Shown here in pieces: positions 1 to 64,000 of a DNA stretch of 64,000 bases. Source of the stretch: Brachionus manjavacas (Eukaryota; Rotifera; Eurotatoria; Ploima; Brachionidae). Within the stretch, counting starts at the first letter, position 1, and every line of letters starts with the position of its first letter. The notes beneath the pieces were generated by a model. It searched no databases, was not told the origin of the DNA, and worked only from the letters and a program-made list of their open reading frames with translations. The DNA is taken from the NCBI GenBank assembly GCA_019054805.1, contig JAHQIY010000019.1, forward strand, positions 1,295,494-1,359,493, given 5' to 3'. The position numbers and the translations under genes are program-made.

Positions 1-3000
1 CAAAAAACCTACCTGAAAAACGTCAAAAAATGGGTTTTTTGCTCATTTTCGAAGTCGCCTAAAATCTTGTCCTTTTAACTTTTTTGAGTCTTGTAAATTG
101 TATCATGTAGAACTTTTTGCGCTCTTGAATTTGAGCTATTAATCATTATCGTAGCTAAAAAATTGACCATTCTGCAGTGACTTGAAAACTAAGTGACTGG
201 TAATCACTTGCAAGTTTCCCATGTGCAAAACTTTTCGAATCTTTGACCTTTTTTTGATCTGTAAAAGCCAAAGTCAAGAAAATTTCAAGATCTATCTAGT
301 GGTATCTTCGGTTTTCCATAATTCGAAAAATTCATTGCAAAAAACCTACCTGAAAAACGTCAAAAAATGGGTTTTTTGCTCATTTTCAAAGTCGCCTAAA
401 ATCTTGTCCTTTTAACTTTTTTGAGTCCTGTAAATTGTATCATGTAGAACTTTTTGCGCTTTTGAATTTGAGCTATTAATCATTATCGTAGCTAAAAAAT
501 TGACCATTCTGCAGTGACTTGAAAACTAAGTGACTGGTAATCACTTGCAAGTTTCCCATGTGCATAACTTTTCGAATCTTTGACCTTTTCTTTGATCTGT
601 AAAAGCCAAAGGCAAGAAAATTTCAAGATCTATCTAGTGGTATCTTCGGTTTTCCATAATTCGAAAAATTCATTGCAAAAACCTATCTGAAAAACGTCAA
701 AAAATGGGTTTTTTGCTCATTTTCGAAGTCGCCTAAAATCTTGTCCTTTTAACTTTTTTGAGTCCTGTAAATTGTATCATGTAGAACTTTTTGCGCTCTT
801 GAATTTGAGCTATTAATCATTATCGTAGCTAAAAAATTGACCATTCTGCAGTGACTTGAAAACTAAGTGACTGGTAATCACTTGCAAGTTTCCCATGTGC
901 ATAACTTTTCGAATCTTTGACCTTTTTTTGATCTGTAAAAGCCAAAGTCAAGAAAATTTCAAGATCTATCTAGTGGTATCTTCGGTTTTCCATAATTCGA
1001 AAAATTAATTGCAAAAAACCTATCTGAAAAACGTCAAAAAATGGGTTTTTTGCTCATTTTCGAAGTCGCCTAAAATCTTGTCCTTTTAACTTTTTTGAGT
1101 CCTGTAAATTGTATCATGTAGAACTTTTTGCGCTCTTGAATTTGAGCTATTAATCATTATCGTAGCTAAAAAATTGACCATTCTGCAGTGACTTGAAAAC
1201 TAAGTGACTGGTAATCACTTGCAAGTTTCCCATGTGCAAAACTTTTCGAATCTTTGACCTTTTTTTGATCTGTAAAAGCCAAAGTCAAGAAAATTTCAAG
1301 ATCTATCTAGTGGTATCTTCGGTTTTCCATAATTCGAAAAATTCATTGCAAAAAACCTATCTGAAAAACGTCAAAAAATGGGTTTTTTGCTCATTTTCGA
1401 AGTCGCCTAAAATCTTGTCCTTTTAACTTTTTTGAGTCTTGTAAATTGTATCATGTAGAACTTTTTGCGCTCTTGAATTTGAGCTATTAATCATTATCGT
1501 AGCTAAAAAATTGACCATTCTGCAGTGACTTGAAAACTAAGTGACTGGTAATCACTTGCAAGTTTCCCATGTGCAAAATTTTTCGAATCTTTGACCTTTT
1601 TTTGATCTGTAAAAGCCAAAGTCAAGAAAATTTCAAGATCTATCTAGTGGTATCTTCGGTTTTCCATAATTCGAAAAATTCATTGCAAAAAACCTATCTG
1701 AAAAACGTCAAAAAATGGGTTTTTTGCTCATTTTCGAAGTCGCCTAAAATCTTGTCCTTTTAACTTTTTTGAGTCTTGTAAATTGTATCATGTAGAACTT
1801 TTTGCGCTCTTGAATTTGAGCTATTAATCATTATCGTAGCTAAAAAATTGACCATTCTGCAGTGACTTTAAAACTAAGTGACTGGTAATCACTTGCAAGT
1901 TTCCCATGTGCAAAACTTTTCGAATCTTTGACCTTTTTTTGATCTGTAAAAGCCAAAGTCAAGAAAATTTCAAGATCTATCTAGTGGTATCTTCGGTTTT
2001 TCCATTATTCGAAAAATTTATTGCAAAAAACCTACCTGAAAAACGTCAAAAAATGGGTTTTTTGCTCATTTTCGAAGGCGCCTAAAATCTTGTCCTTTTA
2101 ACTTTTTTGAGTCTTGTAAATTGTATCATGTAGAACTTTTTGCGCTCTTGAATTTGAGCTATTAATCATTATCGTAGCTAAAAAATTGACCATTCTGCAG
2201 TGACTTGAAAACTAAGTGACTGGTAATCACTTGCAAGTTTCCCATGTGCAAAATTTTTCGAATCTTTGACCTTTTTTTGATCTGTAAAAGCCAAAGTCAA
2301 GAAAATTTCAAGATCTATCTAGTGGTATCTTCGGTTTTCCATAATTCGAAAAATTCATTGCAAAAAACCTATCTGAAAAACGTCAAAAAATGGGTTTTTT
2401 GCTCATTTTCGAAGTCGCCTAAAATCTTGTCCTTTTAACTTTTTTGAGTCTTGTAAATTGTATCATGTAGAACTTTTTGCGCTCTTGAATTTGAGCTATT
2501 AATCATTATCGTAGCTAAAAAATTGACCATTCTGCAGTGACTTTAAAACTAAGTGACTGGTAATCACTTGCAAGTTTCCCATGTGCATAACTTTTCGAAT
2601 CTTTGACCTTTTTTTGATCTGTAAAAGCCAAAGTCAAGAAAATTTCAAGATCTATCTAGTGGTATCTTCGGTTTTCCATTATTCGAAAAATTCATTGCAA
2701 AAAACCTATCTGAAAAACGTCAAAAAATGGGTTTTTTGCTCATTTTCGAAGTCGCCTAAAATCTTGTCCTTTTAACTTTTTTGAGTCCTGTAAATTGTAT
2801 CATGTAGAACTTTTTGCGCTCTTGAATTTGAGCTATTAATCATTATCGTAGCTAAAAAATTGACCATTCTGCAGTGACTTGAAAACTAAGTGACTGGTAA
2901 TCACTTGCAAGTTTCCCATGTGCATAACTTTTCGAATCTTTGACCTTTTTTTGATCTGTAAAAGCCAAAGTCAAGAAAATTTCAAGATCTATCTAGTGGT

Positions 3001-4939
3001 ATCTTCGGTTTTCCATAATTCGAAAAATTCATTGCAAAAAACCTACCTGAAAAACGTCAAAAAATGGGTTTTTTGCTCATTTTCGAAGTCGCCTAAAATC
3101 TTGTCCTTTTAACTTTTTTTGAGTCCTGTAAATTGTATCATGTAGAACTTTTTGCGCTCTTGAATTTGAGCTATTAATCATTATCGTAGCTAAAAAATTG
3201 ACCATTCTGCAGTGACTTGAAAACTAAGTGACTGGTAATCACTTGCAAGTTTCCCATGTGCAAAACTTTTCGAATCTTTGACCTTTTTTTGATCTGTAAA
3301 AGCCAAAGTCAAGAAAATTTCAAGATCTATCTAGTGGTATCTTCGGTTTTCCATAATTCGAAAAATTTATTGCAAAAAACCTACCTGAAAAACGTCAAAA
3401 AATGGGTTTTTTGCTCATTTTCGAAGTCGCCTAAAATCTTGTCCTTTTAACTTTTATGACTCCTGTAAATTGTATCATGTAGAACTTTTTGCGCTTTTGA
3501 ATTTGAGCTATTAATCATTATCGTAGCTAAAAAATTGACCATTCTGCAGTGACTTGAAAACTAAGTGACTGGTAATCACTTGCAAGTTTCCCATGTGCAT
3601 AACTTTTCGAATCTTTGACCTTTTTTGATCTGTAAAAGCCAAAGTCAAGAAAATTTCAAGATCTATCTAGTGGTATCTTCGGTTTTCCATAATTCGAAAA
3701 ATTCATTGCAAAAAACCTACCTGAAAAACGTCAAAAAATGGGTTTTTTGCTCATTTTCGAAGGCGCCTAAAATCTTGTCCTTTTAACTTTTTTGAGTCCT
3801 GTAAATTGTATCATGTAGAACTTTTTGCGCTTTTGAATTTGAGCTATTAATCATTATCGTAGCTAAAAAATTGACCATTCTGCAGTGAATTGAAAACTAA
3901 GTGACTGGTAATCACTTGAAAGTTTCCCATGTATATAACTTTTCGAATCTTTGACCTCTTTTTGATCTGTAAAAGCCAAAGTCAAGAAAATTTCAAGATC
4001 TATCTAGTGGTATCTTCGGTTTTCCATAATTCGAAAAATTCATTGCAAAAAACCTACCTGAAAAACGTCAAAAAATGGGTTTTTTGCTCATTTTCGAAGG
4101 CGCCTAAAATCTTGTCCTTTTAACTTTTTTGAGTCCTGTAAATTGTATCATGTAGAACTTTTTGCGCTCTTGATTTTGAGCTATTAATCATTATCGTAGC
4201 TAAAAAATTGACCATTCTGCAGTGACTTGAAAACTAAGTGACTGGTAATCACTTGCAAGTTTCCCATGTGCATAACTTTTCGGATCTTTGACCTTTTTTT
4301 GATCTGTAAAAGCCAAAGTCAAGAAAATTTCAAGATCTATCTAGTGGTATCTTCGGTTTTCCATAATTCGAAAAATTCATTGCAAAAAACCTATCTGAAA
4401 AACGTCAAAAAATGGGTTTTTTGCTCATTTTCGAAGGCGCCTAAAATCTTGTCCTTTTAACTTTTTTGAGTCCTGTAAATTGTATCATGTAGAACTTTTT
4501 GCGCTCTTGTATTTGAGCTATTAATCATTATCATAGCTAAAAAATTGACCATTCTGCAGTGACTTGAAAACTAAGTGACTGGTAATCACTTGCAAGTTTC
4601 CCATGTGCATAACTTTTCGAATCTTTGACCTTTTTTTGATCTGTAAAAGCCAATGTCAAGAAAATTTCAAGATCTATCTAGTGGTATCTTCGGTTTTCCA
4701 TAATTCGAAAAATTTATTGCAAAAAACCTATCTGAAAAACGTCAAAAAATGGGTTTTTTGCTCATTTTCGAAGGCGCCTAAAATCTTGTCCTTTTAACTT
4801 TTTTGAGTCCTGTAAATTGTATCATGTAGAACTTTTTGCGCTCTTGAATTTGAGCTATTAATCATTATCGTAGCTAAAAAATTGACCATTCTGCAGTGAC
4901 TTGAAAACTAAGTGACTGGTAATCACTTGCAAGTTTCCC

Positions 4940-6287
4940 ATGTGCAAAACTTTTCGAATCTTTGACCTTTTTTTGATCTGTAAAAGCCAAAGTCAAGAAA
5001 ATTTCAAGATCTATCTAGTGGTATCTTCGGTTTTCCATAATTCGAAAAATTTATTGCAAAAAACCTACCTGAAAAACGTCAAAAAATGGGTTTTTTGCTC
5101 ATTTTCGAAGGCGCCTAAAATCTTGTCCTTTTAACTTTTTTGAGTCCTGTAAATTGTATCATGTAGAACTTTTTGCGCTTTTGAATTTGAGCTATTAATC
5201 ATTATCGTAGCTAAAAAATTGACCATTCTGCAGTGACTTGAAAACTAAGTGACTGGTAATCACTTGCAAGTTTCCCATGTGCATAACTTTTCGAATCTTT
5301 GACCTTTTTTTGATCTGTAAAAGCCAAAGTCAAGAAAATTTCAAGATCTATCTAGTGGTATCTTCGGTTTTCCATAATTCGAAAAATTCATTGCAAAAAA
5401 CCTATCTGAAAAACGTCAAAAAATGGGTTTTTTGCTCATTTTCGAAGTCGCCTAAAATCTTGTCCTTTTAACTTTTTTGAGTCCTGTAAATTGTATCATG
5501 TAGAACTTTTTGCGCTCTTGAATTTGAGCTATTAATCATTATCGTAGCTAAAAAATTGACCATTCTGCAGTGACTTGAAAACTAAGTGACTGGTAATCAC
5601 TTGCAAGTTTCCCATGTGCAAAACTTTTCGAATCTTTGACCTTTTTTTGATCTGTAAAAGCCAAAGTCAAGAAAATTTCAAGATCTATCTAGTGGTATCT
5701 TCGGTTTTCCATAATTCGAAAAATTTATTGCAAAAAACCTACCTGAAAAACGTCAAAAAATGGGTTTTTTGCTCATTTTCGAAGGCGCCTAAAATCTTGT
5801 CCTTTTAACTTTTTTGAGTCCTGTAAATTGTATCATGTAGAACTTTTTGCGCTTTTGAATTTGAGCTATTAATCATTATCGTAGCTAAAAAATTGACCAT
5901 TCTGCAGTGACTTGAAAACTAAGTGACTGGTAATCACTTGCAAGTTTCCCATGTGCATAACTTTTCGAATCTTTGACCTTTTTTTGATCTGTAAAAGCCA
6001 AAGTCAAGAAAATTTCAAGATCTATCTAGTGGTATCTTCGGTTTTCCATAATTCGAAAAATTCATTGCAAAAAACCTATCTGAAAAACGTCAAAAAATGG
6101 GTTTTTTGCTCATTTTCGAAGTCGCCTAAAATCTTGTCCTTTTAATTTTTCTGAGTCTTGTAAATTGTATCATGTAGAACTTTTTGCGCTTTTGAATTTG
6201 AGCTATTAATCATTATCGTAGCTAAAAAATTGACCATTCTGCAGTGACTTGAAAACTAAGTGACTGGTAATCACTTGCAAGTTTCCC
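4940..6287. repeat. Two-unit duplication, 674-bp period
   Basis: Units at 4940 and 5614 share gcaaaac, tttattgc, cctacc, ggcgcc and cgctttt. The units following them, at 5277 and 5951, share gcataac, cattgc, cctatc and gtcgcc. The pair is therefore repeated with a 674-bp offset. The second copy has since gained a tttaatttttctgagtctt tail near 6,144. Confidence 0.75.
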
Positions 6288-9200
6288 ATGTGCATAACTT
6301 TTCGAATCTTTGACCTTTTTTTGATCTGTAAAAGCCAAAGTCAAGAAAATTTCAAGATCTATCTAGTGGTATCTTCGGTTTTCCATAATTCGAAAAATTC
6401 ATTGCAAAAAACCTATCTGAAAAACGTCAAAAAATGGGTTTTTTGCTCATTTTCGAAGTCGCCTAAAATCTTGTCCTTTTAACTTTTTTGAGTCCTGTAA
6501 ATTGTATCATGTAGAACTTTTGGCGCTCTTGAATTTGAGCTATTAATCATTATCGTAGCTAAAAAATTGACCATTCTGCAGTGACTTGAAAACTAAGTGA
6601 CTGGTAATCACTTGCAAGTTTCCCATGTGCATAACTTTTCGAATCTTTGACCTTTTTTGGATCTGTAAAAGCCAAAGTCAAGAAAATTTCAAGATCTATC
6701 TAGTGGTATCTTCGGTTTTCCATAATTCGAAAAATTCATTGCAAAAAACCTACCTGAAAAACGTCAAAAAATGGGTTTTTTGCTCATTTTCGAAGTCGCC
6801 TAAAATCTTGTCCTTTTAACTTTTTTGAGTCCTGTAAATTGTATCATGTAGAACTTTTTGCGCTCTTGAATTTGAGCTATTAATCATTATCGTAGCTAAA
6901 AAATTGACCATTCTGCAGTGACTTGAAAACTAAGTGACTGGTAATCACTTGCAAGTTTCCCATGTGCAAAACTTTTCGAATCTTTGACCTTTTTTTGATC
7001 TGTAAAAGCCAAAGTCAAGAAAATTTCAAGATCTATCTAGTGGTATCTTCGGTTTTCCATAATTCGAAAAATTAATTGCAAAAAACCTATCTGAAAAACG
7101 TCAAAAAATGGGTTTTTTGCTCATTTTCGAAGTCGCCTAAAATCTTGTCCTTTTAATTTTTCTGAGTCTTGTAAATTGTATCATGTAGAACTTTTTGCGC
7201 TTTTGAATTTGAGCTATTAATCATTATCGTAGCTAAAAAATTGACCATTCTGCAGTGACTTGAAAACTAAGTGACTGGTAATCACTTGCAAGTTTCCCAT
7301 GTGCAAAACTTTTCGAATCTTTGACCTTTTTTTGATCTGTAAAAGCCAAAGTCAAGAAAATTTCAAGATCTATCTAGTGGTATCTTCGGTTTTCCATAAT
7401 TCGAAAAATTCATTGCAAAAAACCTACCTGAAAAACGTCAAAAAATGGGTTTTTTGCTCATTTTCGAAGGCGCCTAAAATCTTGTCCTTTTAACTTTTTT
7501 GAGTCCTGTAAATTGTATCATGTAGAACTTTTTGCGCTTTTGAATTTGAGCTATTAATCATTATCGTAGCTAAAAAATTGACCATTCTGCAGTGACTTGA
7601 AAACTAAGTGACTGGTAATCACTTGCAAGTTTCCCATGTGCATAACTTTTCGGATCTTTGACCTTTTTTTGATCTGTAAAAGCCAAAGTCAAGAAAATTT
7701 CAAGATCTATCTAGTGGTATCTTCGGTTTTCCATAATTCGAAAAATTCATTGCAAAAAACCTATCTGAAAAACGTCAAAAAATGGGTTTTTTGCTCATTT
7801 TCGAAGTCGCCTAAAATCTTGTCCTTTTAACTTTTTTGAGTCCTGTAAATTGTATCATGTAGAACTTTTTGCGCTCTTGTATTTGAGCTATTAATCATTA
7901 TCGTAGCTAAAAAATTGACCATTCTGCAGTGACTTGAAAACTAAGTGACTGGTAATCACTTGCAAGTTTCCCATGTGCATAACTTTTCGAATCTTTGACC
8001 TTTTTTTGATCTGTAAAAGCCAAAGTCAAGAAAATTTCAAGATCTATCTAGTGGTATCTTCGGTTTTCCATAATTCGAAAAATTCATTGCAAAAAACCTA
8101 TCTGAAAAACGTCAAAAAATGGGTTTTTTGCTCATTTTCGAAGTCGCCTAAAATCTTGTCCTTTTAACTTTTTTGAGTCCTGTAAATTGTATCATGTAGA
8201 ACTTTTTGCGCTCTTGTATTTGAGCTATTAATCATTATCGTAGCTAAAAAATTGACCATTCTGCAGTGACTTGAAAACTAAGTGACTGGTAATCACTTGC
8301 AAGTTTCCCATGTGCATAACTTTTCGAATCTTTGACCTTTTTTTGATCTGTAAAAGCCAAAGTCAAGAAAATTTCAAGATCTATCTAGTGGTATCTTCGG
8401 TTTTCCATAATTCGAAAAATTCATTGCAAAAAACCTATCTGAAAAACGTCAAAAAATGGGTTTTTTGCTCATTTTCGAAGGCGCCTAAAATCTTGTCCTT
8501 TTAACTTTTTTGAGTCCTGTAAATTGTATCATGTAGAACTTTTTGCGCTCTTGAATTTGAGCTATTAATCATTATCGTAGCTAAAAAATTGACCATTCTG
8601 CAGTGACTTGAAAACTAAGTGACTGGTAATCACTTGCAAGTTTCCCATGTGCAAAACTTTTCGAATCTTTGACCTTTTTTTGATCTGTAAAAGCCAAAGT
8701 CAAGAAAATTTCAAGATCTATCTAGTGGTATCTTCGGTTTTCCATAATTCGAAAAATTCATTGCAAAAAACCTATCTGAAAAACGTCAAAAAATGGGTTT
8801 TTTGCTCATTTTCGAAGTCGCCTAAAATCTTGTCCTTTTAACTTTTTTGAGTCCTGTAAATTGTATCATGTAGAACTTTTTGCGCTCTTGAATTTGAGCT
8901 ATTAATCATTATCGTAGCTAAAAAATTGACCATTCTGCAGTGACTTGAAAACTAAGTGACTGGTAATCACTTGCAAGTTTCCCATGTGCATAACTTTTCG
9001 AATCTTTGACCTTTTTTTGATCTGTAAAAGCCAAAGTCAAGAAAATTTCAAGATCTATCTAGTGGTATCTTCGGTTTTCCATAATTCGAAAAATTCATTG
9101 CAAAAAACCTATCTGAAAAACGTCAAAAAATGGGTTTTTTGCTCATTTTCGAAGTCGCCTAAAATCTTGTCCTTTTAACTTTTTTGAGTCCTGTAAATTG

Positions 9201-9436
9201 TATCATGTAGAACTTTTTGCGCTCTTGAATTTGAGCTATTAATCATTATCGTAGCTAAAAAATTGACCATTCTGCAGTGACTTGAAAACTAAGTGACTGG
9301 TAATCACTTGCAAGTTTCCCATGTGCATAACTTTTCGAATCTTTGACCTTTTTTTGATCTGTAAAAGCCAAAGTCAAGAAAATTTCAAGATCTATCTAGT
9401 GGTATCTTCGGTTTTCCATAATTCGAAAAATTCATT

Positions 9437-9479
9437 GCAAAAAACCTATCTGAAAAACGTCAAAAAATGGGTTTTTTGC
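9437..9479. repeat. Conserved inverted repeat within the unit (10-bp arms)
   Basis: The arms gcaaaaaacc (9437-9446) and ggttttttgc (9470-9479) are exact reverse complements separated by 23 bases. An inner A6-tggg-T6 dyad lies within. Most units keep the same arrangement at unit positions 117-159. It could form a cruciform or simply reflect facing A- and T-tracts. Some units lose an A or carry aaaaaagggg, which shortens the dyad. Function is unknown. Confidence 0.8.
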
Positions 9480-9642
9480 TCATTTTCGAAGTCGCCTAAA
9501 ATCTTGTCCTTTTAACTTTTTTGAGTCCTGTAAATTGTATCATGTAGAACTTTTTGCGCTCTTGAATTTGAGCTATTAATCATTATCGTAGCTAAAAAAT
9601 TGACCATTCTGCAGTGACTTGAAAACTAAGTGACTGGTAATC

Positions 9643-9652
9643 ACTTGCAAGT
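9643..9652. repeat. 10-bp perfect palindrome acttgcaagt in the unit
   Basis: The ten bases acttgcaagt read the same on both strands and sit just before the unit origin (unit 323-332). Overlapping it on the left is a second small dyad, aagtga-ctggtaa-tcactt. Both are present in nearly every unit. A protein binding site is possible but nothing in the window tests this. Confidence 0.75.
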
Positions 9653-12600
9653 TTCCCATGTGCATAACTTTTCGAATCTTTGACCTTTTTTTGATCTGTA
9701 AAAGCCAAAGTCAAGAAAATTTCAAGATCTATCTAGTGGTATCTTCGGTTTTCCATAATTCGAAAAATTCATTGCAAAAAACCTACCTGAAAAACGTCAA
9801 AAAATGGGTTTTTTGCTCATTTTCGAAGTCGCCTAAAATCTTGTCCTTTTAACTTTTTGAGTCCTGTAAATTGTATCATGTAGAACTTTTTGCGCTCTTG
9901 AATTTGAGCTATTAATCATTATCGTAGCTAAAAAATTGACCATTCTGCAGTGACTTGAAAACTAAGTGACTGGTAATCACTTGCAAGTTTCCCATGTGCA
10001 TAACTTTTCGAATCTTTGACCTTTTTTTGATCTGTAAAAGCCAAAGTCAAGAAAATTTCAAGATCTATCTAGTGGTATCTTCGGTTTTCCATAATTCGAA
10101 AAATTCATTGCAAAAAACCTATCTGAAAAACGTCAAAAAATGGGTTTTTTGCTCATTTTCGAAGTCGCCTAAAATCTTGTCCTTTTAACTTTTTTGAGTC
10201 CTGTAAATTGTATCATGTAGAACTTTTTGCGCTTTTGAATTTGAGCTATTAATCATTATCGTAGCTAAAAAATTGACCATTCTGCAGTGACTTGAAAACT
10301 AAGTGACTGGTAATCACTTGCAAGTTTCCCATGTGCATAACTTTTCGAATCTTTGACCTTTTTTTGATCTGTAAAAGCCAAAGTCAAGAAAATTTCAAGA
10401 TCTATCTAGTGGTATCTTCGGTTTTCCATAATTCGAAAAATTCATTGCAAAAAACCTATCTGAAAAACGTCAAAAAATGGGTTTTTTGCTCATTTTCGAA
10501 GGCGCCTAAAATCTTGTCCTTTTAACTTTTTTGAGTCCTGTAAATTGTATCATGTAGAACTTTTTGCGCTCTTGAATTTGAGCTATTAATCATTATCGTA
10601 GCTAAAAAATTGACCATTCTGCAGTGACTTGAAAACTAAGTGACTGGTAATCACTTGCAAGTTTCCCATGTGCATAACTTTTCGAATCTTTGACCTTTTT
10701 TGGATCTGTAAAAGCCAAAGTCAAGAAAATTTCAAGATCTATCTAGTGGTATCTTCGGTTTTCCATAATTCGAAAAATTCATTGCAAAAAACCTATCTGA
10801 AAAACGTCAAAAAATGGGTTTTTTGCTCATTTTCGAAGTCGCCTAAAATCTTGTCCTTTTAACTTTTTTGAGTCCTGTAAATTGTATCATGTAGAACTTT
10901 TTGCGCTCTTGAATTTGAGCTATTAATCATTATCGTAGCTAAAAAATTGACCATTCTGCAGTGACTTGAAAACTAAGTGACTGGTAATCACTTGCAAGTT
11001 TCCCATGTGCATAACTTTTCGAATCTTTGACCTTTTTTGATCTGTAAAAGCCAAAGTCAAGAAAATTTCAAGATCTATCTAGTGGTATCTTCGGTTTTCC
11101 ATAATTCGAAAAATTCATTGCAAAAAACCTATCTGAAAAACGTCAAAAAATGGGTTTTTTGCTCATTTTCGAAGTCGCCTAAAATCTTGTCCTTTTAACT
11201 TTTTTGAGTCCTGTAAATTGTATCATGTAGAACTTTTTGCGCTCTTGAATTTGAGCTATTAATCATTATCGTAGCTAAAAATTGACCATTCTGCAGTGAC
11301 TTGAAAACTAAGTGACTGGTAATCACTTGCAAGTTTCCCATGTGCAAAACTTTTCGAATCTTTGACCTTTTTTTGATCTGTAAAAGCCAAAGTCAAGAAA
11401 ATTTCAAGATCTATCTAGTGGTATCTTCGGTTTTCCATAATTCGAAAAATTCATTGCAAAAAACCTACCTGAAAAACGTCAAAAAATGGGTTTTTTGCTC
11501 ATTTTCGAAGGCGCCTAAAATCTTGTCCTTTTAACTTTTTTGAGTCCTGTAAATTGTATCATGTAGAACTTTTTGCGCTCTTGATTTTGAGCTATTAATC
11601 ATTATCGTAGCTAAAAAATTGACCATTCTGCAGTGACTTGAAAACTAAGTGACTGGTAATCACTTGCAAGTTTCCCATGTGCATAACTTTTCGAATCTTT
11701 GACCTTTTTTTGATCTGTAAAAGCCAAAGTCAAGAAAATTTCAAGATCTATCTAGTGGTATCTTCGGTTTTCCATAATTCGAAAAATTCATTGCAAAAAA
11801 CCTATCTGAAAAACGTCAAAAAATGGGTTTTTTGCTCATTTTCGAAGTCGCCTAAAATCTTGTCCTTTTAACTTTTTTGAGTCCTGTAAATTGTATCATG
11901 TAGAACTTTTTGCGCTCTTGAATTTGAGCTATTAATCATTATCGTAGCTAAAAAATTGACCATTCTGCAGTGACTTGAAAACTAAGTGACTGGTAATCAC
12001 TTGCAAGTTTCCCATGTGCATAACTTTTCGAATCTTTGACCTTTTTTTGATCTGTAAAAGCCAAAGTCAAGAAAATTTCAAGATCTATCTAGTGGTATCT
12101 TCGGTTTTCCATAATTCGAAAAATTCATTGCAAAAAACCTATCTGAAAAACGTCAAAAAATGGGTTTTTTGCTCATTTTCGAAGTCGCCTAAAATCTTGT
12201 CCTTTTAACTTTTTTGAGTCCTGTAAATTGTATCATGTAGAACTTTTTGCGCTCTTGAATTTGAGCTATTAATCATTATCGTAGCTAAAAAATTGACCAT
12301 TCTGCAGTGACTTGAAAACTAAGTGACTGGTAATCACTTGCAAGTTTCCCATGTGCAAAACTTTTCGAATCTTTGACCTTTTTTTGATCTGTAAAAGCCA
12401 AAGTCAAGAAAATTTCAAGATCTATCTAGTGGTATCTTCGGTTTTCCATAATTCGAAAAATTCATTGCAAAAAACCTATCTGAAAAACGTCAAAAAATGG
12501 GTTTTTTGCTCATTTTCGAAGGCGCCTAAAATCTTGTCCTTTTAACTTTTTTGAGTCCTGTAAATTGTATCATGTAGAACTTTTTGCGCTCTTGAATTTG

Positions 12601-15384
12601 AGCTATTAATCATTATCGTAGCTAAAAAATTGACCATTCTGCAGTGACTTGAAAACTAAGTGACTGGTAATCACTTGCAAGTTTCCCATGTGCAAAACTT
12701 TTCGAATCTTTGACCTTTTTTTGATCTGTAAAAGCCAAAGTCAAGAAAATTTCAAGATCTATCTAGTGGTATCTTCGGTTTTCCATAATTCGAAAAATTC
12801 ATTGCAAAAAACCTATCTGAAAAACGTCAAAAAATGGGTTTTTTGCTCATTTTCGAAGGCGCCTAAAATCTTGTCCTTTTAACTTTTTTGAGTCCTGTAA
12901 ATTGTATCATGTAGAACTTTTTGCGCTTTTGAATTTGAGCTATTAATCATTATCGTAGCTAAAAAATTGACCATTCTGCAGTGACTTGAAAACTAAGTGA
13001 CTGGTAATCACTTGCAAGTTTCCCATGTGCAAAACTTTTCGAATCTTTGACCATTTTTCGATCTGTAAAAGCCAAAGTCAAGAAAATTTCAAGATCTATC
13101 TAGTGGTATCTTCGGTTTTCCATAATTCGAAAAATTAATTGCAAAAAACCTATCTGAAAAACGTCAAAAAATGGGTTTTTTGCTCATTTTCGAAGGCGCC
13201 TAAAATCTTGTCCTTTTAACTTTTTTGAGTCCTGTAAATTGTATCATGTAGAACTTTTTGCGCTCTTGAATTTGAGCTATTAATCATTATCGTAGCTAAA
13301 AAATTGACCATTCTGCAGTGACTTGAAAACTAAGTGACTGGTAATCACTTGCAAGTTTCCCATGTGCAAAACTTTTCGAATCTTTGACCTTTTTTTGATC
13401 TGTAAAAGCCAAAGTCAAGAAAATTTCAAGATCTATCTAGTGGTATCTTCGGTTTTCCATAATTCGAAAAATTCATTGCAAAAAACCTATCTGAAATACG
13501 TCAAAAAATGGGTTTTTTGCTCATTTTCGAAGGCGCCTAAAATCTTGTCCTTTTAACTTTTTTGAGTCCTGTAAATTGTATCATGTAGAACTTTTTGCGC
13601 TCTTGAATTTGAGCTATTAAATCATTATCGTAGCTAAAAAATTGACCATTCTGCAGTGACTTGAAAACTAAGTGACTGGTAATCACTTGCAAGTTTCCCA
13701 TGTGCATAACTTTTCGAATCTTTGACCTTTTTTTGATCTGTAAAAGCCAAAGTCAAGAAAATTTCAAGATCTATCTAGTGGTATCTTCGGTTTTCCATAA
13801 TTCGAAAAATTCATTGCAAAAAACCTATCTGAAAAACGTCAAAAAATGGGTTTTTTGCTCATTTTCGAAGGCGCCTAAAATCTTGTCCTTTTAACTTTTT
13901 TGAGTCCTGTAAATTGTATCATGTAGAACTTTTTGCGCTCTTGAATTTGAGCTATTAATCATTATCGTAGCTAAAAAATTGACCATTCTGCAGTGACTTG
14001 AAAACTAAGTGACTGGTAATCACTTGCAAGTTTCCCATGTGCAAAACTTTTCGAATCTTTGACCTTTTTTGATCTGTAAAAGCCAAAGTCAAGAAAATTT
14101 CAAGATCTATCTAGTGGTATCTTCGGTTTTCCATAATTCGAAAAATTCATTGCAAAAAACCTATCTGAAAAACGTCAAAAAATGGGTTTTTTGCTCATTT
14201 TCGAAGGCGCCTAAAATCTTGTCCTTTTAATTTTTCTGAGTCTTGTAAATTGTATCATGTAGAACTTTTTGCGCTCTTGAATTTGAGCTATTAATCATTA
14301 TCGTAGCTAAAAAATTGACCATTCTGCAGTGACTTGAAAACTAAGTGACTGGTAATCACATGCAAGTTTCCCATGTGCAAAACTTTTCGAATCTTTGACC
14401 TTTTTTTGATCTGTAAAAGCCAAAGTCAAGAAAATTTCAAGATCTATCTAGTGGTATCTTCGGTTTTCCATAATTCGAAAAATTCATTGCAAAAAACCTA
14501 CCTGAAAAACGTCAAAAAATGGGTTTTTTGCTCATTTTCGAAGGCGCCTAAAATCTTGTCCTTTTAACTTTTTTGAGTCCTGTAAATTGTATCATGTAGA
14601 ACTTTTTGCGCTCTTGAATTTGAGCTATTAATCATTATCGTAGCTAAAAAATTGACCATTCTGCAGTGACTTGAAAACTAAGTGACTGGTAATCACTTGC
14701 AAGTTTCCCATGTGCAAAACTTTTCGAATCTTTGACCTTTTTTTGATCTGTAAAAGCCAAAGTCAAGAAAATTTCAAGATCTATCTAGTGGTATCTTCGG
14801 TTTTCCATAATTCGAAAAATTCATTGCACAAAACCTATCTGAAAAACGTCAAAAAATGGGTTTTTTGCTCATTTTCGAAGACGCCTAAAATCTTGTCCTT
14901 TTAACTTTTTTGAGTCCTGTAAATTGTATCATGTAGAACTTTTTGCGCTCTTGAATTTGAGCTATTAATCATTATCGTAGCTAAAAAATTGACCATTCTG
15001 CAGTGACTTGAAAACTAAGTGACTGGTAATCACTTGCAAGTTTCCCATGTGCAAAACTTTTCGAATCTTTGACCTTTTTTTGATCTGTAATAGCCAAAGT
15101 CAAGAAAATTTCACGATCTATCTAGTGGTATCTTCGGTTTTCCATAATTCGAAAAATTCATTGCAAAAAACCTATCTGAAAAACGTCAAAAAATGGGTTT
15201 TTTGCTCATTTTCGAAGTCGCCTAAAATCTTGTCCTTTTGACTTTTTTTGAGTCCTGTAAATTGTATCATGTAGAACTTTTTGCGCTCTTGAATTTGAGC
15301 TATTAATCATTATCGTAGCTAAAAAATTGACCATTCTGCAGTGACTTGAAAACTAAGTGACTGGTAATCACTTGCAAGTTTCCC

Positions 15385-18300
15385 ATGTGCATAACTTTTC
15401 GAATCTTTGACCTTTTTTGATCTGTAAAAGCCAAAGTCAAGAAAATTTCAAGATCTATCTAGTGGTATCTTCGGTTTTCCATAATTCGAAAAATTCATTG
15501 CAAAAAACCTACCTGAAAAACGTCAAAAAATGGGTTTTTTGCTCATTTTCGAAGGCGCCTAAAATCTTGTCCTTTTAACTTTTTTGAGTCCTGTAAATTG
15601 TATCATGTAGAACTTTTTGCGCTTTTGAATTTGAGCTATTAATCATTATCGTAGCTAAAAAATTGACCATTCTGCAGTGACTTGAAAACTAAGTGACTGG
15701 TAATCACTTGCAAGTTTCCCATGTGCATAACTTTTCGAATCTTTGACCTTTTTTTGATCTGTAAAGGCCAAAGGCAAGAAAATTTCAAGATCTATCTAGT
15801 GGTATCTTCGGTTTTCCATAATTCGAAAAATTCATTGCAAAAAACCTATCTGAAAAACGTCAAAAAATGGGTTTTTTGCTCATTTTCGAAGGCGCCTAAA
15901 ATCTTGTCCTTTTAACTTTTTTGAGTCCTGTAAATTGTATCATGTAGAACTTTTTGCGCTCTTGAATTTGAGCTATTAATCATTATCGTAGCTAAAAAAT
16001 TGACCATTCTGCAGTGACTTGAAAACTAAGTGACTGGTAATCACTTGCAAGTTTCCCATGTGCAAAACTTTTCGAATCTTTGACCTTTTTTTGATCTGTA
16101 ATAGCCAAAGTCAAGAAAATTTCACGATCTATCTAGTGGTATCTTCGGTTTTCCATAATTCGAAAAATTCATTGCAAAAAACCTACCTGAAAAACGTCAA
16201 AAAATGGGTTTTTTGCTCATTTTCGAAGGCGCCTAAAATCTTGTCCTTTTAACTTTTTTGACTCCTGTAAATTGTGTCATGTAGAACTTTTTGCGCCCTT
16301 GTATTTGAGCTATTAATCATTATCGTAGCTAAAAAATTGACCATTCTGCAGTGACTTGAAAACTAAGTGACTGGGAATCACTTGCAAGTTTCCCATGTGC
16401 ATAACTTTTCGAATCTTTGACCTTTTTTTGATCTGTAAAAACCAAAGTCAAGAAAATTTCATAATCTATCTAGTGGTATCTTCGGTTTTCCATAATTCGA
16501 AAAATTAATTGCAAAAAACCTATCTGAAAAACGTCAAAAAATGGGTTTTTTGCTCATTTTCGAAGTCGCCTAAAATCTTGTCCTTTTAACTTTTTTGAGT
16601 CCTGTAAATTGTATCATGTAGAACTTTTTGCGCTCTTGAATTTGAGCTATTAATCATTATCGTAGCTAAAAAATTGACCATTCTGCAGTGACTTGAAAAC
16701 TAAGTGACTGGTAATCACTTGCAAGTTTCCCATGTGCATAACTTTTCGAATCTTTGACCTTTTTTTGATCTGTAAAAGCCAAAGTCAAGAAAATTTCATT
16801 ATCTATCTAGTGGTATCTTCGGTTTTCCATAATTCGAAAAATTAATTGCAAAAAACCTATCTGAAAAACGTCAAAAAATGGGTTTTTTGCTCATTTTCGA
16901 AGGCGCCTAAAATCTTGTCCTTTTAACTTTTTTGAGTCCTGTAAATTGTATCATGTAGAACTTTTTGCGCTTTTGAATTTGAGCTATTAATCATTATCGT
17001 AGCTAAAAAATTGACCATTCTGCAGTGACTTGAAAACTAAGTGACTGGTAATCACTTGCAAGTTTCCCATGTGCATAACTTTTCGAATCTTTGACCTTTT
17101 TTAGATCTGTAAAAGCCAAAGTCAAGAAAATTTCAAGATCTATCTAGTGGTATCTTCGGTTTTCCATAATTCGAAAAATTCATTGCAAAAAACCTATCAG
17201 AAAAACGTCAAAAAATGGGTTTTTTGCTCATTTTCGAAGGCGCCTAAAATCTTGTCCTTTTAACTTTTTTGAGTCCTGTAAATTGTATCATGTAGAACTT
17301 TTTGCGCTCTTGAATTTGAGCTATTAATCATTATCGTAGCTAAAAAATTGACCATTCTGCAGTGACTTGAAAACTAAGTGACTGGTAATCACTTGCAAGT
17401 TTCCCATGTGCAAAACTTTTCGAATCTTTGACCTTTTTTTGATCTGTAATAGCCAAAGTCAAGAAAATTTCACGATCTATCTAGTGGTATCTTCGGTTTT
17501 CCATAATTCGAAAAATTCATTGCAAAACCTACCTGAAAAACGTCAAAAAATGGGTTTTTTGCTCATTTTCGAAGGCGCCTAAAATCTTGTCCTTTTAACT
17601 TTTTTGAGTCCTGTAAATTGTATCATGTAGAACTTTTTGCGCTCTTGTATTTGAGCTATTAATCATTATCGTAGCTAAAAAATTGACCATTCTGCAGTGA
17701 CTTGAAAACTAAGTGACTGGTAATCACTTGCAAGTTTCCCATGTGCATAACTTTTCGAATCTTTGACCTTTTTTTGATCTGTAAAAGCCAAAGTCAAGAA
17801 AATTTCATTATCTATCTAGTGGTATCTTCGGTTTTCCATAATTCGAAAAATTAATTGCAAAAAACCTATCTGAAAAACGTCAAAAAATGGGTTTTTTGCT
17901 CATTTTCGAAGTCGCCTAAAATCTTGTCCTTTTAACTTTTTTGAGTCCTGTAAATTGTATCATGTAGAACTTTTTGCGCTTTTGAATTTGAGCTATTAAT
18001 CATTATCGTAGCTAAAAAATTGACCATTCTGCAGTGACTTGAAAACTAAGTGACTGGTAATCACTTGCAAGTTTCCCATGTGCATAACTTTTCGAATCTT
18101 TGACCTTTTTTTGATCTGTAAAGGCCAAAGGCAAGAAAATTTCAAGATCTATCTAGTGGTATCTTCGGTTTTCCATAATTCGAAAAATTCATTGCAAAAA
18201 ACCTACCTGAAAAACGTCAAAAAATGGGTTTTTTGCTCTTTTTCGAAGTCGCCTAAAATCTTGTCCTTTTAACTTTTTTGAGTCCTGTAAATTGTATCAT

Positions 18301-20771
18301 GTAGAACTTTTTGCGCTTTTGAATTTGAGCTATTAATCATTATCGTAGCTAAAAAATTGACCATTCTGCAGTGACTTGAAAACTAAGTGACTGGTAATCA
18401 CTTGCAAGTTTCCCATGTGCATAACTTTTCGAATCTTTGACCTTTTTTTGATCTGTAAAGGCCAAAGTCAAGAAAATTTCAAGATCTATCTAGTGGTATC
18501 TTCGGTTTTCCATAATTCGAAAAATTCATTGCAAAAAACCTATCAGAAAAACGTCAAAAAATGGGTTTTTTGCTCATTTTCGAAGGCGCCTAAAATCTTG
18601 TCCTTTTAACTTTTTTGAGTCCTGTAAATTGTATCATGTAGAACTTTTTGCGCTCTTGAATTTGAGCTATTAATCATTATCGTAGCTAAAAAATTGACCA
18701 TTCTGCAGTGACTTGAAAACTAAGTGACTGGTAATCACTTGCAAGTTTCCCATGTGCAAAACTTTTCGAATCTTTGACCTTTTTTTGATCTGTAATAGCC
18801 AAAGTCAAGAAAATTTCACGATCTATCTAGTGGTATCTTCGGTTTTCCATAATTCGAAAAATTCATTGCAAAAAACCTATCAGAAAAACGTCAAAAAATG
18901 GGTTTTTTGCTCATTTTCGAAGGCGCCTAAAATCTTGTCCTTTTAACTTTTTTGAGTCCTGTAAATTGTATCATGTAGAACTTTTTGCGCTCTTGAATTT
19001 GAGCTATTAATCATTATCGTAGCTAAAAAATTGACCATTCTGCAGTGACTTGAAAACAAAGTGACTGGTAATCACTTGCAAGTTTCCCATGTGCAAAACT
19101 TTTCGAATCTTTGACCTTTTTTTGATCTGTAAAAGCCAAAGTCAAGAAAATTTCAAGATCTATCTAGTGGTATCTTCGGTTTTCCATAATTCGAAAAATT
19201 TATTGCAAAAAACCTATCTGAAAAACGTCAAAAAATGGGTTTTTTGCTCATTTTCGAAGGCGCCTAAAATCTTGTCCTTTTAACTTTTTTGAGTCCTGTA
19301 AATTGTATCATGTAGAACTTTTTGCGCTCTTGAATTTGAGCTATTAATCATTATCGTAGCTAAAAAATTGACCATTCTGCAGTGACTTGAAAACTAAGTG
19401 ACTGGTAATCACTTGCAAGTTTCCCATGTGCATAACTTTTCGAATCTTTGACCTTTTTTTGATCTGTAAAAGCCAAAGTCAAGAAAATTTCAAGATCTAT
19501 CTAGTGGTATCTTCGGTTTTCCATAATTCGAAAAATTCATTGCAAAAAACCTACCTGAAAAACGTCAAAAAATGGGTTTTTTGCTCATTTTCGAAGGCGC
19601 CTAAAATCTTGTCCTTTTAACTTTTTTGAGTCCTGTAAATTGTATCATGTAGAACTTTTTGCGCTTTTGAATTTGAGCTATTAATCATTATCGTAGCTAA
19701 AAAATTGACCATTCTGCAGTGACTTGAAAACTAAGTGACTGGTAATCACTTGCAAGTTTCCCATGTGCATAACTTTTCGAATCTTTGACCTTTTTTTGAT
19801 CTGTAAAGGCCAAAGTCAAGAAAATTTCAAGATCTATCTAGTGGTATCTTCGGTTTTCCATAATTCGAAAAATTCATTGCAAAAAACCTATCAGAAAAAC
19901 GTCAAAAAATGGGTTTTTTGCTCATTTTCGAAGGCGCCTAAAATCTTGTCCTTTTAACTTTTTTGAGTCCTGTAAATTGTATCATGTAGAACTTTTTGCG
20001 CTCTTGAATTTGAGCTATTAATCATTATCGTAGCTAAAAAATTGACCATTCTGCAGTGACTTGAAAACTAAGTGACTGGTAATCACTTGCAAGTTTCCCA
20101 TGTGCAAAACTTTTCGAATCTTTGACCTTTTTTTGATCTGTAATAGCCAAAGTCAAGAAAATTTCACGATCTATCTAGTGGTATCTTCGGTTTTCCATAA
20201 TTCGAAAAATTCATTGCAAAAAACCTACCTGAAAAACGTCAAAAAATGGGTTTTTTGCTCATTTTCGAAGGCGCCTAAAATCTTGTCCTTTTAACTTTTT
20301 TGAGTCCTGTAAATTGTATCATGTAGAACTTTTGCACTCTTGAATTTGAGCTATTAATCATTATCGTAGCTAAAAAATTGACCATTCTGCAGTGACTTGA
20401 AAACAAAGTGACTGGTAATCACTTGCAAGTTTCCCATGTGCAAAACTTTTCGAATCTTTGACCTTTTTTGATCTGTAAAAGCCAAAGTCAAGAAAATTTC
20501 AAGATCTATCTAGTGGTATCTTCGGTTTTCCATAATTCGAAAAATTCATTGCAAAAAACCTATCTGAAATACGTCAAAAAATGTGTTTTTTGCTCATTTT
20601 CGAAGGCGCCTAAAATCTTGTCCTTTTAACTTTTTTGAGTCCTGTAAATTGTATCATGTAGAACTTTTTGCGCTCTTGAATTTGAGCTATTAATCATTAT
20701 CGTAGCTAAAAAATTGACCATTCTGCAGTGACTTGAAAACTAAGTGACTGGTAATCACTTGCAAGTTTCCC
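15385..20771. repeat. Four-unit higher-order repeat, about 1,347 bp, four copies
   Basis: Four tandem blocks begin at 15385, 16732, 18078 and 19426 (1,347, 1,346, 1,348 and 1,346 bp). The second unit of each block (15721, 17069, 18415, 19763) tends to carry gtaaaggcc and/or cctatcag. The third (16058, 17406, 18752, 20100) carries the rare pair gtaatagcc plus cacgatc in all four. The rare aaacaaagtg variant recurs at 19054 and 20401, a 1,347-bp spacing. An extra gtaatagcc unit at 15047 lies out of phase, three units upstream of the first. Shared rare variants at a fixed multi-unit spacing are the defining sign of an HOR. Confidence 0.85.
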
Positions 20772-21444
20772 ATGTGCATAACTTTTCGAATCTTTGACCT
20801 TTTTTGGATCTGTAAAAGCCAAAGTCAAGAAAATTTCAAGATCTATCTAGTGGTATCTTCGGTTTTCCATAATTCGAAAAATTCATTGCAAAAACCTATC
20901 TGAAATACGTCAAAAAATGTGTTTTTTGCTCATTTTCGAAGGCGCCTAAAATCTTGTCCTTTTAACTTTTTTGAGTCCTGTAAATTGTATCATGTAGAAC
21001 TTTTTGCGCTCTTGAATTTGAGCTATTAATCATTATCGTAGCTAAAAAATTGACCATTCTGCAGTGACTTGAAAACTAAGTGACTGGTAATCACTTGCAA
21101 GTTTCCCATGTGCATAACTTTTCGAATCTTTGACCTTTTTTTGATCTGTAAAAGCCAAAGTCAAGAAAATTTCAAGATCTATCTAGTGGTATCTTCGGTT
21201 TTCCATAATTCGAAAAATTCATTGCAAAAAACCTATCTGAAATACGTCAAAAAATGTGTTTTTTGCTCATTTTCGAAGGCGCCTAAAATCTTGTCCTTTT
21301 AACTTTTTTGAGTCCTGTAAATTGTATCATGTAGAACTTTTTGCGCTCTTGAATTTGAGCTATTAATCATTATCGTAGCTAAAAAATTGACCATTCTGCA
21401 GTGACTTGAAAACTAAGTGACTGGTAATCACTTGCAAGTTTCCC
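20436..21444. repeat. Three adjacent near-identical units marked by aaaatgtgtttt
   Basis: Units at 20436, 20772 and 21108 all have gaaatacg followed by aaaaaatgtgtttttt, where the array norm is aaaaaatgggtttttt. The marker is confined to these neighbours, at about 20580, 20918 and 21254, so the group arose by recent one-unit tandem expansion. The first unit also belongs to the end of the preceding four-unit HOR. Confidence 0.75.
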
Positions 21445-24400
21445 ATGTGCATAACTTTTCGAATCTTTGACCTTTTTTTGATCTGTAAAGCCCAAGTCAA
21501 GAAAATTTCAAGATCTATCTAGTGGTATCTTCGGTTTTCCATAATTCGAAAAATTCATTGCAAAAAACCTTTCTGAAAAACGTCAAAAAATGGGTTTTTT
21601 GCTCATTTTCGAAGGCGCCTAAAATCTTGTCCTTTTAACTTTTTTGAGTCCTGTAAATTGTATCATGTAGAACTTTTTGCGCTCTTGAATTTGAGCTATT
21701 AATCATTATCGTAGCTAAAAAATTGACCATTCTGCAGTGACTTGAAAACTAAGTGACTGGTAATCACTTGCAAGTTTCCCATGTGCATAACTTTTCGAAT
21801 CTCTGACCTTTTTTTGATCTGTAAAGGCCAAAGTCAAGAAAATTTCAAGATCTATCTAGTGGTATCTTCGGTTTTCCATAATTCGAAAAATTCATTGCAA
21901 AAAACCTTTCTGAAAAACGTCAAAAAATGGGTTTTTTGCTCATTTTCGAAGGCGCCTAAAATCTTGTCCTTTTAACTTTTTTGAGTCCTGTAAATTGTAT
22001 CATGTAGAACTTTTTGCGCTCTTGAATTTGAGCTATTAATCATTATCGTAGCTAAAAAATTGACCATTCTGCAGTGACTTGAAAACTAAGTGACTGGTAA
22101 TCACTTGCAAGTTTCCCATGTGCATAACTTTTCGAATCTTTGACCTTTTTTTGATCTGTAAAAGCCAAAGTCAAGAAAATTTCAAGATCTATCTAGTGGT
22201 ATCTTCGGTTTTATATAATTCGAAAAATTCATTGCAAAAAACCTATCTGAAATACGTCAAAAAATGGGTTTTTTGCTCATTTTCGAAGTCGCCTAAAATC
22301 TTGTCCTTTTAACTTTTTTGAGTCCTGTAAATTGTATCATGTAGAACTTTTTGCGCTCTTGAATTTGAGCTATTAATCATTATCGTAGCTAAAAAATTGA
22401 CCATTCTGCAGTGACTTGAAAACTAAGTGACTGGTAATCACTTGCAAGTTTCCCATGTGCATAACTTTTCGAATCTTTGACCTTTTTTTGATCTGTAAAA
22501 GCCAAAGTCAAGAAAATTTCAAGATCTATCTAGTGGTATCTTCGGTTTTCCATAATTCGAAAAATTCATTGCAAAAAACCTATCTGAAATACGTCAAAAA
22601 ATGGGTTTTTTGCTCATTTTCGAAGGCGCCTAAAATCTTGTCCTTTTAACTTTTTTGAGTCCTGTAAATTGTATCATGTAGAACTTTTTGCGCTCTTGAA
22701 TTTGAGCTATTAATCATTATCGTAGCTAAAAAATTGACCATTCTGCAGTGACTTGAAAACTAAGTGACTGGTAATCACTTGCAAGTTTCCCATGTGCATA
22801 ACTTTTCGAATCTTTGACCTTTTTTTGATCTGTAAAAGCCAAAGTCAAGAAAATTTCAAGATCTATCTAGTGGTATCTTCGGTTTTCCATAATTCGAAAA
22901 ATTCATTGCAAAAAACCTATCTGAAATACGTCAAAAAATGGGTTTTTTGCTCATTTTCGAAGGCGCCTAAAATCTTGTCCTTTTAACTTTTTTGAGTCCT
23001 GTAAATTGTATCATGTAGAACTTTTTGCGCTCTTGAATTTGAGCTATTAATCATTATCGTAGCTAAAAAATTGACCATTCTGCAGTGACTTGAAAACTAA
23101 GTGACTGGTAATCACTTGCAAGTTTCCCATGTGCATAACTTTTCGAATCTTTGACCTTTTTTTGATCTGTAAAAGCCAAAGTCAAGAAAATTTCAAGATC
23201 TATCTAGTGGTATCTTCGTTTTTCCATAATTCGAAAAATTCATTGCAAAAAACCTACCTGAAAAACGTCAAAAAATGGGTTTTTTGCTCATTTTCGAAGG
23301 CGCCTAAAATCTTGTCCTTTTAACTTTTTTGAGTCCTGTAAATTGTATCATGTAGAACTTTTTGCGCTTTTGAATTTGAGCTATTAATCATTATCGTAGC
23401 TAAAAAATTGACCATTCTGCAGTGACTTGAAAACTAAGTGACTGGTAATCACTTGCAAGTTTCCCATGTGCATAACTTTTCGAATCTTTGACCTTTTTTT
23501 GATCTGTAAAAGCCAAAGTCAAGAAAATTTCAAGATCTATCTAGTGGTATCTTCGGTTTTCCATAATTCGAAAAATTCATTGCAAAAAACCTATCTGAAA
23601 TACGTCAAAAAATGGGTTTTTTGCTCATTTTCGAAGTCGCCTAAAATCTTGTCCTTTTAACTTTTTTGAGTCCTGTAAATTGTATCATGTAGAACTTTTT
23701 GCGCTCTTGAATTTGAGCTATTAATCATTATCGTAGCTAAAAAATTGACCATTCTGCAGTGACTTGAAAACTAAGTGACTGGTAATCACTTGCAAGTTTC
23801 CCATGTGCATAACTTTTCGAATCTTTGACCTTTTTTTGATCTGTAAAAGCCAAAGTCAAGAAAATTTCAAGATCTATCTAGTGGTATCTTCGGTTTTCCA
23901 TAATTCGAAAAATTCATTGCAAAAACCTATCTGAAAAACGTCAAAAAATGGGTTTTTTGCTCATTTTCGAAGTCGCCTAAAATCTTGTCCTTTTAACTTT
24001 TTTGAGTCCTGTAAATTGTATCATGTAGAACTTTTTGCGCTCTTGAATTTGAGCTATTAATCATTATCGTAGCTAAAAAATTGACCATTCTGCAGTGACT
24101 TGAAAACTAAGTGACTGGTAATCACTTGCAAGTTTCCCATGTGCATAACTTTTCGAATCTTTGACCTTTTTTTGATCTGTAAAAGCCAAAGTCAAGAAAA
24201 TTTCAAGATCTATCTAGTGGTATCTTCGGTTTTCCATAATTCGAAAAATTCATTGCAAAAAACCTATCTGAAATACGTCAAAAAATGGGTTTTTTGCTCA
24301 TTTTCGAAGGCGCCTAAAATCTTGTCCTTTTAACTTTTTTGAGTCCTGTAAATTGTATCATGTAGAACTTTTTGCGCTCTTGAATTTGAGCTATTAATCA

Positions 24401-25147
24401 TTATCGTAGCTAAAAAATTGACCATTCTGCAGTGACTTGAAAACTAAGTGACTGGTAATCACTTGCAAGTTTCCCATGTGCATAACTTTTCGAATCTTTG
24501 ACCTTTTTTGGATCTGTAAAAGCCAAAGTCAAGAAAATTTCAAGATCTATCTAGTGGTATCTTCGGTTTTCCATAATTCGAAAAATTCATTGCAAAAAAC
24601 CTATCTGAAAAACGTCAAAAAATGGGTTTTTTGCTCATTTTCGAAGTCGCCTAAAATCTTGTCCTTTTAACTTTTTTGAGTCCTGTAAATTGTATCATGT
24701 AGAACTTTTTGCGCTCTTGAATTTGAGCTATTAATCATTATCGTAGCTAAAAAATTGACCATTCTGCAGTGACTTGAAAACTAAGTGACTGGTAATCACT
24801 TGCAAGTTTCCCATGTGCATAACTTTTCGAATCTTTGACCTTTTTTTGATCTGTAAAAGCCAAAGTCAAGAAAATTTCAAGATCTATCTAGTGGTATCTT
24901 CGGTTTTCCATAATTCGAAAAATTCATTGCAAAAAACCTATCTGAAAAACGTCAAAAAATGGGTTTTTTGCTCATTTTCGAAGGCGCCTAAAATCTTGTC
25001 CTTTTAACTTTTTTGAGTCCTGTAAATTGTATCATGTAGAACTTTTTGCGCTCTTGAATTTGAGCTATTAATCATTATCGTAGCTAAAAAATTGACCATT
25101 CTGCAGTGACTTGAAAACTAAGTGACTGGTAATCACTTGCAAGTTTC
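20772..25147. repeat. Simple-unit domain with rising gaaatacg variant
   Basis: This stretch holds about 13 simple units. The gcaaaac form found throughout the left domain is absent from here on; its last use is at 20436. Units with gaaatacg in place of gaaaaacg become frequent. Adjacent units at 21445 and 21781 share cctttctg, another one-unit duplication. The last cctacc and cgctttt units lie at 23,129-23,465. No gene is seen. Confidence 0.85.
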
Positions 25148-28100
25148 CCATGTGCATAACTTTTCGAATCTTTGACCTTTTTTTGATCTGTAAAGGCCAA
25201 AGGCAAGAAAATTTTAAGATCTATCTAGTGGTATCTTCGGTTTTCCATAATTCGAAAAATTCATTGCAAAAACCTATCTGAAAAACGTCAAAAAATGGGT
25301 TTTTTGCTCATTTTCGAAGTCGCCTAAAATCTTGTCCTTTTAATTTTTTTGAGTCCTGTAAATTGTATCATGTAGAACTTTTTGCGCTCTTGAATTTGAG
25401 CTATTAATCATTATCGTAGCTAAAAAATTGACCATTCTGCAGTGACTTGAAAACTAAGTGACTGGTAATCACTTGCAAGTTTCCCATGTGCATAACTTTT
25501 CGAATCTTTGACCTTTTTTTGATCTGTAAAAGCCAAAGTCAAGAAAATTTCAAGATCTATCTAGTGGTATCTTCGGTTTTCCATAATTCGAAAAATTCAT
25601 TGCAAAAACCTATCTGAAATACGTCAAAAAATGGGTTTTTTGCTCATTTTCGAAGGCGCCTAAAATCTTGTCCTTTTAACTTTTTTGAGTCCTGTAAATT
25701 GTATCATGTAGAACTTTTTGCGTTCTTGAATTTGAGCTATTAATCATTATCGTAACTAAAAAATTGACCATTCTGCAGTGACTTGAAAACTAAGTGACTG
25801 GTAATCACTTGCAAGTTTCCCATGTGCATAACTTTTCGAATCTTTGACCTTTTTTTGATCTGTAAAAGCCAAAGTCAAGAAAATTTCAAGATCTATCTAG
25901 TGGTATCTTCGGTTTTCCATAATTCGAAAAATTCATTGCAAAAAACCTATCAGAAAAACGTCAAAAAATGGGTTTTTTGCTCATTTTCGAAGGCGCCTAA
26001 AATCTTGTCCTTTTAACTTTTTTGAGTCCTGTAAATTGTATCATGTAGAACTTTTTGCGCTCTTGAATTTGAGCTATTAATCATTATCGTAGCTAAAAAA
26101 TTGACCATTCTGCAGTGACTTGAAAACTAAGTGACTGGTAATCACTTGCAAGTTTCCCATGTGCATAACTTTTCGAATCTTTGACCTTTTTTTGATCTGT
26201 AAAGGCCAAAGGCAAGAAAATTTTAAGATCTATCTAGTGGTATCTTCGGTTTTCCATAATTCGAAAAATTCATTGCAAAAAACCTATCAGAAAAACGTCA
26301 AAAAATGGGTTTTTTGCTCATTTTCGAAGGCGCCTAAAATCTTGTCCTTTTAACTTTTTTGAGTCCTGTAAATTGTATCATGTAGAACTTTTTGCGTTCT
26401 TGAATTTGAGCTATTAATCATTATCGTAACTAAAAAATTGACCATTCTGCAGTGACTTGAAAACTAAGTGACTGGTAATCACTTGCAAGTTTCCCATGTG
26501 CATAACTTTTCGAATCTTTGACCTTTTTTTGATCTGTAAAAGCAAAAGTCAAGAAAATTTCAAGATCTATCTAGTGGTATCTTCGGTTTTCCATAATTCG
26601 AAAAATTCATTGCAAAAAACCTATCAGAAAAACGTCAAAAAATGGGTTTTTTGCTCATTTTCAAAGGGCCTAAAATCTTGTCCTTTTAACTTTTTTGAGT
26701 CCTGTAAATTGTATCATGTAGAACTTTTTGCGCTCTTGAATTTGAGCTATTAATCATTATCGTAGCTAAAAAATTGACCATTCTGCAGTGACTTGAAAAC
26801 TAAGTGACTGGTAATCACTTGCAAGTTTCCCATGTGCATAACTTTTCGAATCTTTGACCTTTTTTTGATCTGTAATAGCCAAAGTCAAGAAAATTTCACG
26901 ATCTATCTAGTGGTATCTTCGGTTTTCCATAATTCGAAAAATTCATTGCAAAAAACCTATCTGAAATACGTCAAAAAATGGGTTTTTTGCTCATTTTCGA
27001 AGGCGCCTAAAATCTTGTCCTTTTAACTTTTTTGAGTCCTGTAAATTGTATCATGTAGAACTTTTTGCGCTCTTGAATTTGAGCTATTAATCATTATCGT
27101 AGCTAAAAAATTGACCATTCTGCAGTGACTTGAAAACTAAGTGACTGGTAATCACTTGCAAGTTTCCCATGTGCATAACTTTTCGAATCTTTGACCTTTT
27201 TTTGATCTGTAAAAGCCAAAGTCAAGAAAATTTCAAGATCTATCTAGTGGTATCTTCGGTTTTCCATAATTCGAAAAATTTATTGCAAAAAACCTATCTG
27301 AAAAACGTCAAAAAATGGGTTTTTTGCTCATTTTCAAAGGGCCTAAAATCTTGTCCTTTTAACTTTTTTGAGTCCTGTAAATTGTATCATGTAGAACTTT
27401 TTGCGCTCTTGAATTTGAGCTATTAATCATTATCGTAGCTAAAAAATTGACCATTCTGCAGTGACTTGAAAACTAAGTGACTGGTAATCACTTGCAAGTT
27501 TCCCATGTGCATAACTTTTCGAATCTTTGACCTTTTTTTGATCTGTAATAGCCAAAGTCAAGAAAATTTCAAGATCTATCTAGTGGTATCTTCGGTTTTC
27601 CATAATTCGAAAAATTCATTGCAAAAAACCTATCTGAAATACGTCAAAAATGGGTTTTTTGCTCATTTTCGAAGGCGCCTAAAATCTTGTCCTTTTAACT
27701 TTTTTGAGTCCTGTAAATTGTATCATGTAGAACTTTTTGCGCTCTTGAATTTGAGCTATTAATCATTATCGTAGCTAAAAAATTGACCATTCTGCAGTGA
27801 CTTGAAAACTAAGTGACTGGTAATCACTTGCAAGTTTCCCATGTGCATAACTTTTCGAATCTTTGACCTTTTTTTGATCTGTAAAAGCCAAAGTCAAGAA
27901 AATTTCAAGATCTATCTAGTCGTATCTTCGGTTTTCCATAATTCGAAAAATTTATTGCAAAAAACCTATCTGAAAAACGTCAAAAAATGGGTTTTTTGCT
28001 CATTTTCGAAGGCGCCTAAAATCTTGTCCTTTTAACTCTTTTGAGTCCTGTAAATTGTATCATGTAGAACTTTTTGCGCTCTTGAATTTGAGCTATTAAT

Positions 28101-28177
28101 CATTATCGTAGCTAAAAAATTGACCATTCTGCAGTGACTTGAAAACTAAGTGACTGGTAATCACTTGCAAGTTTCCC
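25148..28177. repeat. Domain of two- and three-unit local duplications
   Basis: The rare gcgttcttg plus cgtaactaaa pair occurs at about 25721 and 26395 (674 bp apart). The attttaagatc variant, with gtaaaggccaaaggc, occurs in the units at 25148 and 26159 (1,011 bp apart). Units at 26496 and 27169 share a one-base deletion giving tcaaagggcc, 673 bp apart. The region therefore mixes two- and three-unit exchange registers. No gene is seen. Confidence 0.8.
26496..27840. repeat. Two-unit HOR, about 673 bp, two copies
   Basis: Copy one is 26496-27168 and copy two is 27169-27840. The first unit of each carries tcaaagggcc (26661 and 27334). The second unit of each carries gtaatagcc with gaaatacg. Copy two has lost cacgatc and has one fewer A in its A run. 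Confidence 0.75.
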
Positions 28178-31100
28178 ATGTGCATAACTTTTCGAATCTT
28201 TGACCTTTTTTTGATCTGTAAAAGCCAAAGTCAAGAAAATTTCAAGATCTATCTAGTGGTATCTTCGGTTTTCCATAATTCGAAAAATTCATTGCAAAAA
28301 ACCTATCTGAAAAACGTCAAAAAAGGGGTTTTTTGCTCATTTTCGAAGGCGCCTAAAATCTTGTCCTTTTAACTTTTTTGAGTCCTGTAAATTGTATCAT
28401 GTAGAACTTTTTGCGCTCTTGAATTTGAGCTATTAATCATTATCGTAGCTAAAAAATTGACCATTCTGCAGTGACTTGAAAACTAAGTGACTGGTAATCA
28501 CTTGCAAGTTTCCCATGTGCATAACTTTTCGAATCTTTGACCTTTTTTTGATCTGTAAAAGCCAAAGTCAAGAAAATTTCAAGATCTATCTAGTGGTATC
28601 TTCGGTTTTCCATAATTCGAAAAATTTATTGCAAAAAACCTATCTGAAAAACGTCAAAAAATGGGTTTTTTGCTCATTTTCGGAGGCCCCCAAAAATCTT
28701 GTCCTTTTATTTTTTTTGAGTCCTGTAAATTGTATCATGTAGAACTTTTTGCGCTCTTGAATTTGAGCTATTAATCATTATCGTAGCTAAAAAATTGACC
28801 ATTCTGCAGTGACTTGAAAACTAAGTGACTGGTAATCACTTGCAAGTTTCCCATGTGCATAACTTTTCGAATCTTTGACCTTTTTTTGATCTGTAAAAGC
28901 CAAAGTCAAGAAAATTTCAAGATCTATCTAGTGGTATCTTCGGTTTTCCATAATTCGAAAAATTCATTGCAAAAAACCTATCTGAAATACGTCAAAAAAT
29001 GGGTTTTTTGCTCATTTTCGAAGGCGCCTAAAATCTTGTCCTTTTAACTTTTTTGAGTCCTGTAAATTGTATCATGTAGAACTTTTTGCGCTCTTGTATT
29101 TGAGCTATTAATCATTATCGTAGCTAAAAAATTGACCATTCTGCAGTGACTTGAAAACTAAGTGACTGGTAATCACTTGCAAGTTTCCCATGTGCATAAC
29201 TTTTCGAATCTTTGACCTTTTTTTGATCTGTAAAAGCCAAAGTCAAGAAAATTTCAAGATCTATCTAGTGGTATCTTCGGTTTTCCATAATTCGAAAAAT
29301 TCATTGCAAAAAACCTATCTGAAATACGTCAAAAAAGGGGTTTTTTGCTCATTTTCGAAGGCGCCTAAAATCTTGTCCTTTTAACTTTTTTGAGTCCTGT
29401 AAATTGTATCATGTAGAACTTTTTGCGCTCTTGAATTTGAGCTATTAATCATTATCGTAGCTAAAAAATTGACCATTCTGCAGTGACTTGAAAACTAAGT
29501 GACTGGTGATCACTTGCAAGTTTCCCATGTGCATAACTTTTCGAATCTTTGACCTTTTTTTGATCTGTAAAAGCCAAAGTCAAGAAAATTTCAAGATCTA
29601 TCTAGTGGTATCTTCGGTTTTCCATAATTCGAAAAATTCATTGCAAAAAACCTATCTGAAATACGTCAAAAAAGGGGTTTTTTGCTCATTTTCGAAGGCG
29701 CCTAAAATCTTGTCCTTTTAACTTTTTTGAGTCCTGTAAATTGTATCATGTAGAACTTTTTGCGCTCTTGAATTTGAGCTATTAATCATTATCGTAGCTA
29801 AAAAATTGACCATTCTGCAGTGACTTGAAAACTAAGTGACTGGTGATCACTTGCAAGTTTCCCATGTGCATAACTTTTCGAATCTTTGACCTTTTTTCGA
29901 TCTGTAAAAGCCAAAGTCAAGAAAATTTCAAGATCTATCTAGTGGTATCTTCGGTTTTCCATAATTCGAAAAATTCATTGCAAAAAACCTATCTGAAATA
30001 CGTCAAAAAAGGGGTTTTTTGCTCATTTTCGAAGGCGCCTAAAATCTTGTCCTTTTAACTTTTTTGAGTCCTGTAAATTGTATCATGTAGAACTTTTTGC
30101 GCTCTTGAATTTGAGCTATTAATCATTATCGTAGCTAAAAAATTGACCATTCTGCAGTGACTTGAAAACTAAGTGACTGGTAATCACTTGCAAGTTTCCC
30201 ATGTGCATAACTTTTCGAATCTTTGACCTTTTTTGGATCTGTAAAAGCCAAAGTCAAGAAAATTTCAAGATCTATCTAGTGGTATCTTCGGTTTTCCATA
30301 ATTCGAAAAATTCATTGCAAAAAACCTATCTGAAAAACGTCAAAAAATGGGTTTTTTGCTCATTTTCGAAGGCGCCTAAAATCTTGTCCTTTTAACTTTT
30401 TTGAGTCCTGTAAATTGTATCATGTAGAACTTTTTGCGTTCTTGAATTTGAGCTATTAATCATTATCGTAGCTAAAAAATTGACCATTCTGCAGTGACTT
30501 GAAAACTAAGTGACTGGTAATCACTTGCAATTTTCCATGTGCATAACTTTTCGAATCTTTGACCTTTTTTTGATCTGTAAAAGCCAAAGGCAAGAAAATT
30601 TCAAGATCTATCTAGTGGTATCTTCGGTTTTCCATAATTCGAAAAATTCATTGCAAAAAACCTATCTGAAATACGTCAAAAAATGGGTTTTTTGCTCATT
30701 TTCGAAGGCGCCTAAAATCTTGTCCTTTTAACTTTTTTGAGTCCTGTAAATTGTATCATGTAGAACTTTTTGCGCTCTTGAATTTGAGCTATTAATCATT
30801 ATCGTAGCTAAAAAATTGACCATTCTGCAGTGACTTGAAAACTAAGTGACTGGTGATCACTTGCAAGTTTCCCATGTGCATAACTTTTCGAATCTTTGCC
30901 CTTTTTTGATCTGTAAAAGCCAAAGTCAAGAAAATTTCAAGATCTATCTAGTGGTATCTTCGGTTTTCCATAATTCGAAAAATTCATTGCAAAAAACCTA
31001 TCTGAAATACGTCAAAAAATGGGTTTTTTGCTCATTTTCGAAGGCGCCTAAAATCTTGTCCTTTTAACTTTTTTGAGTCCTGTAAATTGTATCATGTAGA

Positions 31101-32220
31101 ACTTTTTGCGCTCTTGTATTTGAGCTATTAATCATTATCGTAGCTAAAAAATTGACCATTCTGCAGTGACTTGAAAACTAAGTGACTGGTAATCACTTGC
31201 AAGTTTCCCATGTGCATAACTTTTCGAATCTTTGACCTTTTTTGGATCTGTAAAAGCCAAAGTCAAGAAAATTTCAAGATCTATCTAGTGGTATCTTCGG
31301 TTTTCCATAATTCGAAAAATTCATTGCAAAAAACCTATCTGAAATACGTCAAAAAAGGGGTTTTTTGCTCATTTTCGAAGGCGCCTAAAATCTTGTCCTT
31401 TTAACTTTTTTGAGTCCTGTAAATTGTATCATGTAGAACTTTTTGCGCTCTTGAATTTGAGCTATTAATCATTATCGTAGCTAAAAAATTGACCATTCTG
31501 CAGTGACCTGAAAACTAAGTGACTGGTGATCACTTGCAAGTTTCCCATGTGCATAACTTTTCGAATCTTTGACCTTTTTTTGATCTGTAAAAGCCAAAGT
31601 CAAGAAAATTTCAAGATCTATCTAGTGGTATCTTCGGTTTTCCATAATTCGAAAAATTCATTGCAAAAAACCTATCTGAAATACGTCAAAAAAGGGGTTT
31701 TTTGCTCATTTTCGAAGGCGCCTAAAATCTTGTCCTTTTAACTTTTTTGAGTCCTGTAAATTGTATCATGTAGAACTTTTTGCGCTCTTGAATTTGAGCT
31801 ATTAATCATTATCGTAGCTAAAAAATTGACCATTCTGCAGTGACTTGAAAACTAAGTGACTGGTAATCACTTGCAAGTTTCCCATGTGCATAACTTTTCG
31901 AATCTTTGACCTTTTTTGGATCTGTAAAAGCCAAAGTCAAGAAAATTTCAAGATCTATCTAGTGGTATCTTCGGTTTTCCATAATTCGAAAAATTCATTG
32001 CAAAAAACCTATCTGAAATACGTCAAAAAAGGGGTTTTTTGCTCATTTTCGAAGGCGCCTAAAATCTTGTCCTTTTAACTTTTTTGAGTCCTGTAAATTG
32101 TATCATGTAGAACTTTTTGCGCTCTTGAATTTGAGCTATTAATCATTATCGTAGCTAAAAAATTGACCATTCTGCAGTGACTTGAAAACTAAGTGACTGG
32201 TAATCACTTGCAAGTTTCCC
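28178..32220. repeat. Domain of aaaaaagggg / gtgatcac units with partial six-unit duplication
   Basis: Several units replace aaaaaatggg with aaaaaagggg (28178, 29190, 29527, 29864, 31210, 31547, 31884). Several end in ggtgatcac instead of ggtaatcac (about 29506, 29843, 30853 and 31526). Units at 28853, 29190, 29527 and 29864 match units at 30874, 31210, 31547 and 31884 in order for gaaatacg, cttgtattt and gggg, an offset of about 2,021 bp (six units). The remaining two units of the block do not match well, so the duplication is partial or partly overwritten. One unit has an unusual patch, cggaggcccccaaaaatc, near 28,681. Confidence 0.7.
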
Positions 32221-35200
32221 ATGTGCATAACTTTTCGAATCTTTGACCTTTTTTTGATCTGTAAAAGCCAAAGTCAAGAAAATTTCAAGATCTATCTAGT
32301 GGTATCTTCGGTTTTCCATAATTCGAAAAATTTATTGCAAAAAACCTATCTGAAAAACGTCAAAAAATGGGTTTTTTGCTCATTTTCGAAGGCGCCTAAA
32401 ATCTTGTCCTTTTAACTTTTTTGAGTCCTGTAAATTGTATCATGTAGAACTTTTTGCGCTCTTGAATTTGAGCTATTAATCATTATCGTAGCTAAAAAAT
32501 TGACCATTCTGCAGTGACTTGAAAACTAAGTGACTGGTAATCACTTGCAAGTTTCCCATGTGCATAACTTTTCGAATCTTTGACCTTTTTTTGATCTGTA
32601 AAAGCCAAAGTCAAGAAAATTTCAAGATCTATCTAGTGGTATCTTCGGTTTTCCATAATTCGAAAAATTTATTGCAAAAAACCTATCTGAAAAACGTCAA
32701 AAAATGGGTTTTTTGCTCATTTTCGAAGGCGCCTAAAATCTTGTCCTTTTAACTTTTTTGAGTCCTGTAAATTGTATCATGTAGAACTTTTTGCGCTCTT
32801 GAATTTGAGCTATTAATCATTATCGTAGCTAAAAAATTGACCATTCTGCATTGACTTGAAAACTAAGTGACTGGTAATCACTTGCAAGTTTCCCATGTGC
32901 ATAACTTTTCGAATCTTTGACCTTTTTTGATCTGTAAAAGCCAAAGTCAAGAAAAATTTCAAGATCTATCTAGTGGTATCTTCGGTTTTCCATAATTCGA
33001 AAAATTTATTGCAAAAAACCTATCTGAAAAACGTCAAAAAATGGGTTTTTTGCTCATTTTCGAAGGCGCCTAAAATCTTGTCCTTTTAACTTTTTTGAGT
33101 CCTGTAAATTGTATCATGTAGAACTTTTTGCGCTCTTGAATTTGAGCTATTAATCATTATCGTAGCTAAAAAATTGACCATTCTGCAGTGACTTGAAAAC
33201 TAAGTGACTGGTAATCACTTGCAAGTTTCCCATGTGCATAACTTTTCGAATCTTTGACCTTTTTTGGATCTGTAAAAGCCAAAGTCAAGAAAATTTCAAG
33301 ATCTATCTAGTGGTATCTTCGGTTTTCCATAATTCGAAAAATTCATTGCAAAACCTATCTGAAAAACGTCAAAAAAGGGGTTTTTTGCTCATTTTCGAAG
33401 GCGCCTAAAATCTTGTCCTTTTAACTTTTTTGAGTCCTGTAAATTGTATCATGTAGAACTTTTTGCGCTCTTGAATTTGAGCTATTAATCATTATCGTAG
33501 CTAAAAAATTGACCATTCTGCAGTGACTTGAAAACTAAGTGACTGGTAATCACTTGCAAGTTTCCCATGTGCATAACTTTTCGAATCTTTGACCTTTTTT
33601 TGATCTGTAAAAGCCAAAGTCAAGAAAATTTCAAGATCTATCTAGTGGTATCTTCGGTTTTCCATAATTCGAAAAATTTATTGCAAAAAACCTATCTGAA
33701 AAACGTCAAAAAATGGGTTTTTTGCTCATTTTCGAAGACGCCTAAAATCTTGTCCTTTTAACTTTTTTGGAGTCCTGTAAATTGTATCATGTAGAACTTT
33801 TTGCGCTCTTGAATTTGAGCTATTAATCATTATCGTAGCTAAAAAATTGACCATTCTGCAGTGACTTGAAAACTAAGTGACTGGTAATCACTTGCAAGTT
33901 TCCCATGTGCATAACTTTTCGAATCTTTGACCTTTTTTTGATCTGTAAAAGCCAAAGTCAAGAAAATTTCAAGATCTATCTAGTGGTATCTTCGGTTTTC
34001 CATAATTCGAAAAATTTATTGCAAAAAACCTATCTGAAAAACGTCAAAAAATGGGTTTTTTGCTCATTTTCGAAGGCGCCTAAAATCTTGTCCTTTTAAC
34101 TTTTTTGAGTCCTGTAAATTGTATCATGTAGAACTTTTTGCGCTCTTGAATTTGAGCTATTAATCATTATCGTAGCTAAAAAATTGACCATTCTGCAGTG
34201 ACTTGAAAACTAAGTGACTGGTAATCACTTGCAAGTTTCCCATGTGCATAACTTTTCGAATCTTTGACCTTTTTTTGATCTGTAAAAGCCAAAGTCAAGA
34301 AAATTTCAAGATCTATCTAGTGGTATCTTCGGTTTTCCATAATTCGAAAAATTCATTGCAAAAACCTATCTGAAAAACGTCAAAAAAGGGGTTTTTTGCT
34401 CATTTTCGAAGGCGCCTAAAATCTTGTCCTTTTAACTTTTTTGAGTCCTGTAAATTGTATCATGTAGAACTTTTTGCGCTCTTGAATTTGAGCTATTAAT
34501 CATTATCGTAGCTAAAAAATTGACCATTCTGCAGTGACTTGAAAACTAAGTGACTGGTAATCACTTGCAAGTTTCCCATGTGCATAACTTTTCGAATCTT
34601 TGACCTTTTTTTGATCTCTAAAAGCCAAAGTCAAGAAAATTTCAAGATCTATCTAGTGGTATCTTCGGTTTTCCATAATTCGAAAAATTTATTGCAAAAA
34701 ACCTATCTGAAAAACGTCAAAAAATGGGTTTTTTGCTCATTTTCGAAGGCGCCTAAAATCTTGTCCTTTTAACTTTTTTGAGTCCTGTAAATTGTATCAT
34801 GTAGAACTTTTTGCGCTCTTGAATTTGAGCTATTAATCATTATCGTAGCTAAAAATTGACCATTCTGCAGTGACTTGAAAACTAAGTGACTGGTAATCAC
34901 TTGCAAGTTTCCCATGTGCATAACTTTTCGAATCTTTGACCTTTTTTTGATCTCTAAAAGCCAAAGTCAAGAAAATTTCAAGATCTATCTAGTGGTATCT
35001 TCGGTTTTCCATAATTCGAAAAATTTATTGCAAAAAACCTATCTGAAAAACGTCAAAAAATGGGTTTTTTGCTCATTTTCGAAGGCGCCTAAAATCTTGT
35101 CCTTTTAACTTTTTTGAGTCCTGTAAATTGTATCATGTAGAACTTTTTGCGCTCTTGAATTTGAGCTATTAATCATTATCGTAGCTAAAAAATTGACCAT

Positions 35201-35587
35201 TCTGCAGTGACTTGAAAACTAAGTGACTGGTAATCACTTGCAAGTTTCCCATGTGCATAACTTTTCGAATCTTTGACCTTTTTTTGATCTCTAAAAGCCA
35301 AAGTCAAGAAAATTTCAAGATCTATCTAGTGGTATCTTCGGTTTTCCATAATTCGAAAAATTTATTGCAAAAAACCTATCTGAAAAACGTCAAAAAATGG
35401 GTTTTTTGCTCATTTTCGAAGGCGCCTAAAATCTTGTCCTTTTAACTTTTTTGAGTCCTGTAAATTGTATCATGTAGAACTTTTTGCGCTCTTGAATTTG
35501 AGCTATTAATCATTATCGTAGCTAAAAAATTGACCATTCTGCAGTGACTTGAAAACTAAGTGACTGGTAATCACTTGCAAGTTTCCC
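32221..35587. repeat. Domain of tttattgc units entering a three-unit register
   Basis: Most units here carry tttattgc with ggcgcc. Units at about 33230 and 34242 instead carry cattgc plus aaaaaagggg and a shortened A run, 1,012 bp (three units) apart. Three successive units (34578, 34914, 35251) share gatctctaaaag and are nearly identical, a recent one-unit triplication. No gene is seen. Confidence 0.8.
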
Positions 35588-38500
35588 ATGTGCATAACTT
35601 TTCGAATCTTTGACCTTTTTTTGATCTGTAAAAGCCAAAGTCAAGAAAATTTCAAGATCTATCTAGTGGTATCTTCGGTTTTCCATAATTCGAAAAATTT
35701 ATTGCAAAAAACCTATCTGAAAAACGTCAAAAAATGGGTTTTTTGCTCATTTTCGAAGGCGCCTAAAATCTTGTCCTTTTAACTTTTTTGAGTCCTGTAA
35801 ATTGTATCATGTAGAACTTTTTGCGCTCTTGAATTTGAGCTATTAATCATTATCGTAGCTAAAAAATTGACCATTCTGCAGTGACTTGAAAACTAAGTGA
35901 CTGGTAATCACTTGCAAGTTTCCCATGTGCATAACTTTTCGAATCTTTGACCTTTTTTTGATCTATAAAAGCCAAAGGCAAGAAAATTTCAAGATCTATC
36001 TAGTGGTATCTTCGGTTTTCCATAATTCGAAAAATTTATTGCAAAAAACCTATCTGAAAAACGTCAAAAAATGGGTTTTTTGCTCATTTTCGAAGGCGCC
36101 TAAAATCTTGTCCTTTTAACTTTTTTGAGTCCTGTAAATTGTATCATGTAGAACTTTTTGCGCTCTTGAATTTGAGCTATTAATCATTATCGTAGCTAAA
36201 AAATTGACCATTCTGCAGTGACTTGAAAACTAAGTGACTGGTAATCACTTGCAAGTTTCCCATGTGCATAACTTTTCGAATCTTTGACCTTTTTTGATCT
36301 CTAAAAGCCAAAGTCAAGAAAATTTCAAGATCTATCTAGTGGTATCTTCGGTTTTCCATAATTCGAAAAATTTATTGCAAAAAACCTATCTGAAAAACGT
36401 CAAAAAATGGGTTTTTTGCTCATTTTCGAAGGCGCCTAAAATCTTGTCCTTTTAACTTTTTTGAGTCCTGTAAATTGTATCATGTAGAACTTTTTGCGCT
36501 CTTGAATTTGAGCTATTAATCATTATCGTAGCTAAAAAATTGACCATTCTGCAGTGACTTGAAAACTAAGTGACTGGTAATCACTTGCAAGTTTCCCATG
36601 TGCATAACTTTTCGAATCTTTGACCTTTTTTTGATCTGTAAAAGCCAAAGTCAAGAAAATTTCAAGATCTATCTAGTGGTATCTTCGGTTTTCCATAATT
36701 CGAAAAATTTATTGCAAAAAACCTATCTGAAAAACGTCAAAAAATGGGTTTTTTGCTCATTTTCGAAGGCGCCTAAAATCTTGTCCTTTTAACTTTTTTG
36801 AGTCCTGTAAATTGTATCATGTAGAACTTTTTGCGCTCTTGAATTTGAGCTATTAATCATTATCGTAGCTAAAAAATTGACCATTCTGCAGTGACTTGAA
36901 AACTAAGTGACTGGTAATCACTTGCAAGTTTCCCATGTGCATAACTTTTCGAATCTTTGACCTTTTTTGATCTCTAAATGCCAAAGGCAAGAAAATTTCA
37001 AGATCTATCTAGTGGTATCTTCGGTTTTCCATAATTCGAAAAATTTATTGCAAATCCTATCTGAAAAACGTCAAAAAATGGGTTTTTTGCTCATTTTCGA
37101 AGGCGCCTAAAATCTTGTCCTTTTAACTTTTTTGAGTCCTGTAAATTGTATCATGTAGAACTTTTTGCGCTCTTGAATTTGAGCTATTAATCATTATCGT
37201 AGCTAAAAAATTGACCATTCTGCAGTGACTTGAAAACTAAGTGACTGGTAATCACTTGCAAGTTTCCCATGTGCATAACTTTTCGAATCTTTGACCTTTT
37301 TTTGATCTCTAAAAGCCAAAGTCAAGAAAATTTCAAGATCTATCTAGTGGTATCTTCGGTTTTCCATAATTCGAAAAATTTATTGCAAAAAACCTATCTG
37401 AAAAACGTCAAAAAATGGGTTTTTTGCTCATTTTCGAAGGCGCCTAAAATCTTGTCCTTTTAACTTTTTTGAGTCCTGTAAATTGTATCATGTAGAACTT
37501 TTTGCGCTCTTGAATTTGAGCTATTAATCATTATCGTAGCTAAAAAATTGACCATTCTGCAGTGACTTGAAAACTAAGTGACTGGTAATCACTTGCAAGT
37601 TTCCCATGTGCATAACTTTTCGAATCTTTGACCTTTTTTTGATCTGTAAAAGCCAAAGTCAAGAAAATTTCAAGATCTATCTAGTGGTATCTTCGGTTTT
37701 CCATAATTCGAAAAATTTATTGCAAAAAACCTATCTGAAAAACGTCAAAAAATGGGTTTTTTGCTCATTTTCGAAGGCGCCTAAAATCTTGTCCTTTTAA
37801 CTTTTTTGAGTCCTGTAAATTGTATCATGTAGAACTTTTTGCGCTCTTGAATTTGAGCTATTAATCATTATCGTAGCTAAAAAATTGACCATTCTGCAGT
37901 GACTTGAAAACTAAGTGACTGGTAATCACTTGCAAGTTTCCCATGTGCATAACTTTTCGAATCTTTGACCTTTTTTTTATCTGTAAAAGCCAAAGGCAAG
38001 AAAATTTCAAGATCTATCTAGTGGTATCTTCGGTTTTCCATAATTCGAAAAATTTATTGCAAAAAACCTATCTGAAAAACGTCAAAAAATGGGTTTTTTG
38101 CTCATTTTCGAAGTCACCTAAAATCTTGTCCTTTTAACTTTTTTGAGTCCTGTAAATTGTATCATGTAGAACTTTTTGCGCTCTTGAATTTGAGCTATTA
38201 ATCATTATCGTAGCTAAAAAATTGACCATTCTGCAGTGACTTGAAAACTAAGTGACTGGTAATCACTTGCAAGTTTCCCATGTGCATAACTTTTCGAATC
38301 TTTGACCTTTTTTTGATCTCTAAAAGACAAAGTCAAGAAAATTTCAAGATCTATCTAGTGGTATCTTCGGTTTTCCATAATTCGAAAAATTCATTGCAAA
38401 AACCTATCTGAAAAACGTCAAAAAATGGGTTTTTTGCTCATTTTCGAAGGCGCCTAAAATCTTGTCCTTTTAACTTTTTTGAGTCCTGTAAATTGTATCA

Positions 38501-40636
38501 TGTAGAACTTTTTGCGCTCTTGAATTTGAGCTATTAATCATTATCGTAGCTAAAAAATTGACCATTCTGCAGTGACTTGAAAACTAAGTGACTGGTAATC
38601 ACTTGCAAGTTTCCCATGTGCATAACTTTTCGAATCTTTGACCTTTTTTTGATCTGTAAAAGCCAAAGTCAAGAAAATTTCAAGATCTATCTAGTGGTAT
38701 CTTCGGTTTTCCATAATTCGAAAAATTTATTGCAAAAAACCTATCTGAAAAACGTCAAAAAATGGGTTTTTTGCTCATTTTCGAAGGCGCCTAAAATCTT
38801 GTCCTTTTAACTTTTTTGAGTCCTGTAAATTGTATCATGTAGAACTTTTTGCGCTCTTGAATTTGAGCTATTAATCATTATCGTAGCTAAAAAATTGACC
38901 ATTCTGCAGTGACTTGAAAACTAAGTGACTGGTAATCACTTGCAAGTTTCCCATGTGCATAACTTTTCGAATCTTTGACCTTTTTTTGATCTCTAAAAGC
39001 CAAAGTCAAGAAAATTTCAAGATCTATCTAGTGGTATCTTCGGTTTTCCATAATTCGAAAAATTCATTGCAAAAAACCTATCTGAAATACGTCAAAAAAT
39101 GGGTTTTTTGCTCATTTTCGAAGGCGCCTAAAATCTTGTCCTTTTAACTTTTTTGAGTCCTGTAAATTGTATCATGTAGAACTTTTTGCGCTCTTGTATT
39201 TGAGCTATTAATCATTATCGTAGCTAAAAAATTGACCATTCTGCAGTGACTTGAAAACTAAGTGACTGGTAATCACTTGCAAGTTTCCCATGTGCATAAC
39301 TTTTCGAATCTTTGACCTTTTTTTGATCTCTAAATGCCAAAGTCAAGAAAATTTCAAGATCTATCTAGTGGTATCTTCGGTTTTCCATAATTCGAAAAAT
39401 TCATTGCAAAAAACCTATCTGAAATACGTCAAAAAATGGGTTTTTTGCTCATTTTCGAAGGCGCCTAAAATCTTGTCCTTTTAACTTTTTTGAGTCCTGT
39501 AAATTGTATCATGTAGAACTTTTTGCGCTCTTGAATTTGAGCTATTAATCATTATCGTAGCTAAAAAATTGACCATTCTGCAGTGACTTGAAAACTAAGT
39601 GACTGGTAATCACTTGCAAGTTTCCCATGTGCATAACTTTTCGAATCTTTGACCTTTTTTTGATCTGTAAAAGCCAAAGTCAAGAAAATTTCAAGATCTA
39701 TCTAGTGGTATCTTCGGTTTTCCATAATTCGAAAAATTTATTGCAAAAAACCTATCTGAAAAACGTCAAAAAATGGGTTTTTTGCTCATTTTCGAAGGCG
39801 CCTAAAATCTTGTCCTTTTAACTTTTTTGAGTCCTGTAAATTGTATCATGTAGAACTTTTTGCGCTCTTGAATTTGAGCTATTAATCATTATCGTAGCTA
39901 AAAAATTGACCATTCTGCAGTGACTTGAAAACTAAGTGACTGGTAATCACTTGCAAGTTTCCCATGTGCATAACTTTTCGAATCTTTGACCTTTTTTTGA
40001 TCTCTAAAAGCCAAAGTCAAGAAAATTTCAAGATCTATCTAGTGGTATCTTCGGTTTTCCATAATTCGAAAAATTCATTGCAAAAAACCTATCTGAAATA
40101 CGTCAAAAAATGGGTTTTTTGCTCATTTTCGAAGGCGCCTAAAATCTTGTCCTTTTAACTTTTTTGAGTCCTGTAAATTGTATCATGTAGAACTTTTTGC
40201 GCTCTTGTATTTGAGCTATTAATCATTATCGTAGCTAAAAAATTGACCATTCTGCAGTGACTTGAAAACTAAGTGACTGGTAATCACTTGCAAGTTTCCC
40301 ATGTGCATAACTTTTCGAATCTTTGACCTTTTTTGATCTCTAAAAGCCAAAGTCAAGAAAATTTCAAGATCTATCTAGTGGTATCTTCGGTTTTCCATAA
40401 TTCGAAAAATTTATTGCAAAAAACCTATCTGAAAAACGTCAAAAAATGGGTTTTTTGCTCATTTTCGAAGGCGCCTAAAATCTTGTCCTTTTAACTTTTT
40501 TGAGTCCTGTAAATTGTATCATGTAGAACTTTTTGCGCTCTTGAATTTGAGCTATTAATCATTATCGTAGCTAAAAAATTGACCATTCTGCAGTGACTTG
40601 AAAACTAAGTGACTGGTAATCACTTGCAAGTTTCCC
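35588..40636. repeat. Three-unit higher-order repeat, about 1,010 bp, five copies
   Basis: Blocks start at 35588, 36598, 37606, 38616 and 39627 (1,010, 1,008, 1,010, 1,011 and 1,010 bp). The first unit of every block has gatctgtaaaag with tttattgc. The third always has gatctctaaa. The second has aaaggcaag in the first three copies and gatctctaaaag in the last two. The last two blocks also share gaaatacg and cttgtattt in the second unit (near 39190 and 40201). A further gatctgtaa unit at 40637 starts where a sixth copy would begin. Confidence 0.85.
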
Positions 40637-43600
40637 ATGTGCATAACTTTTCGAATCTTTGACCTTTTTTTGATCTGTAAAAGCCAAAGTCAGGAAAATT
40701 TCAAGATCTATCTAGTGGTATCTTCGGTTTTCCATAATTCGAAAAATTCATTGCAAAAAACCTATCTGAAATACGTCAAAAAATGGGTTTTTTGCTCATT
40801 TTCGAAGGCGCCTAAAATCTTGTCCTTTTAACTTTTTTGAGTCCTGTAAATTGTATCATGTAGAACTTTTTGCGCTCTTGAATTTGAGCTATTAATCATT
40901 ATCGTAGCTAAAAAATTGACCATTCTGCAGTGACTTGAAAACTAAGTGACTGGTAATCACTTGCAAGTTTCCCATGTGCATAACTTTTCGAATCTTTGAC
41001 CTTTTTTTTGATCTGTAAAAGCCAAAGTCAAGAAAATTTCAAGATCTATCTAGTGGTATCTTCGGTTTTCCATAATTCGAAAAATTCATTGCAAAAAACC
41101 TATCTGAAATACGTCAAAAAATGGGTTTTTTGCTCATTTTCGAAGTCGCCTAAAATCTTGTCCTTTTAACCTTTTGAGTCCTGTAAATTGTATCATGTAG
41201 AACTTTTTGCGCTCTTGTATTTGAGCTATTAATCATTATCGTAGCTAAAAAATTGACCATTCTGCAGTGACTTGAAAACTAAGTGACTGGTGATCACTTG
41301 CAAGTTTCCCATGTGCATAACTTTTCGAATCTTTGACCTTTTTTTGTTCTGTAAAAGCCAAAGGCAAGATAATTTCAAGATCTATCTAGTGGTATCTTCG
41401 GTTTTCCATAATTCGAAAAATTCATTGCAAAAACCTATCACAAAACCGTCAAAAAATGAGTTTTTTGCTCATTTTCGAAGGCGCCTAAAATCTTGTCCTT
41501 TTAACTTTTTTGAGTCCTGTAAATTGTATCATGTAGAACTTTTTGCGCTCTTGAATTTGAGCTATTAATCATTATCGTAGCTAAAAAATTGACCATTCTG
41601 CAGTGACTTGAAAACTAAGTGACTGGTAATCACTTGCAAGTTTCCCATGTGCATAACTTTTCGAATCTTTGACCTTTTTTTGATCTGTAAAAACCAAAGT
41701 CAAGAAAATTTCAAGATCTATCTAGTGGTATCTTCGGTTTTCCATAATTCGAAAAATTCATTGCAAAAAACCTATCTGAAATACGTCAAAAAATGGGTTT
41801 TTTGCTCATTTTCGAAGGCGCCTAAAATCTTGTCCTTTTAACTTTTTTGAGTCCTGTAAATTGTATCATGTAGAACTTTTTGCGCTCTTGTATTTGAGCT
41901 ATTAATCATTATCGTAGCTAAAAAATTGACCATTCTGCAGTGACTTGAAAACTAAGTGACTGGTAATCACTTGCAAGTTTCCCATGTGCATAACTTTTCG
42001 AATCTTTGACCTTTTTTGGATCTGTAAAAGCCAAAGTCAAGAAAATTTCAAGATCTATCTAGTGGTATCTTCGGTTTTCCATAATTCGAAAAATTCATTG
42101 CAAAAAACCTATCTGAAAAACGTCAAAAATGGGTTTTTTGCTCATTTTCGAAGTCGCCTAAAATCTTGTCCTTTTAACTTTTTTGAGTCCTGTAAATTGT
42201 ATCATGTAGAACTTTTTGCGCTCTTGAATTTGAGCTATTAATCATTATCGTAGCTAAAAAATTGACCATTCTGCAGTGACTTGAAAACTAAGTGACTGGT
42301 AATCACTTGCAAGTTTCCCATGTGCATAACTTTTCGAATCTTTGACCTTTTTTTGATCTGTAAAAGCCAAAGTCAAGAAAATTTCAAGATCTATCTAGTG
42401 GTATCTTCGGTTTTCCATAATTCGAAAAATTTATTGCAAAAACCTATCTGAAAAACGTCAAAAAATGGGTTTTTTGCTCATTTTCGAAGTCGCCTAAAAT
42501 CTTGTCCTTTTAACTTTTTTGAGTCCTGTAAATTGTATCATGTAGAACTTTTTGGGCTCTTGAATTTGAGCTATTAATCATTATCGTAGCTAAAAAATTG
42601 ACCATTCTGCAGTGACTTGAAAACTAAGTGACTGGTAATCACTTGCAAGTTTCCCATGTGCATAACTTTTCGAATCTTTGACCTTTTTTGATCTGTAAAA
42701 GCCAAAGTCAAGAAAATTTCAAGATCTATCTAGTGGTATCTTCGGTTTTCCATAATTCGAAAAATTCATTGCAAAAAACCTATCTGAAATACGTCAAAAA
42801 ATGGGTTTTTTGCTCATTTTCGAAGGCGCCTAAAATCTTGTCCTTTTAACTTTTTTGAGTCCTGTAAATTGTATCATGTAGAACTTTTTGCGCTCTTTTT
42901 ATTTGAGCTATTAATCATTATCGTAGCTAAAAAATTGACCATTCTGCAGTGACTTGAAAACTAAGTGACTGGTAATCACTTGCAAGTTTCCCATGTGCAT
43001 AACTTTTCGAATCTTTGACCTTTTTTTGATCTGTAAAAGCCAAAGTCAAGAAAATTTCAAGATCTATCTAGTGGTATCTTCGGTTTTCCATAATTCGAAA
43101 AATTCATTGCAAAAAACCTATCTGAAATACGTCAAAAAATGGGTTTTTTGCTCATTTTCGAAGGCGCCTAAAATCTTGTCCTTTTAACTTTTTTGAGTCC
43201 TGTAAATTGTATCATGTAGAACTTTTTGCGCTCTTGAATTTGAGCTATTAATCATTATCGTAGCTAAAAAATTGACCATTCTGCAGTGACTTGAAAACTA
43301 AGTGACTGGTAATCACTTGCAAGTTTCCCATGTGCATAACTTTTCGAATCTTTGACCTTTTTTTGATCTGTAAAAGCAAAAGTCAAGAAAATTTCAAGAT
43401 CTATCTAGTGGTATCTTCGGTTTTCCATAATTCGAAAAATTCATTGCAAAAAACCTATCTGAAATACGTCAAAAAATGGTTGTCCTTTTAACTTTTTTGA
43501 GTCCTGTAAATTGTATCATGTAGAACTTTTTGCGCTCTTGAATTTGAGCTATTAATCATTATCGTAGCTAAAAATTGACCATTCTGCAGTGACTTGAAAA

Positions 43601-46600
43601 CTAAGTGACTGGTAATCACTTGCAAGTTTCCCATGTGCATAACTTTTCGAATCTTTGACCTTTTTTGGTCTGTAAAAGCCAAAGTCAAGAAAATTTCAAG
43701 ATCTATCTAGTGGTATCTTCGGTTTTCCATAATTCGAAAAAATTCATTGCAAAAAACCTATCTGAAATACGTCAAAAAATGGGTTTTTTGCTCATTTTCG
43801 AAGGCGCCTAAAATCTTGTCCTTTTAACTTTTTTGAGTCCTGTAAATTGTATCATGTAGAACTTTTTGCGCTCTTGAATTTGAGCTATTAATCATTATCG
43901 TAGCTAAAAAATTGACCATTCTGCAGTGACTTGAAAACTAAGTGACTGGTAATCACTTGCAAGTTTCCCATGTGCATAACTTTTCGAATCTTTGACCTTT
44001 TTTTGATCTGTAAAAGCTAAAAGCAAGAAAATTTTAAGATCTATCTAGTGGTATCTTCGGTTTTCCATAATTCGAAAAATTCATTGCAAAAAACCTATCT
44101 GAAAAACGTCAAAAAATGGGTTTTTTGCACTTTTTCGAAGGCGCCTAAAATCTTGTCCTTTTAACTTTTTTGAGTCCTGTAAATTGTATCATGTAGAACT
44201 TTTTGCGCTCTTGAATTTGAGCTATTAATCATTATCGTAGCTAAAAAATTGACCATTCTGCAGTGACTTGAAAACTAAGTGACTGGTAATCACTTGCAAG
44301 TTTCCCATGTGCATAACTTTTCGAATCTTTGACCTTTTTTTGATCTGTAAAAGCCAAAGGCAAGAAAAATTTCAAGATCTATCTAGTGGTATCTTCGGTT
44401 TTCCATAATTCGAAAAATTCATTGCAAAAAACCTATCAGAAAATACGTCAAAAAATGGGTTTTTTGCTCATTTTCGAAGGCGCCTAAAATCTTGTCCTTT
44501 AAATTTTTTTGGAGTCCTGTAAATTGTATCATGTAGAACTTTTTGCGCTCTTGAATTTGAGCTATTAATCATTATCGTAGCTAAAAAATTGACCATTCTG
44601 CAGTGACTTGAAAACTAAGTGACTGGTAATCACTTGCAAGTTTCCCATGTGCATAACTTTTCGAATCTTTGACCTTTTTTTGATCTGTAAAAGCCAAAGT
44701 CAAGAAAATTTCAAGATCTATCTAGTGGTATCTTCGGTTTTCCATAATTCGAAAAATTCATTGCTAAAAACCTATCTGAAAAACGTCAAAAAATGGGTTT
44801 TTTGCTCATTTTCGAAGTCGCCTAAAATCTTGTCCTTTTAACTTTTTTGAGTCCTGTAAATTGTATCATGTAGAACTTTTTGGGCTCTTGAATTTGAGCT
44901 ATTAATCATTATCGTAGCTAAAAAATTGACCATTCTGCAGTGACTTGAAAACTAAGTGACTGGTAATCACTTGCAAGTTTCCCATGTGCATAACTTTTCG
45001 AATCTTTGACCTTTTTTTGATCTGTAAAAGCCAAAGTCAAGAAAATTTCAAGATCTATCTAGTGGTATCTTCGGTTTTCCATAATTCGAAAAATTCATTG
45101 CAAAAAACCTATCTGAAATACGTCAAAAAATGGGTTTTTTGCTCATTTTCGAAGGCGCCTAAAATCTTGTCCTTTTAACTTTTTTGAGTCCTGTAAATTG
45201 TATCATGTAGAACTTTTTGCGCTCTTGAATTTGAGCTATTAATCATTATCGTAGCTAAAAAATTGACCATTCTGCAGTGACTTGAAAACTAAGTGACTGG
45301 TAATCACTTGCAAGTTTCCCATGTGCATAACTTTTCGAATCATTTGACCTTTTTTGATCTGTAAAAGCCAAAGTCAAGAAAATTTCAAGATCTATCTAGT
45401 GGTATCTTCGGTTTTCCATAATTCGAAAAATTCATCGCAAAAAACCTATCAGAAAACGTCAAAAAATGGGTTTTTTGCTCATTTTCGAAGGCGCCTAAAA
45501 TCTTGTCCTTTTAACTTTTTTGAGTCCTGTAAATTGTATCATGTAGAACTTTTTGCGCTCTTGAATTTGAGCTATTAATCATTATCGTAGCTAAAAAATT
45601 GACCATTCTGCAGTGACTTGAAAACTAAGTGACTGGTAATCACTTGCAAGTTTCCCATGTGCATAACTTTTCGAATCTTTGACCTTTTTTTGATCTGTAA
45701 AAGCCAAAGTCAAGAAAATTTCAAGATCTATCTAGTGGTATCTTCGGTTTTCCATAATTCGAAAAATTTATTGCAAAAAACCTATCTGAAAAACGTCAAA
45801 AAATGGGTTTTTTGCTCATTTTCGAAGTCGCCTAAAATCTTGTCCTTTTAACTTTTTTGAGTCCTGTAAATTGTATCATGTAGAACTTTTTGGGCTCTTG
45901 AATTTGAGCTATTAATCATTATCGTAGCTAAAAAATTGACCATTCTGCAGTGACTTGAAAACTAAGTGACTGGTAATCACTTGCAAGTTTCCCATGTGCA
46001 TAACTTTTCGAATCTTTGACCTTTTTTGATCTGTAAAAGCCAAAGTCAAGAAAATTTCAAGATCTATCTAGTGGTATCTTCGGTTTTCCATAATTCGAAA
46101 AATTCATTGCAAAAAACCTATCTGAAAAACGTCAAAAAATGGGTTTTTTGCTCATTTTCGAAGTCGCCTAAAATCTTGTCCTTTTAACTTTTTTGAGTCC
46201 TGTAAATTGTATCATGTAGAACTTTTTGCGCTCTTGAATTTGAGCTATTAATCATTATCGTAGCTAAAAATTGACCATTCTGCAGTGACTTGAAAACTAA
46301 GTGACTGGTAATCACTTGCAAGTTTCCCATGTGCATAACTTTTCGAATCTTTGACCTTTTTCGATCTGTAAAAGCCAAAGTCAAGAAAATTTCAAGATCT
46401 ATCTAGTGGTATCTTCGGTTTTCCATAATTCGAAAAATTTATTGCAAAAAACCTATCTGAAAAACGTCAAAAAATGGGTTTTTTGCTCATTTTCGAAGTC
46501 GCCTAAAATCTTGTCCTTTTAACTTTTTTGAGTCCTGTAAATTGTATCATGTAGAACTTTTTGGGCTCTTGAATTTGAGCTATTAATCATTATCGTAGCT

Positions 46601-47338
46601 AAAAAATTGACCATTCTGCAGTGACTTGAAAACTAAGTGACTGGTAATCACTTGCAAGTTTCCCATGTGCATAACTTTTCGAATCTTTGACCTTTTTTTG
46701 ATCTGTAAAAGCCAAAGTCAAGAAAATTTCAAGATCTATCTAGTGGTATCTTCGGTTTTCCATAATTCGAAAAATTCATTGCAAAAAACCTATCTGAAAT
46801 ACGTCAAAAAATGGGTTTTTTGCTCATTTTCGAAGTCGCCTAAAATCTTGTCCTTTTAACTTTTTTGAGTCCTGTAAATTGTATCATGTAGAACTTTTTG
46901 CGCTCTTGAATTTGAGCTATTAATCATTATCGTAGCTAAAAAATTGACCATTCTGCAGTGACTTGAAAACTAAGTGACTGGTAATCACTTGCAAGTTTCC
47001 CATGTGCATAACTTTTCGAATCTTTGACCTTTTTTTGATCTGTAAAAGCCAAAGTCAAGAAAATTTCAAGATCTATCTAGTGGTATCTACGGTTTTCCAT
47101 AATTCGAAAAATTCATTGCAAAAAACCTTTCTGAAAAACGTCAAAAAATGGGTTTTTTGCTCATTTTCGAAGGCGCCTAAAATCTTGTCCTTTTAACTTT
47201 TTTGAGTCCTGTAAATTGTATCATGTAGAACTTTTTGCGCTCTTGAATTTGAGCTATTAATCATTATCGTAGCTAAAAAATTGACCATTCTGCAGTGACT
47301 TGAAAACTAAGTGACTGGTAATCACTTGCAAGTTTCCC
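40637..47338. repeat. Mixed-unit domain before the composite units
   Basis: About 20 simple units carry mixed variants. A tttgggctc form appears in units near 42555, 44885, 45893 and 46563, the last three about three and two units apart. A six-A cgaaaaaattc form first appears near 43,735 and becomes common further right. The unit at about 41311 has a private cluster of changes (ttgttctg, cacaaaaccg, aaaaaatgag). No gene is seen. Confidence 0.8.
43330..43632. repeat. Shortened 303-bp unit with a 33-bp internal deletion
   Basis: At about 43,479 the unit jumps from caaaaaatgg directly to ttgtccttttaac. The usual 33 bases in between, which cover the T6 run, the second TTTTCGAA and the ggcgcc site, are missing. 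One further A is lost in gctaaaaattg. I found no second copy of this deletion, so it is either recent or never amplified. Confidence 0.9.
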
Positions 47339-47828
47339 ATGTGCATAACTTTTCGAATCTTTGACCTTTTTTTGATCTGTAAAAGCCAAAGTCAAGAAAA
47401 TTTCAAGATCTATCTAGTGGTATCTACGGTTTTCCATAATTCGAAAAATTCATTGCAAAAAACATATCTGAAATACGTCAAAAAATAGGTTTTTTGCTCA
47501 TTTTCGAAGTCGCCTAAAACTTTCTTGATCTGTAAAAGCCAAAGTCAAGAAAATTTCAAGATCTATCTAGTGGTATCTTCGGTTTTCCATAATTCGAAAA
47601 ATTCATTGCAAAAAACCTATCTGAAAAACGTCAAAAAATGGGTTTTTTGCTCATTTTCGAAGTCGCCTAAAATCTTGTCCTTTTAACTTTTTTGAGTCCT
47701 GTAAATTGTATCATGTAGAACTTTTTGCGCTCTTGAATTTGAGCTATTAATCATTATCGTAGCTAAAAAATTGACCATTCTGCAGTGACTTGAAAACTAA
47801 GTGACTGGTAATCACTTGCAAGTTTCCC
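47339..47828. repeat. Composite unit 1 (490 bp)
   Basis: The junction is near 47,520, where cctaaaac meets tttcttgatctg. The part before it has tatctacgg, aacatatctg and aaaaaatagg. The same three variants precede the junction of composite unit 2, so the two are copies 1,842 bp apart. This one alone has a C inside the T run. Confidence 0.9.
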
Positions 47829-49180
47829 ATGTGCATAACTTTTCGAATCTTTGACCTTTTTTGGTCTGTAAAAGCCAAAGTCAAGAAAATTTCAAGATCT
47901 ATCTAGTGGTATCTTCGGTTTTCCATAATTCGAAAAAATTCATTGCAAAAAACCTATCTGAAATACGTCAAAAAATGGGTTTTTTGCTCATTTTCGAAGG
48001 CGCCTAAAATCTTGTCCTTTTAACTTTTTTGAGTCCTGTAAATTGTATCATGTAGAACTTTTTGCGCTCTTGAATTTGAGCTATTAATCATTATCGTAGC
48101 TAAAAATTGACCATTCTGCAGTGACTTGAAAACTAAGTGACTGGTAATCACTTGCAAGTTTCCCATGTGCATAACTTTTCGAATCTTTGACCTTTTTTTG
48201 GATCTGTAAAAGCCAAAGTCAAGAAAATTTCACGATCTATCTAGTGGTATCTTCGGTTTTCCATAATTCGAAAAAATTCATTGCAAAAAAACCTATCTGA
48301 AATACGTCAAAAAATGGGTTTTTTGCTCATTTTCGAAGTCGCCTAAAATCTTGTCCTTTTAACTTTTTTGAGTCCTGTAAATTGTATCATGTAGAACTTT
48401 TTGCGCTCTTGAATTTGAGCTTTTAATCATTATCGTAGCTAAAAAATTGACCATTTTGCAGTGACTTGAAAACTAAGTGACTGGTAATCACTTGCAAGTT
48501 TCCCATGTGCATAACTTTTCGAATCTTTGACCTTTTTTTGATCTGTAAAAGCCAAAGGCAAGAAAAATTTCAAGATCTATCTAGTGGTATCTTCGGTTTT
48601 CCATAATTCGAAAAATTCATTGCAAAAAACCTATCTGAAAAACGTCAAAAAATGGGTTTTTTGCTCATTTTCGAAGGCGCCTAAAATCTTGTCCTTTTAA
48701 CTTTTTTGAGTCCTGTAAATTGTATCATGTAGAACTTTTTGCGCTCTTGAATTTGAGCTATTAATCATTATCGTAGCTAAAAAATTGACCATTCTGCAGT
48801 GACTTGAAAACTAAGTGACTGGTAATCACTTGCAAGTTTCCCATGTGCATAACTTTTCGAATCTTTGACCTTTTTTTTGATCTGTAAAAGCCAAAGTCAA
48901 GAAAATTTCAAGATCTATCTAGTGGTATCTACGGTTTTCCATAATTCAAAATATTCATTGCAAAAAACCTTTCTGAAAAACGTCAAAAAATGGGTTTTTT
49001 GCTCATTTTCGAAGTCGCCTAAAATCTTGTCCTTTTAACTTTTTTGAGTCCTGTAAATTGTATCATGTAGAACTTTTTGCGCTCTTGAATTTGAGCTATT
49101 AATCATTATCGTAGCTAAAAAATTGACCATTCTGCAGTGACTTGAAAACTAAGTGACTGGTAATCACTTGCAAGTTTCCC

Positions 49181-49672
49181 ATGTGCATAACTTTTCGAAT
49201 CTTTGACCTTTTTTTTGATCTGTAAAAGCCAAAGTCAAGAAAATTTCAAGATCTATCTAGTGGTATCTACGGTTTTCCATAATTCGAAAAATTCATTGCA
49301 AAAAACATATCTGAAATACGTCAAAAAATAGGTTTTTTGCTCATTTTCGAAGTCGCCTAAAACTTTTTTTGATCTGTAAAAGCCAAAGTCAAGAAAATTT
49401 CACGATCTATCTAGTGGTATCTTCGGTTTTCCATAATTCGAAAAATTCATTGCAAAAAACATATCTGAAATACGTCAAAAAATAGGTTTTTTGCTCATTT
49501 TCGAAGTCGCCTAAAATCTTGTCCTTTTAACTATTCTGAGTCCTGTAAATTGTATCATGTAGAACTTTTTGCGCTCTTGAATTTGAGCTATTAATCATTA
49601 TCGTAGCTAAAAAATTGACCATTCTGCAGTGACTTGAAAACTAAGTGACTGGTAATCACTTGCAAGTTTCCC
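49181..49672. repeat. Composite unit 2 (492 bp)
   Basis: The junction is near 49,363 (cctaaaac then a run of T and gatctg). The second part also carries aacatatctg and aaaaaatagg, then actattctgag near 49,531, a marker found again only near 54,044. Confidence 0.9.
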
Positions 49673-50350
49673 ATGTGCATAACTTTTCGAATCTTTGACC
49701 TTGTTTTGATCTGTAAAAGCCAAAGTCAAGAAAATTTCAAGATCTATCTAGTGGTATCTTCGGTTTTCCATAATTCGAAAAATTCATTGCAAAAAACCTA
49801 TCTGAAAAACGTCAAAAAATGGGTTTTTGCTCATTTTCGAAGGCGCCTAAAATCTTGTCCTTTTAACTTTTTTGAGTCCTGTAAATTGTATCATGTAGAA
49901 CTTTTTTGGGCTCTTGAATTTGAGCTATTAATCATTATCGTAGCTAAAAAATTGGACCATTCTGCAGTGACTTGAAAACTAAGTGACTGGTAATCACTTG
50001 CAAGTTTCCCATGTGCATAACTTTTCGAATCTTTGACCTTGTTTTGATCTGTAAAAGCCAAAGTCAAGAAAATTTCAAGATCTATCTAGTGGTATCTTCG
50101 GTTTTCCATAATTCGAAAAATTCATTGCATAAAACCTATCTGAAAAACGTCAAAAAATGGGTTTTTTGCTCATTTTCGAAGTCGCCCTAAAAATCTTGTC
50201 CCTTTTAACTTTTTTGAGTCCTGTAAATTGTATCATGTAGAACTTTTTGGGCTCTTGAATTTGAGCTATTAATCATTATCGTAGCTAAAAAATTGACCAT
50301 TCTGCAGTGACTTGAAAACTAAGTGACTGGTAATCACTTGCAAGTTTCCC
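49364..50350. repeat. Segmental duplication, left copy (offset 4,513 bp)
   Basis: actattctgag (49531), ccttgttttg (49701 and 50039) and ttcattgcataaaacc (50121) recur at exactly +4,513 bp (54044, 54214, 54552, 54634). An identical offset at four rare markers shows one block copied as a unit. The left copy has extra single-base insertions near 49,905, 49,952 and 50,185-50,202. Confidence 0.8.
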
Positions 50351-50687
50351 ATGTGCATAACTTTTCGAATCTTTGACCTTTTTTTGATCTGTAAAAGCCA
50401 AAGTCAAGAAAATTTCAAGATCTATCTAGTGGTATCTTCGGTTTTCCATAATTCGAAAAATTCATTGCAAAAAACCTTTCTGAAAAACGTCAAAAAATGG
50501 GTTTTTTGCTCATTTTCGAAGTCGCCTAAAATCTTGTCCTTTTAACTTTTTTGAGTCCTGTAAATTGTATCATGTAGTTCTTTTTGCGCTCTTGAATTTG
50601 AGCTATTAATCATTATCGTAGCTAAAAAATTGACCATTCTGCAGTGACTTGAAAACTAAGTGACTGGTAATCACTTGCAAGTTTCCC

Positions 50688-51180
50688 ATGTGCATAACTT
50701 TTCGAATCTTTGACCTTTTTTTGATCTGTAAAAGCCAAAGTCAAGAAAATTTCAAGATCTATCTAGTGGTATCTACGGTTTTCCATAATTCGAAAAATTC
50801 ATTGCAAAAAACCTTTCTGAAAAACGTCAAAAAATGGGTTTTTTTGCTCATTTTCGAAGTCGCCTAAAACTTTTTTTGATCTGTAAAAGCCAAAGTCAAG
50901 AAAATTTCACGATCTATCTAGTGGTATCTTCGGTTTTCCATAATTCGAAAAAATTCATTGCAAAAAACCTATCTGAAAAACGTCAAAAAATGGGTTTTTT
51001 GCTCATTTTCGAAGTCGCCTAAAATCTTGTCCTTTTAACTTTTTTGAGTCCTGTAAATTGTATCATGTAGAACTTTTTGCGCTCTTGAATTTGAGCTATT
51101 AATCATTATCGTAGCTAAAAAATTGACCATTCTGCAGTGAATTGAAAACTAAGTGACTGGTAATCACTTGCAAGTTTCCC
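50688..51180. repeat. Composite unit 3 (493 bp)
   Basis: The junction is near 50,870. tatctacgg and cctttctg precede it, and cacgatc with cgaaaaaattc follows. It matches composite unit 4 at an offset of about 2,180 bp. Confidence 0.9.
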
Positions 51181-52191
51181 ATGTGCATAACTTTTCGAAT
51201 CTTTGACCTTTTTTTGATCTGTAAAGCCAAAGTCAAGAAAATTTCAAGATCTATCTAGTGGTATCTTCGGTTTTCCATAATTCGAAAAATTCATTGCAAA
51301 AAACCTATCTGAAATACGTCAAAAAATGGGTTTTTTGCTCATTTTCGAAGTCGCCTAAAATCTTGTCCTTTTAACTTTTTTGAGTCCTGTAAATTGTATC
51401 ATGTAGAACTTTTTGCGCTCTTGAATTTGAGCTATTAATCATTATCGTAGCTAAAAAATTGACCATTCTGCAGTGAATTGAAAACTAAGTGACTGAAAAT
51501 CACTTGCAAAGTTCCCATGTGCATAACTTTTCGAATCTTTGACCTTTTTTTGATCTGTAAAAGCCAAAGTCAAGAAAATTTCAAGATCTATCTAGTGGTA
51601 TCTTCGGTTTTCCATAATTCGAAAAATTCATTGCAAAAAACCTTTCTGAAAAACGTCAAAAAATGGGTTTTTTGCTCATTTTCGAAGTCGCCTAAAATCT
51701 TGTCCTTTTAACTTTTTTGAGTCCTGTAAATTGTATCATGTAGAACTTTTTGCGCTCTTGAATTTGAGCTATTAATCATTATCGTAGCTAAAAAATTGAC
51801 CATTCTGCAGTGACTTGAAAACTAAGTGACTGGTAATCACTTGCAAGTTTCCCATGTGCATAACTTTTCGAATCTTTGACCTTTTTTTGATCTGTAAAGG
51901 CCAAAGGCAAGAAAATTTCAAGATCTATCTAGTGGTATCTTCGGTTTTCCATAATTCGAAAAATTCATTGCAAAAAAACTTATCTGAAAAACGTCAAAAA
52001 ATGGGTTTTTTGCTCTTTTTCGAAGTCGCCTAAAATCTTGTCCTTTTAACTTTTTTGACTCCTGTGAATTGTATCATGTAGAACTTTTTGCGCTCTTGAA
52101 TTTGAGCTATTAATCATTATCGTAGCTAAAAAATTGACCATTCTGCAGTGACTTGAAAACTAAGTGACTGGTAATCACTTGCAAGTTTCCC

Positions 52192-53357
52192 ATGTGCATA
52201 ACTTTTCGAATCTTTTACCTTTTTTTGATCTGTAAAAGCCAAAGTCAAGAAAATTTCAAGATCTATCTAGTGGTATCTTCGGTTTTCCATAATTCGAAAA
52301 ATTCATTGCATAAAACCTATCTGAAAAACGTCAAAAAATGGGTTTTTTGCTCATTTTCGAAGTCGCCTAAAATCTTGTCCTTTTAACTTTTTTGAGTCCT
52401 GTAAATTGTATCATGTAGAACTTTTTGGGCTCTTGAATTTGAGCTATTAATCATTATCGTAGCTAAAAAATTGACCATTCTGCAGTGACTTGAAAACTAA
52501 GTGACTGGTAATCACTTGCAAGTTTCCCATGTGCATAACTTTTCGAATCTTTGACCTTTTTTTGATCTGTAAAAGCCAAAGTCAAGAAAATTTCAAGATC
52601 TATCTAGTGGTATCTTCGGTTTTCCATAATTCGAAAAATTCATTGCAAAAAACCTTTCTGAAAAACGTCAAAAAATGGGTTTTTTTGCTCATTTTCGAAG
52701 GCGCCTAAAATCTTGTCCTTTTAACTTTTTTGAGTCCTGTAAATTGTATCATGTAGTTCTTTTTGCGCTCTTGAATTTGAGCTATTAATCATTATCGTAG
52801 CTAAAAATTTGACCATTCTGCAGTGTCTTGAAAACTAAGTGACTGGTAATCACTTGCAAGTTTCCCATGTGCATAAGATTTTCGAATCTTTGACCTTTTT
52901 TTGATCTGTAAAAGCCAAAGGCAAGAAAATTCCAAGATCTATCTAGTGGTATCTTCGGATTCCATAATTCGAAAAATTCATTGCAAAAAACCTATCTGAA
53001 AAACGTCAAAAAATGGGTTTTTTGCTCATTTTCGAAGTCGCCTAAAACTTTTTTTGATCTGTAAAAGCCAAAGTCAAGAAAATTTCACGATCTATCTAGT
53101 GGTATCTTCGGTTTTCCATAATTCGAAAAATTCATTGCAAAAAACCTATCTGAAAAACGTCAAAAAATGGGTTTTTTGCTCATTTTCGAAGTCGCCTAAA
53201 ATCTTGTCCTTTTAACTTTTTTGAGTCCTGTAAATTGTATCATGTAGAACTTTTTGCGCTCTTGAATTTGAGCTATTAATCATTATCGTAGCTAAAAAAT
53301 TGACCATTCTGCAGTGACTTGAAAACTAAGTGACTGGTAATCACTTGCAAGTTTCCC
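52192..53357. repeat. Segmental duplication partner of ~50,013-51,180 (offset about 2,180 bp)
   Basis: The order cattgcataaaacc, tttgggctc, cctttctg, gtagttcttt, composite junction, cacgatc appears at about 50121, 50249, 50477, 50577, 50870 and 50909. It appears again at about 52303, 52427, 52654, 52756, 53048 and 53087. Offsets are 2,177-2,182 bp, consistent with one copied block of composite plus five ordinary units and later single-base indels. Confidence 0.75.
52867..53357. repeat. Composite unit 4 (491 bp)
   Basis: The junction is near 53,048 and is followed by cacgatc as in unit 3. The first part has private changes: cataagattttcg, aaattccaag and cttcggattcc. Confidence 0.9.
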
Positions 53358-53695
53358 ATGTGCATAACTTTTCGAATCTTTGACCTTTTTTTGATCTGTA
53401 AAAGCCAAAGTCAAGAAAATTTCAAGATCTATCTAGTGGTATCTACGGTTTTCCATAATTCCGAAAAATTCATTGCAAAAAACCTTTCTGAAAAACGTCA
53501 AAAAATGGGTTTTTTGCTCATTTTCGAAGGCGCCTAAAATCTTGTCCTTTTAACTTTTTTGAGTCCTGTAAATTGTATCATGTAGAACTTTTTGCGCTCT
53601 TGAATTTGAGCTATTAATCATTATCGTAGCTAAAAAATTGACCATTCTGCAGTGACTTGAAAACTAAGTGACTGGTAATCACTTGCAAGTTTCCC

Positions 53696-54185
53696 ATGTG
53701 CATAACTTTTCGAATCTTTGACCTTTTTTGATCTGTAAAAGCCAAAGTCAAGAAAATTTCAAGATCTATCTAGTGGTATCTACGGTTTTCCATAATTCGA
53801 AAAATTCATTGCAAAAAACCTTTCTGAAAAACGTCAAAAAATGGGTTTTTTGCTCATTTTCGAAGTCGCCTAAAACTTTTTTTGATCTGTAAAAGCCAAA
53901 GTCAAGAAAATTTCAAGATCTATCTAGTGGTATCTTCGGTTTTCCATAATTCGAAAAATTCATTGCAAAAAACATATCTGAAATACGTCAAAAAATAGGT
54001 TTTTTGCTCATTTTCGAAGTCGCCTAAAATCTTGTCCTTTTAACTATTCTGAGTCCTGTAAATTGTATCATGTAGAACTTTTTGCGCTCTTGAATTTGAG
54101 CTATTAATCATTATCGTAGCTAAAAAATTGACCATTCTGCAGTGACTTGAAAACTAAGTGACTGGTAATCACTTGCAAGTTTCCC
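53696..54185. repeat. Composite unit 5 (490 bp)
   Basis: The junction is near 53,876. The second part carries aacatatctg, aaaaaatagg and actattctgag exactly as in composite unit 2, at an offset of 4,513 bp. Confidence 0.9.
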
Positions 54186-54860
54186 ATGTGCATAACTTTT
54201 CGAATCTTTGACCTTGTTTTGATCTGTAAAAGCCAAAGTCAAGAAAATTTCAAGATCTATCTAGTGGTATCTTCGGTTTTCCATAATTCGAAAAATTCAT
54301 TGCAAAAAAACCTATCTGAAAAACGTCAAAAAATGGGTTTTTTGCTCATTTTCGAAGGCGCCTAAAATCTTGTCCTTTTAACTTTTTTGAGTCCTGTAAA
54401 TTGTATCATGTAGAACTTTTTGGGCTCTTGAATTTGAGCTATTAATCATTATCGTAGCTAAAAAATTGACCATTCTGCAGTGACTTGAAAACTAAGTGAC
54501 TGGTAATCACTTGCAAGTTTCCCATGTGCATAACTTTTCGAATCTTTGACCTTGTTTTGATCTGTAAAAGCCAAAGTCAAGAAAATTTCAAGATCTATCT
54601 AGTGAGATCTTCGGTTTTCCATAATTCGAAAAATTCATTGCATAAAACCTATCTGAAAAACGTCAAAAAATGGGTTTTTTGCTCATTTTCGAAGTCGCCT
54701 AAAATCTTGTCCTTTTAACTTTTTTGAGTCCTGTAAATTGTATCATGTAGAACTTTTTGGGCTCTTGAATTTGAGCTATTAATCATTATCGTAGCTAAAA
54801 AATTGACCATTCTGCAGTGACTTGAAAACTAAGTGACTGGTAATCACTTGCAAGTTTCCC
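53877..54860. repeat. Segmental duplication, right copy (offset 4,513 bp)
   Basis: This partner of 49364-50350 holds the same order of rare markers. Its right end runs up to the unit that carries the scrambled segment. A private change, tagtgagatc, lies near 54,600. Confidence 0.8.
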
Positions 54861-55014
54861 ATGTGCATAACTTTTCGAATCTTTGACCTTTTTTTTGATC
54901 TGTAAAAGCCAAAGTCAAGAAAATTTCAAGATCTATCTAGTGGTATCTTCGGTTTTCCATAATTCGAAAAATTCATTGCATAAAACCTATCTGAAAAACA
55001 TCAAAAAATGGGTT

Positions 55015-55156
55015 ATTTGTATCATTTCTATCTGAAAAACATCAAAAAATGGCTCATCATCTATAATTCGAAAACCTATCTGAAATACTATGGGTATCAT
55101 GCGAAAAAATTCATTGCAAACTTTTTGCGCTCTTGAATTTGTAAATTTTAGGCGAC
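55015..55156. other. Scrambled patchwork of short satellite fragments
   Basis: Normal order breaks after caaaaaatgggtt. Recognisable pieces follow out of order: a second copy of tctgaaaaacatcaaaaaat (55,031-55,050) 41 bases after the first; ctataattcgaaaa fused to cctatctgaaatac; a gtatcatg piece; cgaaaaaattcattgcaaa; ctttttgcgctcttgaattt; and an inverted piece, ttttaggcgac. The private aacatc change is in both copies of the duplicated piece, so one was copied from the other nearby. Ordered short pieces with one inversion fit replication template switching; misassembly is the main alternative. Confidence 0.85.
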
Positions 55157-55177
55157 ATTTTCGAAGTCGCCTAAAAT
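55145..55177. repeat. Perfect 12-bp inverted repeat with 9-base loop
   Basis: attttaggcgac (55145-55156) and gtcgcctaaaat (55166-55177) are exact reverse complements around attttcgaa. The right arm is ordinary unit sequence and the left arm is its inverted copy, so the hairpin was created by the rearrangement. It is the only clear inverted satellite fragment found in the window. Confidence 0.9.
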
Positions 55178-55649
55178 CTTTTTTTGATCTGTAAAAGCCA
55201 AAGTCAAGAAAATTTCAAGATCTATCTAGTGGTATCTTCGGTTTTCCATAATTCGAAAAAATTCATTGCAAAAAACCTATCTGAAATACGTCAAAAAATG
55301 GGTTTTTTGCTCATTTTCGAAGTCGCCTAAAATCTTGTCCTTTTAACTTTTTTGAGTCCTGTAAATTGTATCATGTAGAACTTTTTGCGCTCTTGAATTT
55401 GAGCTATTAATCATTATCGTAGCTAAAAAATTGACCATTTTGCAGTGACTTGAAAACTAAGTGACTGGTAATCACTTGCAAGTTTCCCATGTGCATAACT
55501 TTTCGAATCTTTTACCTTTTTTTGATCTGTAAAAGCCAAAGTCAAGAAAATTTCAAGATCTATCTAGTGGTATCTTCGGTTTTCCATAATTCGAAAAAAT
55601 TCATTGCAAAAAACCAATCTGAAATACGTCAAAAAATGGTTTTTTTGCT

Positions 55650-55870
55650 CATTTTCGAAGTCGCCTAAAATCTTGTCTTTTTAACTTTTTTGAGTCCTGC
55701 TCAAATTGTATCATGTAGAACTTTTTGCGCTCTAGAATTTGAGCTATTAAACATTATCGTAGCTAAAAAATTGACCGTTCTGCAGTGACTTAGAAAACTT
55801 AGTGACTGGTAATCACTTGCAAGTTTCCCATGTACGTAAACATACCAAATCTGACCTTTTTTTTGATCTG
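55650..55870. repeat. Strongly diverged satellite unit
   Basis: The unit keeps the standard order but has clustered private changes: gtcctgctcaaattg near 55,694, cgctctagaattt, attaaacattat, gaccgttctgcag, and gacttagaaaacttag near 55,788. The normal stretch between catgtg and tctttgacc is replaced by catgtacgtaaacatacc at about 55,829-55,846. It lies about 0.5 kb from the scrambled segment and looks unhomogenised. Confidence 0.85.
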
Positions 55871-56503
55871 TAAAAGCCAAAGTCAAGAAAATTTCAAGAT
55901 CTATCTAGTGGTATCTTCGGTTTTCCATAATTCGAAAAAATTCATTGCAAAAAACCTATCTGAAATACGTCAAAAAATGGGTTTTTTGCTCATTATCGAA
56001 GTCGCCTAAAATTTTGTCCTTTTAATTTTTTTGAGTCTTGTAAATTGTATCATGTAGAACTTTTTGCGCTCTTGAATTTGAGCTATTAATCATTATCGTA
56101 GCTAAAAAATTGACCATTTTGCAGTGACTTGAAAACTAAGTGACTGGTAATCACTTGCAAGTTTCCCATGTGCATAACTTTTCGAATCTTTGACCTCTTT
56201 TTGATCTGTAAGAGCCAAAGTCAAGAAAATTTCAAGATCTATCTAGTGGTATCTTCGGTTTTCCATAATTCGAAAAATTCATCGCAAAAACCTATCTGAA
56301 AAACGTCAAAAAATGGGTTTTTTGCTCATTTTCGAAGTCGCCTAAAATCTTGTCCTTTTAACTTTTTTGAGTCCTGTAAATTGTATCATGTAGAACTTTT
56401 TGCGCTCTTGAATTTGAGCTATTAATCATTATCGTAGCTAAAAAATTGACCATTTTGCAGTGACTTGAAAACTAAGTGACTGGTAATCACTTGCAAGTTT
56501 CCC

Positions 56504-56996
56504 ATGTGCATAACTTTTCGAATCTTTGACCTTTTTTTGATCTGTAAAAGCCAAAGTCAAGAAAATTTCAAGATCTATCTAGTGGTATCTTCGGTTTTCT
56601 ATAATTCGAAAAATTCATTGCAAAAAACCTATCTGAAATACGTCAAAAAATGGGTTTTTTGCTCATTTTCGAAGTCGCCTAAAATCTTTTTTTGATCTGT
56701 AAAAGCCAAAGTCAAGAAAATTTCAAGATCTATCTAGTGGTATCTTCGGTTTTCCATAATTCGAAAAAATTCATTGCAAAAAACCTATCTGAAAAACGTC
56801 AAAAAATGGGTTTTTTGCTCATTTTCGAAGTCGCCTAAAATCTTTTCCTTTTAACTTTTTTGGAGTCCTGTAAATTGTATCATGTAGAACTTTTTGCGCT
56901 CTTGAATTTGAGCTATTAATTATTATCGTAGCTAAAAAATTGACCATTTTGCAGTGACTTGAAACTAAGTGACTGGTAATCACTTGCAAGTTTCCC
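56504..56996. repeat. Composite unit 7 (493 bp)
   Basis: The junction is near 56,685 (cctaaaat then ctttttttgatctg). The first part carries ttttctataattcg and gaaatacg and matches the first part of composite unit 10 at 61350 closely. Confidence 0.9.
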
Positions 56997-59692
56997 ATGT
57001 GCATAACTTTTCGAATCTTTGACCTTTTTTTGATCTGTAAAAGCCAAAGTCAAGAAAATTTCAAGATCTATCTAGTGGTATCTTCGGTTTTCTATAATTC
57101 GAAAAATTCATTGCAAAAAACTATCTGAAAAACGTCAAAAAATGGGTTTTTTGCTCATTTTCGAAGTCGCCTAAAATCTTGTCCTTTTAACTTTTTTGAG
57201 TCCTGTAAATTGTATCATGTAGAACTTTTTGCGCTCTTGAATTTGAGCTATTAATCATTATCGTAGCTAAAAAATTGACCATTCTGCAGTGACTTGAAAA
57301 CTAAGTGACTGGTAATCACTTGCAAGTTTCCCATGTGCATAACTTTTCGAATCTTTTACCTTTTTTGATCTGTAAAAGCCAAAGTCAAGAAAAAATTTCA
57401 AGATCTATCTAGTGGTATCTTCGGTTTTCTATAATTCGAAAAATTCATTGCAAAAAACCTATCTGAAATACGTCAAAAAATGGGTTTTTTGCTCATTTTC
57501 GAAGTCGCCTAAAATCTTGTCCTTTTAACTTTTTTGAGTCCTGTAAATTGTATCATGTAGAACTTTTTGCGCTCTTGAATTTGAGCTATTAATCATTATC
57601 GTAGCTAAAAAATTGACCATTTTGCAGTGACTTGAAAACTAAGTGACTGGTAATCACTTGCAAGTTTCCCATGTGCATAACTTTTCTAATCTTTGACCTT
57701 TTTTTGATCTGTAAAAGCCAAAGTCAAGAAAATTTCAAGATCTATATAGTGGTATCTTCAATTTTCCATAATTCGAAAAATTCATTGCAAAAAACCTATC
57801 TGAAAAACGTCAAAAAATGGGTTTTTTGCTCATTTTCGAAGTAGCCTAAAATCTTGTCCTTTTAACTTTTTTGAGTCCTGTAAATTGTATCATGTAGAAC
57901 TTTTTGCGCTCTTGAATTTGAGCTATTAATCATTATCGTAGCTAAAAAATTGACCATTTTGCAGTGACTTGAAACTAAGTGACTGGTAATCACTTGCAAG
58001 TTTCCCATGTGCATAACTTTTCGAATCTTTGACCTTTTTTGGATCTGTAAAAGCCAAAGTCAAGAAAATTTCAAGATCTATCTAGTGGTATCTTCGGTTT
58101 TCCATAATTCGAAAAAATTCATTGCAAAAAACCTATCTGAAATACGTCAAAAAATGGGTTTTTTGCTCATTTTCGAAGTAGCCTAAAATCTTGTCCTTTT
58201 AACTTTTTTGAGTCCTGTAAATTGTATTATGTAGAACTTTTTGCGCTCTTGAATTTTAGCTATTAATCATTATCGTAGCTAAAAAATTGACCATTTTGCA
58301 GTGACTTGAAAACTAAGTGACTGGTAATCACTTGCAAGTTTCCCATGTGCATAACTTTTCGAATCTTTGACCTTTTTTTGATCTGTAAAAGCCAAAGTCA
58401 AGAAAATTTCAAGATCTATCTAGTGGTATCTTCGGTTTTCCATAATTCGAAAAAATCATTGCAAAAAACCTATCTGAAAAACGTCAAAAATGGTTTTTTT
58501 GCTCATTTTCGAAGTCGCCTAAAATCTTGTCCTTTTAACTTTTTTGAGTCCTGTAAATTGTATCATGTAGAACTTTTTTCGCTCTTGAATTTGAGCTATT
58601 AATCATTATCGTAGCTAAAAAATTGACCATTTTGCAGTGACTTGAAACTAAGTGACTGGTAATCACTTGCAAGTTTCCCATGTGCATAACTTTTCGAATC
58701 TTTGACCTTTTTTTTGATCTGTAAAAGCCAAAGTCAAGAAAATTTCAAGATCTATCTAGTGGTATCTTCGGTTTTCCATAATTCGAAAAATTCATTGCAA
58801 AAAACCTATCTGAAAAACGTCAAAAAATGGGTTTTTTGCTCATTTTCGAAGTCGCCTAAAATCTTGTCCTTTTAACTTTTTTGAGTCCTGTAAATTGTAT
58901 CATGTAGAACTTTTTGCGCTCTTGAATTTGAGCTATTAATCATTATCGTAGCTAAAAAATTGACCATTTTGCAGTGACTTGAAAACTAAGTGACTGGTAA
59001 TCACTTGCAAGTTTCCCATGTGCATAACTTTTCGAATCTTTGACCTTTTTTTGATCTGTAAAAGCCAAAGTCAAGAAAATTTCAAGATCTATCTAGTGGT
59101 ATCTTCGGTTTTCCATAATTCGAAAAAATTCATTGCAAAAAACCTATCTGAAAACGTCAAAAAATGGGTTTTTTGCTCATTTTCGAAGTCGCCTAAAATC
59201 TTGTCCTTTTAACTTTTTTGAGTCCTGTAAATTGTATCATGTAGAACTTTTTGCGCTCTTGAATTTGAGCTATTAATCCTTATCGTAGCTAAAAAATTGA
59301 CCATTCTTTAGTGACTTGAAAACTAAGTGACTGGTAATCACTTGCAAGTTTCCCATGTGCATAACTTTTCGAATTTTTGACCTTTTTTTGATCTGTAAAA
59401 GCCAAAGTCAAGAAAATTTCAAGATCTATCTAGTGGTATCTTCGGTTTTCCATAATTCGAAAAAATTCATTGCAAAAAACCTATCTGAAATACGTCAAAA
59501 AATGGGTTTTTTGCTCATTTTCGAAGTCGCCTAAAATCTTGTCCTTTTAACTTTTTTGACTCCTGTAAATTGTATCATGTAGAACTTTTCACGCTCTTGA
59601 ATTTGAGCAGTTAATCATTATCGTAGCTAAAAAATTGACCATTTTGCAGTGACTTGAAAACTAAGTGACTGGTAATCACTTGCAAGTTTCCC

Positions 59693-60185
59693 ATGTGCAT
59701 AACTTTTCGAATCTTTGACCTTTTTTTGATCTGTAAAAGCCAAAGTCAAGAAAATTTCAAGATCTATCTAGTGGTATCTTCGGTTTTCCATAATTCGAAA
59801 AAATTCATTGCAAAAAACCTATCTGAAATACGTCAAAAAATGGGTTTTTTGCTCATTTTCGAAGTCGCCTAAAATCTTTTTTTGATCTGTAAAAGCCAAA
59901 GTCAAGAAAATTTCAAGATCTATCTAGTGGTATCTTCGGTTTTCCATAATTCGAAAAATTCATTGCAAAAAACCTATCTGAAATACGTCAAAAAATGGGT
60001 TTTTTGCTCATTATCGAAGTCGCCTAAAATTTTGTCCTTTTAATTTTTTTGAGTCTTGTAAATTGTATCATGTAGAACTTTTTGCGCTCTTGAATTTGAG
60101 CTATTAATCATTATCGTAGCTAAAAAATTGACCATTTTGCAGTGACTTGAAAACTAAGTGACTGGTAATCACTTGCAAGTTTCCC
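59693..60185. repeat. Composite unit 8 (493 bp)
   Basis: The junction is near 59,876. The second part has cattatcg and aaaattttgtcc, shared with composite unit 9 and with a simple unit near 55,991. Confidence 0.9.
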
Positions 60186-60521
60186 ATGTGCATAACTTTT
60201 CGAATCTTTGGCCTTTTTTTGATCTGTAGAAGCCAAAGTCAAGAAAATTTCAAGATCTATCTAGTGGTATCTTCGGTTTTCTATAATTCGAAAAATTCAT
60301 TGCAAAAAACCTATCTGAAATACGTCAAAAAATGGGTTTTTTGCTCATTTTCGAAGTCGCCTAAAATCTTGTCCTTTTAACTTTTTTGAGTCCTGTAAAT
60401 TGTATCATGTAGAACTTTTTGCGCTCTTGAATTTGAGCTATTAATCATTATCGTAGCTAAAAAATTGACCATTTTGCAGTGACTTGAAACTAAGTGACTG
60501 GTAATCACTTGCAAGTTTCCC

Positions 60522-61015
60522 ATGTGCATAACTTTTCGAATCTTTGACCTTTTTTTGATCTGTAAAAGCCAAAGTCAAGAAAATTTCAAGATCTATCTAG
60601 TGGTATCTTCGGTTTTCCATAATTCGAAAAAATTCATTGCAAAAAACCTATCTGAAATACGTCAAAAAATGGGTTTTTTGCTCATTTTCGAAGTCGCCTA
60701 AAATCTTTTTTTGATCTGTAAAAGCCAAAGTCAAGAAAATTTCAAGATCTATCTAGTGGTATCTTCGGTTTTCCATAATTCGAAAAAATTCATTGCAAAA
60801 AACCTATCTGAAATACGTCAAAAAATGGGTTTTTTGCTCATTATCGAAGTCGCCTAAAATTTTGTCCTTTTAACTTTTTTGAGTCTTGTAAATTGTATCA
60901 TGTAGAACTTTTTGCGCTCTTGAATTTGAGCTATTAATCATTATCGTAGCTAAAAAATTGACCATTTTGCAGTGACTTGAAAACTAAGTGACTGGTAATC
61001 ACTTGCAAGTTTCCC
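60522..61015. repeat. Composite unit 9 (494 bp)
   Basis: The junction is near 60,705. Both parts carry gaaatacg and cgaaaaaattc. The second part repeats the cattatcg marker of unit 8. Confidence 0.9.
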
Positions 61016-61349
61016 ATGTGCATAACTTTTCGAATCTTTAACTTTTTTTGATCTGTAAAAGCCAAAGTCAAGAAAATTTCAAGATCTATCTAGTGGTATC
61101 TTCGGTTTTCCATAATTCGAAAAATTCATTGCAAAAAACCTATCTGAAATACGTCAAAAAATGGGTTTTTTGCTCATTTTCGAAGTCGCCTAAAATCTTG
61201 TCCTTTTAACTTTTTTGAGTCCTGTAAATTGTATCATGAAGAACTTTGCGCTCTTGAATTTGAGCTATTAATCATTATCGTAGCTAAAAAATTGACCATT
61301 TTGCAGTGACTTGAAAACTAAGTGACTGGTAATCACTTGCAAGTTTCCC

Positions 61350-61842
61350 ATGTGCATAACTTTTCGAATCTTTGACCTTTTTTTGATCTGTAAAAGCCAA
61401 AGTCAAGAAAATTTCAAGATCTATCTAGTGGTATCTTCGGTTTTCTATAATTCGAAAAATTCATTGCAAAAAACCTATCTGAAATACGTCAAAAAATGGG
61501 TTTTTTGCTCATTTTCGAAGTCGCCTAAAATCTTTTTTTGATCTGTAAAAGCCAAAGTCAAGAAAATTTCAAGATCTATCTAGTGGTATCTTCGGTTTTC
61601 CATAATTCGAAAAAATTCATTGCAAAAAACCTATCTGAAATACGTCAAAAAATGGGTTTTTTGCTCATTTTCGAAGTCGCCTAAAATCTTGTCCTTTTAA
61701 CTTTTTTGAGTCCTGTAAATTGTATCATGTAGAACTTTTTGCGCTCTTGAATTTGAGCTATTAATCATTATCGTAGCTAAAAAATTGACCATTTTGCAGT
61801 GACTTGAAAACTAAGTGACTGGTAATCACTTGCAAGTTTCCC
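61350..61842. repeat. Composite unit 10 (493 bp)
   Basis: The junction is at 61,531-61,532. The first part matches composite unit 7 through the junction, an offset of 4,846 bp, and the second part lacks the cattatcg marker. Confidence 0.9.
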
Positions 61843-62516
61843 ATGTGCATAACTTTTCGAATCTTTGACCTTTTTTTGATCTGTAAAAGCCAAAGTCAAG
61901 AAAATTTCAAGATCTATCTAGTGGTATCTTCGGTTTTCTATAATTCAGAAAAATTCATTGCAAAAAACCTATCTGAAATACGTCAAAAAATGGGTTTTTT
62001 GCTCATTTTCGAAGTCGCCTAAAATCTTGTCCTTTTAACTTTTTTGAGTCCTGTAAATTGTATCATGTAGAACTTTTTGCGCTCTTGAATTTGAGCTATT
62101 AATCATTATCGTAGCTAAAAAATTGACCATTCTGCAGTGACTTGAAAACTAAGTGACTGGTAATCACTTGCAAGTTTCCCATGTGCATAACTTTTCGAAT
62201 CTTTGACCTTTTTTGGATCTGTAAAAGCCAAAGTCAAGAAAATTTCAAGATCTATCTAGTGGTATCTTCGGTTTTCCATAATTCGAAAAATTCATTGCAA
62301 AAACCTATCTGAAATACGTCAAAAAATGGGTTTTTTGCTCATTTTCGAAGTCGCCTAAAATCTTGTCCTTTTAACTTTTTTGAGTCCTGTAAATTGTATC
62401 ATGTAGAACTTTTTGCGCTCTTGAATTTGAGCTATTAATCATTATCGTAGCTAAAAAATTGACCATTCTGCAGTGAATTGAAAACTAAATGACTGGTAAT
62501 CACTTGCAAGTTTCCC

Positions 62517-63010
62517 ATGTGCATAACTTTTCTAATCTTTGACCTTTTTTTGATCTGTAAAAGCCAAAGTCAAGAAAATTTCAAGATCTATCTAGTGGTA
62601 TCTTCGGTTTTCCATAATTCGAAAAATTCATTGCAAAAAACCTATCTGAAATACGTCAAAAAATGGGTTTTTTGCTCATTTTCGAAGTCGCCTAAAATCT
62701 TTTTTTTGATCTGTAAAAGCCAAAGTCAAGAAAATTTCAAGATCTATCTAGTGGTATCTTCGGTTTTCCATAATTCGAAAAAATTCATTTCAAAAAACCT
62801 ATCTGAAAAACGTCAAAAAATGGGTTTTTTGCTCTTTTTCGAAGTCGCCTAAAAACTTGTCCTTTTAATTTTTTTGACTCTTGTAAATTGTATCATGTAG
62901 AACTTTTTGCGCTCTTGAATTTGAGCTATTAATCATTATCGTAGCTAAAAAATTGACCATTTTGCAGTGACTTGAAAACTAAGTGACTGGTAATCACTTG
63001 CAAGTTTCCC
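62517..63010. repeat. Composite unit 11 (494 bp)
   Basis: The junction is near 62,699 with one extra T. The join happens to keep an open frame of 111 codons (62517-62852), the longest in the window, made by fusing two copies of the same repeat frame. It is not evidence of a gene. Confidence 0.9.
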
Positions 63011-64000
63011 ATGTGCATAACTTTTCGAATCTTTGACCTTTTTTGTAATGCAAGAGCCAAAGTCAAGAAAATTTCAAGATCTATCTAGTGGTATCTTCGG
63101 TTTTCTATTATTCGAAAAAATTCATTGCAAAAAACCTATCTGAAATACGTCAAAAAATGGGTTTTTTGCTCATTTTCGAAGTCGCCTAAAATCTTGTCCT
63201 TTTAACTTTTTTGAGTCCTGTAAATTGTATCATGTAGAACTTTTTGCGCTCTTGAATTTGAGCTATTAATCATTATCGTAGCTAAAAAATTGACCATTTT
63301 GCAGTGACTTGAAACTAAGTGACTGGTAATCACTTGCAAGTTTCCCATGTGCATAACTTTTCGAATCTTTGTTCTTTTTAGATCTGTAAAAGCCAAAGTC
63401 AAGAAAATTTCAAGATCTATCTAGTGGTATCTTCGGTTTTCCATAATTCGAAAAATTCATTGCAAAAAACCTATCTGATATACGTCAAAAAATGGGTTTT
63501 TTGCTCTTTTTCGAAGTCGCCTAAAATCTTGTCCTTTTAACTTTTTGAGTCTTGTAAAATTGTATCATGTGTAGAACTTTTGCGCTCTTGAATTTGAGCT
63601 GTGTCATTATCGTAGCTAAAAAATTGACCATTCTGCAGTGACTTGAAAACTAAGTGACTGGTAATCACTTGCAAGTGTCCCATGTGCATAACTTTTCGAA
63701 TCTTTGACCTTTTTTGGATCTGTAAGAGCCAAAGTCAAGAAAATTTCAAGATCTATCTAGTGTTATCTTCGGTTTTCCATAATTCGAAAAATTCATTGCA
63801 AAAAATTCTATCTGAAAAACGTCAAAAAATGGGTTTTTTGCTCTTTTTCGAAGTCGCCTAAAATCTTGTCCTTTTAACTTTTTTGAGTCCTGTAAATTGT
63901 ATCATGTAGAACTTTTTGCGCTCTTGAATTTGAGCTATTAAACATTATCGTAGCTAGAAAATTGACCATTTTGCAGTGACTTGAAAACAAAGTGACTGGT
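63011..64000. repeat. Most diverged units at the right end of the window
   Basis: Private changes accumulate here: ttttttgtaatgcaagagcc (63,042), tttgttctttttagatctg (63,369), gtaaaattgtatcatgtgtag (63,555), gagctgtgtcattatcg (63,596), gcaagtgtcccatg (63,672) and aaaaaattctatctg (63,800). Satellite arrays usually homogenise least at their edges, so an array boundary may lie not far to the right. That is an inference. Confidence 0.7.

Follow-up and report, generated by a model that had tools for sequence, protein, structure and literature searches.

Sharply different neighbouring domains of a satellite array are usually ascribed to unequal exchange, which leaves no mark. Scars of break repair have been described in other settings. 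The available part of the account of Pol-theta scars ('delins') in C. elegans describes iterated short templated inserts and snap-back copies (PMC5068794). According to the same excerpt, the worm templated inserts were shorter than 25 bases overall, most of their templates lay no more than 20 bases from the break, and one flank only was used by 16 of the 17 complex inserts (PMC5068794). In the portions available of two reports on MMBIR and chromoanasynthesis, microhomology was found at most joins, for example at 138 of 155 (PMC8421209, PMC13065848). Short foldback copies are made at yeast breaks, the other end being joined at an overlap of 0-5 bases, in the part of the study at hand (PMC11724301). 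Neither a patchwork scar between two satellite domains nor four strings of the satellite analysed here were found in the literature searched, which included the available parts of PMC4857426, PMC2853522 and PMC11724301 and had subscription journals and preprints outside its scope.

The window, that is, the whole stretch of DNA analysed, spans C19:1295494-1359493, the terminal 64 kb of a contig that ends at 1359493, in an assembly of 114 Mb and 61 contigs. Positions are those of the window, and features lie on the + strand unless stated otherwise. One satellite with a 337-base unit fills the whole window, and Tandem Repeats Finder rows covered everything in it but 55028-55177. The array is regular from 1 to about 43480 (domain A) and composite from 43480 onward, where 337-base units are accompanied by short units of about 155 bases that lack phases about 147-333 of the full unit. 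Ten short units are normal (152-156 bases, spanning 47371-62707) and one, at 54897, has 289 bases. The left composite domain (B, 43480..55014) holds five of the normal short units, and the right composite domain (C, 55156..64000) is marked by ATTTTGCAG in 17 units, with the alternative in 4, and by GGCGCC in 0 of 26 scored units. The short units end in TAAAAC in the left five and in TAAAATC in the right five. Two short-unit junction patterns, searched in the genome, matched C19 alone (5 and 4 matches), the patterns missing 2 of the 11 short units through indel differences. At the A/B border, at 43480, there is a single 302-base unit with about 34 bases deleted (phases about 115-148).

Related satellite was found at or near the ends of at least nine contigs (C1, C2, C5, C9, C11, C14, C16, C17 and C25), and single satellite matches lay inside C1 and C6, among the matches listed. 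The arrays at C16:1-10000 and C2:1-20000 are nearly homogeneous, and arrays differ between contigs by contig-specific variants; ATTTTGCAG is present in 30 of 30 units scored on C16. At the left edge of the C19 array (L001 2789-5200) there are five units of 413-417 bases, and the four of these that were aligned carry an 81-base insertion resembling an internal duplication. Short units of 92-93 bases among normal units at C25:893001-902000 (L022) represent a second short form of the satellite. The C5 array changes strand at 15753-15980 (L017 5753-5980); this inversion has its breaks at unit phases of about 106 and 142, near the breakpoints of the insert described below. Fragments resembling reverse transcriptase and gypsy-like polyprotein were seen by eye in the frames listed for L005 2552-3469 and L009 1398-3877. 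In Brachionus asplanchnoidis the satellites have monomers of 154 and 143 bases and a GC peak of 37%, and by this description, from the part of the source available, they differ in unit length or GC. Exact searches for the nematode telomere run and for the SL1 leader gave no match.

The 289-base short unit is interrupted by a scrambled insert of 141 bases (55015..55155), which replaces about 7 bases (TTTTGCT) of the unit; alignment with the ten normal short units gave a net gain of 134 bases (289 vs 155). A preliminary description, made from the window alone, had proposed about 140 bases of reordered satellite pieces at this place, the only such site in 64 kb, and both statements held. In a forward 12-mer phase scan, seven blocks start within the 200 bases from 55001, five of them in the insert, followed by the right flank and the short-unit join. 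More than two block starts occurred in just five of 1280 windows scanned, all at 54901-55101. Elsewhere the forward scan showed the 34-base deletion (43480), the joins of the ten normal short units and five T-run matches of 12-15 bases, which fall at or near unit joins. In the corresponding scan of the reverse strand, the matches were short and scattered, with no more than 3 per 200 bases in any of the ten windows listed.

Two further measures indicated that the insert is built from copies of other sequence beyond chance. It could be written as 14 exact-match factors from the rest of the window, both strands included, compared with at least 20 for each of 300 Markov-random sequences, and exact 13-mers from the rest of the window covered 77% of it (300 random sequences: mean 0.01, maximum 0.21). 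Among 453 tiles of the window the factor count was 15 at the scramble and 12 at tile 55696, the next being 8. In ten other satellite loci of 10 kb (710 tiles) the top tile had 7 factors; the eight top tiles listed for an eleventh locus, L019 (22 factors each), precede its satellite and are hence uninformative, and L014 and L022-L025 were outside the factor scan. Two diagnostic joins, searched with up to 3 mismatches, gave one match each in the assembly, at the scramble itself, and thus no second copy of the scramble was found with these two patterns. A 16-mer across another join, AAACTTTTTGCGCTCT, is also present in the C14 array. The insert is best read, from its composition, as a putative scar of template-switching or templated repair.

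Six strong pieces of 14-25 bases (b, d, e, g, h and j) lie out of order within the insert, together with weak pieces of 6-9 bases. The left part of the interrupted short unit (54897..55014) carries CATTGCATAAAACC and ends in ATGGGTT. It is followed by the weak piece TTGTATCAT (55017..55025), from the part of the unit that is missing in short units, and by piece b (55028..55052, 25 bases), a copy of the left flank at a 41-base offset whose sole donor in the window, with AACATC, is 54987..55011. AACATCAAAAAATGG accordingly occurs twice in the window, at 54997 and 55038. The next are the weak piece GCTCAT (55052..55057, from exact-match factorisation); piece d, TCTATAATTCGAAAA (55060..55074), with five window donors, all in the right domain; and piece e, AAAACCTATCTGAAATAC (55071..55088), which overlaps d by 4 bases and has 30, 6 and 18 donors in domains A, B and C. 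Two further weak pieces from the factorisation, ATGGGT and GTATCATG, occupy 55090..55101. Piece g (55102..55120) is the six-A variant CGAAAAAATTCATTGCAAA. Piece h, AACTTTTTGCGCTCTTGAATTTG (55119..55141), again from the unit part missing in short units, has 93, 22 and 18 donors in A, B and C, and the weak piece TTGTAAATT (55139..55147) has 8, 0 and 4. Piece j (55143..55156, - strand) is inverted, and its window donors, at 56001, 60019 and 60849, are all in the right domain. The right flank (55156..55185) is the end of a right-type short unit with the junction TAAAATCTTTTTTT, which recurs in five short units of the right domain.

The inverted piece and the duplicate at 41-base spacing had both been noted in the preliminary description and were recovered here. 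The AACATC change of the duplicate, which it had called private, is so within the window, but not genome-wide, since it occurs once more in the array at the end of C1, as AACATCAAAA. Of the two variants claimed as typical of the right domain, TCTATAATTCGAAAA is confined to it in the window (0, 0 and 5 donors in A, B and C), whereas CGAAAAAATTCATTGCAAA is enriched there without being exclusive (0, 4 and 12). In the whole genome, a longer form of piece d had 17 matches, 5 of them on C19, and a longer form of piece j had 4 matches, 3 on C19 and 1 on C5. A further occurrence of the inversion of piece j on C5, suggested by a 14-mer of the segment in L011, was rejected, because the 14-mer belongs to a forward-oriented unit that carries a base change.

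Within the window, the closest donors lie 1.4 kb (d) and 0.85 kb (j) away. One right-domain stretch of 0.5 kb, 59796-60294, contains d, e, g, h, i and j together, so that a single right-type stretch of this size would suffice as their source. Piece h and TTGTATCAT belong to the unit part that short units lack, which suggests that a full unit served as template. A 12-base inverted repeat, ATTTTAGGCGAC / GTCGCCTAAAAT (55145..55177, loop 9), is formed by the inverted piece j and the right flank, which could pair over these 12 bases as a hairpin; an inverted repeat as long was present in 2 of 300 Markov sequences, and the stretch with the repeat folded better than 200 of 200 shuffles (z -3.0).

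The position of the insert relative to the two composite domains was assessed with the 54 full-length units from 43660 on, using the presence of variable 14-mers (149 distinct patterns) and comparing 47 splits that each left at least 4 units per side. The best split, with a gain of 387, separates the unit that starts at 54559 from the one that starts at 55186 and coincides exactly with the position of the scramble; the next-best gains, 349 and 344, belong to the adjoining splits, and the maximum of 500 permutations was 282. The border location proposed earlier was therefore supported more strongly than it had been claimed. ATTTTGCAG was found once on the left (alternative 30) and 17 times on the right (alternative 4), and GGCGCC 12 times on the left (24) and 0 on the right (26). 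Two other variants did not separate the sides by themselves: GCATAAAAC (3 left, 0 right, p 0.25) and CCTAAAACTT (5 left, 0 right, p 0.073). The marker of the left flank, CATTGCATAAAACC, is found elsewhere in the window just at 50123, 52304 and 54636 (3 left, 0 right, Fisher p 0.25), and the short junction of the right flank is shared by 5 of 5 right-domain short units vs 0 of 5 on the left. Within the insert, the left-derived piece (b) comes first and the right-type or right-enriched pieces (d, g, j) follow. The best split at the scramble, together with this left-to-right order, suggests that the patch is the seam itself.

An import of domain C from another chromosome was considered and rejected. 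Neither the six-A variant nor CTGAAATACG was present on C16 (0 of 29 each); on C17, where 14 of 14 units have ATTTTGCAG, the six-A variant was scored in 0 of 14 (CTGAAATACG not being scorable there). Because of these mismatches, and because the short-unit junctions were matched on C19 only, an origin inside the composite array of C19 itself is the simpler assumption.

Based on these sequence features, it is suggested, with a probability of about 0.6, that two diverged parts of the 337-base satellite array on C19 were brought together in one event of template-switching repair. Within a short unit of the left domain, a fork or a double-strand end would have stopped at the ATGGGTT that ends the left flank. 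The end would then have recopied its own flank, of which the 25-base AACATC duplicate is present in the sequence, and next a series of pieces of 15-23 bases, several of them of right type; the variants and their order can be read directly, and the copying process is the probable cause. Right-type sequence, copied by folding back or from the opposite strand, may have supplied the last piece and with it the hairpin that is observed, after which the end would have been joined into a right-type short unit, the junction of which is present. The one-event reading was favoured because it needs the fewest steps, and it is supported by the coverage of the insert with pieces, the unique joins, the exact border, the types of the flanks, the order of the pieces, the hairpin and the likeness to published scars. 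It is weakened by join overlaps that do not exceed chance, by a left marker that is weak alone (p 0.25) and by the distances of 1.4 and 0.85 kb to the donors of d and j, which need long single-stranded ends or later turnover of the array. It is also weakened by the apparent use of both flanks, unlike in most complex worm inserts, and by being a single event, seen in one assembly, 8.8 kb from the contig end. The donors need not be local, since right-type markers occur on other contigs and AACATC once on C1.

The agent of the switching could be a Pol-theta-like or synthesis-dependent end joining, towards which we lean, or replicative template switching (MMBIR/FoSTeS), in which a collapsed fork would have switched repeatedly among nearby units, copied one of them inverted and resumed in right-type sequence. 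The latter, which is a sub-case of the preferred explanation with a different enzyme, is considered possible, though the less probable of the two. Both short pieces of 14-25 bases with apparent iterated priming and a 12-base fold-back, as in Pol-theta joining, and inverted and reordered copies from several templates, as in MMBIR/FoSTeS, were found. The lean towards Pol-theta-like joining comes from the short pieces and the terminal fold-back, the piece lengths being at the short end of the range for MMBIR/FoSTeS; the donor distances (1.4 and 0.85 kb) fit MMBIR better. The many short pieces, one of them inverted, with donors possibly kilobases apart, would also be consistent with it. Present donor distances are weak evidence, because arrays turn over.

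The joins, at which the preliminary description had asked for microhomology to be scored, do not separate the two. Strong pieces, or a strong piece and the flank, are in direct contact at three joins, d/e, g/h and j/right flank, where the overlaps are 4, 2 and 1 bases; an overlap of at least one base at each direct join would be in favour of replicative template switching. One base separates h from j, and at the other joins weak pieces or single unmatched bases intervene. Random flush joins of the satellite had a mean overlap of 1.08 bases, and three of them summed to at least 7 in 9% of trials (P about 0.09), the null joins being drawn from the composite domains only and the observed overlaps measured against the whole window. 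In an AT-rich repeat, overlaps not above chance decide nothing on the mechanism, and microhomology as proof of MMBIR was rejected on the same figure. From the mechanism named at the outset, MMBIR/FoSTeS, the template switching was thus retained and the specific label was not.

To the right of the scar, the unit 55524..55864 carries clustered private changes that are possibly connected with it, as seen by alignment to the consensus and with 13-mers. It departs from the consensus 23 times, with clustered substitutions and small indels among the changes; 16 of these differences lie in 13-mers unique within the window and the other satellite loci compared, and a stretch of 30 bases in it had no other match in the genome with up to 3 mismatches. 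These changes begin 0.45 kb right of the scar. A cluster 0.45-0.7 kb downstream would fit error-prone synthesis during replicative template switching, against which stands the absence of private changes from the unit in between (55186-55523).

The same neighbour bears on the possibility of an assembly, amplification or consensus artefact, namely a chimeric or low-quality molecule, or a consensus of misaligned reads, near the contig end. This was judged unlikely. The contig does end inside the array, 8.8 kb downstream of the scar, and private clusters, each a group of 15-mers that occur once in the window and the other satellite loci compared, become denser along it, with about 1 per kb for domain A, about 4 per kb for domain C (56-63 kb) and 12 for the last kb. 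The count for that last kb (63001-64000) is a possible sign of thin read support. The kb that holds the scar and its anomalous neighbour, the unit 55524-55864, has 14 private clusters. The first kb of C5, also satellite, has 10 and that of C1 has 1, although C5 and C1 are diverged subfamilies in which such counts are hard to read. In contrast, a single private cluster was counted in the first 20 kb of C2 and none in the first 10 kb of C16, so that contig ends are not uniformly poor. The pieces are exact 14-25-mers in a coherent left-to-right subfamily order, which makes base-calling error an unlikely source, and many units support the change of satellite type at this position.

A stepwise origin, in which small slippages, duplications and an inversion accumulated at an unstable unit and the border is coincidental or marks where exchange stops, is improbable. 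In its favour, other independent rearrangements do occur in the satellite (the 34-base deletion, the short units, and 81- and 48-base insertions elsewhere). Against it, no partial form was seen: 1 of 131 16-mers from the segment and its margins that the rest of the window lacks was found in other satellite loci, and no window tile besides those of the scar and its neighbour exceeded 8 factors.

Beyond the single event, it can be proposed tentatively that template-switching break repair is able to make borders between satellite domains, besides unequal crossing-over, with a scar that orients the join, and that breaks may favour unit phases about 91-148. These phases hold a 10-base inverted repeat, GCAAAAAACC/GGTTTTTTGC, and contain breakpoints of the scramble, the 34-base deletion, one end of the short-unit deletion, the C5 array inversion and one end of the 93-base unit of C25. 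A break hotspot at this hairpin was rejected as a result and kept only as an idea: 8 of 16 breakpoints (eight rearrangements) lie in phases 91-148, an interval chosen afterwards, in a count that left out small deletions at phases 130-134 in L001. A repeat as long was present in 5.7% of 300 Markov sequences, folding of the whole unit gave z -1.1, and the left arm is mismatched (GCATAAAACC) in the very unit that broke. A scar exactly on a domain border would be direct evidence that template-switching repair also builds arrays, and the question of how borders arise would become testable across every domain border in complete assemblies; a single event in one assembly is an example, not a rule.

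The scar may be compared with the known systems as far as the available parts of the reports describe them. Like the junctions of rye subtelomeric satellites, for which microhomology-driven repair has been proposed, it lies at an array border (PMC4857426). The rye borders are with transposable elements and the repair was deduced from motifs, no two-domain patchwork being seen in the part of the report available (PMC4857426). With the yeast foldback insertions it shares a short inverted copy of sequence beside the break, but here the copy belongs to a longer patchwork, and folding back in cis is not required to explain it (PMC11724301). The patchwork from several templates with an inverted copy resembles human MMBIR insertions (PMC8421209) and chromoanasynthesis (PMC13065848), as excerpted; unlike in these, the overlaps at its three direct joins do not exceed chance, and the likeness is one of sequence. 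The resemblance to the Pol-theta scars of C. elegans, as described in the portion available, extends to iterated short inserts, some stretches of more than 20 bases, single-base overlaps and snap-back (PMC5068794). The present scar is unlike those in its length of 141 bases, in the apparent use of both flanks and in its place inside a satellite (PMC5068794). It is most likely a known kind of repair event, which here would mark the border between two satellite domains.
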